Part shown: piece after piece, positions 1 through 64,000 of the stretch
Layout: the number at the start of each line of letters is the position of its first letter
Position numbering within the stretch: position 1 is the first letter of the stretch
Source: Fictibacillus phosphorivorans
GTDB lineage: Bacteria > Bacillota > Bacilli > Bacillales > Fictibacillaceae
DNA: 64,000 nucleotides
NCBI RefSeq assembly: GCF_001629705.1
Contig: NZ_CP015378.1
Span: 2,232,001 to 2,296,000, forward strand
Reading direction: 5' to 3'
Position numbers and translations under genes: made by a program
Notes under the pieces: model-generated
Seen by the model: the letters and a program-made list of their open reading frames with translations, nothing else
Databases searched by the model: none
Told to the model about the DNA's origin: nothing

Positions 1-25
1 AAACTTTGATTAGGAGGTAATCACT

Positions 26-625
26 TTGACTGTGGATTTTTATCAAGCACTAAAAGAAAGACGTTCGTACTATGGGATCTCAAAAGACGTTGGAGTGTCT
101 GAAGAAAAAGTAAAGGAAGTAGTTGAATTTGCAGTAAAACACACTCCTTCTGCTTTTAACTCACAAACGGCTCGCGTTGTCGTTTTGACGGGAGACGCTC
201 ATGATAAACTCTGGGATATTACTACGGAAACGTTAAAGAAAATCGTTGCTGAAGAGAATTTTGAAGGAACCCGGCAAAAGTTGGAGTCCTTTCAAGCTGG
301 GTTTGGGACGGTGTTATTTTTTGAAGATGAAGCAGGGGTTCGATCTCTTCAAGAACAGTTCCCATTATATGCTGATAACTTTCCAGTTTGGTCTCAACAA
401 TCATCAGGAATGCATCAGTTAGTCGTTTGGGCAGGACTCGAAGCTGAAGGCTTAGGAGCATCTCTACAACACTATAATCCTCTAATCGATGAAGAAGTTA
501 AGAACGAATGGAACATCCCCTCTAATTGGAAGTTAATCGCACAAATGCCATTTGGGAAACCGACTTCACAACCAGGAGAAAAAGAGTTTAAACCGATTGA
601 AGATCGTGTGAAATACTTTAAATAA
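26..625 (+). CDS. Nitroreductase-family flavoprotein (Frm2-like)
   Basis: A 199-residue protein of the FMN-dependent nitroreductase fold. The N-terminal RRS segment after YQALKE, the HTPSAFNSQ segment (about residues 40-48, FMN/substrate side) and the late GLGASLQHYNP stretch are typical of the small Frm2-like branch. These are cytoplasmic NAD(P)H-dependent reductases of quinones or nitro compounds; the substrate cannot be told from sequence. The start is TTG at 26, eight bases after a strong AGGAGG. It stands alone, ending in a clear terminator. The family call is firm, the physiological role is not. Confidence 0.85.
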   Translation: MTVDFYQALKERRSYYGISKDVGVSEEKVKEVVEFAVKHTPSAFNSQTARVVVLTGDAHDKLWDITTETLKKIVAEENFEGTRQKLESFQAGFGTVLFFEDEAGVRSLQEQFPLYADNFPVWSQQSSGMHQLVVWAGLEAEGLGASLQHYNPLIDEEVKNEWNIPSNWKLIAQMPFGKPTSQPGEKEFKPIEDRVKYFK

Positions 626-632
626 AACCGGA

Positions 633-664
633 AAAGTCTAAAGTTATATCTTTAGACTTTTTTT
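633..664 (+). terminator. Rho-independent terminator of the nitroreductase gene
   Basis: Perfect 11-bp stem AAAGTCTAAAG / CTTTAGACTTT with a 6-nt loop, followed by a run of T, 8 bases after the stop codon. Confidence 0.9.
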
Positions 665-765
665 ATCGTTTTTTAAACAACTGGTAATTTTCTATGAATA
701 GACTCAACCAAACATACTCTTTAAGCTCTTTATATACATGGGTTTTAAATTAACAACAATATATA

Positions 766-806
766 AAGAAATGACGAAGAGTCCCAGGCAACCACCCAGG
801 ACTCTT
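766..806 (-). terminator. Probable terminator of the DUF1349 gene
   Basis: Inverted repeat AAGAGTCC / GGACTCTT (777-784 and 799-806) just beyond the minus-strand stop at 829. On the minus strand it is followed by a T-rich but interrupted tract. Confidence 0.6.
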
Positions 807-828
807 ATAAAGACTTTGGTTTGTTTTA

Positions 829-1416
829 CTATTTATGCTCTTGCCATAAACACTCCGATATTTTCAGCTCTGAAAATTCAGCTGTAAAGCTAGAGTGTTC
901 AGGGCTACACGCGTAGATCCCAACGTTTACAGCATGATCTGCAGAGAACAGATGAAAGATTCGCATTTGCTTATAGTGAATACCGTCATAGGAACACTCG
1001 ATGCAAAAATCACTTTCACGTCGGCTTAATCTGTAATACATGTGTTTTTGTTTTGCAGGAATATCAGTGGTTGCCCAATCCGAATACCCGTTGTTTGTAA
1101 CAACACTACCAAGACGTTGAAAGTCTTCATTCTCATATTCAATAGAAGCTTTGAACCAGTTATCACTTGATTGATAGATTATGACGCCACATTGGTCAAA
1201 ACGTCTTTTAGAATTAAAGTCGGTGCGTACGGTGAATGTAAAGTACTTGTCTTCAACAGGTAAAAGTAACGCCGGAGCATTACCATTTTGAAAACCATAA
1301 TACGTTCGTTGCCATAAATCCGTATGCGGCTCTGTTGTAATGGATATATGGTTATCTCCAATATCAAACGTAGTAGGTTTTGATAACCATCTATTATTTT
1401 CTTCAATAAAATTCAT
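829..1416 (-). CDS. DUF1349 (concanavalin-like) protein
   Basis: A 195-residue protein without signal peptide or membrane segment. The central part (CGVIIYQSSDNWFKASIEYEN, then WATTDIP and YYRLSRRESDFCIECSYDG) is the pattern of DUF1349, a concanavalin-A-like beta-sandwich related to yeast Ree1. Members are cytosolic and often sit near sugar-metabolism genes; no reaction is established. The start ATG is preceded by GGAGGTACC, a good ribosome site. Monocistronic, with its own terminator. Confidence is high for the fold family and low for any function. Confidence 0.8.
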   Translation of the reverse strand: MNFIEENNRWLSKPTTFDIGDNHISITTEPHTDLWQRTYYGFQNGNAPALLLPVEDKYFTFTVRTDFNSKRRFDQCGVIIYQSSDNWFKASIEYENEDFQRLGSVVTNNGYSDWATTDIPAKQKHMYYRLSRRESDFCIECSYDGIHYKQMRIFHLFSADHAVNVGIYACSPEHSSFTAEFSELKISECLWQEHK

Positions 1417-1776
1417 TTGGTACCTCCATTATTCTCAGGTTTATTAAACGTTACAAATAAATAGAAAGATGAGTCATACAAACCTTTTCTAGCATAACCA
1501 AACTACCGATAATATAAGGTAGGTATAAGAAAATCATTAATACCAAGATAAACTCAAATTTTTTAGGGTTAAAAACAACAAGAAAATTGAGATATTTTTA
1601 AACATGTGTTTAATATTTCCAATCAGCCGACTTTACTTTAATGTCGTAACAATCTTCTGCCCTATTCTTGTCTCCAAGATTAAAAGGGCATGAGTAAGGT
1701 TTCCCCCTACTCATGCCCAAATCATGCGACAAAATTAGCCTGTCAGTCACTTTTCACTTCATTTCAATTAATAGCT
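1417..1776. other. Intergenic stretch with one terminator
   Basis: 360 bases without a plausible gene. It carries the upstream region of the DUF1349 gene and the terminator of the following minus-strand gene. I see no other signal. Confidence 0.6.
1686..1718 (-). terminator. Rho-independent terminator of serine hydrolase gene
   Basis: 11-bp arms GGGCATGAGTA (1686-1696) and TACTCATGCCC (1708-1718); on the minus strand a TTTTAAT tract follows, about 60 bases past the stop. Confidence 0.85.
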
Positions 1777-2817
1777 CTATTTTTTCACCGCTATTTTGTT
1801 TGTTACTTCTTCTTCGATCACTTTCATAATATCGAACGCACCATCTGACTTATTTGAACAGATGACCACATTAATAGATACATCCGGATAGTGTGCGGAA
1901 TGGAAGCTGACACCTGGATCATAGCCCATTACATGATATTTAAAGATGTTGTTCTCTATGTTTTTCTTTATCCAAATACCATAACCATAAAAACTCGTTT
2001 CATTGACTTGTGTATATGGTGTTAAAAGCTGTCTTGTGTTTCTTTCGTTTAAGAGTTGGTAACCCATTAATGCTCGCCAGAACTTGGACATATCATAAGC
2101 GGTCACAAATGCACCACCATCTGCTCCCCCTTTTACAGGTAATGAATATATATTTGTTTTCCATGTTCCATCAGAGTTTTCAATATATCCTGTTGCAGTA
2201 TTTGCAGGTAGTGAATCAAATGAAAAGTAACCTGAATCCGTCATATCAGCTTTATCGAATATGTTTTTTTGAACATAATCTGAGAAATCAAGCCCACTTG
2301 CCTTTTCTACAATCAACCCCAGTAGAATAAAACCAGCGTTGTTATAAGAAAACGAAGCTCCTACTTGATTTTTCATAGGTTGATCTTGAAACAAGGGTAG
2401 AAAGTCTTCTAACCTTCTTATGTGATACATGGGGTTTTCAACCCACAGTTCTTCAAAATCATCCATAAATTCCTCATCAAAATAATCAGGTATGCCTGAA
2501 GTATGTGTGAGTAAATGATGGACAGTCACTTCTGAACTAATATGTTTAAAAGGAATGTCTAGACAATCTATTAACTTCTTATCGAATGAGATCATCCCTT
2601 TTTCTACAAGTTGATAGATTGCAACGGCCGTAAACAGTTTACATCCAGATGCTATTCCAAAACGCGTATCGATCTTATTTTCTATTTGGTCAGAGCGATT
2701 AGCAAAATTCCATGCACTTTCAAATATACCTTTTCCGTTCTCTTCAACATACACAACACCTGAAAAATCAATTTGATCGATTACATCTTTTATCTTCTCT
2801 TCTAAAATCACGTTCAT
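1777..2817 (-). CDS. Serine beta-lactamase-family hydrolase (class C/PBP-like)
   Basis: Cytoplasmic-looking serine hydrolase of the beta-lactamase (PF00144) family. Visible motifs are SxxK as SGCK (nucleophile Ser, about residue 58 from the chosen start), YxN as YNN near residue 162, and the HHLLTHTSGIPDY signature. No signal peptide. An upstream in-frame extension reaches 2883, but a clean AGGAGG lies 7 bases before the ATG of MNVILEE at 2817, so that start is preferred (346 aa). Such proteins are usually esterases or D-aminopeptidases; a resistance beta-lactamase role is not implied. Confidence 0.85.
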   Translation of the reverse strand: MNVILEEKIKDVIDQIDFSGVVYVEENGKGIFESAWNFANRSDQIENKIDTRFGIASGCKLFTAVAIYQLVEKGMISFDKKLIDCLDIPFKHISSEVTVHHLLTHTSGIPDYFDEEFMDDFEELWVENPMYHIRRLEDFLPLFQDQPMKNQVGASFSYNNAGFILLGLIVEKASGLDFSDYVQKNIFDKADMTDSGYFSFDSLPANTATGYIENSDGTWKTNIYSLPVKGGADGGAFVTAYDMSKFWRALMGYQLLNERNTRQLLTPYTQVNETSFYGYGIWIKKNIENNIFKYHVMGYDPGVSFHSAHYPDVSINVVICSNKSDGAFDIMKVIEEEVTNKIAVKK

Positions 2818-3155
2818 AGCCATTCCTCCTGAATTTTTTACTATATCGGTATTTCTGATAAAATTAGGAATGCGCCTGAACAACTAGACTACATCCCTAT
2901 TATTTTGAAATTATCATTGTAAAAACCGCCTTTTATAAACTTAGTTAGGTTACAAATATGTAAACCACAATCTAAAATATACCATATTTTTCCTTATAAT
3001 ATCGTGTTCTTCGTTAAAATTCTTACTAATTAACCCACTGATAGTAGATTAGATTAGTTAGACATTCACGTTTAACCACTTTGGCTCCCTTTAAGAGTTA
3101 TTTGTCAATAAGATGAAATAGTAAACGGCTGGCGTAATAGCAATCTTCCAGATAC

Positions 3156-4610
3156 CTATTTTTTGAAAAAAGATTTCATATTTTTGTTCATTATCGAACG
3201 GATTTTATATTCTTGATAAAAGATAAACAATGAAACCAAAATGCAGATAGTAATAAAGCAACGGGTCAGTATGGCTATGTCAGACCCATACATGGTGATC
3301 GTTCTCCATGGTGTGTTAAAAACAGATTCCAGTGTTGGTATTATTGATAAACCAACAACTAAATAGATACAACCAATTAGTCTATGTCTTAATGTAATTG
3401 TCTTTTGTTTCATCAAGTGGAACAACAGAACGAGAGAAAAAAAGAGAGTAATAATAACGAAGAATAATGTGATCCATTGTAATTTATGATCAGCTGAGAT
3501 GATTTTTGGAGCGCTATTTTTTTCAATGATGCTTCTGATGCCTTCTTTGATATAAGTTGTGTGCATCACATCTGATACATTATTCTTATTGGTCAGTAAA
3601 ATAAAACCATACTGTTTACTTGGATGAATGAACAACTCAGCTCGTGAGTCCGGAGTTTCCCCGCCATGAAAAAGATACGAATCATCTTCTTTTGTAGATA
3701 TTCTCCAACCCAACCCATAATAAAATACTTCCTTTCTATGGATTTGAGGGGAAGTATATTCGGTAAAATACTTCTGACCTAGAAAGTTTTGTTTGCCAAG
3801 AATGAATGATATGAACTGAATCATATCAGAAGAAGTTGAAGCAATATAACCGTATGGTGAACCACTATCATCAAAGTGGTTAGAACTTTTTATAGGTTTT
3901 CCAAACCATGCTTGATAACCTGGTTCATAACCTAATTTTATTGCTTTTTTAAAATCAGATACTGAATGGTCCATACGTAACTCCGTAAAAATTTCGTTCT
4001 CCATGTACTGAGCATACGAAGTTTTACTAACCTCTTCGATAACCCTTCCTAATAAGAGATAGTTTGCTGCGCTGTATTGATGCATTCTTCCCGGATCTTT
4101 ATTAAGTTTAACTCCATTCAGCATCTCTGTTGCTTTTTTAATCGCATCTTTCCCTCTTAGTTTTTGATCTGCGACTTTTAAGCCCTCATAAGAGGAGATG
4201 CCACTTGTATGGGATAACAAGTGTCTAATGGTTATCTCGTTCTTAGCATTCCCCTTATCATAATGAAACGAGGGTAGGTACGAATGGATAGAAGTATCTA
4301 AATCTATCTTTCCTTCTTCAACCAGTTTCATAATTGCTAAGCTCGTGATTGGCTTACTGATTGAACCGATGGTAAAGAGTGTGTTATTTGTAATTTCCTT
4401 TCCATTACTTTGTTTTCCCCAGTTCTCTTGAAAAATTACTTTCTCTCCTTGGACAATCGCCAAGGAAGCACCGGGAATCTGATATTCTTCTAATGATTCC
4501 TTCATAAATTGTTCGATTTGCCCTTTAAGTTCACTTTCCTGAGCTATAGTTGTTGATGAAAAGAGTACCAACATTATACAAACCCCTAGTAATGAGATTG
4601 TCTTTTTCAT
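3156..4610 (-). CDS. Exported penicillin-binding/beta-lactamase-like protein with C-terminal membrane segments
   Basis: A 484-residue exported serine hydrolase. N-terminal signal peptide (MKKTISLLG...STTIA), then the PF00144 domain with SISK (nucleophile Ser), YSAANY and a late HGGETPDSRAEL box, then about three hydrophobic helices and a basic tail. This layout matches the PbpE/YbbE-like membrane-anchored group, thought to act on peptidoglycan peptides or secondary substrates. Start chosen at MKK, 7 bases after AGAGGTG; an in-frame ATG five codons upstream overlaps the tetR stop. It follows the TetR gene by 4 bases, so the two form one operon. Confidence 0.85.
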   Translation of the reverse strand: MKKTISLLGVCIMLVLFSSTTIAQESELKGQIEQFMKESLEEYQIPGASLAIVQGEKVIFQENWGKQSNGKEITNNTLFTIGSISKPITSLAIMKLVEEGKIDLDTSIHSYLPSFHYDKGNAKNEITIRHLLSHTSGISSYEGLKVADQKLRGKDAIKKATEMLNGVKLNKDPGRMHQYSAANYLLLGRVIEEVSKTSYAQYMENEIFTELRMDHSVSDFKKAIKLGYEPGYQAWFGKPIKSSNHFDDSGSPYGYIASTSSDMIQFISFILGKQNFLGQKYFTEYTSPQIHRKEVFYYGLGWRISTKEDDSYLFHGGETPDSRAELFIHPSKQYGFILLTNKNNVSDVMHTTYIKEGIRSIIEKNSAPKIISADHKLQWITLFFVIITLFFSLVLLFHLMKQKTITLRHRLIGCIYLVVGLSIIPTLESVFNTPWRTITMYGSDIAILTRCFITICILVSLFIFYQEYKIRSIMNKNMKSFFKK

Positions 4611-4614
4611 CGGT

Positions 4615-5175
4615 TCACCTCTCATCGGAAGTAGAGAGATGATTTGTTATTAATCTTTCCAACAGAATATAGGAACGATCAATATCAAAATCTTTATCTA
4701 TGATTTTTTGAAGGGCTAATCCGTCGAAGCAAGCTATCAGAAGGCTAGCCATTTCATCTGCCTCCTCTATCCCGATCTCCCTCAAAGGATTTGATAAACT
4801 TTTTCTTCCCATATTCAAGATGTCGATTACTTCTCTTTCAATCTCTTTATTCTTAAGTCCAAGGGAGTAAATCTCATATCGAAAGCGGTACCAATCCGGA
4901 TCTTTCTCAGATCTACTTTTAATCTCTTGTAGTACCTCTTGAAAGAGAATATTACGTTTTGTTCTGTCGTCATACTGTTTATGATATTTTTCTTGTAGAG
5001 TGTGCTGTACCGAAAGAAGAAGTTCTTCTTTATTCTTAAAATAATAATGAATCAACCCTGGAGTAATGTTTGCCTCCGATGCAATATCTTTAATTGAAGC
5101 GTTCTCATATCCTTTTTGAGCAAATACTTTATAAGCAGATTTAATTATTTGTTTTCGTTTATCTTCCTTTACCAT
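4615..5175 (-). CDS. TetR-family transcriptional regulator
   Basis: 186 residues. The N-terminal 60 residues form the TetR helix-turn-helix (KRKQIIKSAYKVFAQKGYENASIKDIA, then NITPGLIHYYFKNKEELL); the rest is a helical ligand/dimer domain. It is the first gene of an operon with the exported beta-lactamase-like protein. A palindrome sits 18-37 bases upstream of the start, so autoregulation is the simple reading. The ligand is unknown. Confidence 0.9.
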   Translation of the reverse strand: MVKEDKRKQIIKSAYKVFAQKGYENASIKDIASEANITPGLIHYYFKNKEELLLSVQHTLQEKYHKQYDDRTKRNILFQEVLQEIKSRSEKDPDWYRFRYEIYSLGLKNKEIEREVIDILNMGRKSLSNPLREIGIEEADEMASLLIACFDGLALQKIIDKDFDIDRSYILLERLITNHLSTSDER

Positions 5176-5192
5176 AAAGGACCTCCCAAACT

Positions 5193-5212
5193 ATTTGGTC
5201 AACCAACCAAAT
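5193..5212. promoter_or_regulatory. Probable TetR operator
   Basis: Perfect inverted repeat ATTTGGT (5193-5199), 6-base spacer CAACCA, ACCAAAT (5206-5212). An overlapping shorter palindrome TTGGTCAACCAA (5195-5206) is also present. It lies just upstream of the TetR start, the usual place for a self-operator. Confidence 0.7.
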
Positions 5213-5261
5213 TGTAATACATTTCCTATTTAGGGTCAATTCTTTTTTACTCACTAGCAGT

Positions 5262-5480
5262 TTATATGATGACCATGACAGCTCTCTTAAGGTAGCTGCA
5301 AAAAAATCATTTACAGAGTGAAAGAGAAACGTTTTTTCTTTCTGATCAGTCTGTCGTGCTGCCGCCATAAATTGCTTTGAACCATAAAGAAACAAATCTT
5401 GCTGAAACAATATGGATGACTTTTTATATATCGACATTATTATCAATATCGACATACACAATAACATATATGTTAATGTT
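5262..5480. repeat. Decayed duplicate segment, copy A (matches 8405-8590)
   Basis: Close, gapped match to 8405-8590: shared words include TTTCTGATCAGTCTGTCGTGC, ATTGCTTTGAAC and a trailing TATATATC-GACAT block with an ACATATATGT palindrome at 5464-5473. The left edge (TAGCTGCAAAA) also resembles the spo0M 3' region at 8742. No intact gene is present. Confidence 0.7.
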
Positions 5481-5527
5481 AATATCTTTTTTGTTTACGA
5501 ACTACTAATAGAAAGGATATAAAATCA

Positions 5528-5629
5528 TTAAAAAACATAGTCCGCAATATCTGTTTTTCTTTAAATGAGTAAAAATGTTTTAATTCTTCTCGATATCTCA
5601 CTCTGGTTATGACAGATCTCTATCGGTAG
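5528..5629 (-). pseudogene. Remnant of spo0M 3' end
   Basis: Minus-strand translation gives EICHNQSEISRRIKTFL, a break, then RKTDIADYVF and a stop. This matches the C-terminus of the intact Spo0M at 8643 (EISHDQREISERIKTFL...KKTDLADYVY). The coding frame is broken after ten or so codons, and the remnant runs straight into a truncated secreted-peptide ORF. Confidence 0.75.
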
Positions 5630-5746
5630 CTACAGGTCATTATCAAGTGTTTGGGTCGATGCTACACTTGCTGCTTGGGTGTTATGACCACCTAAAAGCA
5701 AAGTGATACCCAAAGTTAAAGCACTTAGACTTTTTTTATTAAACAA
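5630..5746 (-). CDS. Truncated secreted peptide (signal peptide plus stub), 38 aa
   Basis: TTG start at 5746 with GAGGAGG seven bases upstream. The product begins MFNKKSLSALTLGITLLL and shows a full signal peptide with likely cleavage after TQA, leaving only about 14 residues before a TAG. The stop lies at the junction with the spo0M remnant, so this looks like the 5' stub of a secreted-protein gene cut by rearrangement. Its ribosome site and leader are intact, so it may still be expressed. No parent gene is present here. Confidence 0.5.
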   Translation of the reverse strand: MFNKKSLSALTLGITLLLGGHNTQAASVASTQTLDNDL

Positions 5747-5895
5747 TTGAATTCCTCCTCTGTAATAATTTGTAAAAACATACATTTTTACCGTATGTTT
5801 CAAATTATTTCTTTTTTCTTTATCTTTCTACATAGTGAAACTTTATCTGTTCATTTACGTCTAACGTATACCAAAAAAGAAGGGGATTGTTTTCG

Positions 5896-6424
5896 TTGAA
5901 TGTTGTCAAGTTTAAATCGCCTAATACACAGTTAAGCAATGAAGAAAGATTAATTAGCCTTATGGAACAATACGGGGCCTCTTTAAATAAATTAGCTTTT
6001 ACTTATTTAAAAGACTGGGCAAGATCAGAGGATGTTGTTCAAGAAGTATTCATGAGTTGTTATAAAAACCTAGATGATTTTAGAGAAGAATCAGCCTATC
6101 GAACATGGTTATATCGAATCACAGTTAATAAATGTATTGATATCATACGAAAAAAGAATTTATTAGATTATTTTTCCGTCAAAGAATTAAAAGAATATCT
6201 TATAAAGAAAGATAACAGTGCAGAAAATGAAATGCTAAAAAAGAATGATGAGTATGACCTGGCTAAGCATGTAATGTCCCTTCCCCTAAAATATCGAGAG
6301 GTCATGGTTTGATCTTTCTATAAACGAAATATCCTTAATAACTAATATTAACGTACAGACTATTAAAACAAGACTTAAACGAGCAAAAGAGCAGTTGAAA
6401 AAAAGTTATGAAAGGGGTAATTAA
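5896..6424 (+). pseudogene. ECF sigma factor, frameshifted before region 4
   Basis: The first frame gives sigma region 2 (LISLMEQYGASLNKLAFTYL, DVVQEVFMSCYKNLDDFRE, YRTWLYRITVNKCID) and the start of region 4 (LPLKYREVMV), then stops at 6310. In another frame, directly after, one reads FDLSINEISLITNINV, then TIKTRLKRAKEQLKKSY to a stop at 6424: the missing region 4.2 helix-turn-helix. A small indel near 6300-6312 thus separates the domains. Start is probably TTG at 5896, 10 bases after GAAGGGG. The anti-sigma gene follows directly. Either a recent pseudogene or a base error. Confidence 0.85.
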
Positions 6425-6425
6425 A

Positions 6426-7391
6426 ATGGATAAGAAATTAAGTCGCTTGAAACGTGCACTTGATTCAACCTATTTTAAAAATAGTTCATTTAAGGAATCT
6501 CAAAAGTACTCTATTCTAAACAACATTAAGAATAATGAATTGGATAAAAAACCAAGTTTTATAATAAAAAAGGCTTTAAGTTTAGGTGTGATTTCTGCTT
6601 TAACGATTGGGATAGGCTTGTTCACTTTCGATAAAATGAACACTCAAGATGCTAAGGAACCTAATATGATTAATAGTGAAATTTCAACAAATGCAAATGC
6701 ACCGGTTGTTAAAAAACAAAATAAAGATCTTTCTAAAGAAGAGGTAAATTACCTCTTACTCAACAGCATGGATTATTTTGATACAGCAAAAGGAAACTTA
6801 GATTTTAAGTCCAAAAATCAAACGGAGACAAATATTGAGTACCAAGTAGATATGAATAAAACCAATCCTATTGGGTATGAGAAAAATGGAGATATAATTA
6901 AAATAGCTAAGAACGGCGAATACAAAACCATTAATGCTAAAACCGAAAATGTAATTAGAAACGCGGGGTATGAAAAATACGTTGAAGCAACGGATGAAGA
7001 AAAGAAGGTAGAAAACCGTTACTCAAAAGGTAATGATGGAAAAGAAATTTATAATATTAGAACCGATCATCCTATTGTTGGGATTGCTAAGGGATCTCTC
7101 TTCCCCCAAGAGATCACTACAAATCTTCTTCAAGATTATAATAATTGGACCATAGAAGATCAGAATACTGACTATTTAGGCCGAGACAGTATTATAATCA
7201 GCGGTTCTTTAGAGGAAGACAATGCGATTAAATTTAGCAGCAAGACATTTAAATTTTGGGTCGATAAAAAAACAGGTATCTTGCTTACTTATGAAATTTA
7301 TGATGCACAAGGAAATACGGTCGAATTCCTAAAAACAAAGGACATAATGATTAACGAGAAGCTTGATGATTCAATACTTAAATTAAATTAA
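6426..7391 (+). CDS. Membrane anti-sigma factor (partner of broken ECF sigma)
   Basis: 321 residues from the ATG at 6426 (AAGGGG upstream, start 1 base past the sigma stop). Short basic cytoplasmic N-terminus (about 50 residues), one transmembrane helix (GVISALTIGIGLFTF), then a long extracytoplasmic domain of about 240 residues with an outer-membrane-lipoprotein-carrier-like feel (late YLGRDSIIISGSL and FWVDKKTGILLTYEIYD). No zinc motif HxxxCxxC is visible. The position after an ECF sigma and the one-helix topology give the anti-sigma call. With its sigma frameshifted, it may be functionless now. Confidence 0.7.
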   Translation: MDKKLSRLKRALDSTYFKNSSFKESQKYSILNNIKNNELDKKPSFIIKKALSLGVISALTIGIGLFTFDKMNTQDAKEPNMINSEISTNANAPVVKKQNKDLSKEEVNYLLLNSMDYFDTAKGNLDFKSKNQTETNIEYQVDMNKTNPIGYEKNGDIIKIAKNGEYKTINAKTENVIRNAGYEKYVEATDEEKKVENRYSKGNDGKEIYNIRTDHPIVGIAKGSLFPQEITTNLLQDYNNWTIEDQNTDYLGRDSIIISGSLEEDNAIKFSSKTFKFWVDKKTGILLTYEIYDAQGNTVEFLKTKDIMINEKLDDSILKLN

Positions 7392-7403
7392 TAAAATCTA
7401 AAG

Positions 7404-7444
7404 AAGACAAACTCCTATCAATTTAGAAAGGGGTTTGTCTTTTT
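7404..7444 (+). terminator. Terminator of the sigma/anti-sigma operon
   Basis: Arms AAGACAAACTCC (7404-7415) and GGGGTTTGTCTT (7430-7441) followed by T; 12 bases after the anti-sigma stop. Confidence 0.85.
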
Positions 7445-7449
7445 AGCTC

Positions 7450-7588
7450 CTTTACGTTTGGAGTAAAGGAGTGCTTCCTGATAACCATCGCCTTTGTTGT
7501 TCAGCAATGAATGCTGACTAACCTCGTCACTTATATTTACTCCATAGCATTTCGCTTGAAATGCTGTTTTTTCTTCTATTTCTTATAA
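7450..7588 (-). pseudogene. Mrr-like restriction endonuclease fragment, copy 1
   Basis: Minus-strand translation in shifting frames gives TAFQAKCYG and later CGDGYQEALLYSKRK-like residues. These align with the second, clearer fragment at 9530-9760, whose ITNRYFTPNAKKLAKS is the conserved C-terminal box of Mrr-cat endonucleases. Too short and frame-broken to be functional. It lies directly downstream of the intact NUDIX gene, as the second copy does for the NUDIX remnant. Confidence 0.55.
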
Positions 7589-8086
7589 TCAGATCGTCAC
7601 CATGATCTTCTTAAGTTCTTTTAAAACAAAGTTTTCTCGGTGTATCCATACGTTTTCTTCACATTGATTTATCATGGTCTCGTTTTGTTGGATGGCCTCA
7701 TCAAGATCTACCCATTTAGGTGTATATTCTTGATCAAACTCATAATCGTCTAATTGTTGAGCAACTACCTCACCGGTCAATTCACAGAGATAGTAATGTG
7801 AAGTCGTTTGAAAGATTGCTTCTTTATCATAATCATCTCCATGTCTTTCAATGACAACGCCCATTTTTTCTCCAATTCTACTTAGATAGCCTGTCTCTTC
7901 TGCTACCTCGCGGATTAGACCTTCAGCATGACTTTCATGATGTTCGACTCCACCACCAGGAAATTTAAAGTCTCCAAGGTTTGAATGCACCATAAGAATT
8001 TGATTGTCTTCTATAATGATAGCCCTGACCGCTTCTCTGTGGTTTATCTTCATTTTGTTTTCATCAATAATTGAATGTCCAAACAA
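7589..8086 (-). CDS. NUDIX hydrolase
   Basis: About 165 residues with a full Nudix box (GGGVEHHESHAEGLIREVAEETGY, residues about 43-66; metal-binding REVAEE). Acts on a nucleoside diphosphate linked to another moiety; substrate not predictable. The start is uncertain. TTG at 8086 is the first usable codon, but in the decayed duplicate at 10.5 kb the equivalent reading frame starts four codons earlier at ATG, where this copy has ATT (8098) behind the same GGAGGG site. The start codon may therefore have mutated here. Confidence 0.85.
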   Translation of the reverse strand: MFGHSIIDENKMKINHREAVRAIIIEDNQILMVHSNLGDFKFPGGGVEHHESHAEGLIREVAEETGYLSRIGEKMGVVIERHGDDYDKEAIFQTTSHYYLCELTGEVVAQQLDDYEFDQEYTPKWVDLDEAIQQNETMINQCEENVWIHRENFVLKELKKIMVTI

Positions 8087-8281
8087 TTCATTAAAAATAA
8101 GAATCCCTCCATTCTAAGCTAATTATCTTCAATCACTACCCTTTATCTTGTTATCCCTTTAAAAGGAAAATTCTTATTAGAGAAATGCACCACGTTACTT
8201 TAAATACAGGATGCCACTATCAAACTTGAGTAACAGCCTTTTCTATACATTTATATTGTTTATTACCTTTAAATTTCTTTT

Positions 8282-8386
8282 CTATTGTGGGTTTCCGGTT
8301 CGTTCGGTATGGCGGTATCCGCAAATAGAACAGGAACCTATCGGTGTGTAGGTGAAGGATGAACCGTACAGACCGTGGTTATCGGT
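8282..8386 (-). pseudogene. C-terminal fragment with CxxC motif
   Basis: Minus-strand reading YTPIGSCSICGYRHTERTGN ends in TAG at 8282. The CSIC motif suggests a zinc-binding C-terminus. An in-frame stop lies 34 codons upstream, with no ribosome site or start. I do not recognise the parent protein. Confidence 0.35.
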
Positions 8387-8404
8387 CTATTTAATACCGA
8401 AGCG

Positions 8405-8590
8405 ACACGTTACAGAGTGACAGAAAAGCGTTTTTCCTTTCTGATCAGTCTGTCGTGCTGCCGCCCGAAATTGCTTTGAACTATTAAAAAACAAATTCTG
8501 TTGAAACAAAATGGCTTTCAAAGTATTATAACTTTATATATATCAGCATCATTATTAAAATCGACATATACAATGACATATGTGTTGATG
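8405..8590. repeat. Duplicate segment, copy B (matches 5262-5480)
   Basis: Shares long words with copy A, including CTTTCTGATCAGTCTGTCG and ATCGACATA, and ends in an ACATATGTGT palindrome variant (8576-8585). It sits 3' of the intact spo0M gene, whereas copy A sits next to a spo0M remnant, so the duplicated unit was spo0M 3' end plus this tail. Confidence 0.7.
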
Positions 8591-8642
8591 ACATTATCCT
8601 TTTATGTATGTTAGTCACAAAATAGAAAACACTATGAAACCA

Positions 8643-9449
8643 TTAATAAACATAATCCGCTAAATCGGTCTTCTTTAAGTCATCTAAGAATGTTTTAATT
8701 CTTTCCGATATCTCTCTCTGGTCGTGACTGATCTCTTTAGGCAGCTGCAAAAGAACATAGTTGAGAGGGTTGCTGTTGAGCTTACTAAAGGTCGATTTAA
8801 AAATCACATACATATAAAGATCGATGGAATCAGCTGTAACATCAAAGAATATCTCTATTCTTTCATACTTCTCTTTATAACGTTCTGTCGGTTTAAATCT
8901 TACGGATTGTAAAAAGACGTGTTGTCTTGCGTCCAACATAGATGCAAAATCTCTCTTCACTGCTTTTATGATTTGTTTATCCATCAAAGCTTCTCGAACG
9001 TTCACGGTGAATCCTAACTCATCCTGAAATGTCTTCATACAGAGTTCCATAAATGGATGCATCTTTACTTCTACAAAATCTTTATCTTCAGGATCTAGTG
9101 TTCTGGGTATCTCTACATTGGTTTTTACCCATAGTTCGTTTTCATAGAGAGGCACAGGAAGGTTTTCGGGTAACAGAAAATTGAATGCAATACGTTCTTC
9201 TTCGTTCTTTCCGATTTCTTTACCAACAACAATCTCATGACTAAAGAACGGATAATGAATGTTTTCATTTCCAAAATTATAAGTCTTTACAAGTGAATGA
9301 GTGATGGTTTCTATTCTTCTCGATTTATTGCCACCATAAAGAATTACCTCCCCCTGTACGTATTCCCCAGGTATGAAGATTGGAGTATGAATGACGGTAT
9401 CCACTTTAACCAATCCCACCATAACACTTGAGAGTATTTGTTTGAACAT
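8643..9449 (-). CDS. spo0M: Spo0M-like arrestin-fold sporulation control protein
   Basis: 268 residues, close to the usual Spo0M length. The N-terminus (VDTVIHTPIFIPGEYVQGEVILYGGNKSRRIETIT) and FNFLLPENLPVP are the hallmark of Spo0M, a cytosolic two-lobed arrestin-like beta-sandwich protein affecting sporulation stage 0 and cell division in Bacillus subtilis. Good GGAGG ribosome site 10 bases upstream. Plasmid carriage is unusual; the host presumably has its own chromosomal copy. Degenerate 3' fragments of a second copy lie at 5.2-5.6 kb. Confidence 0.9.
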   Translation of the reverse strand: MFKQILSSVMVGLVKVDTVIHTPIFIPGEYVQGEVILYGGNKSRRIETITHSLVKTYNFGNENIHYPFFSHEIVVGKEIGKNEEERIAFNFLLPENLPVPLYENELWVKTNVEIPRTLDPEDKDFVEVKMHPFMELCMKTFQDELGFTVNVREALMDKQIIKAVKRDFASMLDARQHVFLQSVRFKPTERYKEKYERIEIFFDVTADSIDLYMYVIFKSTFSKLNSNPLNYVLLQLPKEISHDQREISERIKTFLDDLKKTDLADYVY

Positions 9450-9529
9450 AGAAACCCTCCTAATCTCTTAAAACTTAATTACGGTTATAAATGCGAATAG
9501 TTTCTCTAAATGATTATCACGTCTTCACA

Positions 9530-9760
9530 CTGGTTCATACCCGTCAGATCTATTAGTTCAACCATCCCTGATTTGGCTAACTTCTTAGCGTTTGGTGTAA
9601 AGTAACGGTTCGTGATAACCATGGCATTTGTCGTTCGCCAATAAATGCTGCCTGAACTGATACGCTGAATATACTCCAAAGCATTTCCCTTGAACTGCTG
9701 TTCTTTTTCATCTCTTCCTTGAAATCAAATCGCACCATAAGATCGATAACCGCTAACTAA
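9530..9760 (-). pseudogene. Mrr-like restriction endonuclease fragment, copy 2
   Basis: Minus-strand translation gives KEQQFKGNALEYIQRISSGS, then WRTTNAMVITNRYFTPNAKK and LAKSGMVELIDL, which is the C-terminal part of the Mrr-cat / restriction-endonuclease-like domain (VITN-x-F-T box and the following VELID strand). There is no start codon or N-terminal half. Together with copy 1 it implies an ancestral Mrr-like gene next to the NUDIX gene, duplicated and then lost. Confidence 0.6.
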
Positions 9761-9913
9761 AAACTGAAATTTAGTGCTCGAGTCAAAAAGGAAGTCTTCA
9801 AAGTGAGGGTTAACTTCTATTTCAATCATGTCCCTCACGCACCTTACTCTTGATAATTATTTCGATTGGACACTACATCTCACCCACCCCCGAGTGATTG
9901 TTTGTTTTATAGT

Positions 9914-9946
9914 AATAAAAAAGACCACTCTTAGATGAGTAGTCTT
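9914..9946 (-). terminator. Terminator of the YDY-repeat gene
   Basis: Arms AAGACCACTC (9921-9930) and GAGTAGTCTT (9937-9946), one mismatch, followed on the minus strand by TTTTTTATT; it begins 5 bases after the stop. Confidence 0.85.
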
Positions 9947-9950
9947 AGGG

Positions 9951-10313
9951 TTAAAAGCTATAGTCATAATATTTACTGTGTTCGTAGTCATATAATGATA
10001 AAGACTTACCACTAACAGTACCACTAAAATGATTACTTACATCGTAGTCATATCCTTCAAATTTATTATCTTTCATTTTTAACTCTATAGAATTTCCATT
10101 GCCGTAATGATATAAATCAAATTGCCCGTTCCTACTTCTACCACTTACATGACAACCAATTTCATAATCGTAAACATCAACATTATCCACTGAAACTTTT
10201 CCGTCTATAGTGATATACTCCCCTTCACTATAATCATAAACTGAACTTTTCTTTAAACCTGTTGCTAATCTCAGTGCAATGTAAGCAACACTTGCTCTAG
10301 TTTCTTTTTTCAT
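9951..10313 (-). CDS. Small YDY-repeat protein, unknown function
   Basis: 120 residues with AGGAGGG upstream of ATG. After a short helix-like N-terminus (ETRASVAYIALRLATGL) the protein is built of five degenerate units of about 20 residues. Each opens with an aromatic box: VYDYSEGEY, VYDYEIG, LYHYGNG, GYDYDVS, LYDYEHS. Between them are alternating polar/hydrophobic strands, suggesting a small beta-solenoid or beta-prism. No signal peptide. It sits inside what was once a contiguous Mrr-NUDIX unit, so it came in by insertion. I do not recognise the family. Confidence 0.6.
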   Translation of the reverse strand: MKKETRASVAYIALRLATGLKKSSVYDYSEGEYITIDGKVSVDNVDVYDYEIGCHVSGRSRNGQFDLYHYGNGNSIELKMKDNKFEGYDYDVSNHFSGTVSGKSLSLYDYEHSKYYDYSF

Positions 10314-11028
10314 AAGTAACCCTCCTTTTATCTACTAAGTTCGACAAAAGGGGATATTTTCCTATCAATTTGTAAATTCTTTAACTCCTCTATCATATAT
10401 ACGGTATTTGCACGATAAATTAAAGTTTTTCTAATTTTTTTACGTTATAAATAATATACAAATCCCATTTTGTCTCCAATTCTACTAAAATAGCCTGTCT
10501 CTTCTGCTACCTCGCGGAATAAACCTCTGCATGACTTTCATGATGTTCGACTTCACTACCAGGAAATTTAAAGTCTCCAAGGTTTGAATGCACCATAAGA
10601 ATTTGATTGTCTCCTATAATAACCGCTTCTCGGTTGATCTTCATTTTATTTTCATCAATATCAGAATGTCCTAACCATTCATTAAACATATTGACCCCTC
10701 CATTCTGAGCTAATTACTTTCAATTACTACCCCTTATCTCCTTATTTGATTTAAAAATTTTTTATAGATTAGCTTTGATAGGTCTTGAGTATAAGGTCAA
10801 TAACAGTGTGGATGTAACTTAGGATACCTTTTAGGATTACAATCATGCTAACAGTAATGGCTGTGTTTTTATGGTTTGAAGGTGGGCATAAAATCAATTA
10901 AATAAATGGAAGAGCACATGGAATTTCTTTCTAATTTTGTCTTGAACACTTGGATGTTTAAATAAATAATATAGATATGCGTTTTTGAATAAATTAGTAA
11001 TTATTCAAAAAAAGATAGGAGAATACAT
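10314..11028. other. Gene-poor stretch holding a NUDIX remnant
   Basis: Upstream region of the YDY gene, the NUDIX remnant (10466-10689) with its ancestral 5' flank up to about 10745, then about 280 AT-rich bases containing the upstream region of the next plus-strand gene. No further gene seen. Confidence 0.6.
10466..10689 (-). pseudogene. NUDIX gene remnant, copy 2
   Basis: Nearly identical over its 5' half to the intact NUDIX gene at 7589 (shared GDFKFPG, VEHHESHAE and the CCTGTCTCTTCTGC nucleotide word). The frame breaks in the Nudix box, and the 3' half is missing, replaced by the YDY-repeat gene region. It retains ATG at 10689 and a GAGGGG ribosome site, so a short peptide could still be made. 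Confidence 0.85.
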
Positions 11029-11556
11029 ATGAATCACATTGATACACAGCATCAAATACTTAAACAGCTTTTTAAAAATTCAGCTGAGATTTCTCAATTA
11101 AAGAATAATTCACCTCTGTTTAGAAACAAACTGCTAAATACTCCATTTACTTTTAAAAATAAATCACAAGAAAATTATATTAAATGGATACTCAATAAAA
11201 CCCATTTTCAATTTTTTTTAATGCCTTTAGAGAAAAATGGCATTATAACACTAGTAAAGCATAACTTTAATAGTTTAGTAGGATTAAGATTTTGTGATGA
11301 CTTAACACCAATAACTAAAAAGATCTTTGATAAAAAGTATGGCTATGCGGTAGAAGTTGTGTATTTGCATTCATTTAAAAAAGGTGAAGGCTCCAACATT
11401 TTAAGAGAACTAGATAATCTTATGATAAAAATAGAGATCCCATTAGTTTTATATACTGAAAAGAAAGATTTAATAAGATTTTATGAAGAGCGTGGATTTG
11501 TGAATTATGGTATTCAAGGAGATAACAAAGAATATCTAATGATTAAATTTCCGTGA
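11029..11556 (+). CDS. Possible GNAT-like acetyltransferase
   Basis: 175 residues, AT-rich, with AGGAG before ATG. The C-terminal third (VEVVYLHSFKKGEGSNILRELDNL, VLYTEKKDLIRFYEERGFVNYG) follows the GNAT pattern: strand beta-4, acetyl-CoA loop, helix, then the FYEERGF closing motif. The N-terminal half is not typical. The acetyl-CoA loop reads KKGEGSNIL instead of the classical RxxGxG/A, so catalysis is uncertain. Monocistronic, with a terminator downstream. Confidence 0.5.
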   Translation: MNHIDTQHQILKQLFKNSAEISQLKNNSPLFRNKLLNTPFTFKNKSQENYIKWILNKTHFQFFLMPLEKNGIITLVKHNFNSLVGLRFCDDLTPITKKIFDKKYGYAVEVVYLHSFKKGEGSNILRELDNLMIKIEIPLVLYTEKKDLIRFYEERGFVNYGIQGDNKEYLMIKFP

Positions 11557-11613
11557 TTTAATATTTTACAAGCTCGCGTTTATTTTGAAGATTGAAGTTT
11601 ATAAGAATGAAGA

Positions 11614-11645
11614 GCATCCGATATAAGAATCGGGTGTTTTTTCTT
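11614..11645 (+). terminator. Rho-independent terminator
   Basis: Stem GCATCCGAT / ATCGGGTGT (one G-U pair) around a 6-base loop, followed by T-rich sequence. Confidence 0.8.
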
Positions 11646-11664
11646 TTAGAAAGGAGAATTAATC

Positions 11665-12282
11665 TTGAGTGACTGGTTAGATAAAACAATAAAGTACTTA
11701 TTAATAGTAGGATTAGTAATATTCATTTTTATTATTACAATTGGATTTGTTAATGCAATAGGAAAGGATTATAAATATGCCATTGTTGGCTTATTAGGAT
11801 CTGTTATAGGTGGATTTTTAACATTAATAGGTGTTTGGTGGACATTAAAGGAGCAATATAAAACGAATTTTTTAAATGATTTTCCTAAGAAAATTAGAAG
11901 TTTTGATGAATTAAAACAAAAAATAAAAAATATTAATAGTGAAACATTTTTCTTAGAGTCTGAACTTCACTCTGCTAATTTGGACAAAATGTATGATCAA
12001 TTACTAGAGGATTTAAGAATGCTTACAGTTGATTTAGACGGTTCATCATATTTTATTGTAAATAAGCTAGATGGGCTATTTAAGGCATATAAAAAAGAAA
12101 AGAGGGAGGTATCAAGTTATTTTTTAACTGGACCAAATAACTATCCAATGCTGACAGAAGAATCAAAACGCGAAATTAAAAAAATTCAAGAAAAGTATGA
12201 CCTTATTATATTAAACATAACAAATGATTTAGAAGAACATGGCAAAGTGCTGCTTAACCAGTACTTTAAATACAAAGAGTAA
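11665..12282 (+). CDS. Two-helix membrane protein with cytosolic helical domain, unknown
   Basis: 205 residues from a TTG start with AGGAG upstream. Two transmembrane helices (about residues 9-30 and 38-60) are followed by about 145 residues of charged, helix-forming sequence likely in the cytoplasm. I recognise no enzyme motif. It is followed at 150 bases by a second small membrane protein. Two-helix hairpins with a cytosolic sensor domain occur in many plasmid and phage defence or exclusion proteins, but nothing here proves that. Confidence 0.5.
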   Translation: MSDWLDKTIKYLLIVGLVIFIFIITIGFVNAIGKDYKYAIVGLLGSVIGGFLTLIGVWWTLKEQYKTNFLNDFPKKIRSFDELKQKIKNINSETFFLESELHSANLDKMYDQLLEDLRMLTVDLDGSSYFIVNKLDGLFKAYKKEKREVSSYFLTGPNNYPMLTEESKREIKKIQEKYDLIILNITNDLEEHGKVLLNQYFKYKE

Positions 12283-12350
12283 TGGCGGAAGAACGGCAGA
12301 GCATTAAGCTTATAAGGTGTTAATATGATATTAAGCAAAAGAATTGAACG

Positions 12351-12374
12351 GACAGCCAATGGGTTGTCTTTTTT
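12351..12374 (+). terminator. Weak terminator
   Basis: GACAGCC / GGGTTGTC stem with three-base loop, then TTTTTTG, between the two membrane-protein genes. It would partly separate their transcription. Confidence 0.6.
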
Positions 12375-12433
12375 GTTTGAAGGAAATTGTTTCCTTTTGC
12401 CGAATTTCATCTGGTGGAAGGGGATAAAAGCTT

Positions 12434-13057
12434 ATGAATTTCGAAACAAAATATTTAATAAGATGGGGAATACCGGGTTGGGTTTTTTTGTTTTTTCTAT
12501 TTTCTACTATTGTTGTAGGGAAAGATTTATCAGTCGTTACTATGTTAAAAACCGGTGGCACAAAGTCTGTTGGATTAGTTATCGCATTGGCTGGAATCGG
12601 AGTACCAATAGGCTACATGTTTCATCAGGTCAATTTCGGAATACATTGGTTTGGTAAACAGAACTTATCTAAAAATATAGGTTACATATCCAATTTGCTT
12701 ATTGATGTTGATGAAAGTAAAGATATAACAGGGGAAAATGTAGAAGATTATTATCTTATCGAATACTTAATGCACAATGAACTTTCAAAGTTAGATGAAC
12801 CAAGATTAAATTACCTTTCAGAAAGATATAGGCACTTACTTTCAACAACTCATAGCCTAGGAGCTCTTCGTCAAAGCCTATTTGCGGCTAGTATATTTCC
12901 ATTGGTATTTTTCTTTAACACATGGCATTTTGAAATATTACTGATAACAATTGTTTGCCTAGGTATGTTCTGGAAAATAGGTCAAAATTATAATTATTAC
13001 TCAAAAAAAACAATGTATTTTCAAGGGAGATTAATAAAGGATTTATTAAAAAAATAA
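12434..13057 (+). CDS. Multi-pass membrane protein, unknown
   Basis: 207 residues, GGAAGGGG 10 bases before ATG. Two N-terminal hydrophobic helices (about residues 14-30 and 42-62), a charged middle section containing DESKDITGENVEDYYLIEYLM, and one or two helices near residues 148-180. The C-terminus is basic. No motif I recognise. Followed by a clear terminator. Probably functionally paired with the membrane protein encoded upstream. Confidence 0.5.
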   Translation: MNFETKYLIRWGIPGWVFLFFLFSTIVVGKDLSVVTMLKTGGTKSVGLVIALAGIGVPIGYMFHQVNFGIHWFGKQNLSKNIGYISNLLIDVDESKDITGENVEDYYLIEYLMHNELSKLDEPRLNYLSERYRHLLSTTHSLGALRQSLFAASIFPLVFFFNTWHFEILLITIVCLGMFWKIGQNYNYYSKKTMYFQGRLIKDLLKK

Positions 13058-13068
13058 ATAACATTCAC

Positions 13069-13095
13069 AGCACCTTTATTATAGGGTGCTTTTTA
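13069..13095 (+). terminator. Rho-independent terminator
   Basis: AGCACC (13069-13074) and GGTGCT (13085-13090) stem then TTTTTATTTT, shortly after the membrane-protein stop. Confidence 0.8.
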
Positions 13096-13208
13096 TTTTG
13101 TACTCCATTCCTGTTAATGCAACATTCTCCACTCTAATGTTGCACCTTCCTATCATCGTGACCACAGCGATTAAGGAGTGGATCGTGGGGGTTTAGGAGT
13201 TGAGTTGA

Positions 13209-13276
13209 TATATTGTATATGTCAAATTAAGCACCCACCATATCTTGTTATATATGTATCAAACAACATATATGTC
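13209..13276. repeat. Dispersed ACATATATGT-type palindrome cluster
   Basis: TATTGTATATG, TTATATATGTATC and an exact ACATATATGT (13266-13275) occur in 70 bases. The same words fill the region before parA at 52-53 kb. The cluster overlaps the 3' end of a broken conjugation-gene copy. Confidence 0.6.
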
Positions 13277-13675
13277 ATTTACTCTCCATCCTACTCCCTC
13301 TACATAGACTAATTCAGTCTTTACCACCATTCTTTCAGTAGATCCTACACTGTTGTAGTTTGTTGATATTTTGAACTCATTTAGAAATTCAATCTCGCTT
13401 TTAGACACTTGATGTTTAAAAAGTTTGATGTTCGAGATAGAAGACGAGACGTTTTCTTTTGACTGGGGTATTCCGTTACCTGAAGGATGCGTTGCTTTAT
13501 AGCCTGCTTTGGTCATGAGGGGTTTGATATTCTGATACCGCTCAATCGGGTTGTTATAGGTAAAGAAAGACTTTAAGAACTTTCTGTTCACTTGTTCCGC
13601 TTGAGATGTTCAATGTGAGAGACCGCTTCTGCTTGTTGTTTGTAGTTCTCCTGATTGGCTCGTACTTCACTCAAT
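13259..13675 (-). pseudogene. Broken duplicate of the NTF2-like conjugation gene at 17462
   Basis: Very similar to 17462-17880 along its length: KFLKSFFTYNNPIERYQNIK, THPSGNGIPQSKE and VKTELVYVEGVGW are all shared. A one-base frameshift falls just before NRKFLKS, and the N-terminal membrane helix is missing. Only a 110-residue internal ORF is left open. The copy lies 3.9 kb from the intact gene, on the other side of the RNPP/permease block. Confidence 0.9.
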
Positions 13676-13888
13676 TAGCAATAATCCTATTCGTAAAATT
13701 CAATACAAAATCCTGAGCATATACCTAAAATGAAATTTTTCATAAGTATTAGTTGTCATATATGCATCAAAAGTACCGAATAAATTGTACCAAATAAGGA
13801 AAACTGGATACTTTTACTCCAATAATCAATTGGAAATTTTCATAGTTTCATTTTCTAAGGAAATGTTTCTAAAACATTACTCATAAGG

Positions 13889-13894
13889 TATAAT
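13889..13894 (+). promoter_or_regulatory. Promoter -10 of the RNPP regulator
   Basis: Consensus TATAAT 25 bases before the ATG. A weak TTTCTA lies at the -35 position with 17-base spacing, which suggests a promoter needing activation. Confidence 0.5.
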
Positions 13895-13918
13895 TTGGAT
13901 AATTGGCAGGTGGGTTAT

Positions 13919-15205
13919 ATGAAATCATGGGAAAAGATCAGATATTTTCGTAAAAAATCGAATATATCGCAAAATTCACTTTCTGAGGGGATATGTTCAG
14001 TTTCTTACTTAAGTAAAATTGAGAACGGTCAAAACGAACCTTCTGAAGAGATTCTTCTATTGTTAGGTAACCGTTTAGGGATTGACTTAAGTGAGATAGA
14101 ACAAGAAGATACTTCAATAGAAAAAATACGATTATGGTTTAAGTATATATTCAAAAGAGACATATTGAACGCAAATAAATTATATACAGAGATAAAAGAT
14201 TTTAATGGCCATAAAATTGAAACCACCATACGTTATAAGATCATCCAGAGTCTGCATCATTTAATCATAGAATCTCAGTATTCAATCGTTGAAGAAAATG
14301 TAAGAGAGCTTAATTTGAGTAATGAGATATTAAAAGAGACAGACCTTTTTTATCTAAGTCTAGTCAAGGGGGTGTATCATTACTATAAAGAAAATTATTC
14401 AGATTCATATACCTATTTTAAAAAAGCTGAACAACATATATCCAAGGTAGAACTTCAAAGCTGGGAAAAAGGATATTTATACTACCTGTTAGCTTTAGCC
14501 GCTAATAAGCTTTGGAAAAATTTGATTTGCCTGGAATATACCAGGGCGGCTTTAAATATCTTTGAGGAACTGTACGAATTTAAAAGATGTGCAGATTGTC
14601 GTATTCTATCGGGAATCATTAACCAGCGAATAGAAAATTGGAAAGAAGCTACTAAACAACTTGAACTAGCAGAGACAATTGCTGATTCCTTTTCCGACGA
14701 TAAACTCAAAGGAAAAATCTATCATAACTTGGGTTATATTGAAGCAAGAAAAGGAAACTCACAAGCTGCAATAGACTTGTTTAGAAAAAGCTTAGTACAT
14801 AAAGAAGGACTAGATACAGCGGTTCAAGTAACAACCTTATATTCCTTAATCGAATTCAACTATAAATTTGGAAACTTTGAAGAAGGCAAAAAACTACTTG
14901 AACGAGGTATAAAGCTTGTTAAAAAAAATGAATCCTTACAAGACTACTATTATCTCTTTACCTTTTATTCGAATGTCTATACATATGGAATCGACCATGA
15001 CATAACAGCAGAACATCTATTAAAACAAGTTGTACCTTTTTTTGAAAGGACCAACAAATGGGTTTACCTATCAGAATTCTACCCCATATTAGGAAAGTAT
15101 TTTGATAAAAAATCTAAATACAAACAATCTTCTAGTTATTACTATTTAGCAAATAAAGCTTTTAAAAAAATTGCACAGTTGGAGGGTTATTTTTTAATTG
15201 ATTAA
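13919..15205 (+). CDS. RNPP-type peptide-sensing regulator (HTH plus TPR)
   Basis: 428 residues. Residues 1-60 form an XRE-type helix-turn-helix (IRYFRKKSNISQNSLSEGICSVSYLSKIENGQNEPSEEIL). The remaining 360 are helical repeats with TPR signatures (YYKENYSDSYTYFKKAE, IYHNLGYIEARKGNSQAAIDLFRKSL). This is the architecture of NprR, PlcR, PrgX and AimR, which bind a short imported peptide and change DNA binding. ATG at 13919 is chosen because AGGTGG precedes it; a TTG lies 8 codons upstream. Its terminator is immediate, and I found no convincing downstream pheromone ORF. Two oligopeptide-permease-like genes converge on it. Confidence 0.85.
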   Translation: MKSWEKIRYFRKKSNISQNSLSEGICSVSYLSKIENGQNEPSEEILLLLGNRLGIDLSEIEQEDTSIEKIRLWFKYIFKRDILNANKLYTEIKDFNGHKIETTIRYKIIQSLHHLIIESQYSIVEENVRELNLSNEILKETDLFYLSLVKGVYHYYKENYSDSYTYFKKAEQHISKVELQSWEKGYLYYLLALAANKLWKNLICLEYTRAALNIFEELYEFKRCADCRILSGIINQRIENWKEATKQLELAETIADSFSDDKLKGKIYHNLGYIEARKGNSQAAIDLFRKSLVHKEGLDTAVQVTTLYSLIEFNYKFGNFEEGKKLLERGIKLVKKNESLQDYYYLFTFYSNVYTYGIDHDITAEHLLKQVVPFFERTNKWVYLSEFYPILGKYFDKKSKYKQSSSYYYLANKAFKKIAQLEGYFLID

Positions 15206-15233
15206 AAAATTAGAAGCACGGCACTAATTTTTT
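15204..15233 (+). terminator. Terminator of the RNPP gene
   Basis: Perfect 10-bp arms AAAAAATTAG (15204-15213) and CTAATTTTTT (15224-15233) around a 10-base loop. It overlaps the stop codon, leaving no room for a cotranscribed peptide gene. Confidence 0.9.
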
Positions 15234-15334
15234 ACAGTCCTATTTATGTTTAGCGCTTTATCATTCTTTTTAAGGTAGCATCCTCTTTTTGTTTAAAACC
15301 ACTCGGGAAAACTAGATAAAATTTTGTATTTTTT

Positions 15335-16381
15335 TCACTTCCTTTCAAAAATTTTATTGTTCTGTACTTTTACAAAATTAACTGCATTTTCCGTGTCCGA
15401 TTTAGGGATACGTTTCCTATTTTCTTTTTCTATTTTTCCAACAGAACTAGGAAGATAGATAACCTTTTCAAGTCCTTCTACAATCAGTTTTGCGGCTAAA
15501 ATTACAATGGTAAAACAGGCAATAGGTGCTATAGCAATCCACGGATAGGATGTCCAGATGAATCTCCACCACCCTCCTATTAAACCTGACCATTCGTTTG
15601 TTACGGAACGGATTGTAGTTTGCATAAAAAGGTCTTGTTTAGGGGTTCCACCACCTACAAAAATCTCTAGAATTCCAAGGTGTGCGATCAGCAGCATAAC
15701 AGCAATAAATTCTCTAAAATATATAACGGCAAGTTGCGGTGCCAATATTGGCCTTACATGTTTGGTTAGTACACGAATTTTGCTAGCCCCTAAAATCTTT
15801 GCACTCTCAATGAAGTCTTCTTTTAAAACCTTTTCAATCTCAGAAGAAATCAAAACTGTAAGTGATGGAACTGCGATAATTACCAAAACGACAATGTTTA
15901 TCGTCAATCTTTCAGAAAGAGAAAAAGTAAACTGATCATCTTCTAAATAATCATGTAACAAAACCCATTGAAGTAGAAAGAATGCAATAAAAACTGTAGG
16001 AAAAAAGTTAAATGAATTTAGTACATTTCTCAAAAACTTTAACCTGTTTGGAATAAAAGTGCTTACACATATAGCAGCCAATACCGAAACAAGGAGTCGA
16101 AGAAACGTTACAATTAACGCAATTCCAATCGTATATTTAGCACCCACCAGTAAGATATGAAAAATGCTGTATCCCGAACTATCTGAACCCAAAGGAGGTA
16201 ACAGTCTAGGAGAAATAGGTGTCTTAATGATATTGCCATCGTTATCATAAATAATTTTTATGCCAGGTTGAGGAATATGATCGTCGAATACTACTTTATA
16301 AAAGATGCTGCCGAAAAAAATAATCATTAGAACCGCTGCACCTGTAAAAAAGCTCTTATTCTTTAATAATCGCTTAATCAT
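15335..16381 (-). CDS. ABC transporter permease, OppC/DppC-like
   Basis: 348 residues with an N-terminal helix (about 12-30), an extracytoplasmic segment with GSDSSGYSIFHILLVGAKYT (OppC hallmark) and five further helices. The EAA loop reads ESAKILGASKIRVLTKHVRP, so it can engage an ATPase. The C-terminal 50 residues are an unusual basic cytosolic tail. It is translated directly after its partner, which ends one base upstream. No ATPase or binding protein is present, so it must use others or act as a dedicated peptide gate. Confidence 0.8.
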   Translation of the reverse strand: MIKRLLKNKSFFTGAAVLMIIFFGSIFYKVVFDDHIPQPGIKIIYDNDGNIIKTPISPRLLPPLGSDSSGYSIFHILLVGAKYTIGIALIVTFLRLLVSVLAAICVSTFIPNRLKFLRNVLNSFNFFPTVFIAFFLLQWVLLHDYLEDDQFTFSLSERLTINIVVLVIIAVPSLTVLISSEIEKVLKEDFIESAKILGASKIRVLTKHVRPILAPQLAVIYFREFIAVMLLIAHLGILEIFVGGGTPKQDLFMQTTIRSVTNEWSGLIGGWWRFIWTSYPWIAIAPIACFTIVILAAKLIVEGLEKVIYLPSSVGKIEKENRKRIPKSDTENAVNFVKVQNNKIFERK

Positions 16382-17233
16382 TTAAAAGTTCACCTTTTCA
16401 TTTGTCAGCTGATTAATAAAAAACCTATAGAGATTAAGCAAGAGATAAATTGGTACAAAGAAGAGAACGAGACAGAAAGCGATTACTTCAATATTCGGAT
16501 AAATAAGAATTACGTAAGTGATTCCATAGATGTTAAACAAACGTTCAAACATTACAAGATTGGACAACATTACCCAGTTAATTGATTTAGCATGATTGTA
16601 TAAGCTAACAAGTGTGTTCCTAAAAATATGAACAAACAGTAAATAAAGATTAGATAGCCCTTTGCTCAATCCAAATTCGACATAAGTCTTCTGGTACTCG
16701 TCTTGATTTAAAAGTACCGATATCTTAAAGAAAAGAATTAACGGTAAGATACTTAGCGTGACTATTGGTAGAAAATACGCTTTTTCAAATGCTCCAGCGA
16801 CTGGAAATAGTAGGACACCTGTGTTTTTAAAGATTTGTACAACAGAGAATTGAATGACGATAATGATAAAAATATCAGGCAATGCTTCAAGGATGGTTAC
16901 AATATAGACGATTCGTTCGGACACTTTTTTAGGCAGAAGGATCGTGATGAATGTTAAAAGGTTTCCGAGAAGGAAAGCTAATAGAAGAGAACTGCAAAAA
17001 ATAATAACAGAATAAATATAATAAGACCAAAATCCAGGAAACAAGTTAAAAGACTCTTTTGTGTAGGGATGCACAAGATCTTGGTAAGGATCTAAAAAGA
17101 AATCAAAAATTGATAAACAGTTGTTCCAAAAACTATGAAGATTTAAATCAATCTCTCCTACGAATAACCCAAGAAATGCGCAAATGCCAATGATAGAGAA
17201 AGTAACCATTATAAAATTTGCTATAACCTTCAA
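16382..17233 (-). CDS. ABC transporter permease, OppB/DppB-like
   Basis: 283 residues with about six transmembrane helices and a binding-protein-dependent permease core; the EAA-like loop is around YQKTYVEFGLSKGLSNLYLLFVHIFRN. First gene of the two-permease operon, AGGAGGG before ATG. OppB/OppC-type pairs import oligopeptides; in Bacillus, Opp imports the Phr-type signals read by RNPP proteins. The adjacency to an RNPP regulator is therefore suggestive. The sequence is divergent from housekeeping Opp. Confidence 0.75.
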   Translation of the reverse strand: MKVIANFIMVTFSIIGICAFLGLFVGEIDLNLHSFWNNCLSIFDFFLDPYQDLVHPYTKESFNLFPGFWSYYIYSVIIFCSSLLLAFLLGNLLTFITILLPKKVSERIVYIVTILEALPDIFIIIVIQFSVVQIFKNTGVLLFPVAGAFEKAYFLPIVTLSILPLILFFKISVLLNQDEYQKTYVEFGLSKGLSNLYLLFVHIFRNTLVSLYNHAKSINWVMLSNLVMFERLFNIYGITYVILIYPNIEVIAFCLVLFFVPIYLLLNLYRFFINQLTNEKVNF

Positions 17234-17461
17234 TAAGTTACCCTCCTATTTAATGATCGAGTTAACTTTTGTATTATTTTGTAATTTTATCGTACCTCAA
17301 ATATACTGTTTGCGGTATTGGGAAAATGTCTATTAATTATGAATACAAACCCTTATGAATTTTTCATACTTTCATAAATAAACAACAGAGGAATGGTAAA
17401 AACGCCCGCCAAAAAGTAGTGTTTTCAAAATATGACTTATATTTATATAAAAGTGTATGAA

Positions 17462-17971
17462 TTATACGATAGAAATATCTTCGATTTTCCATCCTACTCC
17501 CTCTACATATACTAATTCAGTCTTTATCACCATTTTCTCAGTAGATCCTACACCGTTGTAGTCTGTAGTCACTTTGAACTCATTTAGAAATTCGATCTCT
17601 GTTTTAGAGACTTCATGTTTAAAGTGTTTGATGTTCGAGATAGAAGACGAAACGTCCTCTTTGGATTGGGGTATTCCGTTACCTGAAGGATGCGTGGCTC
17701 TATAACCTGCTTCTGTCATAAGAGGTTTGATGTTTTGATATCGTTCACTCGGGTTGTCATACGTAAAGAATGACTTTAAAAACTTCTTATTCACTTCTTC
17801 CGCCTGGGAGGGCTCTATATTCGAGACCGCTTCTGCTTGTTGTTTATAATTCTCCTGATTGGCCCGTACTTCAGAGAGCTGACTTCTTAGACTGAACACA
17901 TAAAGGATGACAAGCACCATCATGATGATGAAGCCTGCAAACATGAGAAAAAATGACGTTCTTCGTTCCAT
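17462..17971 (-). CDS. Conjugation protein with one TM helix and NTF2-like domain
   Basis: 169 residues: cytoplasmic stub, one transmembrane helix (FFLMFAGFIIMMVLVILYVF), a coiled-coil-like linker (LSEVRANQENYKQQAEAV), then an extracytoplasmic domain of about 110 residues that resembles the NTF2-like periplasmic fold of VirB8 proteins. Last gene of the conjugation operon, with GGAGGG before ATG, 13 bases after the wall hydrolase. A broken duplicate lies at 13259. I infer a structural role in the transfer channel from position and topology. Confidence 0.65.
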   Translation of the reverse strand: MERRTSFFLMFAGFIIMMVLVILYVFSLRSQLSEVRANQENYKQQAEAVSNIEPSQAEEVNKKFLKSFFTYDNPSERYQNIKPLMTEAGYRATHPSGNGIPQSKEDVSSSISNIKHFKHEVSKTEIEFLNEFKVTTDYNGVGSTEKMVIKTELVYVEGVGWKIEDISIV

Positions 17972-17984
17972 GTTTCAACCCTCC

Positions 17985-19010
17985 TTATAATACACGTCTA
18001 TATCCTAAGAACGGATACAGCTGTTTCCACTCGGTTACGGATGAATACTCTACCCCGTTGTCGTTCGCGTTGATGAACTGATCGTTTCCGACATACATCC
18101 CCACATGACTCGCACCCGCTTTATAGGTAGAGAAGAAGACGAGATCCCCTGGTCTGATTTTTTCTTCTGCCACAGGAACCGTCACTTCATATTGCATTTG
18201 TGCTGTCCCGTTTAACGGTTTTCCGCTCAGTCCGAATGCGTATTCGAGTAGTCCTGAACAATCAAATCCTCCTGCAACAGGTTTTCTTCCTCCCCACACA
18301 TACGGAAACCCTAGATAGTTTTTCATCACATTATGTACGCGTTCCACATCGAACGCTTGATTACCGTTTGAGACGGTCGGACCACTGCCATTCACATAGC
18401 GAAGCACATGATCCACGTAATGAACATCCCCATAACTCTCCCAACCTTGTTTAGCTGCCATCATCTCACTAAAAGCAACAGCTACTTCTTTTGAGTACCC
18501 ACCGTTCTCTTTCGCGTACGGAATGAATCCTGCTCCAAAGTTATACGACTGTAGAGCGATTCTAATATCGCCGTCCGATTTCTTTAACACATCCGCAAAG
18601 TACTTGACTCCCGCTTGTATCGAGTACTCTGGGTCGATCAATGCTCCACGTGGAAGTCCAAGTGATTCGGACGACTGCATCACATCCAGATGACGACCAC
18701 CTGATTCTTGTTGGACAAGAGCGAGTAATAAATCCACCTGTTCAGAGATCCCTTCTTTTTCTGCGTACTTTCGTATGAGCGGTTCCCACCGTAACACTTC
18801 TTTTGTAATCTGTGCGTTTCCGTCCGTTGAAGTGCTATAAAAGTCTTCATCTAACTCGGAATCCCCACCAAGCGATAGCGCGACAAAGAGCGCGATACCG
18901 ATCAGACTCGTGAGAAGTAGAACACCTAGAAGAAGGAGCCATGTGGTGGGTCTTGTTAAAAGATACGCTTTGATTGAACGTTTGGCGGTCTTACGTAACA
19001 CACTTTGCAT
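17985..19010 (-). CDS. Conjugative peptidoglycan hydrolase (SLT-like plus NlpC/P60)
   Basis: 341 residues. One N-terminal transmembrane helix (about 18-45) is followed by a lysozyme-like transglycosylase domain with catalytic Glu in QQESGG (about residue 98) and ALQSYNFGAGFI. The C-terminal NlpC/P60 endopeptidase domain has Cys in FDCSG (about 249), His in SHVGMYVG (about 302) and NAND. This two-domain TcpG/Orf14-type enzyme opens the wall for the mating channel. It follows the VirB6-like gene by 18 bases with a GGAGG site. Confidence 0.92.
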   Translation of the reverse strand: MQSVLRKTAKRSIKAYLLTRPTTWLLLLGVLLLTSLIGIALFVALSLGGDSELDEDFYSTSTDGNAQITKEVLRWEPLIRKYAEKEGISEQVDLLLALVQQESGGRHLDVMQSSESLGLPRGALIDPEYSIQAGVKYFADVLKKSDGDIRIALQSYNFGAGFIPYAKENGGYSKEVAVAFSEMMAAKQGWESYGDVHYVDHVLRYVNGSGPTVSNGNQAFDVERVHNVMKNYLGFPYVWGGRKPVAGGFDCSGLLEYAFGLSGKPLNGTAQMQYEVTVPVAEEKIRPGDLVFFSTYKAGASHVGMYVGNDQFINANDNGVEYSSVTEWKQLYPFLGYRRVL

Positions 19011-19028
19011 GTAAAACTCCTCCTATCC

Positions 19029-20900
19029 TCAGTGTCTGCCTTCACTTCGCTTGTTTCGGTTATTATTTTCTTGCATCTTCCTCGCATCGATCTGCTTTTG
19101 TGCCTCATACCGGGTGATATGCTTTACACTACGAGCACTGCTCTGTTGTGGTCTCTCTTCTCGAACCACATAGTTCGCTCGTTTTGGTTCTGATCTCTTT
19201 TCACTATCAGATTCAGGGTTACGATACGATGAAACGGTCGAATTATTATTCTTTGTTGTTCGGGGTTGCTGCGTCTTTCGTTGTTGAGTCTCTTTGTCGC
19301 TTTTTCTATCTTGTTTATACTCTTTTAAACTCACAACACCAAACAGACTCTTTCTGGCCTGACTGGTTGCGACCACTTCTCTTTTTCCTTGTGCATGATC
19401 GAAGAGCACCCGTTTACTAAAACCGGGTTCTCTTTTGTCTGACTGATTACCATAATTATCTTTACGGAATGTGCCCTGGTTCGAGATGCGTTGTTCTTTG
19501 CTGCTGTTGTGTTTAGACTGATGGTTACGACCGTGCGATTTATTCCCCGTCATCCGTTTAGCCACACTATATCCTTTTTCACCAACTTCACTTGCAGCAC
19601 CCGCTGCTTGAAAGGTCATACGTTCTGCGATCTGTTGACCTTGCACCATCCCGCTTGAAGCCACTTCAAAGATCTCAGAACGATACTTCATAAGTCCCCA
19701 GATGATGAGCACGATCAAAAACACGACGAACGCATATCCTTCAATGCCGTTTGATATCTTTACAGATTCATAGACTAAAGTGGCCATTCCGGTAATAACA
19801 GCTGTGAGTAACACGAGTCCGCCTTTCATCAGCAACACCCCGATGATCTTTTTAAAGTGGTTAAGAGCCGTCTCACTGAAACTCGGGATGAGTGATAGGA
19901 TGAGCGGTATGGCGGTAAAGATCACGAGTGCTAAAAACCACACCTGCAATAGAAACTTAAAACTAGACAACAAGATGACCGGTATCGCAAGACTGAACGT
20001 CGAGATGATTGTGATGATGAGGTAGCCAAATCTCTCTCCGCTATACTCCGGTGACATTTGTTTATTTTCAAAATCTGAGATTTCCTTTTTTACAATAACT
20101 GACCTTTGTTCTAAACCCTCATCTGTATATGGTTTTATCTTAATGAGGTTTTCAAAACGATTCGGGTTTTCTTTATTAACCTCTTTTTCTTTTGTTGTAC
20201 CATAGTTTAGTAGAGTATACGGACGCTTCACCATGAGGTTAAAGAGCTGGTTTTGTAACACAGCCGTTCCTTCTTGTGCACTGAATGATTCGTTACCGTC
20301 TAAGGTGTCCGACGTAAGAAGAACATTAGCCGAACTTGCGATTCCTTCGATGTCTGAGCCCCATTCGTTCAACTGTTGGATGTTACCTGTCGTATCTTCA
20401 TAAAACCAGAACGTGAAAATCATGATGACGAGTGCTCCGATTATAGCTTTGATGGCATGTCCGCTCTGTTGGTTCACATAATACCGATAAGCAGCCGTTC
20501 CACCCACGATAATGATGAAAAGCGATAAAAACGTACTCACCATGATGGTATAGATTCGTTCACTCATCTCACCCGCACTCTTTACCATGAGTGAGATGAG
20601 GTCAAAACTCATGAGTTGATTAACGGCATATAACGTAAAAGACGAGATTACTTTATTAAAACTCCATAAACCTGCATTGATAGAGTGAAGTGCCCGGTCT
20701 CCTGTTGCTTTGATTCCATCGTCGATGTCCGCTTCTAACTTATAATGGTCTAGCGGGTAATGACTCTGCTCTAGTTCGATCCTTCCGATCTTCTCGATCT
20801 TTTTCTCTACCGTCGGTGAGGGGTCGTTGGCGTTCGTACTACTTGGCAGAAGAAGAAACAAAAAGACAAAGAGAATTAAGATTCTTTTAAGGTGGTGCAT
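19029..20900 (-). CDS. VirB6/TcpH-like polytopic channel protein
   Basis: About 623 residues. Signal-like first helix, a charged extracytoplasmic stretch, then roughly six transmembrane helices between residues 100 and 405 (for example TFLSLFIIIVGGTAAYRYYV, AIIGALVIMIFTFWFY, GYAFVVFLIVLIIWGLM). The last 200 residues are a hydrophilic basic tail rich in R, K, Q and S. This is the layout of TcpH of pCW3 and Orf15 of Tn916, the inner-membrane core of the channel. ATG at 20900 is preferred to the TTG one codon upstream; GGGAGGGG precedes it. Confidence 0.85.
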   Translation of the reverse strand: MHHLKRILILFVFLFLLLPSSTNANDPSPTVEKKIEKIGRIELEQSHYPLDHYKLEADIDDGIKATGDRALHSINAGLWSFNKVISSFTLYAVNQLMSFDLISLMVKSAGEMSERIYTIMVSTFLSLFIIIVGGTAAYRYYVNQQSGHAIKAIIGALVIMIFTFWFYEDTTGNIQQLNEWGSDIEGIASSANVLLTSDTLDGNESFSAQEGTAVLQNQLFNLMVKRPYTLLNYGTTKEKEVNKENPNRFENLIKIKPYTDEGLEQRSVIVKKEISDFENKQMSPEYSGERFGYLIITIISTFSLAIPVILLSSFKFLLQVWFLALVIFTAIPLILSLIPSFSETALNHFKKIIGVLLMKGGLVLLTAVITGMATLVYESVKISNGIEGYAFVVFLIVLIIWGLMKYRSEIFEVASSGMVQGQQIAERMTFQAAGAASEVGEKGYSVAKRMTGNKSHGRNHQSKHNSSKEQRISNQGTFRKDNYGNQSDKREPGFSKRVLFDHAQGKREVVATSQARKSLFGVVSLKEYKQDRKSDKETQQRKTQQPRTTKNNNSTVSSYRNPESDSEKRSEPKRANYVVREERPQQSSARSVKHITRYEAQKQIDARKMQENNNRNKRSEGRH

Positions 20901-20913
20901 CAAAACCCCTCCC

Positions 20914-21345
20914 TTAATCTTTACAATGAATACATTTCTCTAACTCATACTTATCTCTAATTTCCTCACGGTCGATCTTCATACTCTGATCCACATCGAT
21001 CCTCCACTCATCTCCTTTTTCACGAATGAGAAGTTGGTCTTCTACTGTGTTCTCACCATTAGGGTTGCGAAATGTCGTCATCACATAATACTGATCAGAT
21101 TCATTGCTTGGATAGATTTCATATTGAATGTCTTCGTATTTTAATCCTGAATCTTTTTGTTTTGCTGTTTTATCTACCTCATAAGATCCGTTTTCATAAA
21201 CCAGTTTTTGTTGTTGTTTATAGTCACTATCGAAATAAGCTTTCTCCCAATCATAAGCCACTTTAGCTATGTCTTCGGGTTCTGTTCCACTGCAGCCTCC
21301 TAATAGGAGTAGAGTTAGTGGTAGTACGAGATATGATTGTTTCAT
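20914..21345 (-). CDS. Conjugation-associated lipoprotein
   Basis: 143 residues with a lipoprotein signal peptide (lipobox LLGGC, Cys at residue 18) and a compact domain of about 110 residues (VAYDWEKAYFDSDYKQQQKLVYEN, then YEIYPSNESDQYYVMTTFRN) that looks NTF2-like, as in DUF4878-type lipoproteins. Ends with a CIHC pair. Its start overlaps the VirB4 stop (TGATG), so it is translationally coupled and belongs to the transfer operon. Exact function unknown. Confidence 0.75.
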   Translation of the reverse strand: MKQSYLVLPLTLLLLGGCSGTEPEDIAKVAYDWEKAYFDSDYKQQQKLVYENGSYEVDKTAKQKDSGLKYEDIQYEIYPSNESDQYYVMTTFRNPNGENTVEDQLLIREKGDEWRIDVDQSMKIDREEIRDKYELEKCIHCKD

Positions 21346-23783
21346 CAGATGAAAGCCTCCTCTGTTTCCCGTCTTCCTTTATCTTCTTCTTTCGTGTTGA
21401 ACGCGTCTTTCCATTCGTTGAACGGTACATCGATCTGTATCTTGGCCGTGCGACCGTAGATGTCTTCCATCACACATTGTCCTTCACTCAAGTTCTTTAA
21501 CAGCTCTCGGTTCTCTTTGTTGTCTTCGATGCCAAGAAACTCAATGATGTTCCCCGCTTCTTCAATCGTTTTCGCTTTGAACGAAAACTTGGTTCCGATT
21601 CCTTCTTTCACATCTGCACGGTTATAATCAACCGTTGATTGTGTGACGATGTATACAGCAGATCGAAGAGAACGACCCGTTCGAAGCATCTCTTTGATGA
21701 GCTTATGACCCTGACCGGTGTTCGTTAACATCCACGCTTCTTCAAAGATCGTGATCTTTGTCTGTGAATCGTCTCGGGCGAACTTTGTTGCGAACTTCGC
21801 GAGCGGAATCATGAGTGCGACTGCGATATGTTCATCTCGGGTAGCGGGCTTTTCTCCGTCTTCTGGAAGCGTTAAGTTCTGAATCTGTAAGATGTTCACT
21901 TGTTCTTTTAAAGAGATCCCAGACACGTCTCCGTTCGAGAACATGAGTTTCGCGACACCGTTCGTTCCGACTTCATATAACAGATCACCCACGTTCTGTA
22001 CTTCTTTATCTTCAGAAGACTGAAGATACTTGACGACTTTTAACAGTCCAGGTTTACGTTCTGTTGTTAACACATGACGTACCCCTTTATAGATGGCCGT
22101 CTTGATGTTTCTCTCCTGACTCTGAAGTTCTGCTAAGTATTCAAGAATCGCGACCGCGGTATCATGCGCTTCTTCTCCTTCTAAGAAGGTGAGCGGGTCG
22201 AGTTTCCCAGCGTCCCTCTTATCACTCGAGAACGTGATATAGTTGAAGCTCTCTATAAGATCAGCGAACGGCGATTGTTCCTCTCCGATCGTCGCTTTAA
22301 ACTTCTTTTCCACTTCGTTCTTAGGATCCGTCATCAGAATCTTTGCGCCAAAGAAGATTGCATTTAACAAGATATCCTTCAACAAAAACGATTTCCCCAT
22401 CCCGGTTGGTCCTGAGATCGTCACGTGAGGTGACGAGTATTTAGAGCCTTTTAACCCGAGCTGACCTAGAAAAGGATGATAAAAGACTAAAAAGGGTGAG
22501 TTCTCGACCGTCTCTCCTGGACTCGTGATGTCTTTTCCGAGATAGAAGCCGACCGTGTTCCCGACTTTACGGGTGAGCGAGAAGAGCGAATCACTGAACG
22601 ACTCGGGTGTTAAGATCTGTTCCCAGTCGGGTGCGACTATGTCCGCGCCTGGTATCGACTGATGAAAAAGAAGCAGTTGATCGGCGAGCGGCTGCAACAC
22701 CTCCACCCCACGATCTTTAAACGCTCGTTTAAGTCGAGTCACCCGACTTCGACATTCACTCTTCGTCATCCCCCATACGACGAAGTGCGTATACGTGCGA
22801 AGAAGCGGTTTTCCTTGGTTCTTGATGTCGTTCTCTAACTCATGAAGAAGCGTTCGGCCAGCGTTGATGAGAGAATCTTCGTCTTCGTTCGCTTGTAACA
22901 GTTGAGAGTCTTGATCACGAAACCGCCTCTTGATCTTGTTCGTCTCGCTATAGTCGTCCTTTTTCTCCTTATAGTGCGTCCGGATATGCACTTCGACCGG
23001 AAACCCCAGCTCTTGAAAGAAGTACGACCACGCACGTCCGTTCATATCGACCGGAAACTCGGTGACGGGTAGGAACGCACAATAACTCTCATCTTCTAAC
23101 TGCTGAATCCGGATGAACCCCGCGTCCGACTGATGAAGGATTCCTTCGGTTAGCGACGAGATCGATTCGTCATTCTCTCTTTCATTCTTCATCCCACGGG
23201 TGAAGAAGTGACGAAGAAGGTAGTGAAGTTCTTCTTTTTTCGCTCTTGTTGCTGGTAAGTAGGACGATAGCGTCGCGAACGCACTCTCTTCACTCTCTCG
23301 GTACTGATTCAATAATTCACCATCGATTCCGTTATAACCGGACAGTCGCTGCACATACCGGTTCAGTCCCTTTAGAGAGCGAATGGTGGTCCCAAGAATA
23401 TTGTCACCTTCGTTCTCTTTACGTTCTAACTTGATACCAATGAAGAACTTGTACTCGACGGTATCTTTTGCTTCTTCGATCAGAATGTCTCGTAAGCGCT
23501 CGGCGTAATAAGAGCCAACAGACGCATACTTACCTTCGTATTGATTCTGAAGTTTAGAGATCCGGGCCTCAATATCAACGGGTACCGGTAGGATCTTATA
23601 ATCGATCTCTAGAAATCCTGACAGCTGCCACGCGAGTTTTTCTAACCGGTACACCAAGTTCTCTAGTGCTTCTTGTTCGTTGATCCCGACCGTGTTCTCA
23701 AACACGCGATAATAACTCCAGATGTCTTCACTCTTTGTGATGACTAGGTTGTTCTCTATTCTGTGAATCGGAAACTGCAGCAC
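21345..23783 (-). CDS. VirB4/TcpF-type conjugation ATPase
   Basis: About 812 residues. Walker A GPTGMGKSF at about residue 458, Walker B TIFEEAWML about 680, followed by the ATPase hallmark RTGRSLRSAVYIVTQS. This powers channel assembly and substrate movement, like VirB4 of type IV secretion and TcpF/Orf16 of Gram-positive systems. The open frame begins at GTG 23855, but that codon has no ribosome site. GTG at 23783 has GAGGTG six bases upstream and overlaps the stop of the preceding TcpE gene, so it is preferred. Confidence 0.92.
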   Translation of the reverse strand: MLQFPIHRIENNLVITKSEDIWSYYRVFENTVGINEQEALENLVYRLEKLAWQLSGFLEIDYKILPVPVDIEARISKLQNQYEGKYASVGSYYAERLRDILIEEAKDTVEYKFFIGIKLERKENEGDNILGTTIRSLKGLNRYVQRLSGYNGIDGELLNQYRESEESAFATLSSYLPATRAKKEELHYLLRHFFTRGMKNERENDESISSLTEGILHQSDAGFIRIQQLEDESYCAFLPVTEFPVDMNGRAWSYFFQELGFPVEVHIRTHYKEKKDDYSETNKIKRRFRDQDSQLLQANEDEDSLINAGRTLLHELENDIKNQGKPLLRTYTHFVVWGMTKSECRSRVTRLKRAFKDRGVEVLQPLADQLLLFHQSIPGADIVAPDWEQILTPESFSDSLFSLTRKVGNTVGFYLGKDITSPGETVENSPFLVFYHPFLGQLGLKGSKYSSPHVTISGPTGMGKSFLLKDILLNAIFFGAKILMTDPKNEVEKKFKATIGEEQSPFADLIESFNYITFSSDKRDAGKLDPLTFLEGEEAHDTAVAILEYLAELQSQERNIKTAIYKGVRHVLTTERKPGLLKVVKYLQSSEDKEVQNVGDLLYEVGTNGVAKLMFSNGDVSGISLKEQVNILQIQNLTLPEDGEKPATRDEHIAVALMIPLAKFATKFARDDSQTKITIFEEAWMLTNTGQGHKLIKEMLRTGRSLRSAVYIVTQSTVDYNRADVKEGIGTKFSFKAKTIEEAGNIIEFLGIEDNKENRELLKNLSEGQCVMEDIYGRTAKIQIDVPFNEWKDAFNTKEEDKGRRETEEAFI

Positions 23784-23793
23784 AACAATCACC

Positions 23794-24180
23794 TCAACTT
23801 TTAAAGGGTTCGTATCGAGTGGAAACGGAGTAATTCGAGTCCACTCTTCTCCCACTACAATAGCTCTCTCGTTTATGGATAGAGTACCGAAACAGTCCTG
23901 TTAAAAAACGATCCAACCGTTTACCGTCCATCCTCGCTCGGCAGAGAAGTCCTGACGTCATCCAAGGCACGACCGTATAGAACGCGAGCGTGAGAGACGA
24001 AGGAAGGAATGAACTGAGCGTGTTCCGAAACAACAACAGGATGCCGAGTATGAGTAGTGCGACCACGATCTGGCGGATCTCGATGCCTTTTGAGAAGACG
24101 AGTCCGCGATCTCCTTTTCCCAGACTGTACACTTTGATCGGATACCGCCACATCTTTCGGTAACTATAACTCCGCCTCAT
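23794..24180 (-). CDS. TcpE-like small membrane protein
   Basis: 128 residues from the ATG at 24180, which overlaps the stop of the preceding gene (ATGA) and has CGGAGG nine bases upstream; the longer open frame to 24303 is only antisense noise over that gene. Two hydrophobic helices (about residues 33-50 and 57-75) with a basic N-terminus (RRSYSYRKMWRYPIKVYSLG) typical of the TcpE family. In pCW3 TcpE interacts with TcpD at the inner membrane. Position between TcpD-like and VirB4 genes matches the pCW3 order. Confidence 0.85.
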   Translation of the reverse strand: MRRSYSYRKMWRYPIKVYSLGKGDRGLVFSKGIEIRQIVVALLILGILLLFRNTLSSFLPSSLTLAFYTVVPWMTSGLLCRARMDGKRLDRFLTGLFRYSIHKRESYCSGRRVDSNYSVSTRYEPFKS

Positions 24181-24410
24181 GAGAGTCCTCCGTTCTTCAC
24201 ACCATCCCATAATGCTTTCGCGATACCTTCGAATTCTCCTGGGTTCGCGACAATCACATAACAGACGACCGCGAAGATGAAACTTGAGAAGAACTGGCCC
24301 CATCGTTGCGAGATAAAAGCGCGAACGATCATCACGATCATGATGATAAAGAGTACGGCGGCCACTTGCGTCGACACATAATCTGTTAGTCCAGTAAGAT
24401 CTGGTAACAT
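24177..24410 (-). CDS. TcpD-like small conjugation membrane protein
   Basis: 77 residues with two hydrophobic helices (AAVLFIIMIVMIVRAFI and FFSSFIFAVVCYVIVA) and a short acidic/glycine-rich end. GGAGGG before ATG, four bases after TcpC; stop overlaps TcpE. Size, topology and gene order match TcpD of pCW3 and the matching small protein of Tn916-like elements. Confidence 0.75.
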   Translation of the reverse strand: MLPDLTGLTDYVSTQVAAVLFIIMIVMIVRAFISQRWGQFFSSFIFAVVCYVIVANPGEFEGIAKALWDGVKNGGLS

Positions 24411-24414
24411 GGTT

Positions 24415-25395
24415 TTACCCTCCTATCGAATGAAGTAGTTTTTTCACATAGAACTTGTCTTGTTTTTCTTCCACAATGATCGTGAATGGTTGCTTCGTCA
24501 CGATCCCCGTCTCCCCGTCTTCTAGAAGGACGAGTGTTTTGATGAGGTACGTGTTTTTTTCCCTGTCATATACCTTAAAATTCTCTACTCCCCTATACTG
24601 ATACAGATCTTTTAGTGACTCCGGTCTTTCCATGAGGTAACTCATCTCACTCACCGTGTTCTCGGTGTAGGATGTGAAGAACTGGGTCGCGAACCTTTTT
24701 AGTTCATCTTCTTTTTTTAGGTTCTTTTTGCTGTCGTCTTCCTGGTTCTTAACGGCAGAAAGTCTCGTTTCACTCGGAGCGTTTGAAAAATACGGTTGTT
24801 CGATCACGTTGAAGTTCTTCCCATCTGTTCCAACCGGGACCGTAATCATCACTTTCTTCGTAAGAGGTGTGACAGGAATCTTCTTTTCTCCCTTCTTCGG
24901 AACGGGTGGTGTTGGGAGTGTTTCATATGAAACATTGTAGGTATAGTAAGCGTTTTCACCCTTACTCCTCTTCTTATAAAGAGAAATGCTTTGTAGTTTT
25001 CTTTCTCCTTTGAAGCTAGTGTTATTCTCCATATCTGGTAGTGTGAGCCCTTCTGCGAGATAACGACTCAAATCCTCACTTCGTTTCTTTCGCTCTTCTT
25101 CAGTGACAGGAATGTGGATGAACTTTCTTACAAACTCTTCCGTGTACGCTTCGCCTGCAGGTGATGTGATGAAACCTTCATCCACCATTTTTTCTAGCTC
25201 TTCTTCCGTTGAGTCTTGGTACCCGTTCACTTTTTCGTTTAGAAATGCAGTACGAAGATACGATTGTGTGGTGATGAAGAGTACCGCGAGAACCCCCATC
25301 CAAAAGAGAAAGCTCACTACACTTCTAGAGTTCATCCGAGCCGACGGTACACGTCTTTCTTTTTTACGTTTAAGGTAAGAGAATACGTTTTTCAT
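24415..25395 (-). CDS. TcpC-like (VirB8-type) conjugation protein
   Basis: 326 residues. Basic cytoplasmic N-terminus (FSYLKRKKERRVPSARMNS), one transmembrane helix (residues about 27-46), then two NTF2-like extracytoplasmic domains separated near residue 230 (FATQFFTSYTENTVSEMSYLM opens the second). TcpC-family proteins anchor the transfer apparatus at the membrane. AGGAGG before ATG; overlaps the 3' end of the coupling ATPase gene by 26 bases. Confidence 0.88.
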   Translation of the reverse strand: MKNVFSYLKRKKERRVPSARMNSRSVVSFLFWMGVLAVLFITTQSYLRTAFLNEKVNGYQDSTEEELEKMVDEGFITSPAGEAYTEEFVRKFIHIPVTEEERKKRSEDLSRYLAEGLTLPDMENNTSFKGERKLQSISLYKKRSKGENAYYTYNVSYETLPTPPVPKKGEKKIPVTPLTKKVMITVPVGTDGKNFNVIEQPYFSNAPSETRLSAVKNQEDDSKKNLKKEDELKRFATQFFTSYTENTVSEMSYLMERPESLKDLYQYRGVENFKVYDREKNTYLIKTLVLLEDGETGIVTKQPFTIIVEEKQDKFYVKKLLHSIGG

Positions 25396-27337
25396 TTGTC
25401 AGTCCTCCTAGATCTAGCGCGTTTCTCACGTACACACGCCTAAAATAGGTGTCACCGAGACCTTCTTCGACCATCTTTCGGTTGATGAAGATCTCTCCGA
25501 TCTGTAGGTTCTTGATCTCACGGGGATTCGCTTTGAACCGTTCTACGTCTCGAACGGTCCCCATATCTGCTTCTTGGCGGAGTCGGTTGTTCTTCCGCTC
25601 GACCTGTTGCGTCACTTCTTGATCTTGAAACGTGCCGAACACTTCGGCGATCCGCTCCGCGTCTTTTGCGGAGTTCACGCGACCGGTTGCGATGATGTTA
25701 CAGTTCGAGATGATCTGTTCGGTCATCACAGGATCCACACTATCGATATCAGATAACGTTTGGGTGCTTATGATGCATTCGAACCCGGCTGAACGTGACT
25801 TGTTCACGATATCGACCATCCGACGATCACCATACGCACTGAACTCGTCATATACCGCGAATATCGCTTGTCGGCCCTTCGCTTGTCTGTGAGCGACGAG
25901 GGAGTTCACATCGAGGATCACAAGCTTACCGATCCGCTTGATATAATCGGCATAACGGCTGCCAGAGACCGAGAAAATCACCACGTTATTGTTCTCTGTG
26001 ATATGTCGAAGATCGATTCCGTCCTCCTTCTCGGTGAACAAAGACCCCAGGTCACTCTCGATTAGTTCGCCGAGCTGCATGCGAAGCCGTGTGAGGCACC
26101 CTTCGACGATCTCGCTCGGAAATTCGTCATCGAGCGTATTTTTTATGCTTTGTAACTTCTCACTGAGTACCGATACCGTTATGTTTCTTGTTTGTTTGAT
26201 CACTTTTGTCTCTTTTTGCTTAGGAGTTCCTGTGAAGTCGTCCAGATCATCCTGTGGTGGTTCAACTTCGACCGTTGTCTCATATTCTTCTGAGATCTCT
26301 TGTTCAGTGGTCTTCTCTTGAAACAACTTCTTTGTTTGACTCAAGTTGGTGAGTTTCGTGATGGTGTGTAGATCGCGAGTCTCGTTACACTCGTCGATGA
26401 GCTTGATGATGAGCTGTAGGTAGCGTGAGGCGATATCCGTATAGTACGCACCGTCTCCTTCTGTTGAAAAAGAGAAGAGTGACATGAGTTTGTCTCTCGT
26501 TTCTGTCGGTGTGCCATTTTTTATCGGATTGTAGGTGTGGTGGTCGGATTCAGAAAAGAGATACACCTCTTTTCTATAGGCTTCGGCTAATGCTTTGAAC
26601 TCGAGCATCGATTTACGTTCGCCCTTACCGTCAAAGAAGATGACGGGCTTGTTCTGTTTTAACGCGCTCTCCATGATCGAAGCGATGAGGGTCGTCTTAC
26701 CCGTCCCCGTACCGCCTGTCGCGAGCATATGATAGTTCATCTCATGAGGTTTTAGTTCTAAGTGTTCTCCGGTATCGGTATACCCGATGAACGGGGACTG
26801 TTTGTCTGTCGTTCGGTACTGAAGTTGCTTCTGAGAAAGAAAACTCACTCGTTTGTCCCGAAAACGTTTATACCGTCCTTCGGCTTTTCTTCGCTTCACC
26901 TCTTCAGACTTTGTCGTGATCCGTCTTTTAAAGAAGTAGGTAGCGTAGATGTAATACAAAAAACCAAGTATTAGTGAAAGAGCGAACACACTCAGATAGC
27001 TCGAAGATGAAACGGGATACGCTCTGTTTTGATTAAACAACTGTTCAACGAGATCGGTCACGAACGGTACATTTACGCCGGAAAGTACACCAAGATAACT
27101 GAAAAGCGTGCCAGAGGCGTAGAGCATCATCAGAATACTACAGCCTATGCTCAAACAAAGGTAAGCGTAAAGATCTCGTTTTATCGTGTAAAGAAGAAAG
27201 AACGGCAATAACCCTGTTACAGCAGGTACGATGAAGAATAGGATCAGAACGCCCACACACAGGTAGAGAACAAGGTCTCCGATCAATCGATCACTTTCAC
27301 TTTGCGGTTGTTCCCGACTCTCCATCAGAGGTTCCAA
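25370..27337 (-). CDS. Type IV coupling protein (VirD4/TraG-like)
   Basis: 655 residues. About four N-terminal hydrophobic helices (residues 20-145), then an ATPase with Walker A GGTGTGKTT (about 211), Walker B VYDEFSAYGD (about 499) and STQTLSDI. It links the relaxase-DNA complex to the channel. An acidic insert around residues 345-385 (EISEEYETTVEVEPPQDDLDD) separates the lobes. TTG start at 27337 with GGAGGAGGTG seven bases before, overlapping the preceding gene by 41 bases. Together with the relaxation-type gene it heads the transfer operon. Confidence 0.92.
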   Translation of the reverse strand: MEPLMESREQPQSESDRLIGDLVLYLCVGVLILFFIVPAVTGLLPFFLLYTIKRDLYAYLCLSIGCSILMMLYASGTLFSYLGVLSGVNVPFVTDLVEQLFNQNRAYPVSSSSYLSVFALSLILGFLYYIYATYFFKRRITTKSEEVKRRKAEGRYKRFRDKRVSFLSQKQLQYRTTDKQSPFIGYTDTGEHLELKPHEMNYHMLATGGTGTGKTTLIASIMESALKQNKPVIFFDGKGERKSMLEFKALAEAYRKEVYLFSESDHHTYNPIKNGTPTETRDKLMSLFSFSTEGDGAYYTDIASRYLQLIIKLIDECNETRDLHTITKLTNLSQTKKLFQEKTTEQEISEEYETTVEVEPPQDDLDDFTGTPKQKETKVIKQTRNITVSVLSEKLQSIKNTLDDEFPSEIVEGCLTRLRMQLGELIESDLGSLFTEKEDGIDLRHITENNNVVIFSVSGSRYADYIKRIGKLVILDVNSLVAHRQAKGRQAIFAVYDEFSAYGDRRMVDIVNKSRSAGFECIISTQTLSDIDSVDPVMTEQIISNCNIIATGRVNSAKDAERIAEVFGTFQDQEVTQQVERKNNRLRQEADMGTVRDVERFKANPREIKNLQIGEIFINRKMVEEGLGDTYFRRVYVRNALDLGGLTNEKRILLP

Positions 27338-28067
27338 CGTTCGTCACCTCCTCCCACTTGTCGTTGAGGATCGCATCTGGGATGTCTTTCACTAGAATTC
27401 GATGGCCGTTAGTAAGATCGCTACTCATCCGGTTAATCGTGTTTCTGATGTGACCGGTATGCGTGAAATAGAACACGTTGTCGTATTCACCTTCACTTAA
27501 CACTTCTTCAAACATTCTAAACTTATCTCGATACCTTTTGTTCTCTTTCTTCGTGAGTTCGAGTTCGATCCAGATCCGGTTCACCGTATCATCACTTCGT
27601 TTCACAAAAAAGAGGGCGTCTGGTATCCGGTCTCGTCGGTTGTTGTAGTTCCGAAGCTTCTCTTGGTTCGAGCCTTGTCCGACGATCCTGTACCGTAGTT
27701 CCCGCTCCGTATGATACGAGAACGGGATCCCCTTCTGTTTGAACTGATACTCATAAAATAAGAGAAGGTCTGTTAAGAGAAGCGTATGCTGCGCGGTGTT
27801 CAGACTCACAGACTTCGGTACCGTCACTTCCGCTTCCACTTGCTGGCGAGCTTCTGTTGTGGCGTAGTACACCCCGAGTCTTGATGCGATACGTTTGTTC
27901 ACGAGATACCCTTGATTCGTCAGTTTCTGAAGTCGTCGATACGCTTGGTTCACATGATTCTCTTGAAACTTCAACATCACTTGTTTATGCGTTACGATGC
28001 CGTTTCTCAAAATAAACGTCAGGTACTCCACATCTTTTGGTTGTAACGTACTGTACTTGTATAACAC
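27297..28067 (-). CDS. Replication-relaxation family protein, possible atypical relaxase or accessory nuclease
   Basis: 256 residues from a GTG start. N-terminal winged helix (LQPKDVEYLTFILRNGIVTHKQVM, then YRRLQKLTNQGYLVNKRI) followed by a domain with RIPDALFFV...IWIELELTKKENKRY. The D...ExExxKK spacing is that of a PD-(D/E)XK nuclease core, as in the Replic_Relax family (PF13814). Such genes sit first in Gram-positive transfer operons and are suspected to act at oriT. No HUH or other classical relaxase motif is found anywhere in the locus. Confidence 0.75.
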   Translation of the reverse strand: MLYKYSTLQPKDVEYLTFILRNGIVTHKQVMLKFQENHVNQAYRRLQKLTNQGYLVNKRIASRLGVYYATTEARQQVEAEVTVPKSVSLNTAQHTLLLTDLLLFYEYQFKQKGIPFSYHTERELRYRIVGQGSNQEKLRNYNNRRDRIPDALFFVKRSDDTVNRIWIELELTKKENKRYRDKFRMFEEVLSEGEYDNVFYFTHTGHIRNTINRMSSDLTNGHRILVKDIPDAILNDKWEEVTNVGTSDGESGTTAK

Positions 28068-28789
28068 GTTCCACCACCCTTACTGTAGATGAAATGGTTG
28101 CACAACTAGATCAGCTACTCTCCATTCTTAACATCACTGAAAACACATTTCGAATCACTTTCCGCACTTGAACTTCTATGCACTTTCTTGAACTTGAACT
28201 GCTGGTTTTTGCTTTTGACCTTTATCACTTGAACTACACTCACTTAATCCTTTTATTATCCTTCCCTAACTTTCTTCCCACCTCCCACACTCTACCTCTT
28301 ATCCTTTCATCCTCATAGTCTCTTATTCCGGCTTCTCTTTTTAACGAGTCGTCCAAGACCTCATAGTCACATGTACGTTGTGGGTATGAGGTCTTGGATG
28401 CGGAACGAGAAAAAAGAGAAATGCCGGAATCTCCTTGTATACCTGCATTCTTACTCATAATCGAACCCATAATACACCGTGAAAAAGAGCTAACTCACCT
28501 ACACTCTCGATTATGGCCTCGATGGAATCTGATCTAGTTGCCTGCAGGTTACACTAAAGAACGCACGTTTGGCAATAGATTCACTGGAAAATATATCTAA
28601 ACTACTATCAGAATTTTCTTACAATAATATTTTCTTACTACGAATCTCTATAATTTCACGTACCAGAACCATTCTCCTCTACCTCCTAAACAACTCCCTC
28701 GTTCTCCATTATTCTGCTATAACCCTGAAAGTTCTAAAAGAGCCGACAGGATAATTTTGATATGTATTGGCACACTGGCTCATTTAATG
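28068..28789. other. Non-coding region upstream of transfer operon; candidate oriT
   Basis: 720 bases between the first transfer gene and the primase gene. It holds four copies of CTTGAACT (28168, 28188, 28194, 28229), a long inverted repeat (28325-28430) and AT-rich sequence to 28790. No credible gene; short ORFs here lack ribosome sites. Confidence 0.55.
28325..28430. repeat. Long imperfect inverted repeat (stem about 40 bp)
   Basis: Left arm 28325-28365 begins ATTCCGGC and ends CCAAGACCTCATA; right arm 28385-28430 begins TATGAGGTCTTGG and ends GCCGGAAT. Outer and inner parts pair perfectly (8 and 13 bp), with TTCTCTTTTT against AAAAAGAGAA between them. The loop is 19 bases. No T-run follows on either side, so it is not an ordinary terminator. 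It is the best oriT or structured-DNA candidate in the window. Confidence 0.75.
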
Positions 28790-30310
28790 TCAACCCGACC
28801 GACTTCGTGGTGGAGACTCGGTAATTAAAAACGGAACCGTTACTTTGTCGTTTTGGTTGAGCACGATGAATGCTTGATCACGCTTTGGAAACAAGTCGAT
28901 AAACGCCAGCTGCGCTTCTGGTGTTCTCTGTTGTCGCGTCTCGATCAAATGCTGAAATAGAACACTTTTGGATGCGATCTTCGTCACCGCGTTTCGACCA
29001 CGGCCGATCGTCTGCTTGATGATCTGTTTGGACTGCTTTAACACTTCTTTTAACGTAGAAAGTGCCATGCCGCATGTTTCAGCGAGCATGCGTAGGGATC
29101 CTTCAAGATACGGGTTCACACCTGTTGTTTTTTCCTTTAGTACAGCTAGTAGATCGCTTTCTCGTTCATCATAGTGAGAGCGGGTTCGTTCTTGCCGTGG
29201 CTTTTTAAACTTATACCACCCTTCTCGTCCTACGAACTGAGCTTGTCCATCCGTCCAGAGTTCGAGAAGACTCTCTACATACGAACGCTTCACTCCTTTA
29301 TACTTACCAGAGTACGCGCTTTTTAACGTACGTTCGAACTCTTGTTTACTGAGTGGCTTCATCATGTTCGAGTTGAACTGATCGAGTTCATCGTAAGCTT
29401 CTTCCAGTTCTCTCCCGCTCTGAAAGTTCGCAAGAGCAAGTGTCATGAGTGCGTTGTTACGGCTTGATCCGTGGTAGCCAGAGTCGATTTTTTTAGACGT
29501 GATGAGTGCTCGGTACCAATCAGATCGTGTGAGGTCTTCTTCTCTTGTTTGGTTTGAATAGATCACAGAGAACATGTTTCGCTTTTCATAGTCGACCGAC
29601 CACTTGATGAGTGATGCTGTATCAGCGGGTGTTGCGTAAAAATCGAGTACGTTCTCTTCTTTTGGTATCCGGTAAAACCCAAAAGGCACACAGTTCGTAT
29701 CGACTGGTGCATAATTTTTTAGTGCATGACGGATGTTGTTGGACAGTCTCTCTGCGATGCGTAGACTCTTGTATTGTTCTCGGTTCGTGATATAAAAAGG
29801 AGAAGACAACACAAAGAACACCTGGTAGCCACGAGGTGTCGCAAGCAGCAAGTTCGGTCGTGGTAACCCTAACTCTTCACAACCGATATATAGAGCATAA
29901 AGATCTGCGTTCTTCGTATCGATATCAAGAGAGATCACGTTGATCTGTTTGAGATTCTCCCGCTCGTGCCCTTTGATGATGCGGTTTTTAAAATCATAAT
30001 ACGTTCCACCGCGAAACGTGTTTGGTGTCCAGTGTGATAAGTTGCGGTACTTCTCTTGTAAGGTCTCATAAGACGTAACAACGAGTCCTTTTCCTTCTGT
30101 GAGATCTTCTTTTGAAGACGAGACAAAGACAACACCACGTTTATGTGGTGCATTTTTTTCGGCTTCTGTAAAACGCACCACGTTTCGAAGTGGTGCAGAA
30201 GTTCCTTTTTTCTTATAGAGCATGAGGCTGTCATGGGTCATGAATGATAGAATATCAGGTATAGAAACAATGGAATCTTGTTTTTTGTTCACGTTTTGCA
30301 CCACTGACAC
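28790..30310 (-). CDS. AEP-type plasmid primase/replication protein
   Basis: 506 residues. An archaeo-eukaryotic-primase-like core: acidic motif SLDIDTKNAD near residue 128 and TPRGYQVFF near 157 at the place of the sxH motif, with Tyr instead of His. It is followed by a PriCT-like helical module (about 270-350, HGSSRNNALMTLALANFQSGRE) and a C-terminal winged-helix-like part (LRMLAETCGMALSTLKEVLKQ). It would prime plasmid DNA synthesis. GTG start with AGAGGG just upstream; the exact GTG is uncertain (30310, 30304 or 30301). An iteron lies over its first codons. Confidence 0.8.
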   Translation of the reverse strand: MSVVQNVNKKQDSIVSIPDILSFMTHDSLMLYKKKGTSAPLRNVVRFTEAEKNAPHKRGVVFVSSSKEDLTEGKGLVVTSYETLQEKYRNLSHWTPNTFRGGTYYDFKNRIIKGHERENLKQINVISLDIDTKNADLYALYIGCEELGLPRPNLLLATPRGYQVFFVLSSPFYITNREQYKSLRIAERLSNNIRHALKNYAPVDTNCVPFGFYRIPKEENVLDFYATPADTASLIKWSVDYEKRNMFSVIYSNQTREEDLTRSDWYRALITSKKIDSGYHGSSRNNALMTLALANFQSGRELEEAYDELDQFNSNMMKPLSKQEFERTLKSAYSGKYKGVKRSYVESLLELWTDGQAQFVGREGWYKFKKPRQERTRSHYDERESDLLAVLKEKTTGVNPYLEGSLRMLAETCGMALSTLKEVLKQSKQIIKQTIGRGRNAVTKIASKSVLFQHLIETRQQRTPEAQLAFIDLFPKRDQAFIVLNQNDKVTVPFLITESPPRSRSG

Positions 30311-30981
30311 CCTCTTTCACTCCGAATTTTTATGCTTCTCCGATAGAAAGAGCCTGTTTTTGACATAGCTCCCACATATAAACGAGATGTTTCCGTTTGT
30401 TGGAGAAAGTATAACGAAGTTGTATCTTGAAAAAGGGTGTTCTCTAAGGAAAATGCACCAAACGCAAAAAGCCCCTTGAGACCATGTGGCTCAAGGGACA
30501 AAAAAAGTGGTTCTATTTTTTTATCATGCACGTTCCGCTTCGGTTTTGCACCATTACGGTTGAAATGCACCACTCCAGCGAACTCTGTGTATCTCGTGAT
30601 AAAGTGCTGCATCCCCTACTACATAAAGGAAAAGCGATTTCTTTAGTAAAAGATTACTACACAAGTTCCGCTTAAAATGATTACGCTAGTGGTGCGTTTT
30701 TATCGCACACACTTCGCTAGATTTCGTCAGGTTTCGTTAGACTTCCGCTAGAAAATTGGATGGATTATTCTATAAAGCCACTGTTTTCATGTGTTTTAAT
30801 GCTACGCAGGTTCCGCTGAAATTGAGATTTTAGTGGTGCGAGTGGTGCATTTTAGGGTTCCTTTTGATACACAGGTTCCGCTCATGAGGTAGTAAGATGG
30901 TGCATAAGTGGTGCAAAAGGCACTAGTGAGCGGACTGTGTGTACTAAAATAAGAAAAGTGGTGCATAGTTTTGCACCACTT
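30294..30981. repeat. Iteron-rich candidate replication origin
   Basis: Two motif families alternate. TGGTGCA-type sites, either strand: 30294, 30450, 30544, 30562, 30688, 30832, 30841, 30897, 30906, 30956, 30972. ACACARGTTCCGCT-type sites: 30659-30672 and 30869-30882 exact, 30804-30817 and 30526-30539 variant, 30929-30942 inverted variant. The same two motifs recur before the initiator gene at 50 kb. No gene of note occupies 30311-31140. Confidence 0.75.
30956..30981. repeat. Perfect iteron palindrome
   Basis: Arms AAGTGGTGCA (30956-30965) and TGCACCACTT (30972-30981) with a 6-base spacer. Two iterons face each other, the usual shape of a dimer operator, at the outer edge of the repeat block. 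Confidence 0.8.
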
Positions 30982-31140
30982 ACGAATCTGTTTATTAATT
31001 TCTTTAATTAAAGTCTCTTAGTTTACTCCACACCCAAAGACTTGAAAGGAATATACGGTCAAGGTGGATGATTCTACAGCGTAATAAAATGTATATTTTT
31101 GATTAAGAATTAACATTGTAAAGTTTATAGTTTATATTTC

Positions 31141-31890
31141 TTAAAGAATATCGAGTGAATTATTTGAAAGTACACTTTCCAATTGAATTAATTCATCGTC
31201 CCAAAGAGATAAATTAATTAGTAGGTCTTTACAATAATTGAAATTATTATCATTAAGTATGACGCTGGCAACTACAGCACTATACTCTTTTTGAGGCCTC
31301 CCCTCTTCCATTATTTTTTTCAATCCATTTACAATTCTATTCTTTCTTCTAGTACTAACTGATTTCCCCTCATAATACTCTTTCGTTTTTTCTAAAATAT
31401 CTTCTATAGACTCTTGAACCTCAGTCCCAATTTGGAAACGAGGATATACTAGTCTTTCAATTTCATTTAAGTATATAACATCTATAGTATTAGACCCTAT
31501 TTCATCTTTACCTTTTAATCTATACAACTTCATACCGATATGCGTTCTAGGGTTATCTTGACATGGATTTATGATTTTAGATTGATTAGGATCATGATTA
31601 CTCTTATTAGTATTACATCTTTTGCAAGCAGGTAATAGATTCGCCCAATCTACTACTAAATCGGGATATATGTCTTTTGGATAAAAATGTTCTACCTCCA
31701 TATACTTGCTTTCTTCAGCAATATTACATTCACAATAGCAGCATTTCTTATGACTCATATGTAATAATGGTACTTTTAGTAACTCATGATTCCAAACGCT
31801 AGTCCCATCAGTTTTATATTTATTAGTTAATTGAGTTTTTAGATCATCAGTTAGTTCAGCTGGCTTAATAGTTCTATCAATTTTAATCAT
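31141..31890 (-). CDS. ptuB: Septu-like HNH endonuclease (PtuB)
   Basis: 249 residues. HNH core with zinc ligands CCYCEC (about residues 52-57) and CKRC (about 91-94), EVEHFYPK (about 68-75) carrying the catalytic His, and NTNKSN. This is the effector nuclease of the two-gene Septu system, released or activated by PtuA on phage infection. Its ATG overlaps the ptuA stop by 8 bases. No reverse transcriptase is nearby, so this is stand-alone Septu rather than a retron. Codon use is AT-rich, unlike the transfer genes. Confidence 0.85.
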   Translation of the reverse strand: MIKIDRTIKPAELTDDLKTQLTNKYKTDGTSVWNHELLKVPLLHMSHKKCCYCECNIAEESKYMEVEHFYPKDIYPDLVVDWANLLPACKRCNTNKSNHDPNQSKIINPCQDNPRTHIGMKLYRLKGKDEIGSNTIDVIYLNEIERLVYPRFQIGTEVQESIEDILEKTKEYYEGKSVSTRRKNRIVNGLKKIMEEGRPQKEYSAVVASVILNDNNFNYCKDLLINLSLWDDELIQLESVLSNNSLDIL

Positions 31891-33070
31891 TTATGCTACC
31901 ACCAAGAGCTGCTAGCTGTAACCTAAGCATTTTGCGTAAAGGGTTTCTAGGATGTAACATTGCATCCAATGTGTTAAAAATTTCACTTGCTACAACTGGA
32001 TTTTCATCATTTAAAGATTTTTCAAAAGCATGCATAATATGAAGGTATACATCTGATCTTGTTTCCTTTAATCCCATAACATCAGTTAATATTTCCTCCA
32101 CAGTCCATCCTTGGTAACCAAATGTAGAGCTAGGTAATTCTCTTACATAAACTTTACTTTCCTCATTTAGGCCCAATGCAATTAATTCTTTTGGTTCAGC
32201 AACTTGTAACATGTGCGGACTATGTGTACTGGCAATTATTTGAGCATTGGGTATTACTTCTTTAAAAATTTCTATTAATTTTGCTTGCCACTGAGGATGG
32301 AGGTGAAGGTCTAACTCATCTATTAAAATTACCCCATCAAAATCTTTGACGCTTATTCTGGGATCTTTAAATCTATGTTCTATTTGTTTTATCAATCCCA
32401 AAAGAAGGAATAATACTGATTTATAACCAGAAGATAAATATTCAAAATATATTTCTTTACCAAAAGAAGTTAATAAGATCTCGTGCGTATCTGGAATAAC
32501 ACTTTTAAAAGAAACATTAGGTTCAATTATTCCGAAACACTTTTTTGCTAATTCTAAGTTTTCTAATTGTTCGTTTGTTAATAGATTTTCATGTTTAGAC
32601 CACATAAATCTGCTTAAAAACCAACCTTTTATATCATGAGCTGAAGTTCCGTTTACAATTTCCTCACCCATTTGATGTATTTCTTTAACTGGATCCTTTT
32701 CAATAGCATTTACTTCTACATGATACAAGGGACGTATGGATTTAAAAACAAACAGTTTCAGCAATTGATCCTGGAATGCATTATTACTGTACTCTTGTGC
32801 TTCACTAGGATGAAAATAGATTCTATTGAAATCCCTGCTTATATCGGATTCATTTACGTTGATTGATAGTCTCCACCTACCTTGTTGATAACTCGAATTT
32901 CTGCGTAATGTTTTTGAACCATAATGAGCGAAAGAATGACTTATACATTCTAAAATCGTTGTCTTACCAACGCCGTTAGGACCACAAATAAGGTTTAAAC
33001 CAGGATTAAATGATAATTCTAAAGTATCAATACCGCCAATTCCTTCAATAGAAAGTGTTTTAATTTTCAA
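31883..33070 (-). CDS. ptuA: Septu-like AAA/SMC-type ATPase (PtuA)
   Basis: 395 residues. Walker A CGPNGVGKTT (29-38), Walker B VILIDELDLHLHPQWQ (about 249) and the ASTHSPHML switch (about 281) of the OLD/RecF-like AAA group used in defence. TTG start at 33070, with GGGGGAG six bases upstream. Pairs with the HNH gene as in Septu from Bacillus, where both are needed for phage resistance. Lies beside the candidate origin, a common site for defence cargo. Confidence 0.85.
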   Translation of the reverse strand: MKIKTLSIEGIGGIDTLELSFNPGLNLICGPNGVGKTTILECISHSFAHYGSKTLRRNSSYQQGRWRLSINVNESDISRDFNRIYFHPSEAQEYSNNAFQDQLLKLFVFKSIRPLYHVEVNAIEKDPVKEIHQMGEEIVNGTSAHDIKGWFLSRFMWSKHENLLTNEQLENLELAKKCFGIIEPNVSFKSVIPDTHEILLTSFGKEIYFEYLSSGYKSVLFLLLGLIKQIEHRFKDPRISVKDFDGVILIDELDLHLHPQWQAKLIEIFKEVIPNAQIIASTHSPHMLQVAEPKELIALGLNEESKVYVRELPSSTFGYQGWTVEEILTDVMGLKETRSDVYLHIMHAFEKSLNDENPVVASEIFNTLDAMLHPRNPLRKMLRLQLAALGGSIND

Positions 33071-33568
33071 GTTATGCTCCCCCTAAACATCCTATTAATC
33101 ACAATGCTCTTTTTCTGAAATCATTATAACGTAAAAAATTCCAATTTTGGGGTAAATATATTACCTATGCTGATTTGTCTCTAGAAGATTGTTTTAGATG
33201 ATTATTTTTGAAATCGGATAACAAAATATTGAAATGAACTAGAATGAAAATTTGAATTGATGATGCTGTTTTACCAACAGTCGTGATAACCACCTAAAAC
33301 AATAAAAGAGCATACTACTTCTTCTTGAAGGAAGCACCGACTAATTCTATTTCAACGAAGTGTAATTATAGATAAATCCAGTGAGTTGAAGATCTTTTCA
33401 ATGGTAGAAAGCCTGGTTCAAGCCTTTTTGTTAAATAATGAAATAAGAGCTTACTGAATGTAAGCCCTTTTAGTTATTATTCTAATCGTTATTTAGTAGG
33501 TTTTTATCTGCCTATTGCTTTTTAGTTAATATGAAAAATTTTATAATATACAACTACATATATGTTAT
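33071..33568. other. Intergenic region between Septu and LacI genes
   Basis: About 500 bases. Contains the upstream region of ptuA, a weak hairpin terminator for the glucan operon (GCTTAC 33449-33454 / GTAAGC 33460-33465) and a dispersed palindrome near 33556. No gene seen. Confidence 0.6.
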
Positions 33569-33582
33569 CTATGTTGTTGTAC
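33551..33582. repeat. Dispersed ACATATATGT palindrome
   Basis: Exact ACATATATGT at 33556-33565 followed by TATGTTGTTGTACG, overlapping the last codons and 3' flank of the LacI gene. Same word family as the parA region at 52-53 kb. Confidence 0.6.
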
Positions 33583-34549
33583 GATGTATTAAAGTAAATG
33601 ATAGATTAGTAACTTTCTTATGATCCTTGCCTTGAATTGCCCGAATCATCTCTTGCATCGTATGTCTTGCCATATCCTCAATCGGTTGTTTCACTGTAGA
33701 TAGACCCAGCAGTTCCGCTAACGGTTGGTTATCAAAACCGACTATTGCAAGATCCTCAGGCACCCGCCAGCCACTATCCCTAGCTGCTTTTAGTAAACCC
33801 GCAGCAACCTCATCACTACCTGTAAAGATTGCTTCTGGTCTGTTTTTTAATGCTTTTATACGATGAAACACTTTCTTTCCGTCTTCTATACTGATCGCAT
33901 TATACTGATACCAGTCCTCATTAATGTCTAATCCTGTTTCTTTCATAGCCAGTTCGTACCCTTTTCTCCGGTCTCTTGTTAACCTCGATCTTCTCTCACT
34001 TCCCGCACAATACGCGATTTTTTTGTATCCACGTTCAATAAGATGTTTTGTTCCGAGATAACCACCTTCTACTTGATTGAGAAAGATCGAAGGAACATGA
34101 GCTTCATCGTCGTATTCATTACAAATGACGATAGGACCCTCGTTCACATAAGGTTGAACGTGTCTCCATTCGTTTTCAATTGAAGTTAGAATCACACCGT
34201 CTACTTGTTTTGTTCTTAATAGCTCCAAAAACTTTACTTCTTGTTTTTTGCTGTATTGCGTCTGACAAAGAATAAGTTGATAACCATACATCGCTGCCTC
34301 GTTCTCCATCACTTCTACCAGATGGCTGAAGAAAGGGTTAGTGATTCGAGGAACGAATACAGCGATCGTATCTGTCTTGACTTTGCGTAATCGCTGCGCA
34401 GAACTATTTGGCACATAGTTTAATTGTTTCATTGCATTTAATATCTTTTGTTTCTTTTCTTCTGCAACATAAGGGTGGCAATTCAGTACCCTTGAAACGG
34501 TCGTACGAGAGATACCTGCTAGTCTTGCCACATCATGAATCGTAGCCAT
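33569..34549 (-). CDS. LacI-family regulator of the glucan operon
   Basis: 326 residues: N-terminal LacI helix-turn-helix (ATIHDVARLAGISRTTVSRVLN) and hinge, then a periplasmic-binding-like sensor (DTIAVFVPRITNPFFSHLVE; GFDNQPLAELLGLSTV). Last gene of the ROK-permease-GH31 operon, 16 bases after the intracellular GH31 gene. It probably represses the operon until a cyclic or linear glucan fragment is inside. No operator could be assigned. Confidence 0.9.
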   Translation of the reverse strand: MATIHDVARLAGISRTTVSRVLNCHPYVAEEKKQKILNAMKQLNYVPNSSAQRLRKVKTDTIAVFVPRITNPFFSHLVEVMENEAAMYGYQLILCQTQYSKKQEVKFLELLRTKQVDGVILTSIENEWRHVQPYVNEGPIVICNEYDDEAHVPSIFLNQVEGGYLGTKHLIERGYKKIAYCAGSERRSRLTRDRRKGYELAMKETGLDINEDWYQYNAISIEDGKKVFHRIKALKNRPEAIFTGSDEVAAGLLKAARDSGWRVPEDLAIVGFDNQPLAELLGLSTVKQPIEDMARHTMQEMIRAIQGKDHKKVTNLSFTLIHRTTT

Positions 34550-34565
34550 CTAAAACATCCATCCT

Positions 34566-37500
34566 TTAATAAAGATAACCCACATCACATTTTTTTAGTT
34601 CTTTTACTCTGCAACGCTTGTTGTTAATGGTGATCACATCTTCTTGGGAGAGCTGTGACTTCATAAACAATAGTTTCAAATCTGAAATTTTACTTTCCAT
34701 CGTGATCTGCCATTCTGCATCTACTATATTTGCTCTTAAATAGAGTTTTTGGTTCAAGTGATCCTTAATTTGAACGTCCATCCCGTCTTCTAGAAAGATC
34801 CTTGCTACAGAATTTGTATACCTATCAATCTGGTTACCGACATATGAACCCAACTTAAGAGTGCTATCTGTATTCCCTAGCAACACACACCCTTGTTTGA
34901 CGTAGACCGGAATTTTTTCAAGAGGTGCGTGAACACGTTTATATTGCGGTCCAACGGTCTTTTCACCCGTCCATAGACAATACCAAGTGCCAAGAGGAAA
35001 ATAGACGTTTCGCTCTGTACTTCCTTCTTCGATAACTGGTGCGACGAGCAGATTCTCTCCAAACATGTATTGATCAAACATTGTTTTAACACTAGAATCG
35101 TCCGGATACTGTAGACATAGAGCACGCATGAGCGGAATGCCTGAGATACTTGAGTGTCTTGCTTGATCATAGATATATGGTAAAAGGTTCATACGAACGT
35201 TCGCAAAGAACCGATACCCTTCAATTGCATAGTCTTTTCCCGTTCTCTCTGCAATGTTCCACGGTGTACGGTCTTGATTGTGTTCTCCTTTACTCTCAGC
35301 GTGATATTGCATAATCGGACAGAAGGCAGCCATCTGTGCGGAACGGATGAAGAGTTCCGCAGTTGGTATATCTCCATTAAAACCACCTAAGTCCCATCCC
35401 CAGAACGGAATACCCGAAAGACCTGATGATAATCCTGCGATCAACGAACGTTGAAAGGCTTCAAACGTGGAACGCTCATCTCCTGCCCAGTGTGCCGGGA
35501 ATTTTTGTGCGCCAGTATACCCCGCTCTACTAAACGTCATTGCACTTCCCGGATCTTTAGCATTCGCAAAATCGTAGTACGCTTCTACATAATCGTTCGG
35601 ATATTGGTTTCGCATCTCATCTCCCGTGCGTCCATCTGAAAAGAGGAGATCTTTACCGAATACGAATTCACCACCATCTGTCTTAAATCCATCTACTCCG
35701 ATATCAAGAAGATATTGTCTTTTATTGAACCACCATTCTTTTCCTTCAGGTGAAGAGAAGTCCATCAACATGCTCTCTTTGAACCAGCCTTCTGGCATAC
35801 GGTACGGTGTCCTGTTGTTTTTTTTTACCATAAACCCTTTTTGGATCATGTAGTTTTCATCACTATCTTTTTGATGATGATGTTGACGGTTTAAGTATTT
35901 CATGATCGGGATCTGCCAAAGAATGAGTTTCAGACCGTTGTCATGAAGATAGTCCGTGAGCCCTTTAGGATCTGGCCATCTCCCCCATTCTGGGAAATGA
36001 AAATCTTCATAACGATGGTAGTCGTTCTCTTCTTTTACGGTATACTCTGCATCGTTAAAGATATAATAAGTCGCTTCATCACTCCACTGCTCTAATACTA
36101 ATACGGTAGAAGGAATCTTTAGCTCGTTCGTTAACTCAACCTGTTCTCGCACGACTTTATCTCGATCCCAATTGTTACTCGACATCCATGGTCCGAAGGC
36201 CCAAACAGGTGGAAGGATGGGTCTACCTGTTTCTAACGTGAACTGTTGAATCACTTCTGTAATCCCACCTGTGAACAGGTGCATCTTGAATGGATCCTCT
36301 CCGAGGTCACACTCAATCTGTAAGAGATCATATAGGTTAGAACCGAGATCGAAATTACTCCATCTCAATGTGTCGATCCACATCCCATAACCTGTAGAAC
36401 TAACAAAATAAGGGACAGGCATATACGTTCGTGTTCCCTGATCTCGATATTGGTTGTAAACAAAACAATCAAGTACGTTCCCACGCTGATCTAACGAATT
36501 ATACCTCTCACCGAACCCGTATAGTTTCTCTCCTTCTTTAAGTGTAAAGTTAAATTTCAGTTTTTTTGATACTTGTTTATTTGTCAGCCAAGAGATCGGA
36601 TATAGGTTCTTTTCATGGCTCTCTAAAATCGTCTCTCCATTTGAATTTCTAAGTTTGATGGAAAAAGGATTTTTTTGTAATTCATACACATAGTTCGGCT
36701 GTGAGATAACATATTTACCTCCTATGTCTTCGACGGGAGTTTCCTCATAGGTTAACGCTTGTGGTTCATTAAATTGAACAGAGAGTATAGAGTGATTGTG
36801 CTCTAACTGAAAACCTAAATAGATTAATGGATTTGCAAAAAGGTCTTCTCCTTTAAACCAAACCGTCTTCTCAACATTCCCGATGTATTGGACCGATTTA
36901 ATAGCGTTGGTTTGTAGAGGAGACAAATGATAGCTTTTACTAGCTGCTACTTCTCCTTTATCTTTTAGCGCTTTAAAGGAGTAGTATGCATCTTGTGTAA
37001 AGCTTCCTATGTTTGCTTTCCATGTTGTTTCATTCTCTTTTATACATGGAACTGTTCTTATGTTGTTACCGCTAGTTACCGATACATACAGGTGATCGAT
37101 ATCAGTCGGCCAGATTTCTGCACAAACGATTACATCTTGCGACTGAAGAGGATCATTAGGAAAACGTTCAACAGGCTGCGGCTCATAATGGTTCCCGTGT
37201 CCGTATGGTTTATGAATGATCTGATAATCTGAATCAAGTTTTAGACTCTCATCAAGATAGTAGGTTACGATTTCAAGAAGGCTCTCTGTTAGTACATCTT
37301 CTCTTTTGTTTTTAGTTCGTTTTATTGTCTCATCGTAATAATTTCTAGCTTTATTCAGATCTCCTTTTTCCGTAAAATAAAGAGCCAACCAAGCACAGCT
37401 CGCAGAAGAATGAACGTTATCTCCTGGTGCGGTGAACACACCTTGATGTGACACGAGTCGAGACTCGATCTCTTTAACAGCTTCAACCATAATCAAGTCT

Positions 37501-38024
37501 TCGGGTGAGAAGAGCCCGAATGGCATAACTGTCGCAAGAAGATCTGTAGAGACCGTTTGTTTGTTTGGCGAGCTGATTAACATACCGCCAGTTAGCCCGT
37601 GATTAAAGAAGTAATCTCGAATCTCTGTGAGATCTGCCTGTAGATAGTTCATTCCTAGTTGTTGTTTCACAGCTAATAGCGCAGCGTATGTGATCCCTAG
37701 GTTAGAAAAATAAACTTCCCTTTCTGAAGTTGGCTTGAATAGGTTATATTGTGGTAGTTGCCAAGTATTTCTTAATGTCTCAACGATTTTTTCAATCTTC
37801 TCTTGGTATATGAGAGTAAGGTCATGCCTTCCTATCCTCTTATCATGCTGAACGACAGACCAAACCCAGCTGCCAAGATAAAAGAGGCTCTCTTCGGATT
37901 CAGGTGGTTGATAGTCGTTTAATAGTTTTTCAGAGTGGACAAAATCATTTTTTAATTGAGAAGCATGTGCTTTTATAATAGAAGAAAAAGCGATAAATGG
38001 TTTATCTGTGTCTTGTAAGATCAT
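34566..38024 (-). CDS. Intracellular GH31 enzyme, probable cycloalternan-degrading 3-alpha-isomaltosyl hydrolase
   Basis: 1152 residues, no signal peptide. Residues about 1-270 form a helical alpha/alpha-type domain (FYLGSWVWSVVQHDKR, FSNLGITYAALLAVKQ, AWLALYFTEKGDLNKARNYY), unusual in GH31. A beta-sandwich follows, then the GH31 barrel with nucleophile Asp in GFKTDGGE (about 780) and acid/base Asp in WAGDERS (about 847). The barrel is clearly paralogous to the secreted CtsY-like enzyme (both have ALVLEQWSDE or TVLVLEQWSDE and FKTDGGE). Position after the importer indicates it opens the imported cyclic tetrasaccharide, like Listeria Lmo2444. Confidence 0.8.
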   Translation of the reverse strand: MILQDTDKPFIAFSSIIKAHASQLKNDFVHSEKLLNDYQPPESEESLFYLGSWVWSVVQHDKRIGRHDLTLIYQEKIEKIVETLRNTWQLPQYNLFKPTSEREVYFSNLGITYAALLAVKQQLGMNYLQADLTEIRDYFFNHGLTGGMLISSPNKQTVSTDLLATVMPFGLFSPEDLIMVEAVKEIESRLVSHQGVFTAPGDNVHSSASCAWLALYFTEKGDLNKARNYYDETIKRTKNKREDVLTESLLEIVTYYLDESLKLDSDYQIIHKPYGHGNHYEPQPVERFPNDPLQSQDVIVCAEIWPTDIDHLYVSVTSGNNIRTVPCIKENETTWKANIGSFTQDAYYSFKALKDKGEVAASKSYHLSPLQTNAIKSVQYIGNVEKTVWFKGEDLFANPLIYLGFQLEHNHSILSVQFNEPQALTYEETPVEDIGGKYVISQPNYVYELQKNPFSIKLRNSNGETILESHEKNLYPISWLTNKQVSKKLKFNFTLKEGEKLYGFGERYNSLDQRGNVLDCFVYNQYRDQGTRTYMPVPYFVSSTGYGMWIDTLRWSNFDLGSNLYDLLQIECDLGEDPFKMHLFTGGITEVIQQFTLETGRPILPPVWAFGPWMSSNNWDRDKVVREQVELTNELKIPSTVLVLEQWSDEATYYIFNDAEYTVKEENDYHRYEDFHFPEWGRWPDPKGLTDYLHDNGLKLILWQIPIMKYLNRQHHHQKDSDENYMIQKGFMVKKNNRTPYRMPEGWFKESMLMDFSSPEGKEWWFNKRQYLLDIGVDGFKTDGGEFVFGKDLLFSDGRTGDEMRNQYPNDYVEAYYDFANAKDPGSAMTFSRAGYTGAQKFPAHWAGDERSTFEAFQRSLIAGLSSGLSGIPFWGWDLGGFNGDIPTAELFIRSAQMAAFCPIMQYHAESKGEHNQDRTPWNIAERTGKDYAIEGYRFFANVRMNLLPYIYDQARHSSISGIPLMRALCLQYPDDSSVKTMFDQYMFGENLLVAPVIEEGSTERNVYFPLGTWYCLWTGEKTVGPQYKRVHAPLEKIPVYVKQGCVLLGNTDSTLKLGSYVGNQIDRYTNSVARIFLEDGMDVQIKDHLNQKLYLRANIVDAEWQITMESKISDLKLLFMKSQLSQEDVITINNKRCRVKELKKCDVGYLY

Positions 38025-38049
38025 CTTTATCTCTCCTGTTACAAAGAGA

Positions 38050-38071
38050 CAGCCAAGAAAATTCTTGGCTG
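38050..38071 (-). terminator. Intercistronic hairpin after the binding-protein gene
   Basis: Perfect CAGCCAAGAA / TTCTTGGCTG stem with two-base loop, 13 bases after the lipoprotein stop. No T-run follows on the transcribed strand, so it more likely stabilises the abundant binding-protein mRNA and lowers downstream expression than terminates fully. Confidence 0.7.
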
Positions 38072-38083
38072 CACTTTTTTTGA

Positions 38084-39352
38084 TTATTTTTTGATCAATG
38101 TGTTCAATTCTTTTTCAACATTCTTTAAAGCCTCTTCAGGTGTTGCCTGCCCAAGCTTTACTTTATCGAGCTCTTTCCCAAACATATCCGTCATCTTGCT
38201 CCACTCTTCGATCACTGGTGGTACGACTAATGTATCGAGTGCTTTAAAGACAACATCTCTGCTCTCTGGTGGTGATTTTTCTAGATAACCTTTAACAAGC
38301 GCATCGTTTGATACCGCTGGGAGTTCCCATGCACTATCAATTCTGATCTTTGCAGCTTCCTCAGAACTACTCATAAACTGTGCCCACTTCCAAGCTGCTT
38401 CTGCGTTCTTTGTCTTCTTTGAAACAGCGAGGCCGTTAGCAAAGAAGTGATGGGCTTTTTGTGTGTTCCCTGGCTCTAACGCGATATCCCATTTGAACGG
38501 TACGTCTTTGAAGCCATCGAACATCCAGATACCTGTTCGGAGCATCGCGATCTTGCCCGCTTTAAACAGATCTTCGTTCGCCTGACCAGACATTTCTTTT
38601 TCAGTAGGCGTCACATGGTATTTGTTCATCTTATCCATCATCCATGTTAGAGTTTCTACGTTTTCAGGACTGTTTACAGTTACTTCTGTCTTATCTTCGT
38701 TCAGGATCGAACCACCGTTTTGTGCGATCGTCTTATAGAATTCCCAGAACTGAACGGGTGCGTACGTACCGTAAACGCCATTCTTCTTATCCGTAAGTTT
38801 CTCAGCTGCCGCTAGCTCTTCCTTCCATGTCCAGCTCTCATTCGGATATTCAACACCTGCTTTATCAAAAAGGTCTTTGTTATAAAAAAGGACTACGTTT
38901 GAGAAACTCTCTACCATCCCGTACTGTTTCCCATCGTACTGAAATGCTTCATACGCTTTTTTGTTGATGCTATCTGGCTTAAAGTTCGTATCTTTCTCGA
39001 TTAGTGGATCAAGTTCTAATAGAGCACCTTTAGAAGCGTAACTCACAAAGTTCTCATAGTTTAGTTCAAACACATCCGGTGCATTATTCCCAGCGATCTG
39101 CGTTTGAAGTTTTGTAAAATAATCATCAAAAGAAGCCAGTTCGTAATCTACTTTGATTTTCGGATTCTTCTTCTCGAAAGCCTCGATCATCGCTTTAAGT
39201 TCATCTTCATGATCTTCACCTGGTGAGAAGGCAAAATACTTTAATGTTACCGTACCGTCTTTACTTGCACCTGTAGTTTTTTCAGAACTACATCCTGCGC
39301 TGATTCCTACCAACAGAAATAGAATAATAGCCCAGATACCCGATTTTTTCAT
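38084..39352 (-). CDS. Sugar-binding lipoprotein of ABC importer
   Basis: 422 residues from ATG 39352 (GAGGGG seven bases upstream). Lipoprotein signal with lipobox ISAGC, then an extracellular solute-binding family 1 protein (MalE-like: EAFEKKNPKIKVDYELASFDDYFTKLQTQIAG; FANGLAVSKKTKNAEAAWKWAQFM). It captures the glucan product outside the cell and delivers it to the two permeases encoded upstream. Its leader GGGTATAAACATGAAAAAA is the same as that of the secreted 1280-aa enzyme. Confidence 0.92.
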   Translation of the reverse strand: MKKSGIWAIILFLLVGISAGCSSEKTTGASKDGTVTLKYFAFSPGEDHEDELKAMIEAFEKKNPKIKVDYELASFDDYFTKLQTQIAGNNAPDVFELNYENFVSYASKGALLELDPLIEKDTNFKPDSINKKAYEAFQYDGKQYGMVESFSNVVLFYNKDLFDKAGVEYPNESWTWKEELAAAEKLTDKKNGVYGTYAPVQFWEFYKTIAQNGGSILNEDKTEVTVNSPENVETLTWMMDKMNKYHVTPTEKEMSGQANEDLFKAGKIAMLRTGIWMFDGFKDVPFKWDIALEPGNTQKAHHFFANGLAVSKKTKNAEAAWKWAQFMSSSEEAAKIRIDSAWELPAVSNDALVKGYLEKSPPESRDVVFKALDTLVVPPVIEEWSKMTDMFGKELDKVKLGQATPEEALKNVEKELNTLIKK

Positions 39353-39372
39353 GTTTATACCCCTCATCTTTT

Positions 39373-40254
39373 TTATTTGATCCCACTTAATGTAATCCCT
39401 TTGATGAAGTATTTCTGAGCGAATAAATAGACAGCTAAGATCGGAATAACACTAATCACGACTCCAGCCATTAATAGGTTCCAATCCGTTGCCCACCTCC
39501 CTTGAAGAATTGAAAGTCCAAGCGGCAGTGTCATCAGTTCTTGGTTACTCACGATGATCAACGGCCAAAGAAAATTGTTCCATGATTGCATGAACGAGAA
39601 GATAGCGAGTGTCGCAAGAGCCGGTTTTGATAATGGCAAGATGATCTGAAAGAACACCCTAAAATGACTGGCTCCATCTATAAACGCTGCTTCTTCTAAC
39701 GATTTTGGTATTCCTAAGAAGAACTGACGCAACAAGAACGTACCGAATGCGTTAAAAAGACCTGGGAGTATCAACCCTTGATAAGTATCTAACCAGCCGA
39801 GATACTTCATTAGAATGAACTGTGGTGTCATCGTAACCTGCATCGGGACCATCAGTGTCGCAAGATAGATAAGAAATAGGGTATCCCTTCCCCTAAAATG
39901 AAGCCTTGAAAAAGCGTACGCTGCCATCGAACAGAGAAGCAATTGTCCGAGTGTTGAAGTGACCGCTACAAAAAAGCTGTTAAAAAGAAACTTCCAGATT
40001 GGAAACGACTCTGCTACTTCTGCATAGTTGGTAAAAGTAATCGTGTCTGGTATGAACTGTGGCGGAAGCGTCATCGTCGCCCCTTGATCTTTGATAGATG
40101 TTGATAACATCCACAGAAACGGGATGATCATGATGAGCGCTCCTACACTGATAGTGGTGTAGAAGATAATTTTATTCAGCCATTTCCTCTTATTCAGTGA
40201 GAGGAGTGGTTGTGTGGTTTGTTTTTTCGTGACGACCGTTACATCACTGTTCAT
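39373..40254 (-). CDS. ABC sugar permease, MalG-like
   Basis: 293 residues, six transmembrane helices. The EAA loop LEEAAFIDGASHFRVFFQIILPL contacts the ATPase. Overlaps the MalF-like gene by 11 bases. No ATP-binding gene is present in the cluster; in Bacillus such importers share MsmX, so the same is likely here. Confidence 0.93.
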   Translation of the reverse strand: MNSDVTVVTKKQTTQPLLSLNKRKWLNKIIFYTTISVGALIMIIPFLWMLSTSIKDQGATMTLPPQFIPDTITFTNYAEVAESFPIWKFLFNSFFVAVTSTLGQLLLCSMAAYAFSRLHFRGRDTLFLIYLATLMVPMQVTMTPQFILMKYLGWLDTYQGLILPGLFNAFGTFLLRQFFLGIPKSLEEAAFIDGASHFRVFFQIILPLSKPALATLAIFSFMQSWNNFLWPLIIVSNQELMTLPLGLSILQGRWATDWNLLMAGVVISVIPILAVYLFAQKYFIKGITLSGIK

Positions 40255-41128
40255 AATCGACCCACCTCTTTTGTAGTCTGTTCTGTATCAGGGTAACAAC
40301 AAAGATGATTAAAAAGAGTACCCATGACACCGCTGAGGCATAGCCCATCTCAAAATAGCGAAAAGCATGGTTGTAAATTTTTTGTACGAGGACTGTTGTT
40401 GAACCAGCAGGTCCTCCTTCAGTCATGATCATAATTTGATCAAACACTTGGAACGAGTTAATTAGCGAGATAATAAGTATAAAGAAAGTCGTAGGTGTAA
40501 GAAGTGGTATCGTGATGTGTAGAAATTTCTTATAAGGTGAAGCGCCATCAATTTCTGCAGCTTCATAGTAAGTTTCCGAGATGTTTTGTAACCCTGCTAA
40601 GAATAAGACCATAACAAAGCCGGTATCTTTCCAAACACTCGTTAGTACAACTGCGATCATGGCCCACTGTGGATCTTGTAACCAATCAGGACCAATGATT
40701 CCAAACCAAGATAAGAAGTAGTTTACTAGACCATACGTTGGGTTAAAGAGCCATTTCCAGATGAGTGATACAGCGACCCAAGACGAGACAACTGGGATGA
40801 AATAAGCTGCGCGGAAGAACGCTCTTCCTTTCATGTTTTTATTCAACAGCATCGCGATACCTAGAGCTACGATTAATACGGTTGGTAGGTAGGCTACGAT
40901 GAACAGAAGCGTATTTTTTAGTGCAGACCAGAATTCTGCGTCATTAATAATTCCCTTATAATTATCAAGACCAATAAACTCAGGAGTTGATAACAGATCC
41001 CATTTTGTAAAACTAAGTCCGAGGGATGTGAGTATAGGGATACCAATAAAGACAAGAAAACCGATAAAGTTTGGTAATAGGAAAAAACTGATGACTAGCC
41101 ATTTTTTCCACCCTTTATCCCCTACCAT
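40244..41128 (-). CDS. ABC sugar permease, MalF-like
   Basis: 294 residues, six helices. EAA loop YYEAAEIDGASPYKKFLHITIPLL. Pairs with the MalG-like subunit. Follows the ROK gene by 12 bases with a GGAGG ribosome site. The substrate is inferred from neighbours: a cyclic tetrasaccharide or related alpha-glucan fragment. Confidence 0.93.
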   Translation of the reverse strand: MVGDKGWKKWLVISFFLLPNFIGFLVFIGIPILTSLGLSFTKWDLLSTPEFIGLDNYKGIINDAEFWSALKNTLLFIVAYLPTVLIVALGIAMLLNKNMKGRAFFRAAYFIPVVSSWVAVSLIWKWLFNPTYGLVNYFLSWFGIIGPDWLQDPQWAMIAVVLTSVWKDTGFVMVLFLAGLQNISETYYEAAEIDGASPYKKFLHITIPLLTPTTFFILIISLINSFQVFDQIMIMTEGGPAGSTTVLVQKIYNHAFRYFEMGYASAVSWVLFLIIFVVTLIQNRLQKRWVDYEQ

Positions 41129-41140
41129 CTTGATCCTCCT

Positions 41141-42361
41141 CTACTTGATTAAGAGTTCTGATTCCTCGTATAACGGAACTTGGAACAGCTGGTTGATGGC
41201 AAGAAGTGCAGCACCTTGCACCCAAGCATCGTCACCAAGTTTAGATAACTTGATCTCTGTCTTACAGTTTGCGTTCGAGAAGAAATTCTGATCGGCAAGT
41301 TTCAGTGCATACGGTAAGAAGAAGTCTTTTGCGATCATACCTTCACCAACTAGAACGACCATGGAAGGATTGAAACTGTTTATCGCACTTACCATGCCGA
41401 CTCCTATGTTCTTACCAAGCCTTCTCAAGAGTTCGATCGCGAGATCATCTCGTTTCGTTGCCGCTTGATAGACTTCTGAAAACGAAAAATCATCATTTAA
41501 AAGTGTGTTGGTATATTGTGCTTTAAGATAGTTTCCTTCTATCGCTAGAAACGGTTCAGATGCATACATCTCAAGACAACCGTTCTGGCCACAATGACAT
41601 TTATAACCGTCGATATTAACGATGATATGTCCGAATTCTCCTGCCCCACCGTGTTCACCGTAGTAAAGTTGATTGTTGATTACGATTCCTGTTCCGATAC
41701 CCGCTCCAACGGATAAACAGATAAAGTTCCCGTGAAGACGACCGATTCCTAACCAATATTCAGCCAACGTGTAAGCGTTTACATCGTTATCGATAAAAAT
41801 AGGAACGTGGTAGCGTTCTCTAAGTTGTTCACATAAATCGATATCCTCCCAGTTGAGAAGCGTCGATCGTAAGACCTTGCCCTCTTTTCCACTGATGAGT
41901 CCAGAAGAAGCGAGTCCGATTCCTAAGATGTATTCATTTGTGATTCTAAATTCAAATAAAATTTCTTCGATGCCTTGTTGTATCGTATCTAGTACGACCT
42001 CAGGTGAACTTCCTTTGATGAAAGAATAATGTTTCTTTAGGAGGATGGTAGCTTTTAAGTTTGTGAGGGCAATGATGACTTGTTTTTCTTCGATCTTGAT
42101 GCCGAACGTATAGCCGAAGTTGTCATTTAACTCTAGGAGGATAGGGCGTCTGCCGCCTGTGGAAGTAGCGGTTCCTACTTCAAAAACTAGGTTGTTCGAG
42201 ATCAAGTCTTCTACGATATTTGTGACAGTCGATAAACTGAGCTTCACTTTCTTTGAAACATCCGTCCGACTGATAGGGCCGTTCACCCGTATGTATTCAA
42301 TGACGAGTGCACGATTGATATCTTTAATCAGATTTCGATTTCCTATTCGTAATTTGTCCAT
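41141..42361 (-). CDS. ROK-family (XylR/NagC-like) regulator
   Basis: About 406 residues. N-terminal winged helix-turn-helix (NGPISRTDVSKKVKLSLSTVTNIVEDLI), then a ROK sugar-kinase-like domain with the zinc motif CHCGQNGCLE and the phosphate loop SVGAGIGTGIVI. First gene of the importer operon. Preferred start is ATG 42361, seven bases after GGAAAGG. It presumably senses a sugar from the pathway; two regulators (ROK and LacI) bracket the operon. Confidence 0.9.
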   Translation of the reverse strand: MDKLRIGNRNLIKDINRALVIEYIRVNGPISRTDVSKKVKLSLSTVTNIVEDLISNNLVFEVGTATSTGGRRPILLELNDNFGYTFGIKIEEKQVIIALTNLKATILLKKHYSFIKGSSPEVVLDTIQQGIEEILFEFRITNEYILGIGLASSGLISGKEGKVLRSTLLNWEDIDLCEQLRERYHVPIFIDNDVNAYTLAEYWLGIGRLHGNFICLSVGAGIGTGIVINNQLYYGEHGGAGEFGHIIVNIDGYKCHCGQNGCLEMYASEPFLAIEGNYLKAQYTNTLLNDDFSFSEVYQAATKRDDLAIELLRRLGKNIGVGMVSAINSFNPSMVVLVGEGMIAKDFFLPYALKLADQNFFSNANCKTEIKLSKLGDDAWVQGAALLAINQLFQVPLYEESELLIK

Positions 42362-42392
42362 AATCATACCTTTCCTTTATTTTCTAATTATG

Positions 42393-42421
42393 ATTATAAC
42401 TTCCTTTATTCAGTGAAGCAA
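42393..42421 (-). promoter_or_regulatory. Promoter of the ROK-importer-GH31 operon
   Basis: On the minus strand: -35 TTGCTT (42416-42421), 17-base spacer, -10 TATAAT (42393-42398), 32 bases before the start codon. Confidence 0.7.
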
Positions 42422-42454
42422 GTATATATTTTAACTTTTCTGACATTTATTTTT

Positions 42455-42490
42455 AAAGAAAAAGCCAATCCTAAATGTCAGGATAAGCTT
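42455..42490 (-). terminator. Terminator after ctsZ
   Basis: On the minus strand AAGCTTATCC, 9-base loop, GGATTGGCTT then TTTTCTTT. It separates the secreted-enzyme transcript from the importer operon. Confidence 0.8.
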
Positions 42491-42498
42491 TTCTACCA

Positions 42499-45400
42499 CT
42501 ATTTTTTTATAACACTCACTTCATCGATATGAAGCGTCGTACCGCCTGGTGAATCGACATAAAATCCGATATCAATCGTATTGTTTGTCACATAGATATT
42601 GTCAAGGGAGATATACTTCCAACCATTGTTGTTTGATAAGTTGATATATTGTGCGGAGCCACCATAATTAGTGATCTCTGCTCTTGCAGTCGTCGGGATG
42701 GTGTTCTTTAATTTCACCCAACCTTCAAACTTATAATACGCATTGTTCTCTGGAACGGTAATCATTTGATGAATACTTTGTTTATACGCTCCTGGTGCGT
42801 ACATAAAAGCCCTTTTATCACTTCCAAAAGGTGATTCTGGAGGATTAATTCCAGATCCACTGTCGATACCAAATGCAACCGTCTGGCCTGTCGGATGCCA
42901 TTCTGTCCAATTGCTATTGAACGATGTATCCCGATCGAAGCCGCCATTATCTAGTAAGTTTTTTTCAGACTCGATGGTAGACGGAAGAGACGAACTTACA
43001 AGTAATCGATCAAGGTTCACATTTCCAGAATCCGTAGAATCGTATTTTACTGCAATCTTGTTTGAACCACTGTTTAAACTCACAGTCTGTGTAACTGTCT
43101 TCCAATCGTTCCAACTTCCTGTTACAGGAAAACTCATTTGGTTCGTCTTAGTTCCGTTCACGTATAAACTCATAGTCTTAGCTGTTGTAGCGCCGTTTGA
43201 GTACTTAAGAGATACCTGATAACTTCCTGCACTCGGAACATCTACTTGAAACTCAGACTGAGCACTCACGGCTGAGAACTTATCTGCGAACCCAGAACCT
43301 GAATAGAACCAGTGGTCTTTATTCGTTCCACTACCACCTGTTAAGGTAGAGCTCTCTGCCTCAAACTTCGCTGCAATAGGAGAAAATGGAACGGTGATGT
43401 TATCAATGTTTACGTTGCCAGAATCATCCATTTCCCCTGAATACTTATAGGTGATGATGTTCTGACCTGCATTTAACGCCAGAGTCTCAACTTTCGTCCC
43501 CCACGTATCCCAGTTAGCTAGATTCGTTAGAAGTGTTTGCTTAACACGTTTTCCGTTCACGAACACACTCACTTTTTGATTAGATCCTGAAGCGTTTGCA
43601 TATCTTAAATTAACCGAGTAGTCACCTGCTGTTTTTACGTTTGTGTAGAACGTAACGGCAGCTCCTTTATTATCAAAACCTTCCACAAAACCAGTTCCTG
43701 TGTAGTTTGTATGATTGTTATTAACTTTTGATTTTGTCGTAACTGTATCTCCTGATAACGAACCTTCTTCTGCTTCATATTGAATAGAAGTTGCAGAAAC
43801 CGTAGCGCTTCCGTTTAGCACGATGTTCTTTAAGGAAGTACTCTTAGCCGCTACTTTCACGTACGTAACATCTCCGTATTCATCTTTTCCAACAGCCCAT
43901 CCTTCTCCATTGAAAGACTGGAGTGCCTGTAAGTTTGATTGAGACGATAGTGCAGATCCATTGTTTGTTACTGAAGTTGCTGCTTTACCGTGCACTTTAA
44001 AGATGTAATATTCGAGAGAAGGGTTATACGTACCCGTCTTACCATTGATCTTTACATTGATTCCACTCGCTCCGTTGTCTTTCACGCTCAAAAACTGTTT
44101 TAGATGTGAAGTAGACTCGTATCCATATGATGTTCCATCGTCATCATAATAGTTGAACGTCGTCTCTGTAGAATCTGGGAATGTATCCACATAGATCGTC
44201 TTCACACTTGATTGCCCGACATAATCTTCCGCTTTTTGAGAAGGAATGATCGCTCCCTTCTTAATAAAGAGCGGTACATCTGTCCACGTTTCTGCGTTTA
44301 CCGGATAAGAGATCGTTTGATTTCCTGAATACGTTTTACCTTTAAAATAATCGATCCATGTACCAGATGGGAGATAGATGTTCTTAGAAGCTTGTTGTTT
44401 ACCAACAACTGGAGACACAAGCATATAGTCTCCAAACATCCACGAATCTACGTTGTTCTTAACATTTTGGTCATTTGGATAATCAAAGATTAACGGTCTG
44501 ACTAAACCTTTTCCATTTTCATACGCGCTTCGTTCGTAAGAATACATATAGGGAAGAAGTTTGTATCGAAGTTGGATGGAACTCTTCGAAATTTCTTCTG
44601 CTGTCGCTCCATAAAACCAGGGTTGACGTTGTTGGAAGTTGTTACCGTGTACTCTGAAAACAGGTGTGAACGCACTGAACTGCATCCATCTTGCATAAAG
44701 CTCTGGACTTGGGTTTGATATCGAACCATCTTGTTGGTTGAATCCTCCTGTGTCCATTCCCCATTTTGCTTGACCTAAGTTTACGGACGACAACATGACA
44801 GCACGTTGATCTTCCATTCCAGCAGCCCAATCAATCTTCTCGCCTTTTTTGAACTGAATCCCGATGTCTCCTGACCAAAGAGTGGTGCCGTAACGTTGGG
44901 CTCCTGGATAATAAGTTCGTGCGGTCTGCCATACTCGTTTGGTCTTGTTGGTATAACTGTTCTGCCCTTCAAATAACGCTTGAGAAAGATGAGTAGTCGT
45001 AAAGTTACCAAACCAATATTGTGCGGCACCTGATGATACCTTATCTGTCTCATCGTTCCACCAGCCTACGATACCTTTGTCAAAAGCATCTTTGGAGTTG
45101 TTCCAAAGCCAAGTCCGTGCGTTTGCGTTATAAGGATCGATGCTTCGAACGTTTACTGGAATAAAATAATCCTGGTATTCATTGTGACCGGGATACCAAT
45201 ATCCTCCCGCCTGTGCATCGTTGTATTGAACCGTCCGCTGACCTCCAGCGAGTTGTGTTACAATGCGTGGTTTTGTGATACCGATCATTTTAATTCCCTT
45301 ATTGTCCATGGTGGTCTTAAAGGCTGTTGAAGATGAACTTGGAAACTTCGTTGTATTCCATTTGAACTCTCCGTATTGGTCCTCTCCGTACTTCTTCCAA

Positions 45401-46341
45401 TCATAATCAAGTCCATAACTATCGATTGGAATGTTCTTTGCACGGTACGTATCGACCATCGATGTCATTTCAGTCTCATTCGTGTCCCATTCGAAGTTAG
45501 AGAAACCTAATGCCCATTTTGGTAGCATCGGAGCCCTTCCTGTAATTTCTGAAGCTGCATCCATAATCTCGTTCGGGTCACCTAGCATCACATAATAATC
45601 TAAATCCGTTTTTGTGTATCTCCTACCTTCAGTAGGTGTTCCACCGTAATAAAACTCCATCTTGCCTGTTACTTCATCCGTATAGGGATATCCTCCATCA
45701 CTATCTACTAAAAGGCCATACCCGGCGGTGGACCACATGAAAGGACCACCAGCATCTCCTTGCTCACCAGCATGAGCCCCGTGAGCGTTATTGTTACGAA
45801 GTATATCCCCTCCACCTTCAAACGCATTATAACTACGAATTCCATAGATGTTGTGGTTTACAGGATGAACGAACCTCACACCATCATAGAAGACCCCGCC
45901 TGTCGCAGGTTCCCATAACAAAGTGGTCCCGTCTGCTTTTTTAATCGTCATGCGACATGGGTTCTTTTGTATCTCAATCTTCATCTTGCTTGTCGATACA
46001 ACGATCGGATTTGATGTTGTGTTGATTGTAGCTCCCGCTGCCGCCCATGTCTTGTTCGGATCAATCATCGGAGTATCTGGACTTTGTGCCACTCCGTTTG
46101 GTCGATAGTTCACTTTCAAAATGTTTGTCTTTAGTACCTTTATCTCTAAAAGATCATCGTTCGGTTCTGCTCCATTGTCGATTGTGAGTAAGATTGTATC
46201 CCCCGTTACACTCGTATTGATTACATTCCCGAGTGCGTTCGCATACGCATGCGCTTTATGTTCAGGAAAAGAACTCAGAGGTACTAGTGAAAGTATCAGA
46301 ACTGAAAAGCTGATAAAAAAACGGCTCATTCTTTTTTTCAT
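42499..46341 (-). CDS. ctsZ: Secreted GH31 6-alpha-glucosyltransferase (CtsZ-like)
   Basis: 1280 residues; from memory, CtsZ of Bacillus globisporus has 1284. Signal peptide of about 33 residues, N-terminal beta-sandwich, GH31 barrel with nucleophile Asp in WWNDETD (about 429) and acid/base Asp in WSGDIG (about 490), then two CBM35-like modules (YEAEEGSLSGDTV..., FEAESSTLTGG...) and a C-terminal jelly roll starting NLLDNGGFDRD. The enzyme moves a glucosyl unit to the 6-position at the non-reducing end of alpha-1,4-glucans, making isomaltosyl ends for CtsY. Ribosome site GGGCGGG before ATG. Confidence 0.85.
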   Translation of the reverse strand: MKKRMSRFFISFSVLILSLVPLSSFPEHKAHAYANALGNVINTSVTGDTILLTIDNGAEPNDDLLEIKVLKTNILKVNYRPNGVAQSPDTPMIDPNKTWAAAGATINTTSNPIVVSTSKMKIEIQKNPCRMTIKKADGTTLLWEPATGGVFYDGVRFVHPVNHNIYGIRSYNAFEGGGDILRNNNAHGAHAGEQGDAGGPFMWSTAGYGLLVDSDGGYPYTDEVTGKMEFYYGGTPTEGRRYTKTDLDYYVMLGDPNEIMDAASEITGRAPMLPKWALGFSNFEWDTNETEMTSMVDTYRAKNIPIDSYGLDYDWKKYGEDQYGEFKWNTTKFPSSSSTAFKTTMDNKGIKMIGITKPRIVTQLAGGQRTVQYNDAQAGGYWYPGHNEYQDYFIPVNVRSIDPYNANARTWLWNNSKDAFDKGIVGWWNDETDKVSSGAAQYWFGNFTTTHLSQALFEGQNSYTNKTKRVWQTARTYYPGAQRYGTTLWSGDIGIQFKKGEKIDWAAGMEDQRAVMLSSVNLGQAKWGMDTGGFNQQDGSISNPSPELYARWMQFSAFTPVFRVHGNNFQQRQPWFYGATAEEISKSSIQLRYKLLPYMYSYERSAYENGKGLVRPLIFDYPNDQNVKNNVDSWMFGDYMLVSPVVGKQQASKNIYLPSGTWIDYFKGKTYSGNQTISYPVNAETWTDVPLFIKKGAIIPSQKAEDYVGQSSVKTIYVDTFPDSTETTFNYYDDDGTSYGYESTSHLKQFLSVKDNGASGINVKINGKTGTYNPSLEYYIFKVHGKAATSVTNNGSALSSQSNLQALQSFNGEGWAVGKDEYGDVTYVKVAAKSTSLKNIVLNGSATVSATSIQYEAEEGSLSGDTVTTKSKVNNNHTNYTGTGFVEGFDNKGAAVTFYTNVKTAGDYSVNLRYANASGSNQKVSVFVNGKRVKQTLLTNLANWDTWGTKVETLALNAGQNIITYKYSGEMDDSGNVNIDNITVPFSPIAAKFEAESSTLTGGSGTNKDHWFYSGSGFADKFSAVSAQSEFQVDVPSAGSYQVSLKYSNGATTAKTMSLYVNGTKTNQMSFPVTGSWNDWKTVTQTVSLNSGSNKIAVKYDSTDSGNVNLDRLLVSSSLPSTIESEKNLLDNGGFDRDTSFNSNWTEWHPTGQTVAFGIDSGSGINPPESPFGSDKRAFMYAPGAYKQSIHQMITVPENNAYYKFEGWVKLKNTIPTTARAEITNYGGSAQYINLSNNNGWKYISLDNIYVTNNTIDIGFYVDSPGGTTLHIDEVSVIKK

Positions 46342-46375
46342 GTTTATACCCGCCCTTCTTTGATTTCTAGAAAAT

Positions 46376-46405
46376 AGACTTAAGGAGGAAGTCCCCCTTA
46401 AGTCT
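46376..46405 (-). terminator. Hairpin between ctsY and ctsZ
   Basis: Perfect 10-bp arms AGACTTAAGG (46376-46385) and CCTTAAGTCT (46396-46405), 8 bases after the ctsY stop, followed on the minus strand by ATTTTCT. Partial terminator or mRNA-stabilising element setting the ratio of the two enzymes. Confidence 0.75.
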
Positions 46406-46412
46406 GGTAAAA

Positions 46413-49400
46413 CTACTTTCTGATAACGATATGATCAAGATTGATCCCAAGTTGGCTCAAGGAATCGTATTGCAAGCGAATCGTATTTCGTCCTGCGTTC
46501 ATAGTAATTGGAACCGTTGTCTTGTTCCAAGTATCCCAATTCGCGGTTAGAGGGAACGAGAGATCTTGTGTTTTAACTCCATTGATCAATAGAGCTCGTT
46601 TTGCGGTTCCCCCAGCGGAACTATATCTTACATCAAGTGAGTAACTACCAGCTGTCTCCGCAAAAACATCAAACTGTACTGCATCTCCCGTTGTTTCAAA
46701 TCCATCAACGAAACCAGTCCCAGTGAACCCTGGATGATCAGTGTTCGTTGTTACGTTTGTACGTGTAGCAAATTCAGCTTCATATTCAACTTTAGTCAAC
46801 CCGTTTAACACAACCGTACGACTAGTAGTAGAAGAAGGTAGTTTTACATAGGTCATCTTTTGAACCGAATCGTAAAACCATCCTTGTGTGGCAGAAGTGA
46901 GTGATGATAAAGATGTGTATGATGATAAAGCTGTACCACCGACCGTGACTGTAGTTGGTTTGGTTGAGAACACTTGAAGCGTACTTTTCGTATTGATAGC
47001 AGGTAAATTGATGGTCGTTTTGTTCTGGTCGTATTGCTCGACAGACGTAATCGTTTTTACGCCTCCACCGATATCATCGTTCCACTCGTACGTAGACGTA
47101 GCTTTTGGATAGATTCTGAATGTAAGGTTGTTATAACTGTTTAAACTGTTCCCTATTGTTCCACCCAATTGGTATTGAGCGTTTAAGTTCATCGGAATGA
47201 TCGCCCCTGCTTTTACGAAAACAGGAATATCATCTACACCTGCATAATAAGAGATTGTCTGTCCTCCTGGTCTTTGTTCACCGTGCCAAAAGTCGATCCA
47301 TTCTCCGTTTGGCAGATAGACGTTCTTGTTGGTCTGTCCTTCGTTGACAACTGGTGCGACGAGTAGGTTATCGCCAAACATATATTGTTCGTTCAAGCCA
47401 TGGGTGTTCACATCATTCGGATAATCAAGAACCATCGCTCGCATGAGTGGAATACCAGTATTACTTGTCTTCTTCGCTTCACTGTAGATATAAGGAAGAA
47501 GGTTCATACGAGTGTTCGTATACTTTGCAAACATAGGGATGATCGAATTGTCACCCGTTCTAGCGGCTGCGTTCCAAGGTGAGCGTTCCTCACTAGGAGT
47601 GGGTGACGCCTTTTCTGAGTGAAACTGCATCACTGGCGAAAAAGCTGCTTGTGACGTCGAGCGTTTGTAGAGTTCTGAAGTTGGGTAGTTCCCTGTAAAT
47701 CCAGCAAGATCCCAACTCATGAACGGTACGCCTGAGATACTCGCCGTAAGTCCTGCATTGATTGCTTGTTGGAACGCATAGAACGTAGATTCCTGATCAC
47801 CTGACCAGTACACTTGGTACTTTTGAGAACCAGTTGTCCCAGCACGACTAAATGTTAATGAATCGGATTTTTTGGAACGCGCAAAATCGTTGTAAGCTCT
47901 GATGTATTCGTTAGGATATTGGTTGCGCATCTCGTCTCCCTTTTTGCCGTTAGAGAACGTTGTGTTTCTTCCCCACACCATCTCTCCTCCATCGGTCTTG
48001 AATCCATCGATACCAATACCATCAAACAAGTAAGCTCGCTTTGACATCCACCAATTGGTCGCGTTTTGATTCGTAAAGTCTAAAAGTAAACTGTTTCCGA
48101 ACCATGAATCTAGCGGCAGTCTATACGCTCCGCCTTTTCCATCACTCACAGCATAGTTCTGTGACAACATATACGCTTCATCGTTATCTTTCTGTTGGTA
48201 CGCATACGGTGTATTCTTTTGGATAGGTACCTGCCACAGAATCAGTTTCATCCCGTTGTTATGTACCTCATCCGCCATCGCTTTAGGATTTGGCCATTTT
48301 CCTGCAGCTGGGAAGGTAAAATCGTTGTAAGAAAACGCTTGGTTACCAGGTTTAGCGGTATATTGTGCATCGTTGAATATATAGAACGTGTTTTCATCAC
48401 TCCATTGTTCGAGCACTAAAGCTGTTGCCGGTATGTTGTTTGCGTTCGCTTGGTTCATCGCGTTGGATACTTCTGATTGACGATCCCATTCGTTTGCTGA
48501 CATCCATAATCCGAATGCCCACTTCGGCAGCATGGTGGGTTTTGAAGTGATATCTGAGTAGTTAGAGACCACATCTTTCATATCTGATCCATAGATGAAA
48601 GAGTAATCCAACATGGAGTTCGCACTTCCACCTGTATCTGCTGTAAAGTTGTACATATCTGTTTTTTCAGTTGCGAGTTTGAACTTTGAATAATACGTCG
48701 TATTTAGATGGATTCCATAGCCGTTCGTGTTTACGAAGAACGGAATTGCCATGTATGTTTTCTCGTTTTGATTTTTGTATTGATTAAATACATACGTCTC
48801 AACATCAGTGCCTCGTTTTCTAAAGTTGTTGTAACGTTCACCAAATCCATAAAACTCTTCGTTCGTAGGTGAATAAAAATGGTTTTGTACTTTGTTCACG
48901 ATTGTCGATCCGTTCGTGAGCCAGGATAAGTTTCGGTTAGAGATGCTATCGTATTCTCTTGCGATCAGTGTCACACCATCAGGTTTGTAGACACTCATCT
49001 TGTAGGGGTTCTTATCAATTCTTATTTTCAACTTGGATGTCGATATCATGTAGTGAGAAGTGTTGTTTGTGACCGTGTAGTTTGCAAGGCCAGTCGCAAA
49101 AGTACTCGTTCCTTTTGGTGACAGTTGTACACGGAACACATCATCTGCTGTAAATGAGATGTTTATTTTCGGGGTAAAGCTCCCTTTATCAGGAACTGCA
49201 TTGAAGATTAGATTGTTTGTGTTGTTGGTAAGACCACTGATGCTGCTAACGCTTTCCCAATCAGTCACAGTAAACGAATAAGGACCAATTGTCTTTTCAT
49301 TTGCACCATCTTTGTTCGCATGGATCGTGTAGTTGATCACATCACCTTTTACGAAGCTGCCCATGTTTACTTCCCAATAGGTGTTGTTACCACTGTTGTA

Positions 49401-49688
49401 TTTCCAAGCTCCTCCTTTATTCGTCTGAGGAACTCCGTTCTTTGTCCAGGTAATCCATGTAGATTGTCCTGGTTCCACTGGCCACGTAGTAAGTTTGAGA
49501 TAAACGTTCTCGCCTGCTACAGGATCTCGTGGAAATCTTTCTGTTTGTTGAACGGTGTAAAGATCATCAATACCATACGGATCGTGAAACACCCCATCAA
49601 TAGCAAATGCACTTGGAATAGATGAAAAAAAGAAACATACAACCCAGAGCAAGATAAAACGTGGACGTGTTAATTTTTTTCTGTTCAT
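46413..49688 (-). CDS. ctsY: Secreted GH31 3-alpha-isomaltosyltransferase (CtsY-like, cycloalternan-forming)
   Basis: 1091 residues with a 29-residue signal peptide ending SAFA; as I recall, CtsY of B. globisporus has 1093 and a 29-residue signal. N-terminal CBM-like region (residues 30-145), beta-sandwich, GH31 barrel with nucleophile Asp in GFKTDGGE (about 565) and acid/base Asp in WSGDQES (about 630), and one C-terminal CBM35 (YEAEFATRTNVTTN...LDHIVIRK). It transfers isomaltosyl units alpha-1,3 and closes the ring. First gene of a ctsYZ transcript with a cre-type operator. Confidence 0.87.
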   Translation of the reverse strand: MNRKKLTRPRFILLWVVCFFFSSIPSAFAIDGVFHDPYGIDDLYTVQQTERFPRDPVAGENVYLKLTTWPVEPGQSTWITWTKNGVPQTNKGGAWKYNSGNNTYWEVNMGSFVKGDVINYTIHANKDGANEKTIGPYSFTVTDWESVSSISGLTNNTNNLIFNAVPDKGSFTPKINISFTADDVFRVQLSPKGTSTFATGLANYTVTNNTSHYMISTSKLKIRIDKNPYKMSVYKPDGVTLIAREYDSISNRNLSWLTNGSTIVNKVQNHFYSPTNEEFYGFGERYNNFRKRGTDVETYVFNQYKNQNEKTYMAIPFFVNTNGYGIHLNTTYYSKFKLATEKTDMYNFTADTGGSANSMLDYSFIYGSDMKDVVSNYSDITSKPTMLPKWAFGLWMSANEWDRQSEVSNAMNQANANNIPATALVLEQWSDENTFYIFNDAQYTAKPGNQAFSYNDFTFPAAGKWPNPKAMADEVHNNGMKLILWQVPIQKNTPYAYQQKDNDEAYMLSQNYAVSDGKGGAYRLPLDSWFGNSLLLDFTNQNATNWWMSKRAYLFDGIGIDGFKTDGGEMVWGRNTTFSNGKKGDEMRNQYPNEYIRAYNDFARSKKSDSLTFSRAGTTGSQKYQVYWSGDQESTFYAFQQAINAGLTASISGVPFMSWDLAGFTGNYPTSELYKRSTSQAAFSPVMQFHSEKASPTPSEERSPWNAAARTGDNSIIPMFAKYTNTRMNLLPYIYSEAKKTSNTGIPLMRAMVLDYPNDVNTHGLNEQYMFGDNLLVAPVVNEGQTNKNVYLPNGEWIDFWHGEQRPGGQTISYYAGVDDIPVFVKAGAIIPMNLNAQYQLGGTIGNSLNSYNNLTFRIYPKATSTYEWNDDIGGGVKTITSVEQYDQNKTTINLPAINTKSTLQVFSTKPTTVTVGGTALSSYTSLSSLTSATQGWFYDSVQKMTYVKLPSSTTSRTVVLNGLTKVEYEAEFATRTNVTTNTDHPGFTGTGFVDGFETTGDAVQFDVFAETAGSYSLDVRYSSAGGTAKRALLINGVKTQDLSFPLTANWDTWNKTTVPITMNAGRNTIRLQYDSLSQLGINLDHIVIRK

Positions 49689-49711
49689 AAGAACCCTCTT
49701 TCGTCTTTTAT

Positions 49712-49725
49712 TGAAAGCGTTTACT
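49712..49725 (-). promoter_or_regulatory. cre site (CcpA operator)
   Basis: TGAAAGCGTTTACT fits the cre consensus TGWAANCGNTNWCA at 13 of 14 positions. It lies about 3-16 bases past the expected transcription start, where CcpA blocks transcription when preferred sugars are present. Confidence 0.75.
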
Positions 49726-49734
49726 TTTTGGATG

Positions 49735-49762
49735 ATTCTATCTCCTTTCTTTTTTTAATCAA
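49735..49762 (-). promoter_or_regulatory. Probable ctsY promoter
   Basis: On the minus strand: -35 TTGATT (49757-49762), 16-base spacer, -10 TAGAAT (49735-49740), upstream of the cre site. Confidence 0.55.
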
Positions 49763-50029
49763 TGAATAAAGTAAGTGGGAGGAATGTGAAGAAATAGAAT
49801 TTTTTTCTACACAAGATAAAAGTAAATTGATTTTTCTGACAAGTCAATAAATATTTTTATATCATATACAGTACCTACTATGTTTATCTACATGGTCATC
49901 TTTCATATTGCTTATAAAATTTAACTTTATTTAAACTAGTTTTGTACTAATTTCTAGATTTTTGATGCTTTATTTACGATTTAAAACAAGATTATTGGTA
50001 AAATTTAATTTTTTGACGTTTCTTTAAGT

Positions 50030-50227
50030 ACACAAGTTCCGCTGAAGTGGTGCACAAATGGTGCATTTTTATGATAAAACCTTTAGAGTGGTGCATTTTT
50101 GGTACACAGGTTCCGCTCAACTTTAGCAATATTGGTGCATTTTATTGCTGAAAACTCTATTTTGGTGCATAATTGACCCTTTCTTGCTAAGAATGCTTGG
50201 TATAATGTTTGTAGTGGTGCATTTTTT
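50030..50227. repeat. Iteron cluster upstream of the replication initiator
   Basis: TGGTGCA sites at 50045, 50058, 50087, 50131, 50161 and 50213, mostly extended to TGGTGCATTTTT; ACACARGTTCCGCT at 50030-50043 and 50104-50117. Same two motifs as the 30.3-31.0 kb block. The last iteron overlaps the expected start point of the initiator transcript. Confidence 0.8.
50201..50206 (+). promoter_or_regulatory. -10 box of the initiator gene
   Basis: Consensus TATAAT; the nearest -35-like TTGACC (50173-50178) is 22 bases away, which is poor spacing. The iteron at 50213-50227 sits where the RNA would begin, consistent with autorepression by the initiator. Confidence 0.5.
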
Positions 50228-50263
50228 ACATAACTATTTCTAAAATTAGAGAGGGTGTTTGTT

Positions 50264-52075
50264 ATGAATTACGAGAACATACCTGATCGTTTGATATTGA
50301 ACTATAAACTATTAAAAGCTGTAATCTATGAAGAAACAAAGATACTTTATGAAGACCGTCCTCATGTACTAGAGCATTGGCAGCAAGACGCCTTCCAAAT
50401 GACAGATAGCGAGACGCGCCAGCAAGCTCCCTGTGAGAAGATGCGGCCAAGTTTTCGTGCTCTATACTTTCTCTATACTGAAACACTCTATTCTGGTGAA
50501 CATATCACGAAGCACATGATTCGGGATGCTGTCGATCGCTATAAAGATACGATCAAGCTATTACTAGCAGGTCACCTGATGCAGGAGTTTCCAAACATCG
50601 AGATCAAACGCAGTGTGAACGAAGAAAAGATCGAAGAAGCACTCGACCGAGAGTATATCTATTCGAGCATGGATATCGACTTCCACCTCATGCGTGACAT
50701 CGTGACAAAGAAGAAAGAATACAAAGAGGGTGACACAGGTTACTTGGGTACAGAAATTGTAGACAACAAAGGGCAGGTTCGTGGTATGGCCGAGTTACGG
50801 CCAAATGATACAGGTGTTGGAGAACTTGCGTCTGACCAACAAGAGATCTGGCTTGAACTGATCGAATCTACTCTTAGCTCATTGGATGAGATGACAGCGG
50901 ACCTCTTCGACCTCATCACCTACCTTTGGATGGTCACACCGAAAGATAGTGATGGATACATAGAATTTCATAGCAGTGACGCTCTTCGCCTCCGCAACCT
51001 TCGTAAACGGAGTTCGAACGGTAGAGAGCTCGATTACCGTGAGGAAGATCGCTTTAACATCATGAAACGTGTGGCTGCTCTTTCTTCCATCTGGGTTTCG
51101 CTTGGTGATCAAAAAGTCAAAGTGATCAACGCTGAAGAGATGCAAGATAACGAGCTTTATAAGTTTAAAGACTTTCAGAGAATGTTTGAGATCGGTAAGA
51201 TTCGTGTGGCTTACGATAAGAAGACGGGTGAAGCTCGAGGAATCTATGCCGTTCAAGTAAAACCGACTTCGATCCTAACGCCTTATCTTGAAGGACCGAA
51301 CCGGTCTATCGGTCTACTTGATCTGAAAATTTTTCAATACAGTCACTATACCCAGCGTGAACAAAAACGATTAGCGCGTTACTTGAATCTCCAATGGAAG
51401 ATTCGTACGATGAGAAGATCCCTTAACCAACCTTTTAAAGTATCAACCATTTTAAAAGTGTTAGATATCTCAACGCGGTACAACGGTGTCCAGATCCGAG
51501 ACAAGTTTGAGAACGTACTCGATGAGTTACAAAAAGATGATGTGATCAAAACGTGGCATTATACCGAAGAAATCGACGAAGAGATGGTCGGTAAAAAGGG
51601 ATGGTTCAAGAATTATTGGTCTGAGATCAAAGTGGTCATCCTCCCTCATGATGCACTCGTTAAAGAGAACAGGAAAAACCTGATCTCATCTGATCATGAT
51701 GCAGATGAACAGATCATCGCTCGTATGCAGAAGCTTACACAAGATAACCTACTAGTCTCAAAGGTAGAAGAAACTCCCCTACCGTGGAAACTTCATTCTG
51801 AAACGGCTTCAACAATCGATGTTGCACCAATCTCTGTTGAAGTTGGAGATGAACCCGAACAGCAAGCTTTTGATTTCTCAGCAGAGATCAAATTAACACC
51901 AACATCGATCAAAGAGATGATTGATTCGCTCGGGATGAGTATACGTCAGTCCGCTAGTGAGATCGGTATCGCTCACACTACCCTATCTCGTTACATCAAA
52001 CGTGAGAACAAGCGACAGAATAAAAACAACGAAGTAAAGATGTTGAATTGGCTTAAAGAAAAAGCAGCAAAGTAA
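50264..52075 (+). CDS. Plasmid replication initiator protein (Rep)
   Basis: 603 residues from ATG 50264 (GAGGG nine bases upstream; an in-frame GTG lies three codons earlier). Charged, mostly helical. The middle (LDEMTADLFDLITYLWMVTPKDSDGYIEFHSSDALRLRNLRKR; YLNLQWKIRTMRRSLNQPFKVSTIL) resembles winged-helix initiators of large Bacillus plasmids. The end is a Cro-type helix-turn-helix (MIDSLGMSIRQSASEIGIAHTTLSRYIKRENK). Direct repeats upstream, a terminator downstream and the par genes beyond support an initiator role; I have no exact family name. Confidence 0.75.
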   Translation: MNYENIPDRLILNYKLLKAVIYEETKILYEDRPHVLEHWQQDAFQMTDSETRQQAPCEKMRPSFRALYFLYTETLYSGEHITKHMIRDAVDRYKDTIKLLLAGHLMQEFPNIEIKRSVNEEKIEEALDREYIYSSMDIDFHLMRDIVTKKKEYKEGDTGYLGTEIVDNKGQVRGMAELRPNDTGVGELASDQQEIWLELIESTLSSLDEMTADLFDLITYLWMVTPKDSDGYIEFHSSDALRLRNLRKRSSNGRELDYREEDRFNIMKRVAALSSIWVSLGDQKVKVINAEEMQDNELYKFKDFQRMFEIGKIRVAYDKKTGEARGIYAVQVKPTSILTPYLEGPNRSIGLLDLKIFQYSHYTQREQKRLARYLNLQWKIRTMRRSLNQPFKVSTILKVLDISTRYNGVQIRDKFENVLDELQKDDVIKTWHYTEEIDEEMVGKKGWFKNYWSEIKVVILPHDALVKENRKNLISSDHDADEQIIARMQKLTQDNLLVSKVEETPLPWKLHSETASTIDVAPISVEVGDEPEQQAFDFSAEIKLTPTSIKEMIDSLGMSIRQSASEIGIAHTTLSRYIKRENKRQNKNNEVKMLNWLKEKAAK

Positions 52076-52107
52076 GAGCACTCACCATAGTGGTGAGTGC
52101 TCTTTTT
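52075..52107 (+). terminator. Terminator of the rep gene
   Basis: Stem AGAGCACTCACCA / TGGTGAGTGCTCT with a two-base loop and T-run, beginning at the stop codon. Confidence 0.92.
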
Positions 52108-52108
52108 C

Positions 52109-53215
52109 ACATATGAACATATGTTGTTGATATTGTATACATCAACATATACGACGTTATATAAATTGTTATTATTGATAAAATCAATAGCAAGACTAAA
52201 AATAATAGATTAACATATGGTGTTATTACTATTATATACAGCTTAGTCAATAAACATATGTTGTTATTATTATATATAGCGATATATACAACGCATAATA
52301 AATTGTAGTTAATAAAAATATTATTATCAACAGAATTAATAAAGTTACTTTTATAGACATTTAATACATATGTTACAAACCATATATATGTTGATATATA
52401 CAATATGTTATAAGTTGTTATTAGTGAAAACATCATTATCATCAGCATGATTTAAGTTATTGTTATTGATATTTAAATACATATGTCATAGATAAAACAT
52501 ATGATGTTGTATACCATGAGTTATAAGATATTGCTAATATCCATATAGTTATTATCAACATAGTTAAAGTTAATATTATAGACATTTACATACATATGTC
52601 ACAGATAATTTATATGATGTTGTATAGAATAAGTGATATGTTGTTAATACTAATATAGATAAGACTATTATTATTGATGTTGATGTCATTGAGGTTAATA
52701 TGCCTTATACATATAACTTATTTTATCTATTGATCATAATGTATCAGCTAAGAGACTACTGATACTATTGTTGTTGTATGTAGTATTAATAAGACATCCT
52801 TCAATATCATTGCGTACGATATGGTTGTATACATCGTAAACATTATTGTCATTGCTCAAAATGTTATAATCGTGCACATATAATCTGTTAAACAGGAGCT
52901 CAGATCTCAGTCAGCTCCACACTTTATTTATTTAACTTAGAGAATGATTTATGACCATTTTTTATAAGTAACTATTATTCTCAAAATTGATAATGAATTG
53001 ATGTAACAACATTTTTGTATATGTTAACAATAATATATATGTTATCTATATTATTATAGTTATGATACATGTTATAATTATTATTGTTCACAATGTTGAA
53101 AATATCGACAACTTATAAAGATATGCTGTAAGATACTAGATGTTATTGTCGATAACATCCTTATTGTTAACTACAATTTTGATGGTAAAATGATAAGTAA
53201 CAAATACTAGATTTA
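52109..53215. repeat. Centromere-like AT-rich tandem repeat array
   Basis: About 1.1 kb of non-coding DNA with very high AT. The word ACATATG or ACATATA recurs at 52145, 52254, 52366, 52479, 52592 and 52709, spaced 109, 112, 113, 113 and 117 bases. Units share more than this word: a TTATAGACATTTA-type lead-in (52353, 52468, 52578), ATATGATGTTGTATA, and a TTATTATCAACA tail. Degenerate copies continue to about 53120. Location directly upstream of parA suggests the partition site. Confidence 0.8.
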
Positions 53216-53231
53216 TAGTGAGGTGGAAATT

Positions 53232-54062
53232 TTGACAGCTAAAATAGTTACTTTCGGTATTAGTAAAGGTGGCTGTTCGAAGTCTATCAGTAGTGGTATC
53301 ACTTCATACCTTCTCAGTAAAAATGAAAAAGTCCTAACAGTAGATATGGATGGACAAGGTAACCTAACAAGTTTCCTAACGAGTGAGTATGATATCTGTA
53401 ACGTCTTTGAAAAGAAAACCGTATTAGAAGCGATTCTTGATGGTGATGCAAGGAAATATATCATTAAGATTTCGGAGAACCTAGATCTTATTCCAGCAAA
53501 TGATTTCCTAGCGACATTACCGCGTATGATGTATGAAAATGGCCTTGGCCTTGATGCACTACAAAAAGCATTAGAACCCGTTATGGAAGATTATGATTGG
53601 ATCATTATTGATACACCACCAGCTTTATCTGAACATACGGTAATGCCTCTTAGTACATACTCAAAAGCAGGAAGTTACGCAGTAGTCATGTTTGATGGGT
53701 CCATGTTTGCGTATTATGCGATCCCTAAGTTCCTCGAGATCATTGAAGGAGCAAAAGAAAGGTTCAATCCGAATCTAGAGACTGCAGGTATCCTATTCTC
53801 TCTAATCGATGCGCGTGCTAAAGAGAATGAGATCATGGAAGAATCTGTTGATGAAGATTATCCTGGCGTTCGTTTTAAAACGATCATTAAACGAAAAGCA
53901 GCCACTCGCCGCTTAGCGATAACAGGGTTTGATGAGAATCCAGAACTTAAAAATGCACTCGAATATTATATACCATTTGTGAAGGAGCTGAAGAAACGTG
54001 TCAAGCAAGAGCAACCTCAAAAAAATGATAAAAAAGCCGAACGCCACGCAAACATTCTTTAA
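53232..54062 (+). CDS. parA: ParA-family partition ATPase
   Basis: 276 residues from the TTG at 53232, six bases after GAGGTG; an in-frame GTG lies at 53223. Deviant Walker A KGGCSKS near the N-terminus (Cys in place of the usual V/T/K position), Walker A' TVDMDGQGNLT, Walker B WIIIDTPPALS. No N-terminal DNA-binding domain, so it is the short (type Ib-like) ParA form that pairs with a small ribbon-helix-helix partner, encoded next with a 65-base overlap. Moves plasmid copies apart before division. Confidence 0.9.
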   Translation: MTAKIVTFGISKGGCSKSISSGITSYLLSKNEKVLTVDMDGQGNLTSFLTSEYDICNVFEKKTVLEAILDGDARKYIIKISENLDLIPANDFLATLPRMMYENGLGLDALQKALEPVMEDYDWIIIDTPPALSEHTVMPLSTYSKAGSYAVVMFDGSMFAYYAIPKFLEIIEGAKERFNPNLETAGILFSLIDARAKENEIMEESVDEDYPGVRFKTIIKRKAATRRLAITGFDENPELKNALEYYIPFVKELKKRVKQEQPQKNDKKAERHANIL

Positions 54063-54444
54063 TTCATATGACACTGTTAGTGAAAAGAAGGAAGATAATA
54101 ATAATGATGTAATTAATAAGGTTGAAGAAGATATCATTAAGAATGAAGATGAAGTTGCTAGCGAAACATATGATAAGAATAAAAACATCATAGACAACGT
54201 TGTTGTTGATAACAATGACAACAATGACGAAGATGAAGATTACCTCAGAATGCTAGCTTCTGGAAACAAAGTAAAGAAACAAAAACGGAAAAAAGTATTC
54301 ACTTCCTTCTACATGGATCCTGATCTCGCTATAGAAGTTAATAACATCGCTTCTCGTGGTGAAAAAGGTGACAAGTCGAAACTAATAAATAAAGCGATAC
54401 GCAATTTATTGGAACAATACGGAGTTATAGAAAAGAGCCGCTAA
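53998..54444 (+). CDS. ParA partner, ribbon-helix-helix DNA-binding protein
   Basis: 148 residues from GTG 53998, overlapping parA by 65 bases. Basic N-terminus, a long Asn/Asp/Glu/Lys-rich linker (residues about 20-85) and a C-terminal ribbon-helix-helix-like domain (KVFTSFYMDPDLAIEVNNIASRGEKGDKSKLINKAIRNLLEQYG). It probably binds the upstream repeats and, through its N-terminus, stimulates ParA. The DNA for the linker uses the same words as the repeats (CATATGATAAGAATAA, GTTGTTGTTGATAACAATG). Confidence 0.8.
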   Translation: MSSKSNLKKMIKKPNATQTFFNSYDTVSEKKEDNNNDVINKVEEDIIKNEDEVASETYDKNKNIIDNVVVDNNDNNDEDEDYLRMLASGNKVKKQKRKKVFTSFYMDPDLAIEVNNIASRGEKGDKSKLINKAIRNLLEQYGVIEKSR

Positions 54445-54460
54445 AAAAAGCGGCTTTTTT
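54436..54460 (+). terminator. Terminator of the par operon
   Basis: AGCCGC / GCGGCT stem overlapping the stop codon, then TTTTTT. Confidence 0.9.
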
Positions 54461-54464
54461 CAAC

Positions 54465-54545
54465 GAAAAATTATATGTCAACATTAACAATGTTGTATAT
54501 GTTAATCTTAACATCGATAATATTGAGGATATATATGTAATTAAA
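54465..54545. repeat. Centromere-type repeats downstream of par genes
   Basis: Words ATATGTCAACATTAACAATG, GTTGTATATGTTAA and GATATATATGTAA in 80 bases, matching the array at 52-53 kb but without its 113-base period. Confidence 0.6.
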
Positions 54546-54546
54546 A

Positions 54547-54918
54547 TCATTGCCCGAAGTTAATGTTTACTGTTTCTGGTTCTCTTCCTTGCTTAGAAAG
54601 AATTACAATAGCTTCATAATTATTTTTCCATTCCACAGTTATTTTGTCTGGTATTTTCGTTTTCATAATACTTTTGTTATTATCGTATTTGATTTTAAGA
54701 ACAGGGTCAGGAAAATCATCTTCCTTAACAATTTCAATTAAGTTTTTATTATTAGGAGAATAGCTTACCTTTAATTGTGTCTCTTTAGAAGATGAAGAAA
54801 ACCAAGCTACTAGTAAAACCATAAAAAGCCCTAAACTGACTAAAATGAAAAAACAGCCAATTTTGGTTAAGAAATTAGTTTTTTCTCGTTCAATGTTATA
54901 ATTATCATTCCAACTCAT
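54547..54918 (-). CDS. Small one-TM protein, DUF5412-like
   Basis: About 123 residues from ATG 54918 (GGAAAGGA upstream). Cytoplasmic stub, one helix (IGCFFILVSLGLFMVLLVAWF), then an outside beta domain (LKVSYSPNNKNLIEIVKEDDFPDPVLKIKY; KITVEWKNNYEAIVILSKQG). It resembles the DUF5412 proteins of Bacillus. No role known. Confidence 0.6.
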   Translation of the reverse strand: MSWNDNYNIEREKTNFLTKIGCFFILVSLGLFMVLLVAWFSSSSKETQLKVSYSPNNKNLIEIVKEDDFPDPVLKIKYDNNKSIMKTKIPDKITVEWKNNYEAIVILSKQGREPETVNINFGQ

Positions 54919-55126
54919 TATTAATGTCCTTTCCGTTATAAGATTATGCATCTGAATTACATAAGCCTGAATTTTAAATATAATTAGTTGGTCAAAGATT
55001 AACTATCAAATTGTTTCGCGAATAGCTAACTCAGCTTCATTTATTTTTATGTCGAGGATCCTATTCTATCTCTTTGAATCCTTGTTATTAAACAATTCAT
55101 AATATCAATTGCTATTTTATCAAACG

Positions 55127-55250
55127 AAGATATCATTAAGAATAATTTGAAGCAACTAACAAAACATATGATAAGAACAACAATACCATTTATAATTTTG
55201 TTAATGATAATCAAGACATAATGATGAAAATAATGATGTTATCGTCATTA
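55127..55250 (+). pseudogene. Decayed fragment of the par partner gene
   Basis: GAAGATATCATTAAGAAT is identical to 54127-54144 within the partner gene. Weaker matches follow in the same order (ACATATGATAAGAA; GTTAATGATAATCAAGA; ATGATGAAAATAATGATG), covering the acidic linker. The DNA-binding end is missing. A terminator and centromere-type repeats follow, so a whole par unit was probably duplicated and lost. Confidence 0.65.
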
Positions 55251-55390
55251 TTGCTCAAAATAAAATTGTAGTATCAATATGCATTGAATATATGGATAAG
55301 ATGATAATACAGTATATGTTCTATATTTTCATATTTAATTTAGTTCATTCTTAAATAAGTATCTAGATTTTAATATTCAAAGTTAAAAAA

Positions 55391-55424
55391 AGAGGTAGAG
55401 TCCTAAGACTACACCTCTCTTTTT
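55391..55424. terminator. Bidirectional terminator in par remnant
   Basis: AAAAGAGGTAGAGTC / GACTACACCTCTCTTTT with A- and T-runs on the two sides; usable from both strands though no intact gene abuts it. Confidence 0.7.
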
Positions 55425-55433
55425 TATTTATTT

Positions 55434-55600
55434 GGTCTGAACAAAGTATATGTTAGTCACATTGTTGACATATACATTAATGTTGTTATCAAAAATACTT
55501 TTATTATTAATGCTCAAACATATCTTGTTTATGATTTTAACTAGTCATCAAAAACAACATATACAATGTTGTTATTATCATTTTCTAGTAAACTCAATCT
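55434..55600. repeat. Centromere-type repeat patch 2
   Basis: Repeated GTATATGTTAGTC, GTTGACATATACATTAATG, AACATATCTTG and AACATATACAATGTTGTTAT words, the same vocabulary as 52-53 kb. Confidence 0.6.
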
Positions 55601-55686
55601 ATTACTATGATTTCCAATTAAAGCGATTCTTATACATCTTAGATAAGATTTATTGATAGGGGAGTTAGACTAGTAGATTCAAGTAC

Positions 55687-56490
55687 TTAAATTCGAAATC
55701 CATTATTTCGCTTATAAAAAACATCTAGACTATATTCAGCTAATTCTTTTGCTTCATTATTCTTACTATGCTTAATATCAATTAGCATTTTATGAAGGTC
55801 ATCGTCATCTATCATACCTTGGTTATTTCCTTCAGCACATTCTGACAGATAAAGCATCAGGTAAAATTGCACCTTAGGATTAGGATGCCGCCACATCTTA
55901 TCGACCATATATTTAATGTGGATTTTATTAGTAGAGATAGTTTTGCTAAAGAACTGGTCAATTGAAATAGGTGTACCATGCTTCATCAATTCATCGACTT
56001 GATGATAAAAATTTTGGTCAGAAGAATAGGATTCTGTTAATTTTAGTATTGTATCTTTGGGTTCATTTAAATTAGTTAAAAATTCATTGAAAGAAGCAGC
56101 AATTGTCGTAATCGTTTCTTCTTCAGAATTAATATATACGATAGGGGGACTAGTCCTACAATATCTATAATCAAGAGCAACCCATTCATGTCCATCACCA
56201 CCAATCAGAATTAGACCTTTAGGTAAATTCCATTCTTCTTGGAAATATGGTGTATCCAATATTCCTATATTACGTCCTATCCCCAAAAGATGATCAATCT
56301 GAATTTCTATGGAAGAATTTGATGAGTAGGTATCATGTAAAAGATAACCACCGTTCTGGATAGATAGTATCTGTAAATACTCAACAGGAAGAAAAACATC
56401 GAACAGGTTTTCTGCGTATGTAATCATTTCTTTTGTTAATGAACTTAATTTATACATATCTTCATCAATATCTAATCTCCAAAGATTCAT
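55687..56490 (-). CDS. SMI1/KNR4 (SUKH) family protein
   Basis: 267 residues. N-terminal SUKH domain (about residues 20-145): LPVEYLQILSIQNGGYL, LLGIGRN, LPKGLILIGGDGHEWVALDYR, and a closing IAASFNEFLTNL helix. A C-terminal helical region of about 110 residues is extra. SUKH proteins in bacteria are mostly immunity proteins for polymorphic toxins, often carried without the toxin. None is visible here. Next to YunG on the same strand. Confidence 0.85.
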   Translation of the reverse strand: MNLWRLDIDEDMYKLSSLTKEMITYAENLFDVFLPVEYLQILSIQNGGYLLHDTYSSNSSIEIQIDHLLGIGRNIGILDTPYFQEEWNLPKGLILIGGDGHEWVALDYRYCRTSPPIVYINSEEETITTIAASFNEFLTNLNEPKDTILKLTESYSSDQNFYHQVDELMKHGTPISIDQFFSKTISTNKIHIKYMVDKMWRHPNPKVQFYLMLYLSECAEGNNQGMIDDDDLHKMLIDIKHSKNNEAKELAEYSLDVFYKRNNGFRI

Positions 56491-56515
56491 GATTAACCTC
56501 CATCACTTACACTAT

Positions 56516-56600
56516 TAGTCCTTAGCGTTATGATATGTGTATATAATTAATCAACATATACAACAACATATATGTTGAACAATAGAATGACATATATTAT
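56516..56600. repeat. Dispersed ACATATATGT palindrome cluster
   Basis: TATGATATGTGTATATAA, AACATATACAAC and an exact ACATATATGT (56566-56575) between the SUKH and YunG genes. Confidence 0.6.
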
Positions 56601-56965
56601 TTATTAATATCCTTAATATTCAATCGTTCATATACACGTTTTTTCAAATAACTATACTGACTTTTATTAGTGTCTTTTAATGCTTCTTCTCGGGTAGTAC
56701 GTCTATCTTCATACACAATCTTTATTGGAAATTGAGAAACTGTAAAATCGTAACGTTTCCCCTGAATGACATTATAAAAATGCCAGCCCTGTGGTAAGTG
56801 AGTCTTATAGATCTCTCCGCCTAAGAGATCATTGACTACTAAAGAGGTTACACCACATTGACCATTAGCAGGATTGTTAATGCTCCATTTTGAACTCGAT
56901 TTTAAGGACCAACTTTCTCTTAGAGCATATTGTAATTTTTCTATATTTAATTTACTAAGTTCCAC
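56597..56965 (-). CDS. YunG-family protein (papain-like/transglutaminase-like fold)
   Basis: 122 residues. NGQCGVTSLVVNDLLGG gives a Cys at a helix start, GWHFYNVIQGKRYDFT a following His and Asp: the Cys-His-Asp order of small papain-like proteins such as B. subtilis YunG. No signal peptide. GGAGG precedes the ATG. Function unproven; might be a cysteine peptidase, toxin or antitoxin-like partner of the SUKH protein downstream. Confidence 0.7.
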   Translation of the reverse strand: MELSKLNIEKLQYALRESWSLKSSSKWSINNPANGQCGVTSLVVNDLLGGEIYKTHLPQGWHFYNVIQGKRYDFTVSQFPIKIVYEDRRTTREEALKDTNKSQYSYLKKRVYERLNIKDINK

Positions 56966-57127
56966 TAAATAACCTCCTATAATACTACTACATTGTTATA
57001 AAGTTTGTTATTGATTTAATATCCAAATTGATAATTCAAAGTTGTTTGTACTTGATAGAGGTAACTTATGATAAACTAATATTATCAGAATTTTCCAATT
57101 AAAACTTGAATAAAGGGGGTAAATTAA

Positions 57128-57529
57128 TTGATTTTTGAAATGACTTATCAAGTTCGTGTATCTGATTTTTCTAAAGGGTTAAGGTGGTACAAGGCATTGT
57201 TAAACAAAGAACCTGATTTCACACCACACGAAGGATTTGCTGAGTGGGAACTTATTCCTGGCTGTTGGCTACAAGTATCTGAAGGTGCACCGTCAGAAGG
57301 TAGTGGTCCGATTCGATTAGGTGTGTTATCAATTGAGAATGAAAGAAATCGAATGATAAAAGAATTAAATGTCGCGTCTTTTGAAATATTCACAAGAGAA
57401 GAAGTTCCTGTAAAATGGGCAACTTTTAATGATCCTTGGGGGAACCGCCTTGGTTTCTTCGAATATACCAACAAAGACGATGAAGCTAAAAGGATTAACA
57501 CTATCTTAGGCAGAAAATTAGAAGTTTAA
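57128..57529 (+). CDS. VOC (glyoxalase/bleomycin-resistance) family protein
   Basis: 133 residues from TTG 57128, with AAGGGGG eight bases upstream. One VOC module pair: YQVRVSDFSKGLRWYKALLNKEPDF and FNDPWGNRLGFFEY. Metal ligands are unclear. Such proteins bind or modify small molecules, and some sequester antibiotics. Monocistronic. Confidence 0.85.
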   Translation: MIFEMTYQVRVSDFSKGLRWYKALLNKEPDFTPHEGFAEWELIPGCWLQVSEGAPSEGSGPIRLGVLSIENERNRMIKELNVASFEIFTREEVPVKWATFNDPWGNRLGFFEYTNKDDEAKRINTILGRKLEV

Positions 57530-57635
57530 ATCCTCTACTTCTTCTTTGCATCCTTCAGGGAACTCTATTTAAAAGGGTTCCTTTATTTTATGTCTAAAAT
57601 CAACAATATTAAATAACATAGCCTAAATAAAAGAA

Positions 57636-57668
57636 AAATCGCACTCAATATGAAAATCGGTGCGATTT
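57636..57668 (-). terminator. Terminator of the recombinase gene
   Basis: AAATCGCAC (57636-57644) / GTGCGATTT (57660-57668) with minus-strand ATTTTTCTTTTATTT following. Confidence 0.85.
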
Positions 57669-57705
57669 GCCTTGCAATTTACTTGATTGATCCCTTTGTT
57701 TTTCT

Positions 57706-58806
57706 TCATCTATTGTTTTCGAATAGTTGTACCTTCTTCAAGCGTTGATAACTCTTTCCTTTATTCACACGCTCTAAATAGAGGTTGGTGGTCGAGATAT
57801 CAGAGTGACCGACCCACTCTTTAACATCAACGAGCGGCACCTCGTTCTCAAGCATCGTGGTAACGAACGTATGACGGAACCAGTGAGGACTGATTTTCTC
57901 GTTCACTCCCGCGATTCGCACCGCCTCTTTTACGATCTTATAGAGGTGATTATAGGTGATTCTCTGACGAGTTTCTTCCTTATTATATAGCGAATAAAAA
58001 AGAGGTGTTTCATCACTTGAATCTATCTCGGTTTTTCCTTCCCATATTTGGAGATAACGTAAAAGCTCAATCTCCGTTTCTTCACGTACAGGAACTTCAC
58101 GATGTTTTCCTCCCTTACCTATCACATCGACCCAAAGTTCACCCCGACGATAATAAAAACTCCCCTTATTCAAGTTCACGATCTCACTCGCACGAAGACC
58201 GGTGGTATATAGAAGGTAACCTAGGAGTAGGTTTCGTTGCTGCAGGTGTTTCTGTTTATGTTTGGTCCGCACGACTCTTGGAAAGAACTCGATCAACCTT
58301 TCCGCATCTTCTTGGTTCAGTTCACGTAGCTGCACGCGGTTCTTATTCTCTTCGTTTAAATAATGGCCACGTTTTACTGATGGTTTATGAATCCAACGTG
58401 AGAGCGGTGCTGAGTAATACTTGGTGTCGTATCCAAAGTCGAGCAGCCTACGAAAGAACTCTAGTTTACGGATGGCCGTCTTTGCGGCATACTTCTCTGA
58501 AATGTATTCGTTGTACGCTTTTACTTCTGGGTATCCGATGTCTGAAAAAGAGAGTTCGTTTTGAGCTAAATAATCTAGCAGCGTCTTTGCATCGGCTCGG
58601 TACGCTCGCTTCGTATGATGAGAGAACTCTTTCCCTTTTACAAAAACGCGCGCAAAAAAGAACATCTCGATAAAATCCCGTTCGCTCGCTTCTCTCAAGT
58701 TGAGATTGCGATCTTCATCTAGAAAATTCTTGTTTTCCAGATTATGTATCAATTCAGTTAGTTCTTCACTTCTACTTCGTCCATTTATGATTTCCAGATT
58801 ATTCAT
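57706..58806 (-). CDS. Tyrosine recombinase (XerC/D-like)
   Basis: 366 residues. N-terminal core-binding SAM-like domain (about 60-160) and catalytic domain with Arg in TGLRASE (about 205), HWFRH (His and Arg, about 310), GHSD (about 333) and Tyr in TNLYLE (about 342): all residues for an active enzyme. Likely roles are plasmid dimer resolution or cassette integration. It might also be a TcpM-like relaxase, since pCW3 uses a tyrosine-recombinase-like relaxase and this plasmid lacks a classical one; but TcpM is encoded next to its tcp genes and this is 30 kb away. Confidence 0.9.
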   Translation of the reverse strand: MNNLEIINGRSRSEELTELIHNLENKNFLDEDRNLNLREASERDFIEMFFFARVFVKGKEFSHHTKRAYRADAKTLLDYLAQNELSFSDIGYPEVKAYNEYISEKYAAKTAIRKLEFFRRLLDFGYDTKYYSAPLSRWIHKPSVKRGHYLNEENKNRVQLRELNQEDAERLIEFFPRVVRTKHKQKHLQQRNLLLGYLLYTTGLRASEIVNLNKGSFYYRRGELWVDVIGKGGKHREVPVREETEIELLRYLQIWEGKTEIDSSDETPLFYSLYNKEETRQRITYNHLYKIVKEAVRIAGVNEKISPHWFRHTFVTTMLENEVPLVDVKEWVGHSDISTTNLYLERVNKGKSYQRLKKVQLFENNR

Positions 58807-59096
58807 GTGACTCTCCTCTCATTATGGAAATAGAATCAACTTATTTTTATATAGTATTAGTGATTTACTTCTTAACTTATTTAAAGCTAATTACTAATTT
58901 AATAGATTATTATAAATCTATTATCAGTTAATTTATTAAAACAATCAAGATAATACATCCTTATCTTGATTGTTATAAGTAAGTATATATTGCGAACTAA
59001 CGTTCCGTCAATTATTTAATGATTGAATATTAAGATAATTTTATGATAAAATCTAAAAACTTGTTTTTACATAAAAATAAAATATGGGGTGATTTT

Positions 59097-59300
59097 ATGG
59101 CAATACTACTTAAGAGATGTTATTACAAAAAGAAAGGCTATTTTTACATCCCAGTAGTTTGGAGGGAAGAATTTCAGTTTGAAGTAGGGGAAACAGTTAG
59201 TCTGGATATTGAGAGTGATAAAATCATAATTGATAAAAAAGGTGACCGAAGATTTACTCAGGTGGTAGGCGTAAAAGGAAGAAGGTTAGAGGAAAACTAA
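59097..59300 (+). CDS. AbrB/SpoVT-type swapped-hairpin DNA-binding protein
   Basis: 67 residues from ATG 59097 with GGGGTG upstream; an in-frame ATG 18 codons earlier lacks a ribosome site. The sequence YYKKKGYFYIPVVWREEFQFEVGETVSLDIESDKIIIDK is the AbrB/MazE fold. After the stop, another frame continues LKDQTYKLVVKQDTEQIILIPA to a stop at about 59365, which looks like a lost C-terminal part. So it may be frameshifted. Stand-alone transcription regulator or antitoxin-like; no toxin gene adjoins it. Confidence 0.65.
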   Translation: MAILLKRCYYKKKGYFYIPVVWREEFQFEVGETVSLDIESDKIIIDKKGDRRFTQVVGVKGRRLEEN

Positions 59301-59626
59301 AAGATCAAACATATAAACTCGTAGTGAAACAAGATACGGAACAAATTATATTAATACCTGCCTAACATTAATAGTTTTTAAAAAGCACATCTTTTGATAT
59401 GTTTTTTATATGTATTACTAAAGTCAAGTACGGTAAATGAAATTATAAATAATTGCATCCTCAGTTTTATCTCCCTTCTTATAAGCGCGGTATAAAATTC
59501 TCTGATTTAATAATTTTTGTTAAACCGGCATGAAGTGAGCTCTTATGTAAGTTTAATGACTATCTTAATTTACACAAAAAAAGCACTTCTCCCTTCTTGA
59601 AGAAATGCACCCGATTGCAGAAGATA
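59301..59626. other. Intergenic, with terminator repeat copy A
   Basis: Holds the out-of-frame tail of the AbrB-like gene to about 59365 and the terminator-type repeat at 59575-59622. Nothing else seen. Confidence 0.6.
59575..59622 (-). terminator. Terminator-associated repeat, copy A (after DJ-1-like gene)
   Basis: On the minus strand: ATCGGGTGCATTTCTTCAAG, AAGGGAGAAGTGC, then a seven-T run. It is a working terminator and shares the ATCGGGTGC lead with copies B, C and D downstream of the next minus-strand genes. Confidence 0.75.
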
Positions 59627-60166
59627 TTATTCTTTATACCAGTTTTCATCAAATGTAAGATTCAGTGTATTGCCGAACAATGTTCCAAATCTAACGAACG
59701 CTCTTCCTCTTGCAGTAATTAGATTCCCATCTTGTACTACTAAAGAATCACAATAATTTTCTTTTTCAAAAACACCAGTCATCTCCCGGTTTTCTTCAGT
59801 CATACCAATCGTATACTTTTTCCCTTTTAAAACCCCTGCTCTTGCTAGAAGATAAGGAGAACTTGAAATACTCGCAATCACAGTTACTTTATTGTGTATT
59901 TGTTGTATAAAATCTATTAACTTATTTTCATCGTCTATCGAAAATATATCCATACATCCTGGTAACAAGAGACTATCGATTTCATTATCATTAAGATCAT
60001 CAATAGTCGTATCAGGCACACAAGTTAATCCGGATTCCCCTCTAATCGGTTGATCATTAACTCCTACTGTGATGATAGGTTTATTTGATTGCATTAAAAT
60101 CGATATAGCTACACTTAATTCATACTCACTAAATTGAGGATATAGTAATACTACGGTTTTCTTCAA
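59627..60166 (-). CDS. DJ-1/PfpI-like protein lacking the usual nucleophile Cys
   Basis: 179 residues from TTG 60166, nine bases after AAGAGGT; a longer open frame to 60211 has no ribosome site. DJ-1/PfpI fold: KTVVLLYPQFSEYELSVA, LLLPGC, and VIASISSSPYLLARAGVLKGKKYT. At the nucleophile elbow the normal AIC reads ASISS, so the catalytic Cys is replaced by Ser. Related B. subtilis proteins are of unknown function. Probably non-hydrolytic or altered. Confidence 0.8.
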   Translation of the reverse strand: MKKTVVLLYPQFSEYELSVAISILMQSNKPIITVGVNDQPIRGESGLTCVPDTTIDDLNDNEIDSLLLPGCMDIFSIDDENKLIDFIQQIHNKVTVIASISSSPYLLARAGVLKGKKYTIGMTEENREMTGVFEKENYCDSLVVQDGNLITARGRAFVRFGTLFGNTLNLTFDENWYKE

Positions 60167-60210
60167 TATTAAATACCTCTTTTCAAAATTGTGCCAATAA
60201 GAAAAGGACA

Positions 60211-60250
60211 CATTATGTTGTTACAGAAACGCACCCGATAGTTCAATAAA
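60211..60250 (-). repeat. Terminator-associated repeat, copy B (degenerate)
   Basis: Minus-strand TATCGGGTGCGTTTCTGTAA downstream of the 109-residue ORF; the second arm has decayed. Confidence 0.5.
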
Positions 60251-60254
60251 GTAA

Positions 60255-60584
60255 TCAAAGATAGTCGACAGAGGTACAAACTTCAACATAACCATACACC
60301 CTGATTTTATCTTCAAATATTTTACCTGGAACGTGGATACTTTTTAATATTTCTAATACCTCATTCTTGATTATTTCAGTTTCTGTCTTTATCTCCAACC
60401 ATTCTATACATTTATAACCCTCAATCATAAAGTGGTAAAACCACTCGCTATCCCAAGTGCTAATATAGGCTGTTTCAATATCTTTTGTTCGCCATTGTAG
60501 ACTAGTGGGAAAGGATGACATCGCTAACCTAATTTCATGCCATTTTGTATTATTCATTACACACTGATAATCTTTGTTTTGCAT
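60255..60584 (-). CDS. Small protein of unknown function (DUF6678-like)
   Basis: 109 residues, soluble. W-rich segments (NNTKWHEIRLAMSSFPTSLQWRTKDIE, DSEWFYHFMIEGYKCIEWLEI) and a closing IRVYGY strand recall DUF6678, frequently found in accessory and immunity clusters. I am not certain of the family. Start ATG preceded by AAGGTGAATAA. Confidence 0.55.
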   Translation of the reverse strand: MQNKDYQCVMNNTKWHEIRLAMSSFPTSLQWRTKDIETAYISTWDSEWFYHFMIEGYKCIEWLEIKTETEIIKNEVLEILKSIHVPGKIFEDKIRVYGYVEVCTSVDYL

Positions 60585-60682
60585 TATTTATTCACCTTAT
60601 ATCATTTAATTAATTCTGTGCTTATAAAGGAAAACTATTATTCAACAATCCTAATCCTGCACGTTTGTTCTATAAATTCCAT

Positions 60683-60720
60683 AAAAAAGGCGTTAATCCT
60701 TCTTGGATCAACGCACCCAA
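60683..60720 (-). terminator. Terminator-associated repeat, copy C
   Basis: GCGTTAATCC (60690-60699), 5-base loop, GGATCAACGC (60705-60714); minus strand runs into CTTTTTTATGG. Lead TTGGGTGCG matches copies A, B and D. Confidence 0.75.
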
Positions 60721-60748
60721 TTATGTTGTTATCGAATGGCAACAACTC

Positions 60749-60921
60749 TTAATTTGTGATGATCAAATAAAAGAAAATACAGAAAACTACTAAACCAAGC
60801 CCGAACATCCCGTAGCCGAATTTTCGTAGCCTAGGGATTTTTCGTGTTACGTTGAGAGGGAAAGTAACTAATGCGATTGTTACTATTAAAAAGATCAAAT
60901 TAATAAGTTCTTTAATCTCAT
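60749..60921 (-). pseudogene. Possible small two-helix membrane protein with broken start
   Basis: A GGAGGACC ATG at 60921 reads only seven codons. One base out of phase, a 55-codon frame gives EIKELINLIFLIVTIALVTF and later GLGLVVFCIFFYLIITN with a stop at 60749, followed by a terminator. A single lost base after ATG would explain it. Two transmembrane helices; family unknown. Confidence 0.45.
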
Positions 60922-61059
60922 GGTCCTCCTCTTAATTCACTTGTAAATTCCCTTACCATACTCCTAATAGATCTCCTGTATCTTTTTGTTCAGTTTCATA
61001 CTTTCTCCTGCTTCATATATCATTTTCCAACCTGCTTGTTTGTTTAATAGATTCATTAG

Positions 61060-61108
61060 AAAGTGCGTTAATCCTTCTTGAATCAACGCACCCGATTGTT
61101 GCATAACA
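61060..61108 (-). terminator. Terminator-associated repeat, copy D
   Basis: GTGCGTT (61063-61069) and AACGCAC (61085-61091) arms, inner part one mismatch; minus-strand lead ATCGGGTGCGTTGATTCAAG is near-identical to copy C. Lies after the BcrC-like gene. Confidence 0.7.
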
Positions 61109-61132
61109 TTTGATTTTCCTAATCCTAAAAAT

Positions 61133-61753
61133 TTAATAATTTTTTGTCTTGCTATCTTTTGTCTTTCTAAATGGCTGAAACAATTTCCCTTCGTACTTTT
61201 CATAATCATTTAATATCTTTCTTGTTCCATTTAGTCTAGGCACTATTAAATAGACGCTAATGGCAGCTGCAAAGCTTAAAATCATCCCAGCTATAACATC
61301 AAAAGGATAGTGTACTCCTACCCAAATACGGGAAATGCCTACAAGCACTGCTAACAGTATCCAAAATATCCACCATCCTCTTTTGAACAGCCAAAAAGAA
61401 AAACAATAGGAGAAAAACAGGATAGTGTGATCACTTGGAAAGGAATTACCTTTTTCTTTCACGATTAACTTGTTTACATCAGATAATTCTACAAAAGGTT
61501 GATAATTCGAATGAAACTCCCCTGAAACCTTTCCTAATATAAAAGCACAAGTAAAAGTAATTGTTGCACAAAATATCATTATTCGGCTTTCCTTATTTCG
61601 TGTAAACCAAATACAGAGAACACTGAGTGCAAATAAAAACACCATATATTCTGCAAGAAAGGTGAAGATTATATTTAATTGTTCGTGCTCTTTTCCTAAA
61701 TCATTTACTAATCTAAATAAGCTTGTATTAACTTCTGAGAAATTCAAACCCAT
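61133..61753 (-). CDS. PAP2-family undecaprenyl-diphosphatase, BcrC-like
   Basis: 206 residues, about six helices. Phosphatase motifs: NSFPSDHT (about 102) and SRIWVGVHYPFDVIAG (about 136-151); the first motif (KxxxxxxRP) is weak here, around KVSGEFHSNYQP. BcrC-type enzymes recycle undecaprenyl pyrophosphate at the membrane and give bacitracin resistance when overexpressed. Ends in a basic cytosolic tail. Confidence 0.85.
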   Translation of the reverse strand: MGLNFSEVNTSLFRLVNDLGKEHEQLNIIFTFLAEYMVFLFALSVLCIWFTRNKESRIMIFCATITFTCAFILGKVSGEFHSNYQPFVELSDVNKLIVKEKGNSFPSDHTILFFSYCFSFWLFKRGWWIFWILLAVLVGISRIWVGVHYPFDVIAGMILSFAAAISVYLIVPRLNGTRKILNDYEKYEGKLFQPFRKTKDSKTKNY

Positions 61754-62033
61754 TCACCATCCAAGTTCTTTTTCCCTTCATCCTAAAATAGAACTTGGAT
61801 AGCTTCCATCGATTAAACTTACAATTTTTGGTTAGTTGTGACAATATTGTAAGATTGTCATTGTTCCACTATTGCACCCTTTAGTGAAAAAATAAGTGAC
61901 ATATATTTAACACTCAGGCCCGTTTGCTGTATACAGTTCTGCACATCTATGCCCCGGATAATATTCTCGTTCACTAAATTTAAGATAGCGGCCTTGCATA
62001 AATAGATTAATTCAATTACGCCATAGCCATTCA

Positions 62034-62696
62034 CTACAACCAGAGCGTCTCATCCAATTTCTGTATCTTTGAGTGGGAAATTAAAAAAACATTGCCTAAA
62101 ACGTCGATTTTGTCTCCCTTTACACGTACAGCACAATCTTTGTTCGAAGCATAGATATTTATTTCTTCAGATAGGAGAGATAGTTCGCTTTGAACCAGTG
62201 CAATGTTATTTTCGAGATCAAAATGAGAAAGGACGGAAAATTTGTCAAGACCAATTCCGTCGTAAACAGAGCTCATTTCAACTTTATATCCAAAGTTTTT
62301 CGAGCATAACCATTTTGCAGACATATTGATTGCACCAGCACTTGCTCCCATCACAACGCCGCTGCTTTTTTTAATTGAATCCGATAATTCATATTCAATC
62401 AAAAAATTATTTTGTTTAACAGTGTTCCCTCCCAATAAGAAAATGACTGAAGCATTTTGAATTATCGTTTGGGCTTCTTCCTTCTGTACGTGATAATTAA
62501 TTAAATGATATTCATCAAACATAATACCAGCCTGGTCAAGCCACGAGCGTTCAGTAGAACCATTATCTTCATAAATAGATGGATTTGAGCTAATCATAGC
62601 AAGCGATTTTCTATCAGTTATATCTGCCTGTAACACACTGCGCAGATCCTCTGGAAAAAATTTGTTAAACCAACCTAAATAATAATGAGTTTTCAT
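62034..62696 (-). CDS. Peptidase S51-like (class I glutamine-amidotransferase-like) protein
   Basis: About 220 residues from ATG 62696 after GGGGGT. VIFLLGGNT and GVVMGASAGAINMS carry the S51 nucleophile Ser (about 116), and SVLSHFD is close to the expected His. Related to aspartyl dipeptidase PepE and cyanophycinase, cytosolic serine peptidases acting on Asp-X or on modified peptides. Adjacent to the MccF-like peptidase and possibly part of the same detoxification or scavenging set. Confidence 0.82.
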   Translation of the reverse strand: MKTHYYLGWFNKFFPEDLRSVLQADITDRKSLAMISSNPSIYEDNGSTERSWLDQAGIMFDEYHLINYHVQKEEAQTIIQNASVIFLLGGNTVKQNNFLIEYELSDSIKKSSGVVMGASAGAINMSAKWLCSKNFGYKVEMSSVYDGIGLDKFSVLSHFDLENNIALVQSELSLLSEEINIYASNKDCAVRVKGDKIDVLGNVFLISHSKIQKLDETLWL

Positions 62697-62888
62697 AAAT
62701 ACCCCCAAAACAAAGTGTAAACAAAATTAATTTCCTCTGCTCAATCTGTTTTCTTGTCACCAAACGTAATATTAGCGAATAGCGCCCTTTAGCTGAAGAC
62801 TTGACTTCAAGATAACTTAAAAGAATTAATTTTAATATAATAAGAAAAGTCGTCTAGGAATTAAGAAATAATTCATGATATATTAGCT

Positions 62889-63917
62889 CTAATTTAAATT
62901 TAGTTCTATTTCACCTACTCCTTTTTGATAACGAATGTTTGCTATTGCTCCATTCACTAAGGTTATTTGTGGTGGTAAATGGCTAATATCCACGTCATAA
63001 ACAAAAGGAATATTTGCTTCAGAAAAAATATCTTCCAAAACATCTAATAATTCATAGTCTTTGGAAGCTGTATACCCACTAAGCCTTCCAATAAGAATGC
63101 CATTCGTGTTTTTAAACCAACCATTTATTTTCATTTGCCACAAAGCACGGTAAATTTCAGCAGCACTCATATCAACGCTTTCGAAATACCATACGGTTCC
63201 AACATCAATTGTACAATTCTCTATATAACTTTCAACGTTATCAAAAGGCGTTCCATGAAGTAATTGCAAAGTATTAAGAATCCCTCCAATTAATCTACCC
63301 GAAAAAGAAACTCGCTTTACGGTACTTTTCCATTCTGTTTTTGTATCTAAATAAAATCCTGTAGCTGGATTTTGAAATACTTTTTCCCATGAGGATTGAA
63401 ATTTTTTAGATGAATTTTGTTTTATAAAATCCCCTTTGTTAGCAGTTAATACATCATGCCAACGGCTACTTGTTTCATCTAGCTGCGGTGCAGACATTTC
63501 ATTAAAATTGATCCCATGAGCTGATGCGTTTCCAGTGGTAGTCGTATAAACAAAATTAAAAGTACTTATGTCTGAGTATCCTAAAATCCATTTTGGAGGT
63601 AGTTTTTTTAGGTTCTCCCAATCAATTAGTGGAAGGATTTCTATAGCAAACTGACCTCCCCAAGGTGGGATTATAGCTTTTATCAGTGGATCAGTGTAAA
63701 ATTCCATGAACTCTTCTGCTCTAATTTCTTTTGCTGCACTTCTAGCTTTTTCTTCTTTCCAAACGGTGTTTCCTAATACTACTTCATACCCCAAAGTAAT
63801 AAGATTCCTTTTAGCTTTTTCTAATAGTATATGCATGGATTGCTCTACACCACTTGAAAGAGCTGTAACTGCAACTTTATCACCTTTTACCAACCCATTC
63901 GGATAGTTAATTTTCAT
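62889..63917 (-). CDS. Peptidase S66 (LD-carboxypeptidase / MccF-like)
   Basis: 342 residues, the usual length. Nucleophile Ser in GYSDIST (about 114), Glu in WYFESVD (about 246), His in DISHLPPQ (about 311). S66 comprises cytosolic LD-carboxypeptidase (murein recycling) and MccF, which cleaves microcin C and related aminoacyl-adenylate antibiotics. The GNASAHGINF and WGG segments fit the MccF/YocD-like branch better than LdcA, though I cannot settle it. AAGGAGG before ATG. Controlled by a T-box leader. Confidence 0.88.
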   Translation of the reverse strand: MKINYPNGLVKGDKVAVTALSSGVEQSMHILLEKAKRNLITLGYEVVLGNTVWKEEKARSAAKEIRAEEFMEFYTDPLIKAIIPPWGGQFAIEILPLIDWENLKKLPPKWILGYSDISTFNFVYTTTTGNASAHGINFNEMSAPQLDETSSRWHDVLTANKGDFIKQNSSKKFQSSWEKVFQNPATGFYLDTKTEWKSTVKRVSFSGRLIGGILNTLQLLHGTPFDNVESYIENCTIDVGTVWYFESVDMSAAEIYRALWQMKINGWFKNTNGILIGRLSGYTASKDYELLDVLEDIFSEANIPFVYDVDISHLPPQITLVNGAIANIRYQKGVGEIELNLN

Positions 63918-63940
63918 GCTAAGACCTCCTTATTAAATAT

Positions 63941-64000
63941 AAAAAACCTATCATCTCATAAGAGACGACAGGTTTTACCTTCGTGGTACCACTCTTTTTG
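63941..64000 (-). promoter_or_regulatory. T-box leader (3' part) of the S66 gene
   Basis: On the minus strand AGAGTGGTACCACGA (63981-63995) is the T-box antiterminator bulge sequence (consensus AGGGTGGNACCGCG). It is followed by a terminator stem AACCTGTCGTCTC / GAGATGATAGGTT and six T (63941-63974). Readthrough therefore depends on an uncharged tRNA. Stem I with the specifier codon lies outside the window, so the amino acid is unknown. Confidence 0.88.

Follow-up and report, generated by a model that had tools for sequence, protein, structure and literature searches.

The chemistry that leads from starch to a cyclic tetrasaccharide has been published for Sporosarcina (Bacillus) globispora C11/N75, in which a 6-alpha-glucosyltransferase and a 3-alpha-isomaltosyltransferase produce this ring (PMC4616184), and a second paper also describes this pathway chemistry (PMC9061262). 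We liken our locus to this system by description, not by sequence. Listeria monocytogenes carries the corresponding genes in two chromosomal loci. In lmo2444–lmo2446 the genes for CAFE, a secreted 3-alpha-isomaltosyltransferase, and for a 6-glucosyltransferase lie on one strand with an internalin gene between them, and the separate cluster lmo0178–lmo0184 encodes a ROK protein, two permeases, a binding protein and a GH31 enzyme in this order. The structure of Lmo0181, the binding protein, has been solved with the ring bound (PMC7676653). For sister cyclic glucans, the idea that such a ring serves as a private sugar is already in print (PMC7676653, PMC13084667).

We analysed a 64,000-nucleotide stretch of DNA from Fictibacillus phosphorivorans (the window: positions 2232001–2296000 of a single contig of 4,230,665 bases), in which, unlike in Listeria, both sets of functions stand in one cassette on plasmid-type DNA (Table 1). 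According to the list of reading frames, window positions 33,569–49,688 hold eight intact ORFs, all on the minus strand and uninterrupted. The preliminary description of this DNA had proposed two adjacent secreted GH31 enzymes with CBM35 modules, likened to CtsY and CtsZ (which we take to be gene names of the S. globispora system), followed on the same strand by a ROK regulator, two permeases, a binding lipoprotein, a third GH31 and a LacI regulator. This layout was confirmed throughout: the sizes of the two enzymes are exact, both contain CBM35, and their N-termini, read by eye, resemble signal peptides. By the same reading the binding protein has a lipobox-like N-terminus, and the third GH31 has no signal-peptide-like one. 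The import and opening genes keep the Listeria order, with 45–67% identity between the proteins; the cassette has the LacI gene and lacks counterparts of two further members of the Listeria cluster, another GH31 and a GH13. Motif searches of both strands found eight cre/LacI-type matches in the window at no more than one mismatch (palindromes counted twice), compared to a mean of 3.04 in shuffled windows, among which eight were reached in 1 of 100.

Table 1. Features in and around the cassette (window coordinates).
Feature	Position	Strand	Evidence or remark
Direct repeat, left copy	777..1446	.	672 columns, 95.8%; other copy at G000:C1:2340920-2341589
tcp-type conjugation block: NlpC/P60 lytic enzyme, CD3337/EF1877 membrane protein, VirB4/TcpF-like ATPase, TcpE, TcpC, coupling ATPase	17985..27337	-	Pfam
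PriCT_1 primase/replication-type protein, plasmid backbone	28790..30310	-	94/70/66% to three plasmids
PtuB and PtuA (Septu-type defence pair), same cargo slot as the cassette	31141..33070	-	
LacI-family regulator	33569..34549	-	Pfam
Intracellular GH31, Lmo0182 type	34566..38024	-	1152 aa; Pfam; 46% to Listeria GH31 over 1103 columns
Binding lipoprotein, Lmo0181 type	38084..39367	-	Pfam solute-binding protein; 501.4 bits to 5f7v; 59% to Listeria
ABC permease B	39373..40254	-	Pfam; 65% to Listeria permease
ABC permease A	40244..41128	-	Pfam; 67% to Listeria permease
ROK-family regulator	41141..42367	-	Pfam; 45% to ROK protein of Listeria cluster
Secreted 6-alpha-glucosyltransferase-type GH31 with CBM35s (CtsZ type)	42499..46341	-	1280 aa; Pfam and full-length match
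CAFE-type protein (predicted secreted 3-alpha-isomaltosyltransferase, CtsY/Lmo2446 type)	46413..49688	-	1091 aa; Pfam and full-length match
cre/LacI-type palindrome upstream of CAFE gene	49712..49725	+	Motif search; exact match to TGWAARCGYTWNCW
606-aa HTH protein of large Bacillaceae plasmids	50255..52075	+	28 plasmid records
ParA-type partition ATPase	53223..54062	+	Pfam
Tyrosine recombinase	57706..58806	-	Common to both congeneric circular contigs, 95% and 92%

The two secreted enzymes were compared with solved relatives. The 1091-residue protein, in which Pfam finds an Lmo2446-like N domain, a GH31 domain and one C-terminal CBM35 stretch, matches Lmo2446/CAFE over its full length with 1351.7 bits. 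The 1280-residue protein, with a GH31 domain and two CBM35 stretches, matches 5x7o over residues 34–1278 with 1720.7 bits. Scores of this size over nearly the whole length are not due to chance. The PDB labels 5x7o merely as a "GH31 alpha-glucosidase", and the CtsZ gene adjoins the CAFE gene in 36 of 36 loci. Both proteins retain the presumed catalytic Asp pairs, exactly the positions that are altered in PDB variants of CAFE and TpCADE. In the CAFE-type protein these are Asp566 (in GFKTDGG) and Asp631 (in WSGD), which align with the substituted positions of 5f7u and 5i0g; the corresponding motifs of the CtsZ-type protein are WNDETD (428) and WSGD (489). By searches and tree, the enzymes group with CAFE/Lmo2446 and its partner, not with plain alpha-glucosidases or alpha-xylosidases. 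The smaller enzyme is most likely of the CAFE type, a predicted maker of the cyclic tetrasaccharide.

The importer had been expected to match the Listeria route, and the comparison bears this out: the best match of the binding protein is Lmo0181 (5f7v), and this protein and both permeases are homologous to the Listeria set (59–67%). For the third GH31 the expected counterpart had to be corrected from Lmo2444 or Lmo2446 to Lmo0182, the 1100-residue GH31 of the import cluster. We also considered that it might be a fusion of Lmo0182 and Lmo0183 and rejected this idea, since 5hop is just a 248-residue piece and the 1100-residue Listeria gene matches along the length. Pfam finds a GH31 domain and a weaker match to the Lmo2446-like N domain. 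The protein scores higher against CAFE (624 bits, over a longer stretch) than against the ring-degrading enzymes 5x3i (467 bits) and 5f7s (464 bits). In a quick GH31 tree of 50 of 67 rows, which did not include the solved CADEs 5f7s and 5x3i, CAFE and CADE-like rows lie on opposite sides of one branch (26 and 22 rows), and the third GH31 falls into the clade distinct from CAFE, together with the Listeria import-cluster GH31. With the higher score to CAFE and with 5x3i and 5f7s outside the tree, we base its presumed role as the ring-opening enzyme (CADE) on gene order and clade.

Taken together, the cassette reads as a pathway to make, import and open cycloalternan, carried as cargo of an integrated plasmid, to which we assign a probability of roughly 0.78 on sequence evidence. 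Outside the cell, the 6-glucosyltransferase would cap maltodextrins at their non-reducing end with an alpha-1,6-linked glucose, and CAFE would transfer isomaltosyl units to O3 to close the four-sugar ring. The lipoprotein and the two permeases may then import the ring, powered by a MalK/MsmX-type ATPase of the host, for which the genome holds one match. Inside the cell, the Lmo0182-type GH31 would open the ring, and host GH13 enzymes (eight matches) could complete the breakdown. Control would lie with the ROK and LacI proteins, perhaps together with CcpA.

Two other pathways deserve consideration. The extracellular pair could make another alpha-glucan for the importer, such as alternating or branched isomaltosyl oligosaccharides or a substrate for cycloisomaltooligosaccharides, given that 5x7o is presumably the 6-glucosyltransferase of Paenibacillus sp. 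598K, a producer of the latter. Two papers describe a cycloisomaltooligosaccharide pathway in Paenibacillus, in which the 598K enzyme feeds this other ring (PMC13084667, PMC5408701). However, Pfam finds no GH66-type partner among the 40 scanned of the 63 window ORFs of at least 100 residues, the partner enzyme is CAFE across its full length, and the importer belongs to the same type as the ring-binding Lmo0181, which makes another product very unlikely. It is also unlikely, if less remote, that the third GH31 acts on a linear product while another host enzyme opens the ring. Its function is read from clade and gene order, and the Listeria cluster has a second GH31 and a GH13 alongside; yet by matches to a CAFE query it is the sole GH31 other than CAFE and CtsZ in the five congeneric genomes with an importer, and the three of these that lack the producer pair have it together with the importer.

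We now turn to the replicon. The preliminary description had placed the pathway on a conjugative plasmid. What stands of this claim is the backbone of a large plasmid family, with tcp genes and a primase-type gene adjoining the cassette; what does not is a separate circular replicon, since the region lies inside the 4.23-Mb contig. The surroundings of the cassette are collinear with a 175.7-kb congener contig with overlapping ends, that is, a circle. Among 17 window proteins tested, 15 recur on congener contig G004:C5, 14 on G007:C3 and 11 on a 26-kb stretch of the 216-kb circular plasmid NZ_CP085396.1 of Peribacillus frigoritolerans CK6. The ends of the two congener contigs overlap by 99 and 95 bases, respectively, and the homology runs across the join in G004. 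The tcp block is collinear on all three. On the CK6 plasmid, which has ParM where the Fictibacillus region has ParA, the tcp, primase and HTH genes recur in the same order with a primase–HTH gap of 1.06 kb, compared to 19.9 kb in our window, where this gap contains the cassette and the Septu pair. Neither the 175.7-kb contig nor the block compared on the CK6 plasmid contains the cassette, and the PtuB/PtuA pair is absent from all three plasmid stretches. The 606-residue HTH protein is a candidate replication or control protein. With a plasmid backbone around the cassette in a chromosome-sized contig, the region is most likely an integrated plasmid. The tcp gene set is present and self-transfer is hypothetical: Pfam finds no relaxase domain among the same 40 scanned ORFs, and the related CK6 plasmid is listed in PLSDB as non-mobilizable.

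Integration would be expected in the living cell as well, provided that the contig is joined correctly. A free plasmid wrongly joined into the chromosome would fit the overlapping ends of the closest relatives, and assembly errors at repeats can occur. Against such a misjoin stand the single 4.23-Mb contig, the match of both flanks to chromosome-sized congener contigs (G003:C1 up to 2230648, G004:C1 from 2345142) and the terminal repeats of the roughly 110-kb insert, which are 95.8% alike, whereas an assembly overlap would be identical. We consider a misjoin distinctly unlikely. The homology to G004 jumps from 2225739 to 2345142 across 84 bp in G004. We rejected this junction as a clean empty site, because it interrupts a 397-residue ORF found complete in the genome of the window, and because other pieces are out of order; in G003 the flanking pieces also stand in a different order. 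Inspection by eye revealed no target-site duplication, and the window contains no tRNA.

Of 18 Fictibacillus genomes, two have the producer pair and five the importer. Fictibacillus nanhaiensis MER TA 111 (locus L005, G010) has the same eight genes with 84.6% DNA identity over window positions 33570–49862 (CAFE 95%, CtsZ 92% protein identity), on a 1.54-Mb contig with no plasmid-type homology on either side within the 100 kb compared. In Gracilibacillus/Rossellomorea and in Paenibacillus/Cohnella the CAFE–CtsZ pair also stands beside the importer, mostly with a CADE-like GH31, and follows the import and opening genes, whereas the Fictibacillus pair comes first. For the importer, a Paenibacillaceae-like placement is rejected (AU p = 7.2e-24, 21 rows). 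CAFE rejects the grouping of the importer (p = 0.00115, 18 rows); it rejects grouping with Gracilibacillus/Rossellomorea with 28 rows (p = 0.0129) and not clearly with 18 (p = 0.0511). For CtsZ, the grouping of the importer is not rejected (p = 0.0799), and the protein tends towards Gracilibacillus/Rossellomorea (81/96). These mixed results do no more than suggest that the producer pair had its own origin.

Three congeners (G005, G015 and G017) hold the import and opening half alone. This weakens the earlier suggestion that few neighbours can use the ring, which is probably open to relatives. Tentatively, the genus might contain two separable modules: a widespread import-open module and a producer pair that comes and goes as one unit, with its boundary at the CtsZ stop codon, and is moved between species on large tcp-type plasmids with a phage-defence pair. 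This is a possibility that we regard as doubtful. If true, the consumer-only sister species would be scavengers of a supposedly private sugar, and the plasmid would make producers out of scavengers or non-users.

Both the pathway and the idea of a private sugar are published; what is new is the replicon that surrounds the cassette and the split occurrence of the pathway among congeners. Only 3 of 72,556 PLSDB records have a match that spans 80% or more of CAFE, all three resembling chromosomes or parts of them by size or gene content, and we found no report in the open-licence PMC literature that links cycloalternan with conjugative elements. Within the collections searched, this would be the first producer pair on plasmid-type DNA. 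The strategy of making a ring and then importing it is known, and privacy is its proposed advantage. Here, a single genus includes species with the full set, with the eating half or with neither, and the full set is found on mobile-type DNA. This split among sister species would make the privacy idea directly testable with natural, near-isogenic producers and consumers.

The minus strand from 49,688 down to 33,569 carries eight open reading frames, encoding in order a CAFE-type (Lmo2446-like) GH31 protein, a 6-glucosyltransferase-type GH31 protein, a ROK regulator, two permeases, a binding protein, an intracellular (CADE-like) GH31 protein and a LacI regulator. Intergenic gaps are at most 131 bp, and the genes of permeases A and B overlap. 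The two extracellular GH31 types are presumably those named CtsY and CtsZ. The CAFE-type protein aligns with Lmo2446 (4kmq, 5i0d, 5f7u) with scores near 1350 bits, the alignments starting at residue 28 or 29 and ending at 1091, and the CtsZ-type partner aligns over residues 34–1278 with 5x7o (1720.7 bits), which we take to be the strain 598K enzyme. Lmo0181 is the top solved relative of the binding protein (501.4 bits; runner-up 126.9). The third GH31 protein matches Lmo2446 with 624.5 bits, and its N-terminus also matches 5hop, a piece of Lmo0182. None of the three GH31 proteins reaches the NCBIfam cut-offs for alpha-xylosidase or alpha-glucosidase. The catalytic motifs are kept in CAFE (GFKTDGG, Asp566; WSGD, Asp631), in its partner (WNDETD, Asp430; WSGD, Asp492) and in the third enzyme (GFKTDGG, Asp783; WAGD, Asp849). 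The 5f7u chain has Asn at the first catalytic-motif position and 5i0g, a solved CADE (cycloalternan-degrading enzyme), has Ala at the second; we read these as probable catalytic-residue mutants.

Formation of cycloalternan by two GH31 enzymes and its degradation by one are described in the excerpted text of PMC9061262, and S. globispora C11 and N75 convert starch to the cyclic tetrasaccharide via the two forming enzymes (PMC4616184). Excerpts of PMC7676653 describe Lmo0181 with the ring and propose that such pathways convert starch to an exclusive form; an excerpt of PMC13084667 argues similarly for cycloisomaltooligosaccharides. The cassette is very likely the starch-to-ring pathway named in the preliminary description. 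The eight genes include no ABC ATPase and no GH13 protein. In the host genome an OB_MalK domain is matched once, in a frame of 376 aa that is a candidate importer ATPase, and GH13 eight times, one of these matches being a 74-residue relic.

Features in the window and in the adjoining contig
Feature	Window position	Contig position	Remark
Two serine beta-lactamase-fold proteins, TetR regulator	1777-5175		
Direct repeat, 672 columns	777-1446	2232777-2233446; 2340920-2341589	95.8% alike
Cre/LacI-type palindrome, TcpC gene	24945-24958		exact
PtuB/PtuA, Septu-type defence pair	31141-33070		1.4e-152 (PtuA), 2.1e-97 (PtuB)
Cre/LacI-type palindrome, ROK gene	41770-41783		exact
Cre/LacI-type palindrome, upstream of CAFE	49712-49725		exact; 24-37 bp from start
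SUKH/SMI1-type protein	55687-56490		
Short dispersed repeats	60652-60722; 61031-61106		
Integrase (tyrosine recombinase) relic		2231075-2231419	left of window
GH13 relic		2231574-2231789	74 residues

With up to one mismatch, the cre/LacI-type pattern is matched 8 times in the window; 100 shuffles averaged 3.04 matches, and a single one of them attained 8. 'ATGCACC' repeats also lie upstream of the CAFE gene. The short dispersed repeats have matches at many places in congeneric genomes.

The window (2232001-2296000) belongs to a contig of 4,230,665 bases (completeness 100). Two congeneric contigs, G004:C5 (175,677 bases) and G007:C3 (129,484), have end overlaps of 99 and 95 bases. G004:C5 is collinear, in reverse, with 2231915-2343255 of our contig, once round the circle and across the join. 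Numerous unmatched gaps interrupt this alignment, and two pieces have the opposite orientation (window 62032-62764; 2310784-2311408). G004:C5 also matches 2178331-2194635, 2220101-2220597, 2356098-2362906 and 2422592-2425557, so the neighbourhood has more plasmid-like pieces. The circular Peribacillus frigoritolerans plasmid NZ_CP085396.1 (CK6; 216,280 bp, 26,281 bp compared) has the same order of conjugation (tcp) genes, primase and HTH protein gene as the window. Of 17 window proteins, 15 have a match on G004:C5, 14 on G007:C3 and 11 on the CK6 stretch. The backbone also encodes a SUKH/SMI1-type protein, a type found in toxin-immunity sets. The beta-lactamase-fold proteins score far under the NCBIfam beta-lactamase cut-offs and are therefore more likely esterase- or peptidase-like.

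DNA up to 2230648 is matched by a chromosome-sized contig of G003 (80%), and DNA from 2345142 by G004:C1 (88%). The direct repeat near the insert ends spans a DUF1349 gene; the recombinase and GH13 relics lie side by side (2231075-2231789). The arrangement would fit an integrated plasmid of which one segment is partly duplicated. The proposed conjugative plasmid holds as plasmid-type DNA, collinear in its backbone with G004:C5, but is integrated in the chromosome-sized contig of this assembly; its self-transfer is hypothetical.

CAFE matches occur in 213 of 72,556 PLSDB records, in a search that may leave out entries close to the source genome, and reach at least 80% coverage in three: L. monocytogenes entries of 2.9 Mb and of 594 kb (with rnr and smpB), and Nonomuraea gerenzanensis (11.85 Mb). 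Judged by size or gene content, the PLSDB 'plasmids' NZ_LR134400.1, NZ_LR134402.1, NZ_CP030101.1 and NZ_LT559118.1 resemble chromosomes or parts of them. The primase-to-HTH spacing is 1.06 kb in CK6, about 2.3 kb in G007:C3, 7.5 kb in G004:C5 and 19.9 kb in the window, whose additional DNA includes the PtuA/PtuB pair and the sugar cassette. Neither Ptu protein is matched on these three plasmid stretches, and G004 and G007 gave no match to the binding protein or CtsZ (searches over 18 genomes of the genus).

We compared 36 CAFE loci, 35 from a search by CAFE words, which misses remote relatives, plus that of F. nanhaiensis MER TA 111 (G010); omitted were L005, which duplicates the G010 locus, L035, which comes from the opposite end of the contig of L007, and three Bacteroidota-type hits, L042-L044. 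A same-strand CtsZ gene adjoins CAFE in all 36; within 10 kb or the contig ends, both permeases are present in 29 and a CADE-like GH31 in 26. A quick tree, with 17 near-duplicates dropped from 67 rows, separates CAFE (26 rows) from CADE-like proteins (22 rows) by one branch. In Gracilibacillus and Rossellomorea the import genes come first and the producer pair lies downstream of them, whereas in Fictibacillus the pair lies upstream. Producer-half and import-half trees partly conflict, with mixed test results.

Something matches the CAFE query in 36 of 60 relatives, at 95-100% only in the source genome and G010; the other matches are at most 45% over long stretches (other GH31s) or cover only a short CBM35 part. 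Homology to G010 spans 33570-49862 (84.6%) and nowhere else on the window. DNA identity is 87-90% for importer and ROK genes, 85-87% for CtsZ and CAFE and 79-81% for CADE and LacI, a mosaic, as if the CADE/LacI end (33569-38024) had been exchanged relative to the adjoining importer genes. Homology to G005 (33570-42506) and G015 (33570-42493) ends at most 7 bp from the CtsZ stop codon (42499-42501), and that to G017 at 42452. Since the G005 and G015 module copies are 96.5% alike and their common flanking DNA 87-92%, the import and opening module itself seems to be mobile. CAFE is absent from the 20 kb compared in G026, a genome from the same family, where a CADE-like gene (52%) occurs with genes for a binding protein (70%) and a permease (73%). 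Counting the source genome, CtsZ occurs in 2 of 18 genus genomes (G010 being the other; E ≤1e-30) and the binding protein in five (also G005, G015 and G017; E ≤1e-60), which makes the suggested privacy of the ring doubtful within the genus.
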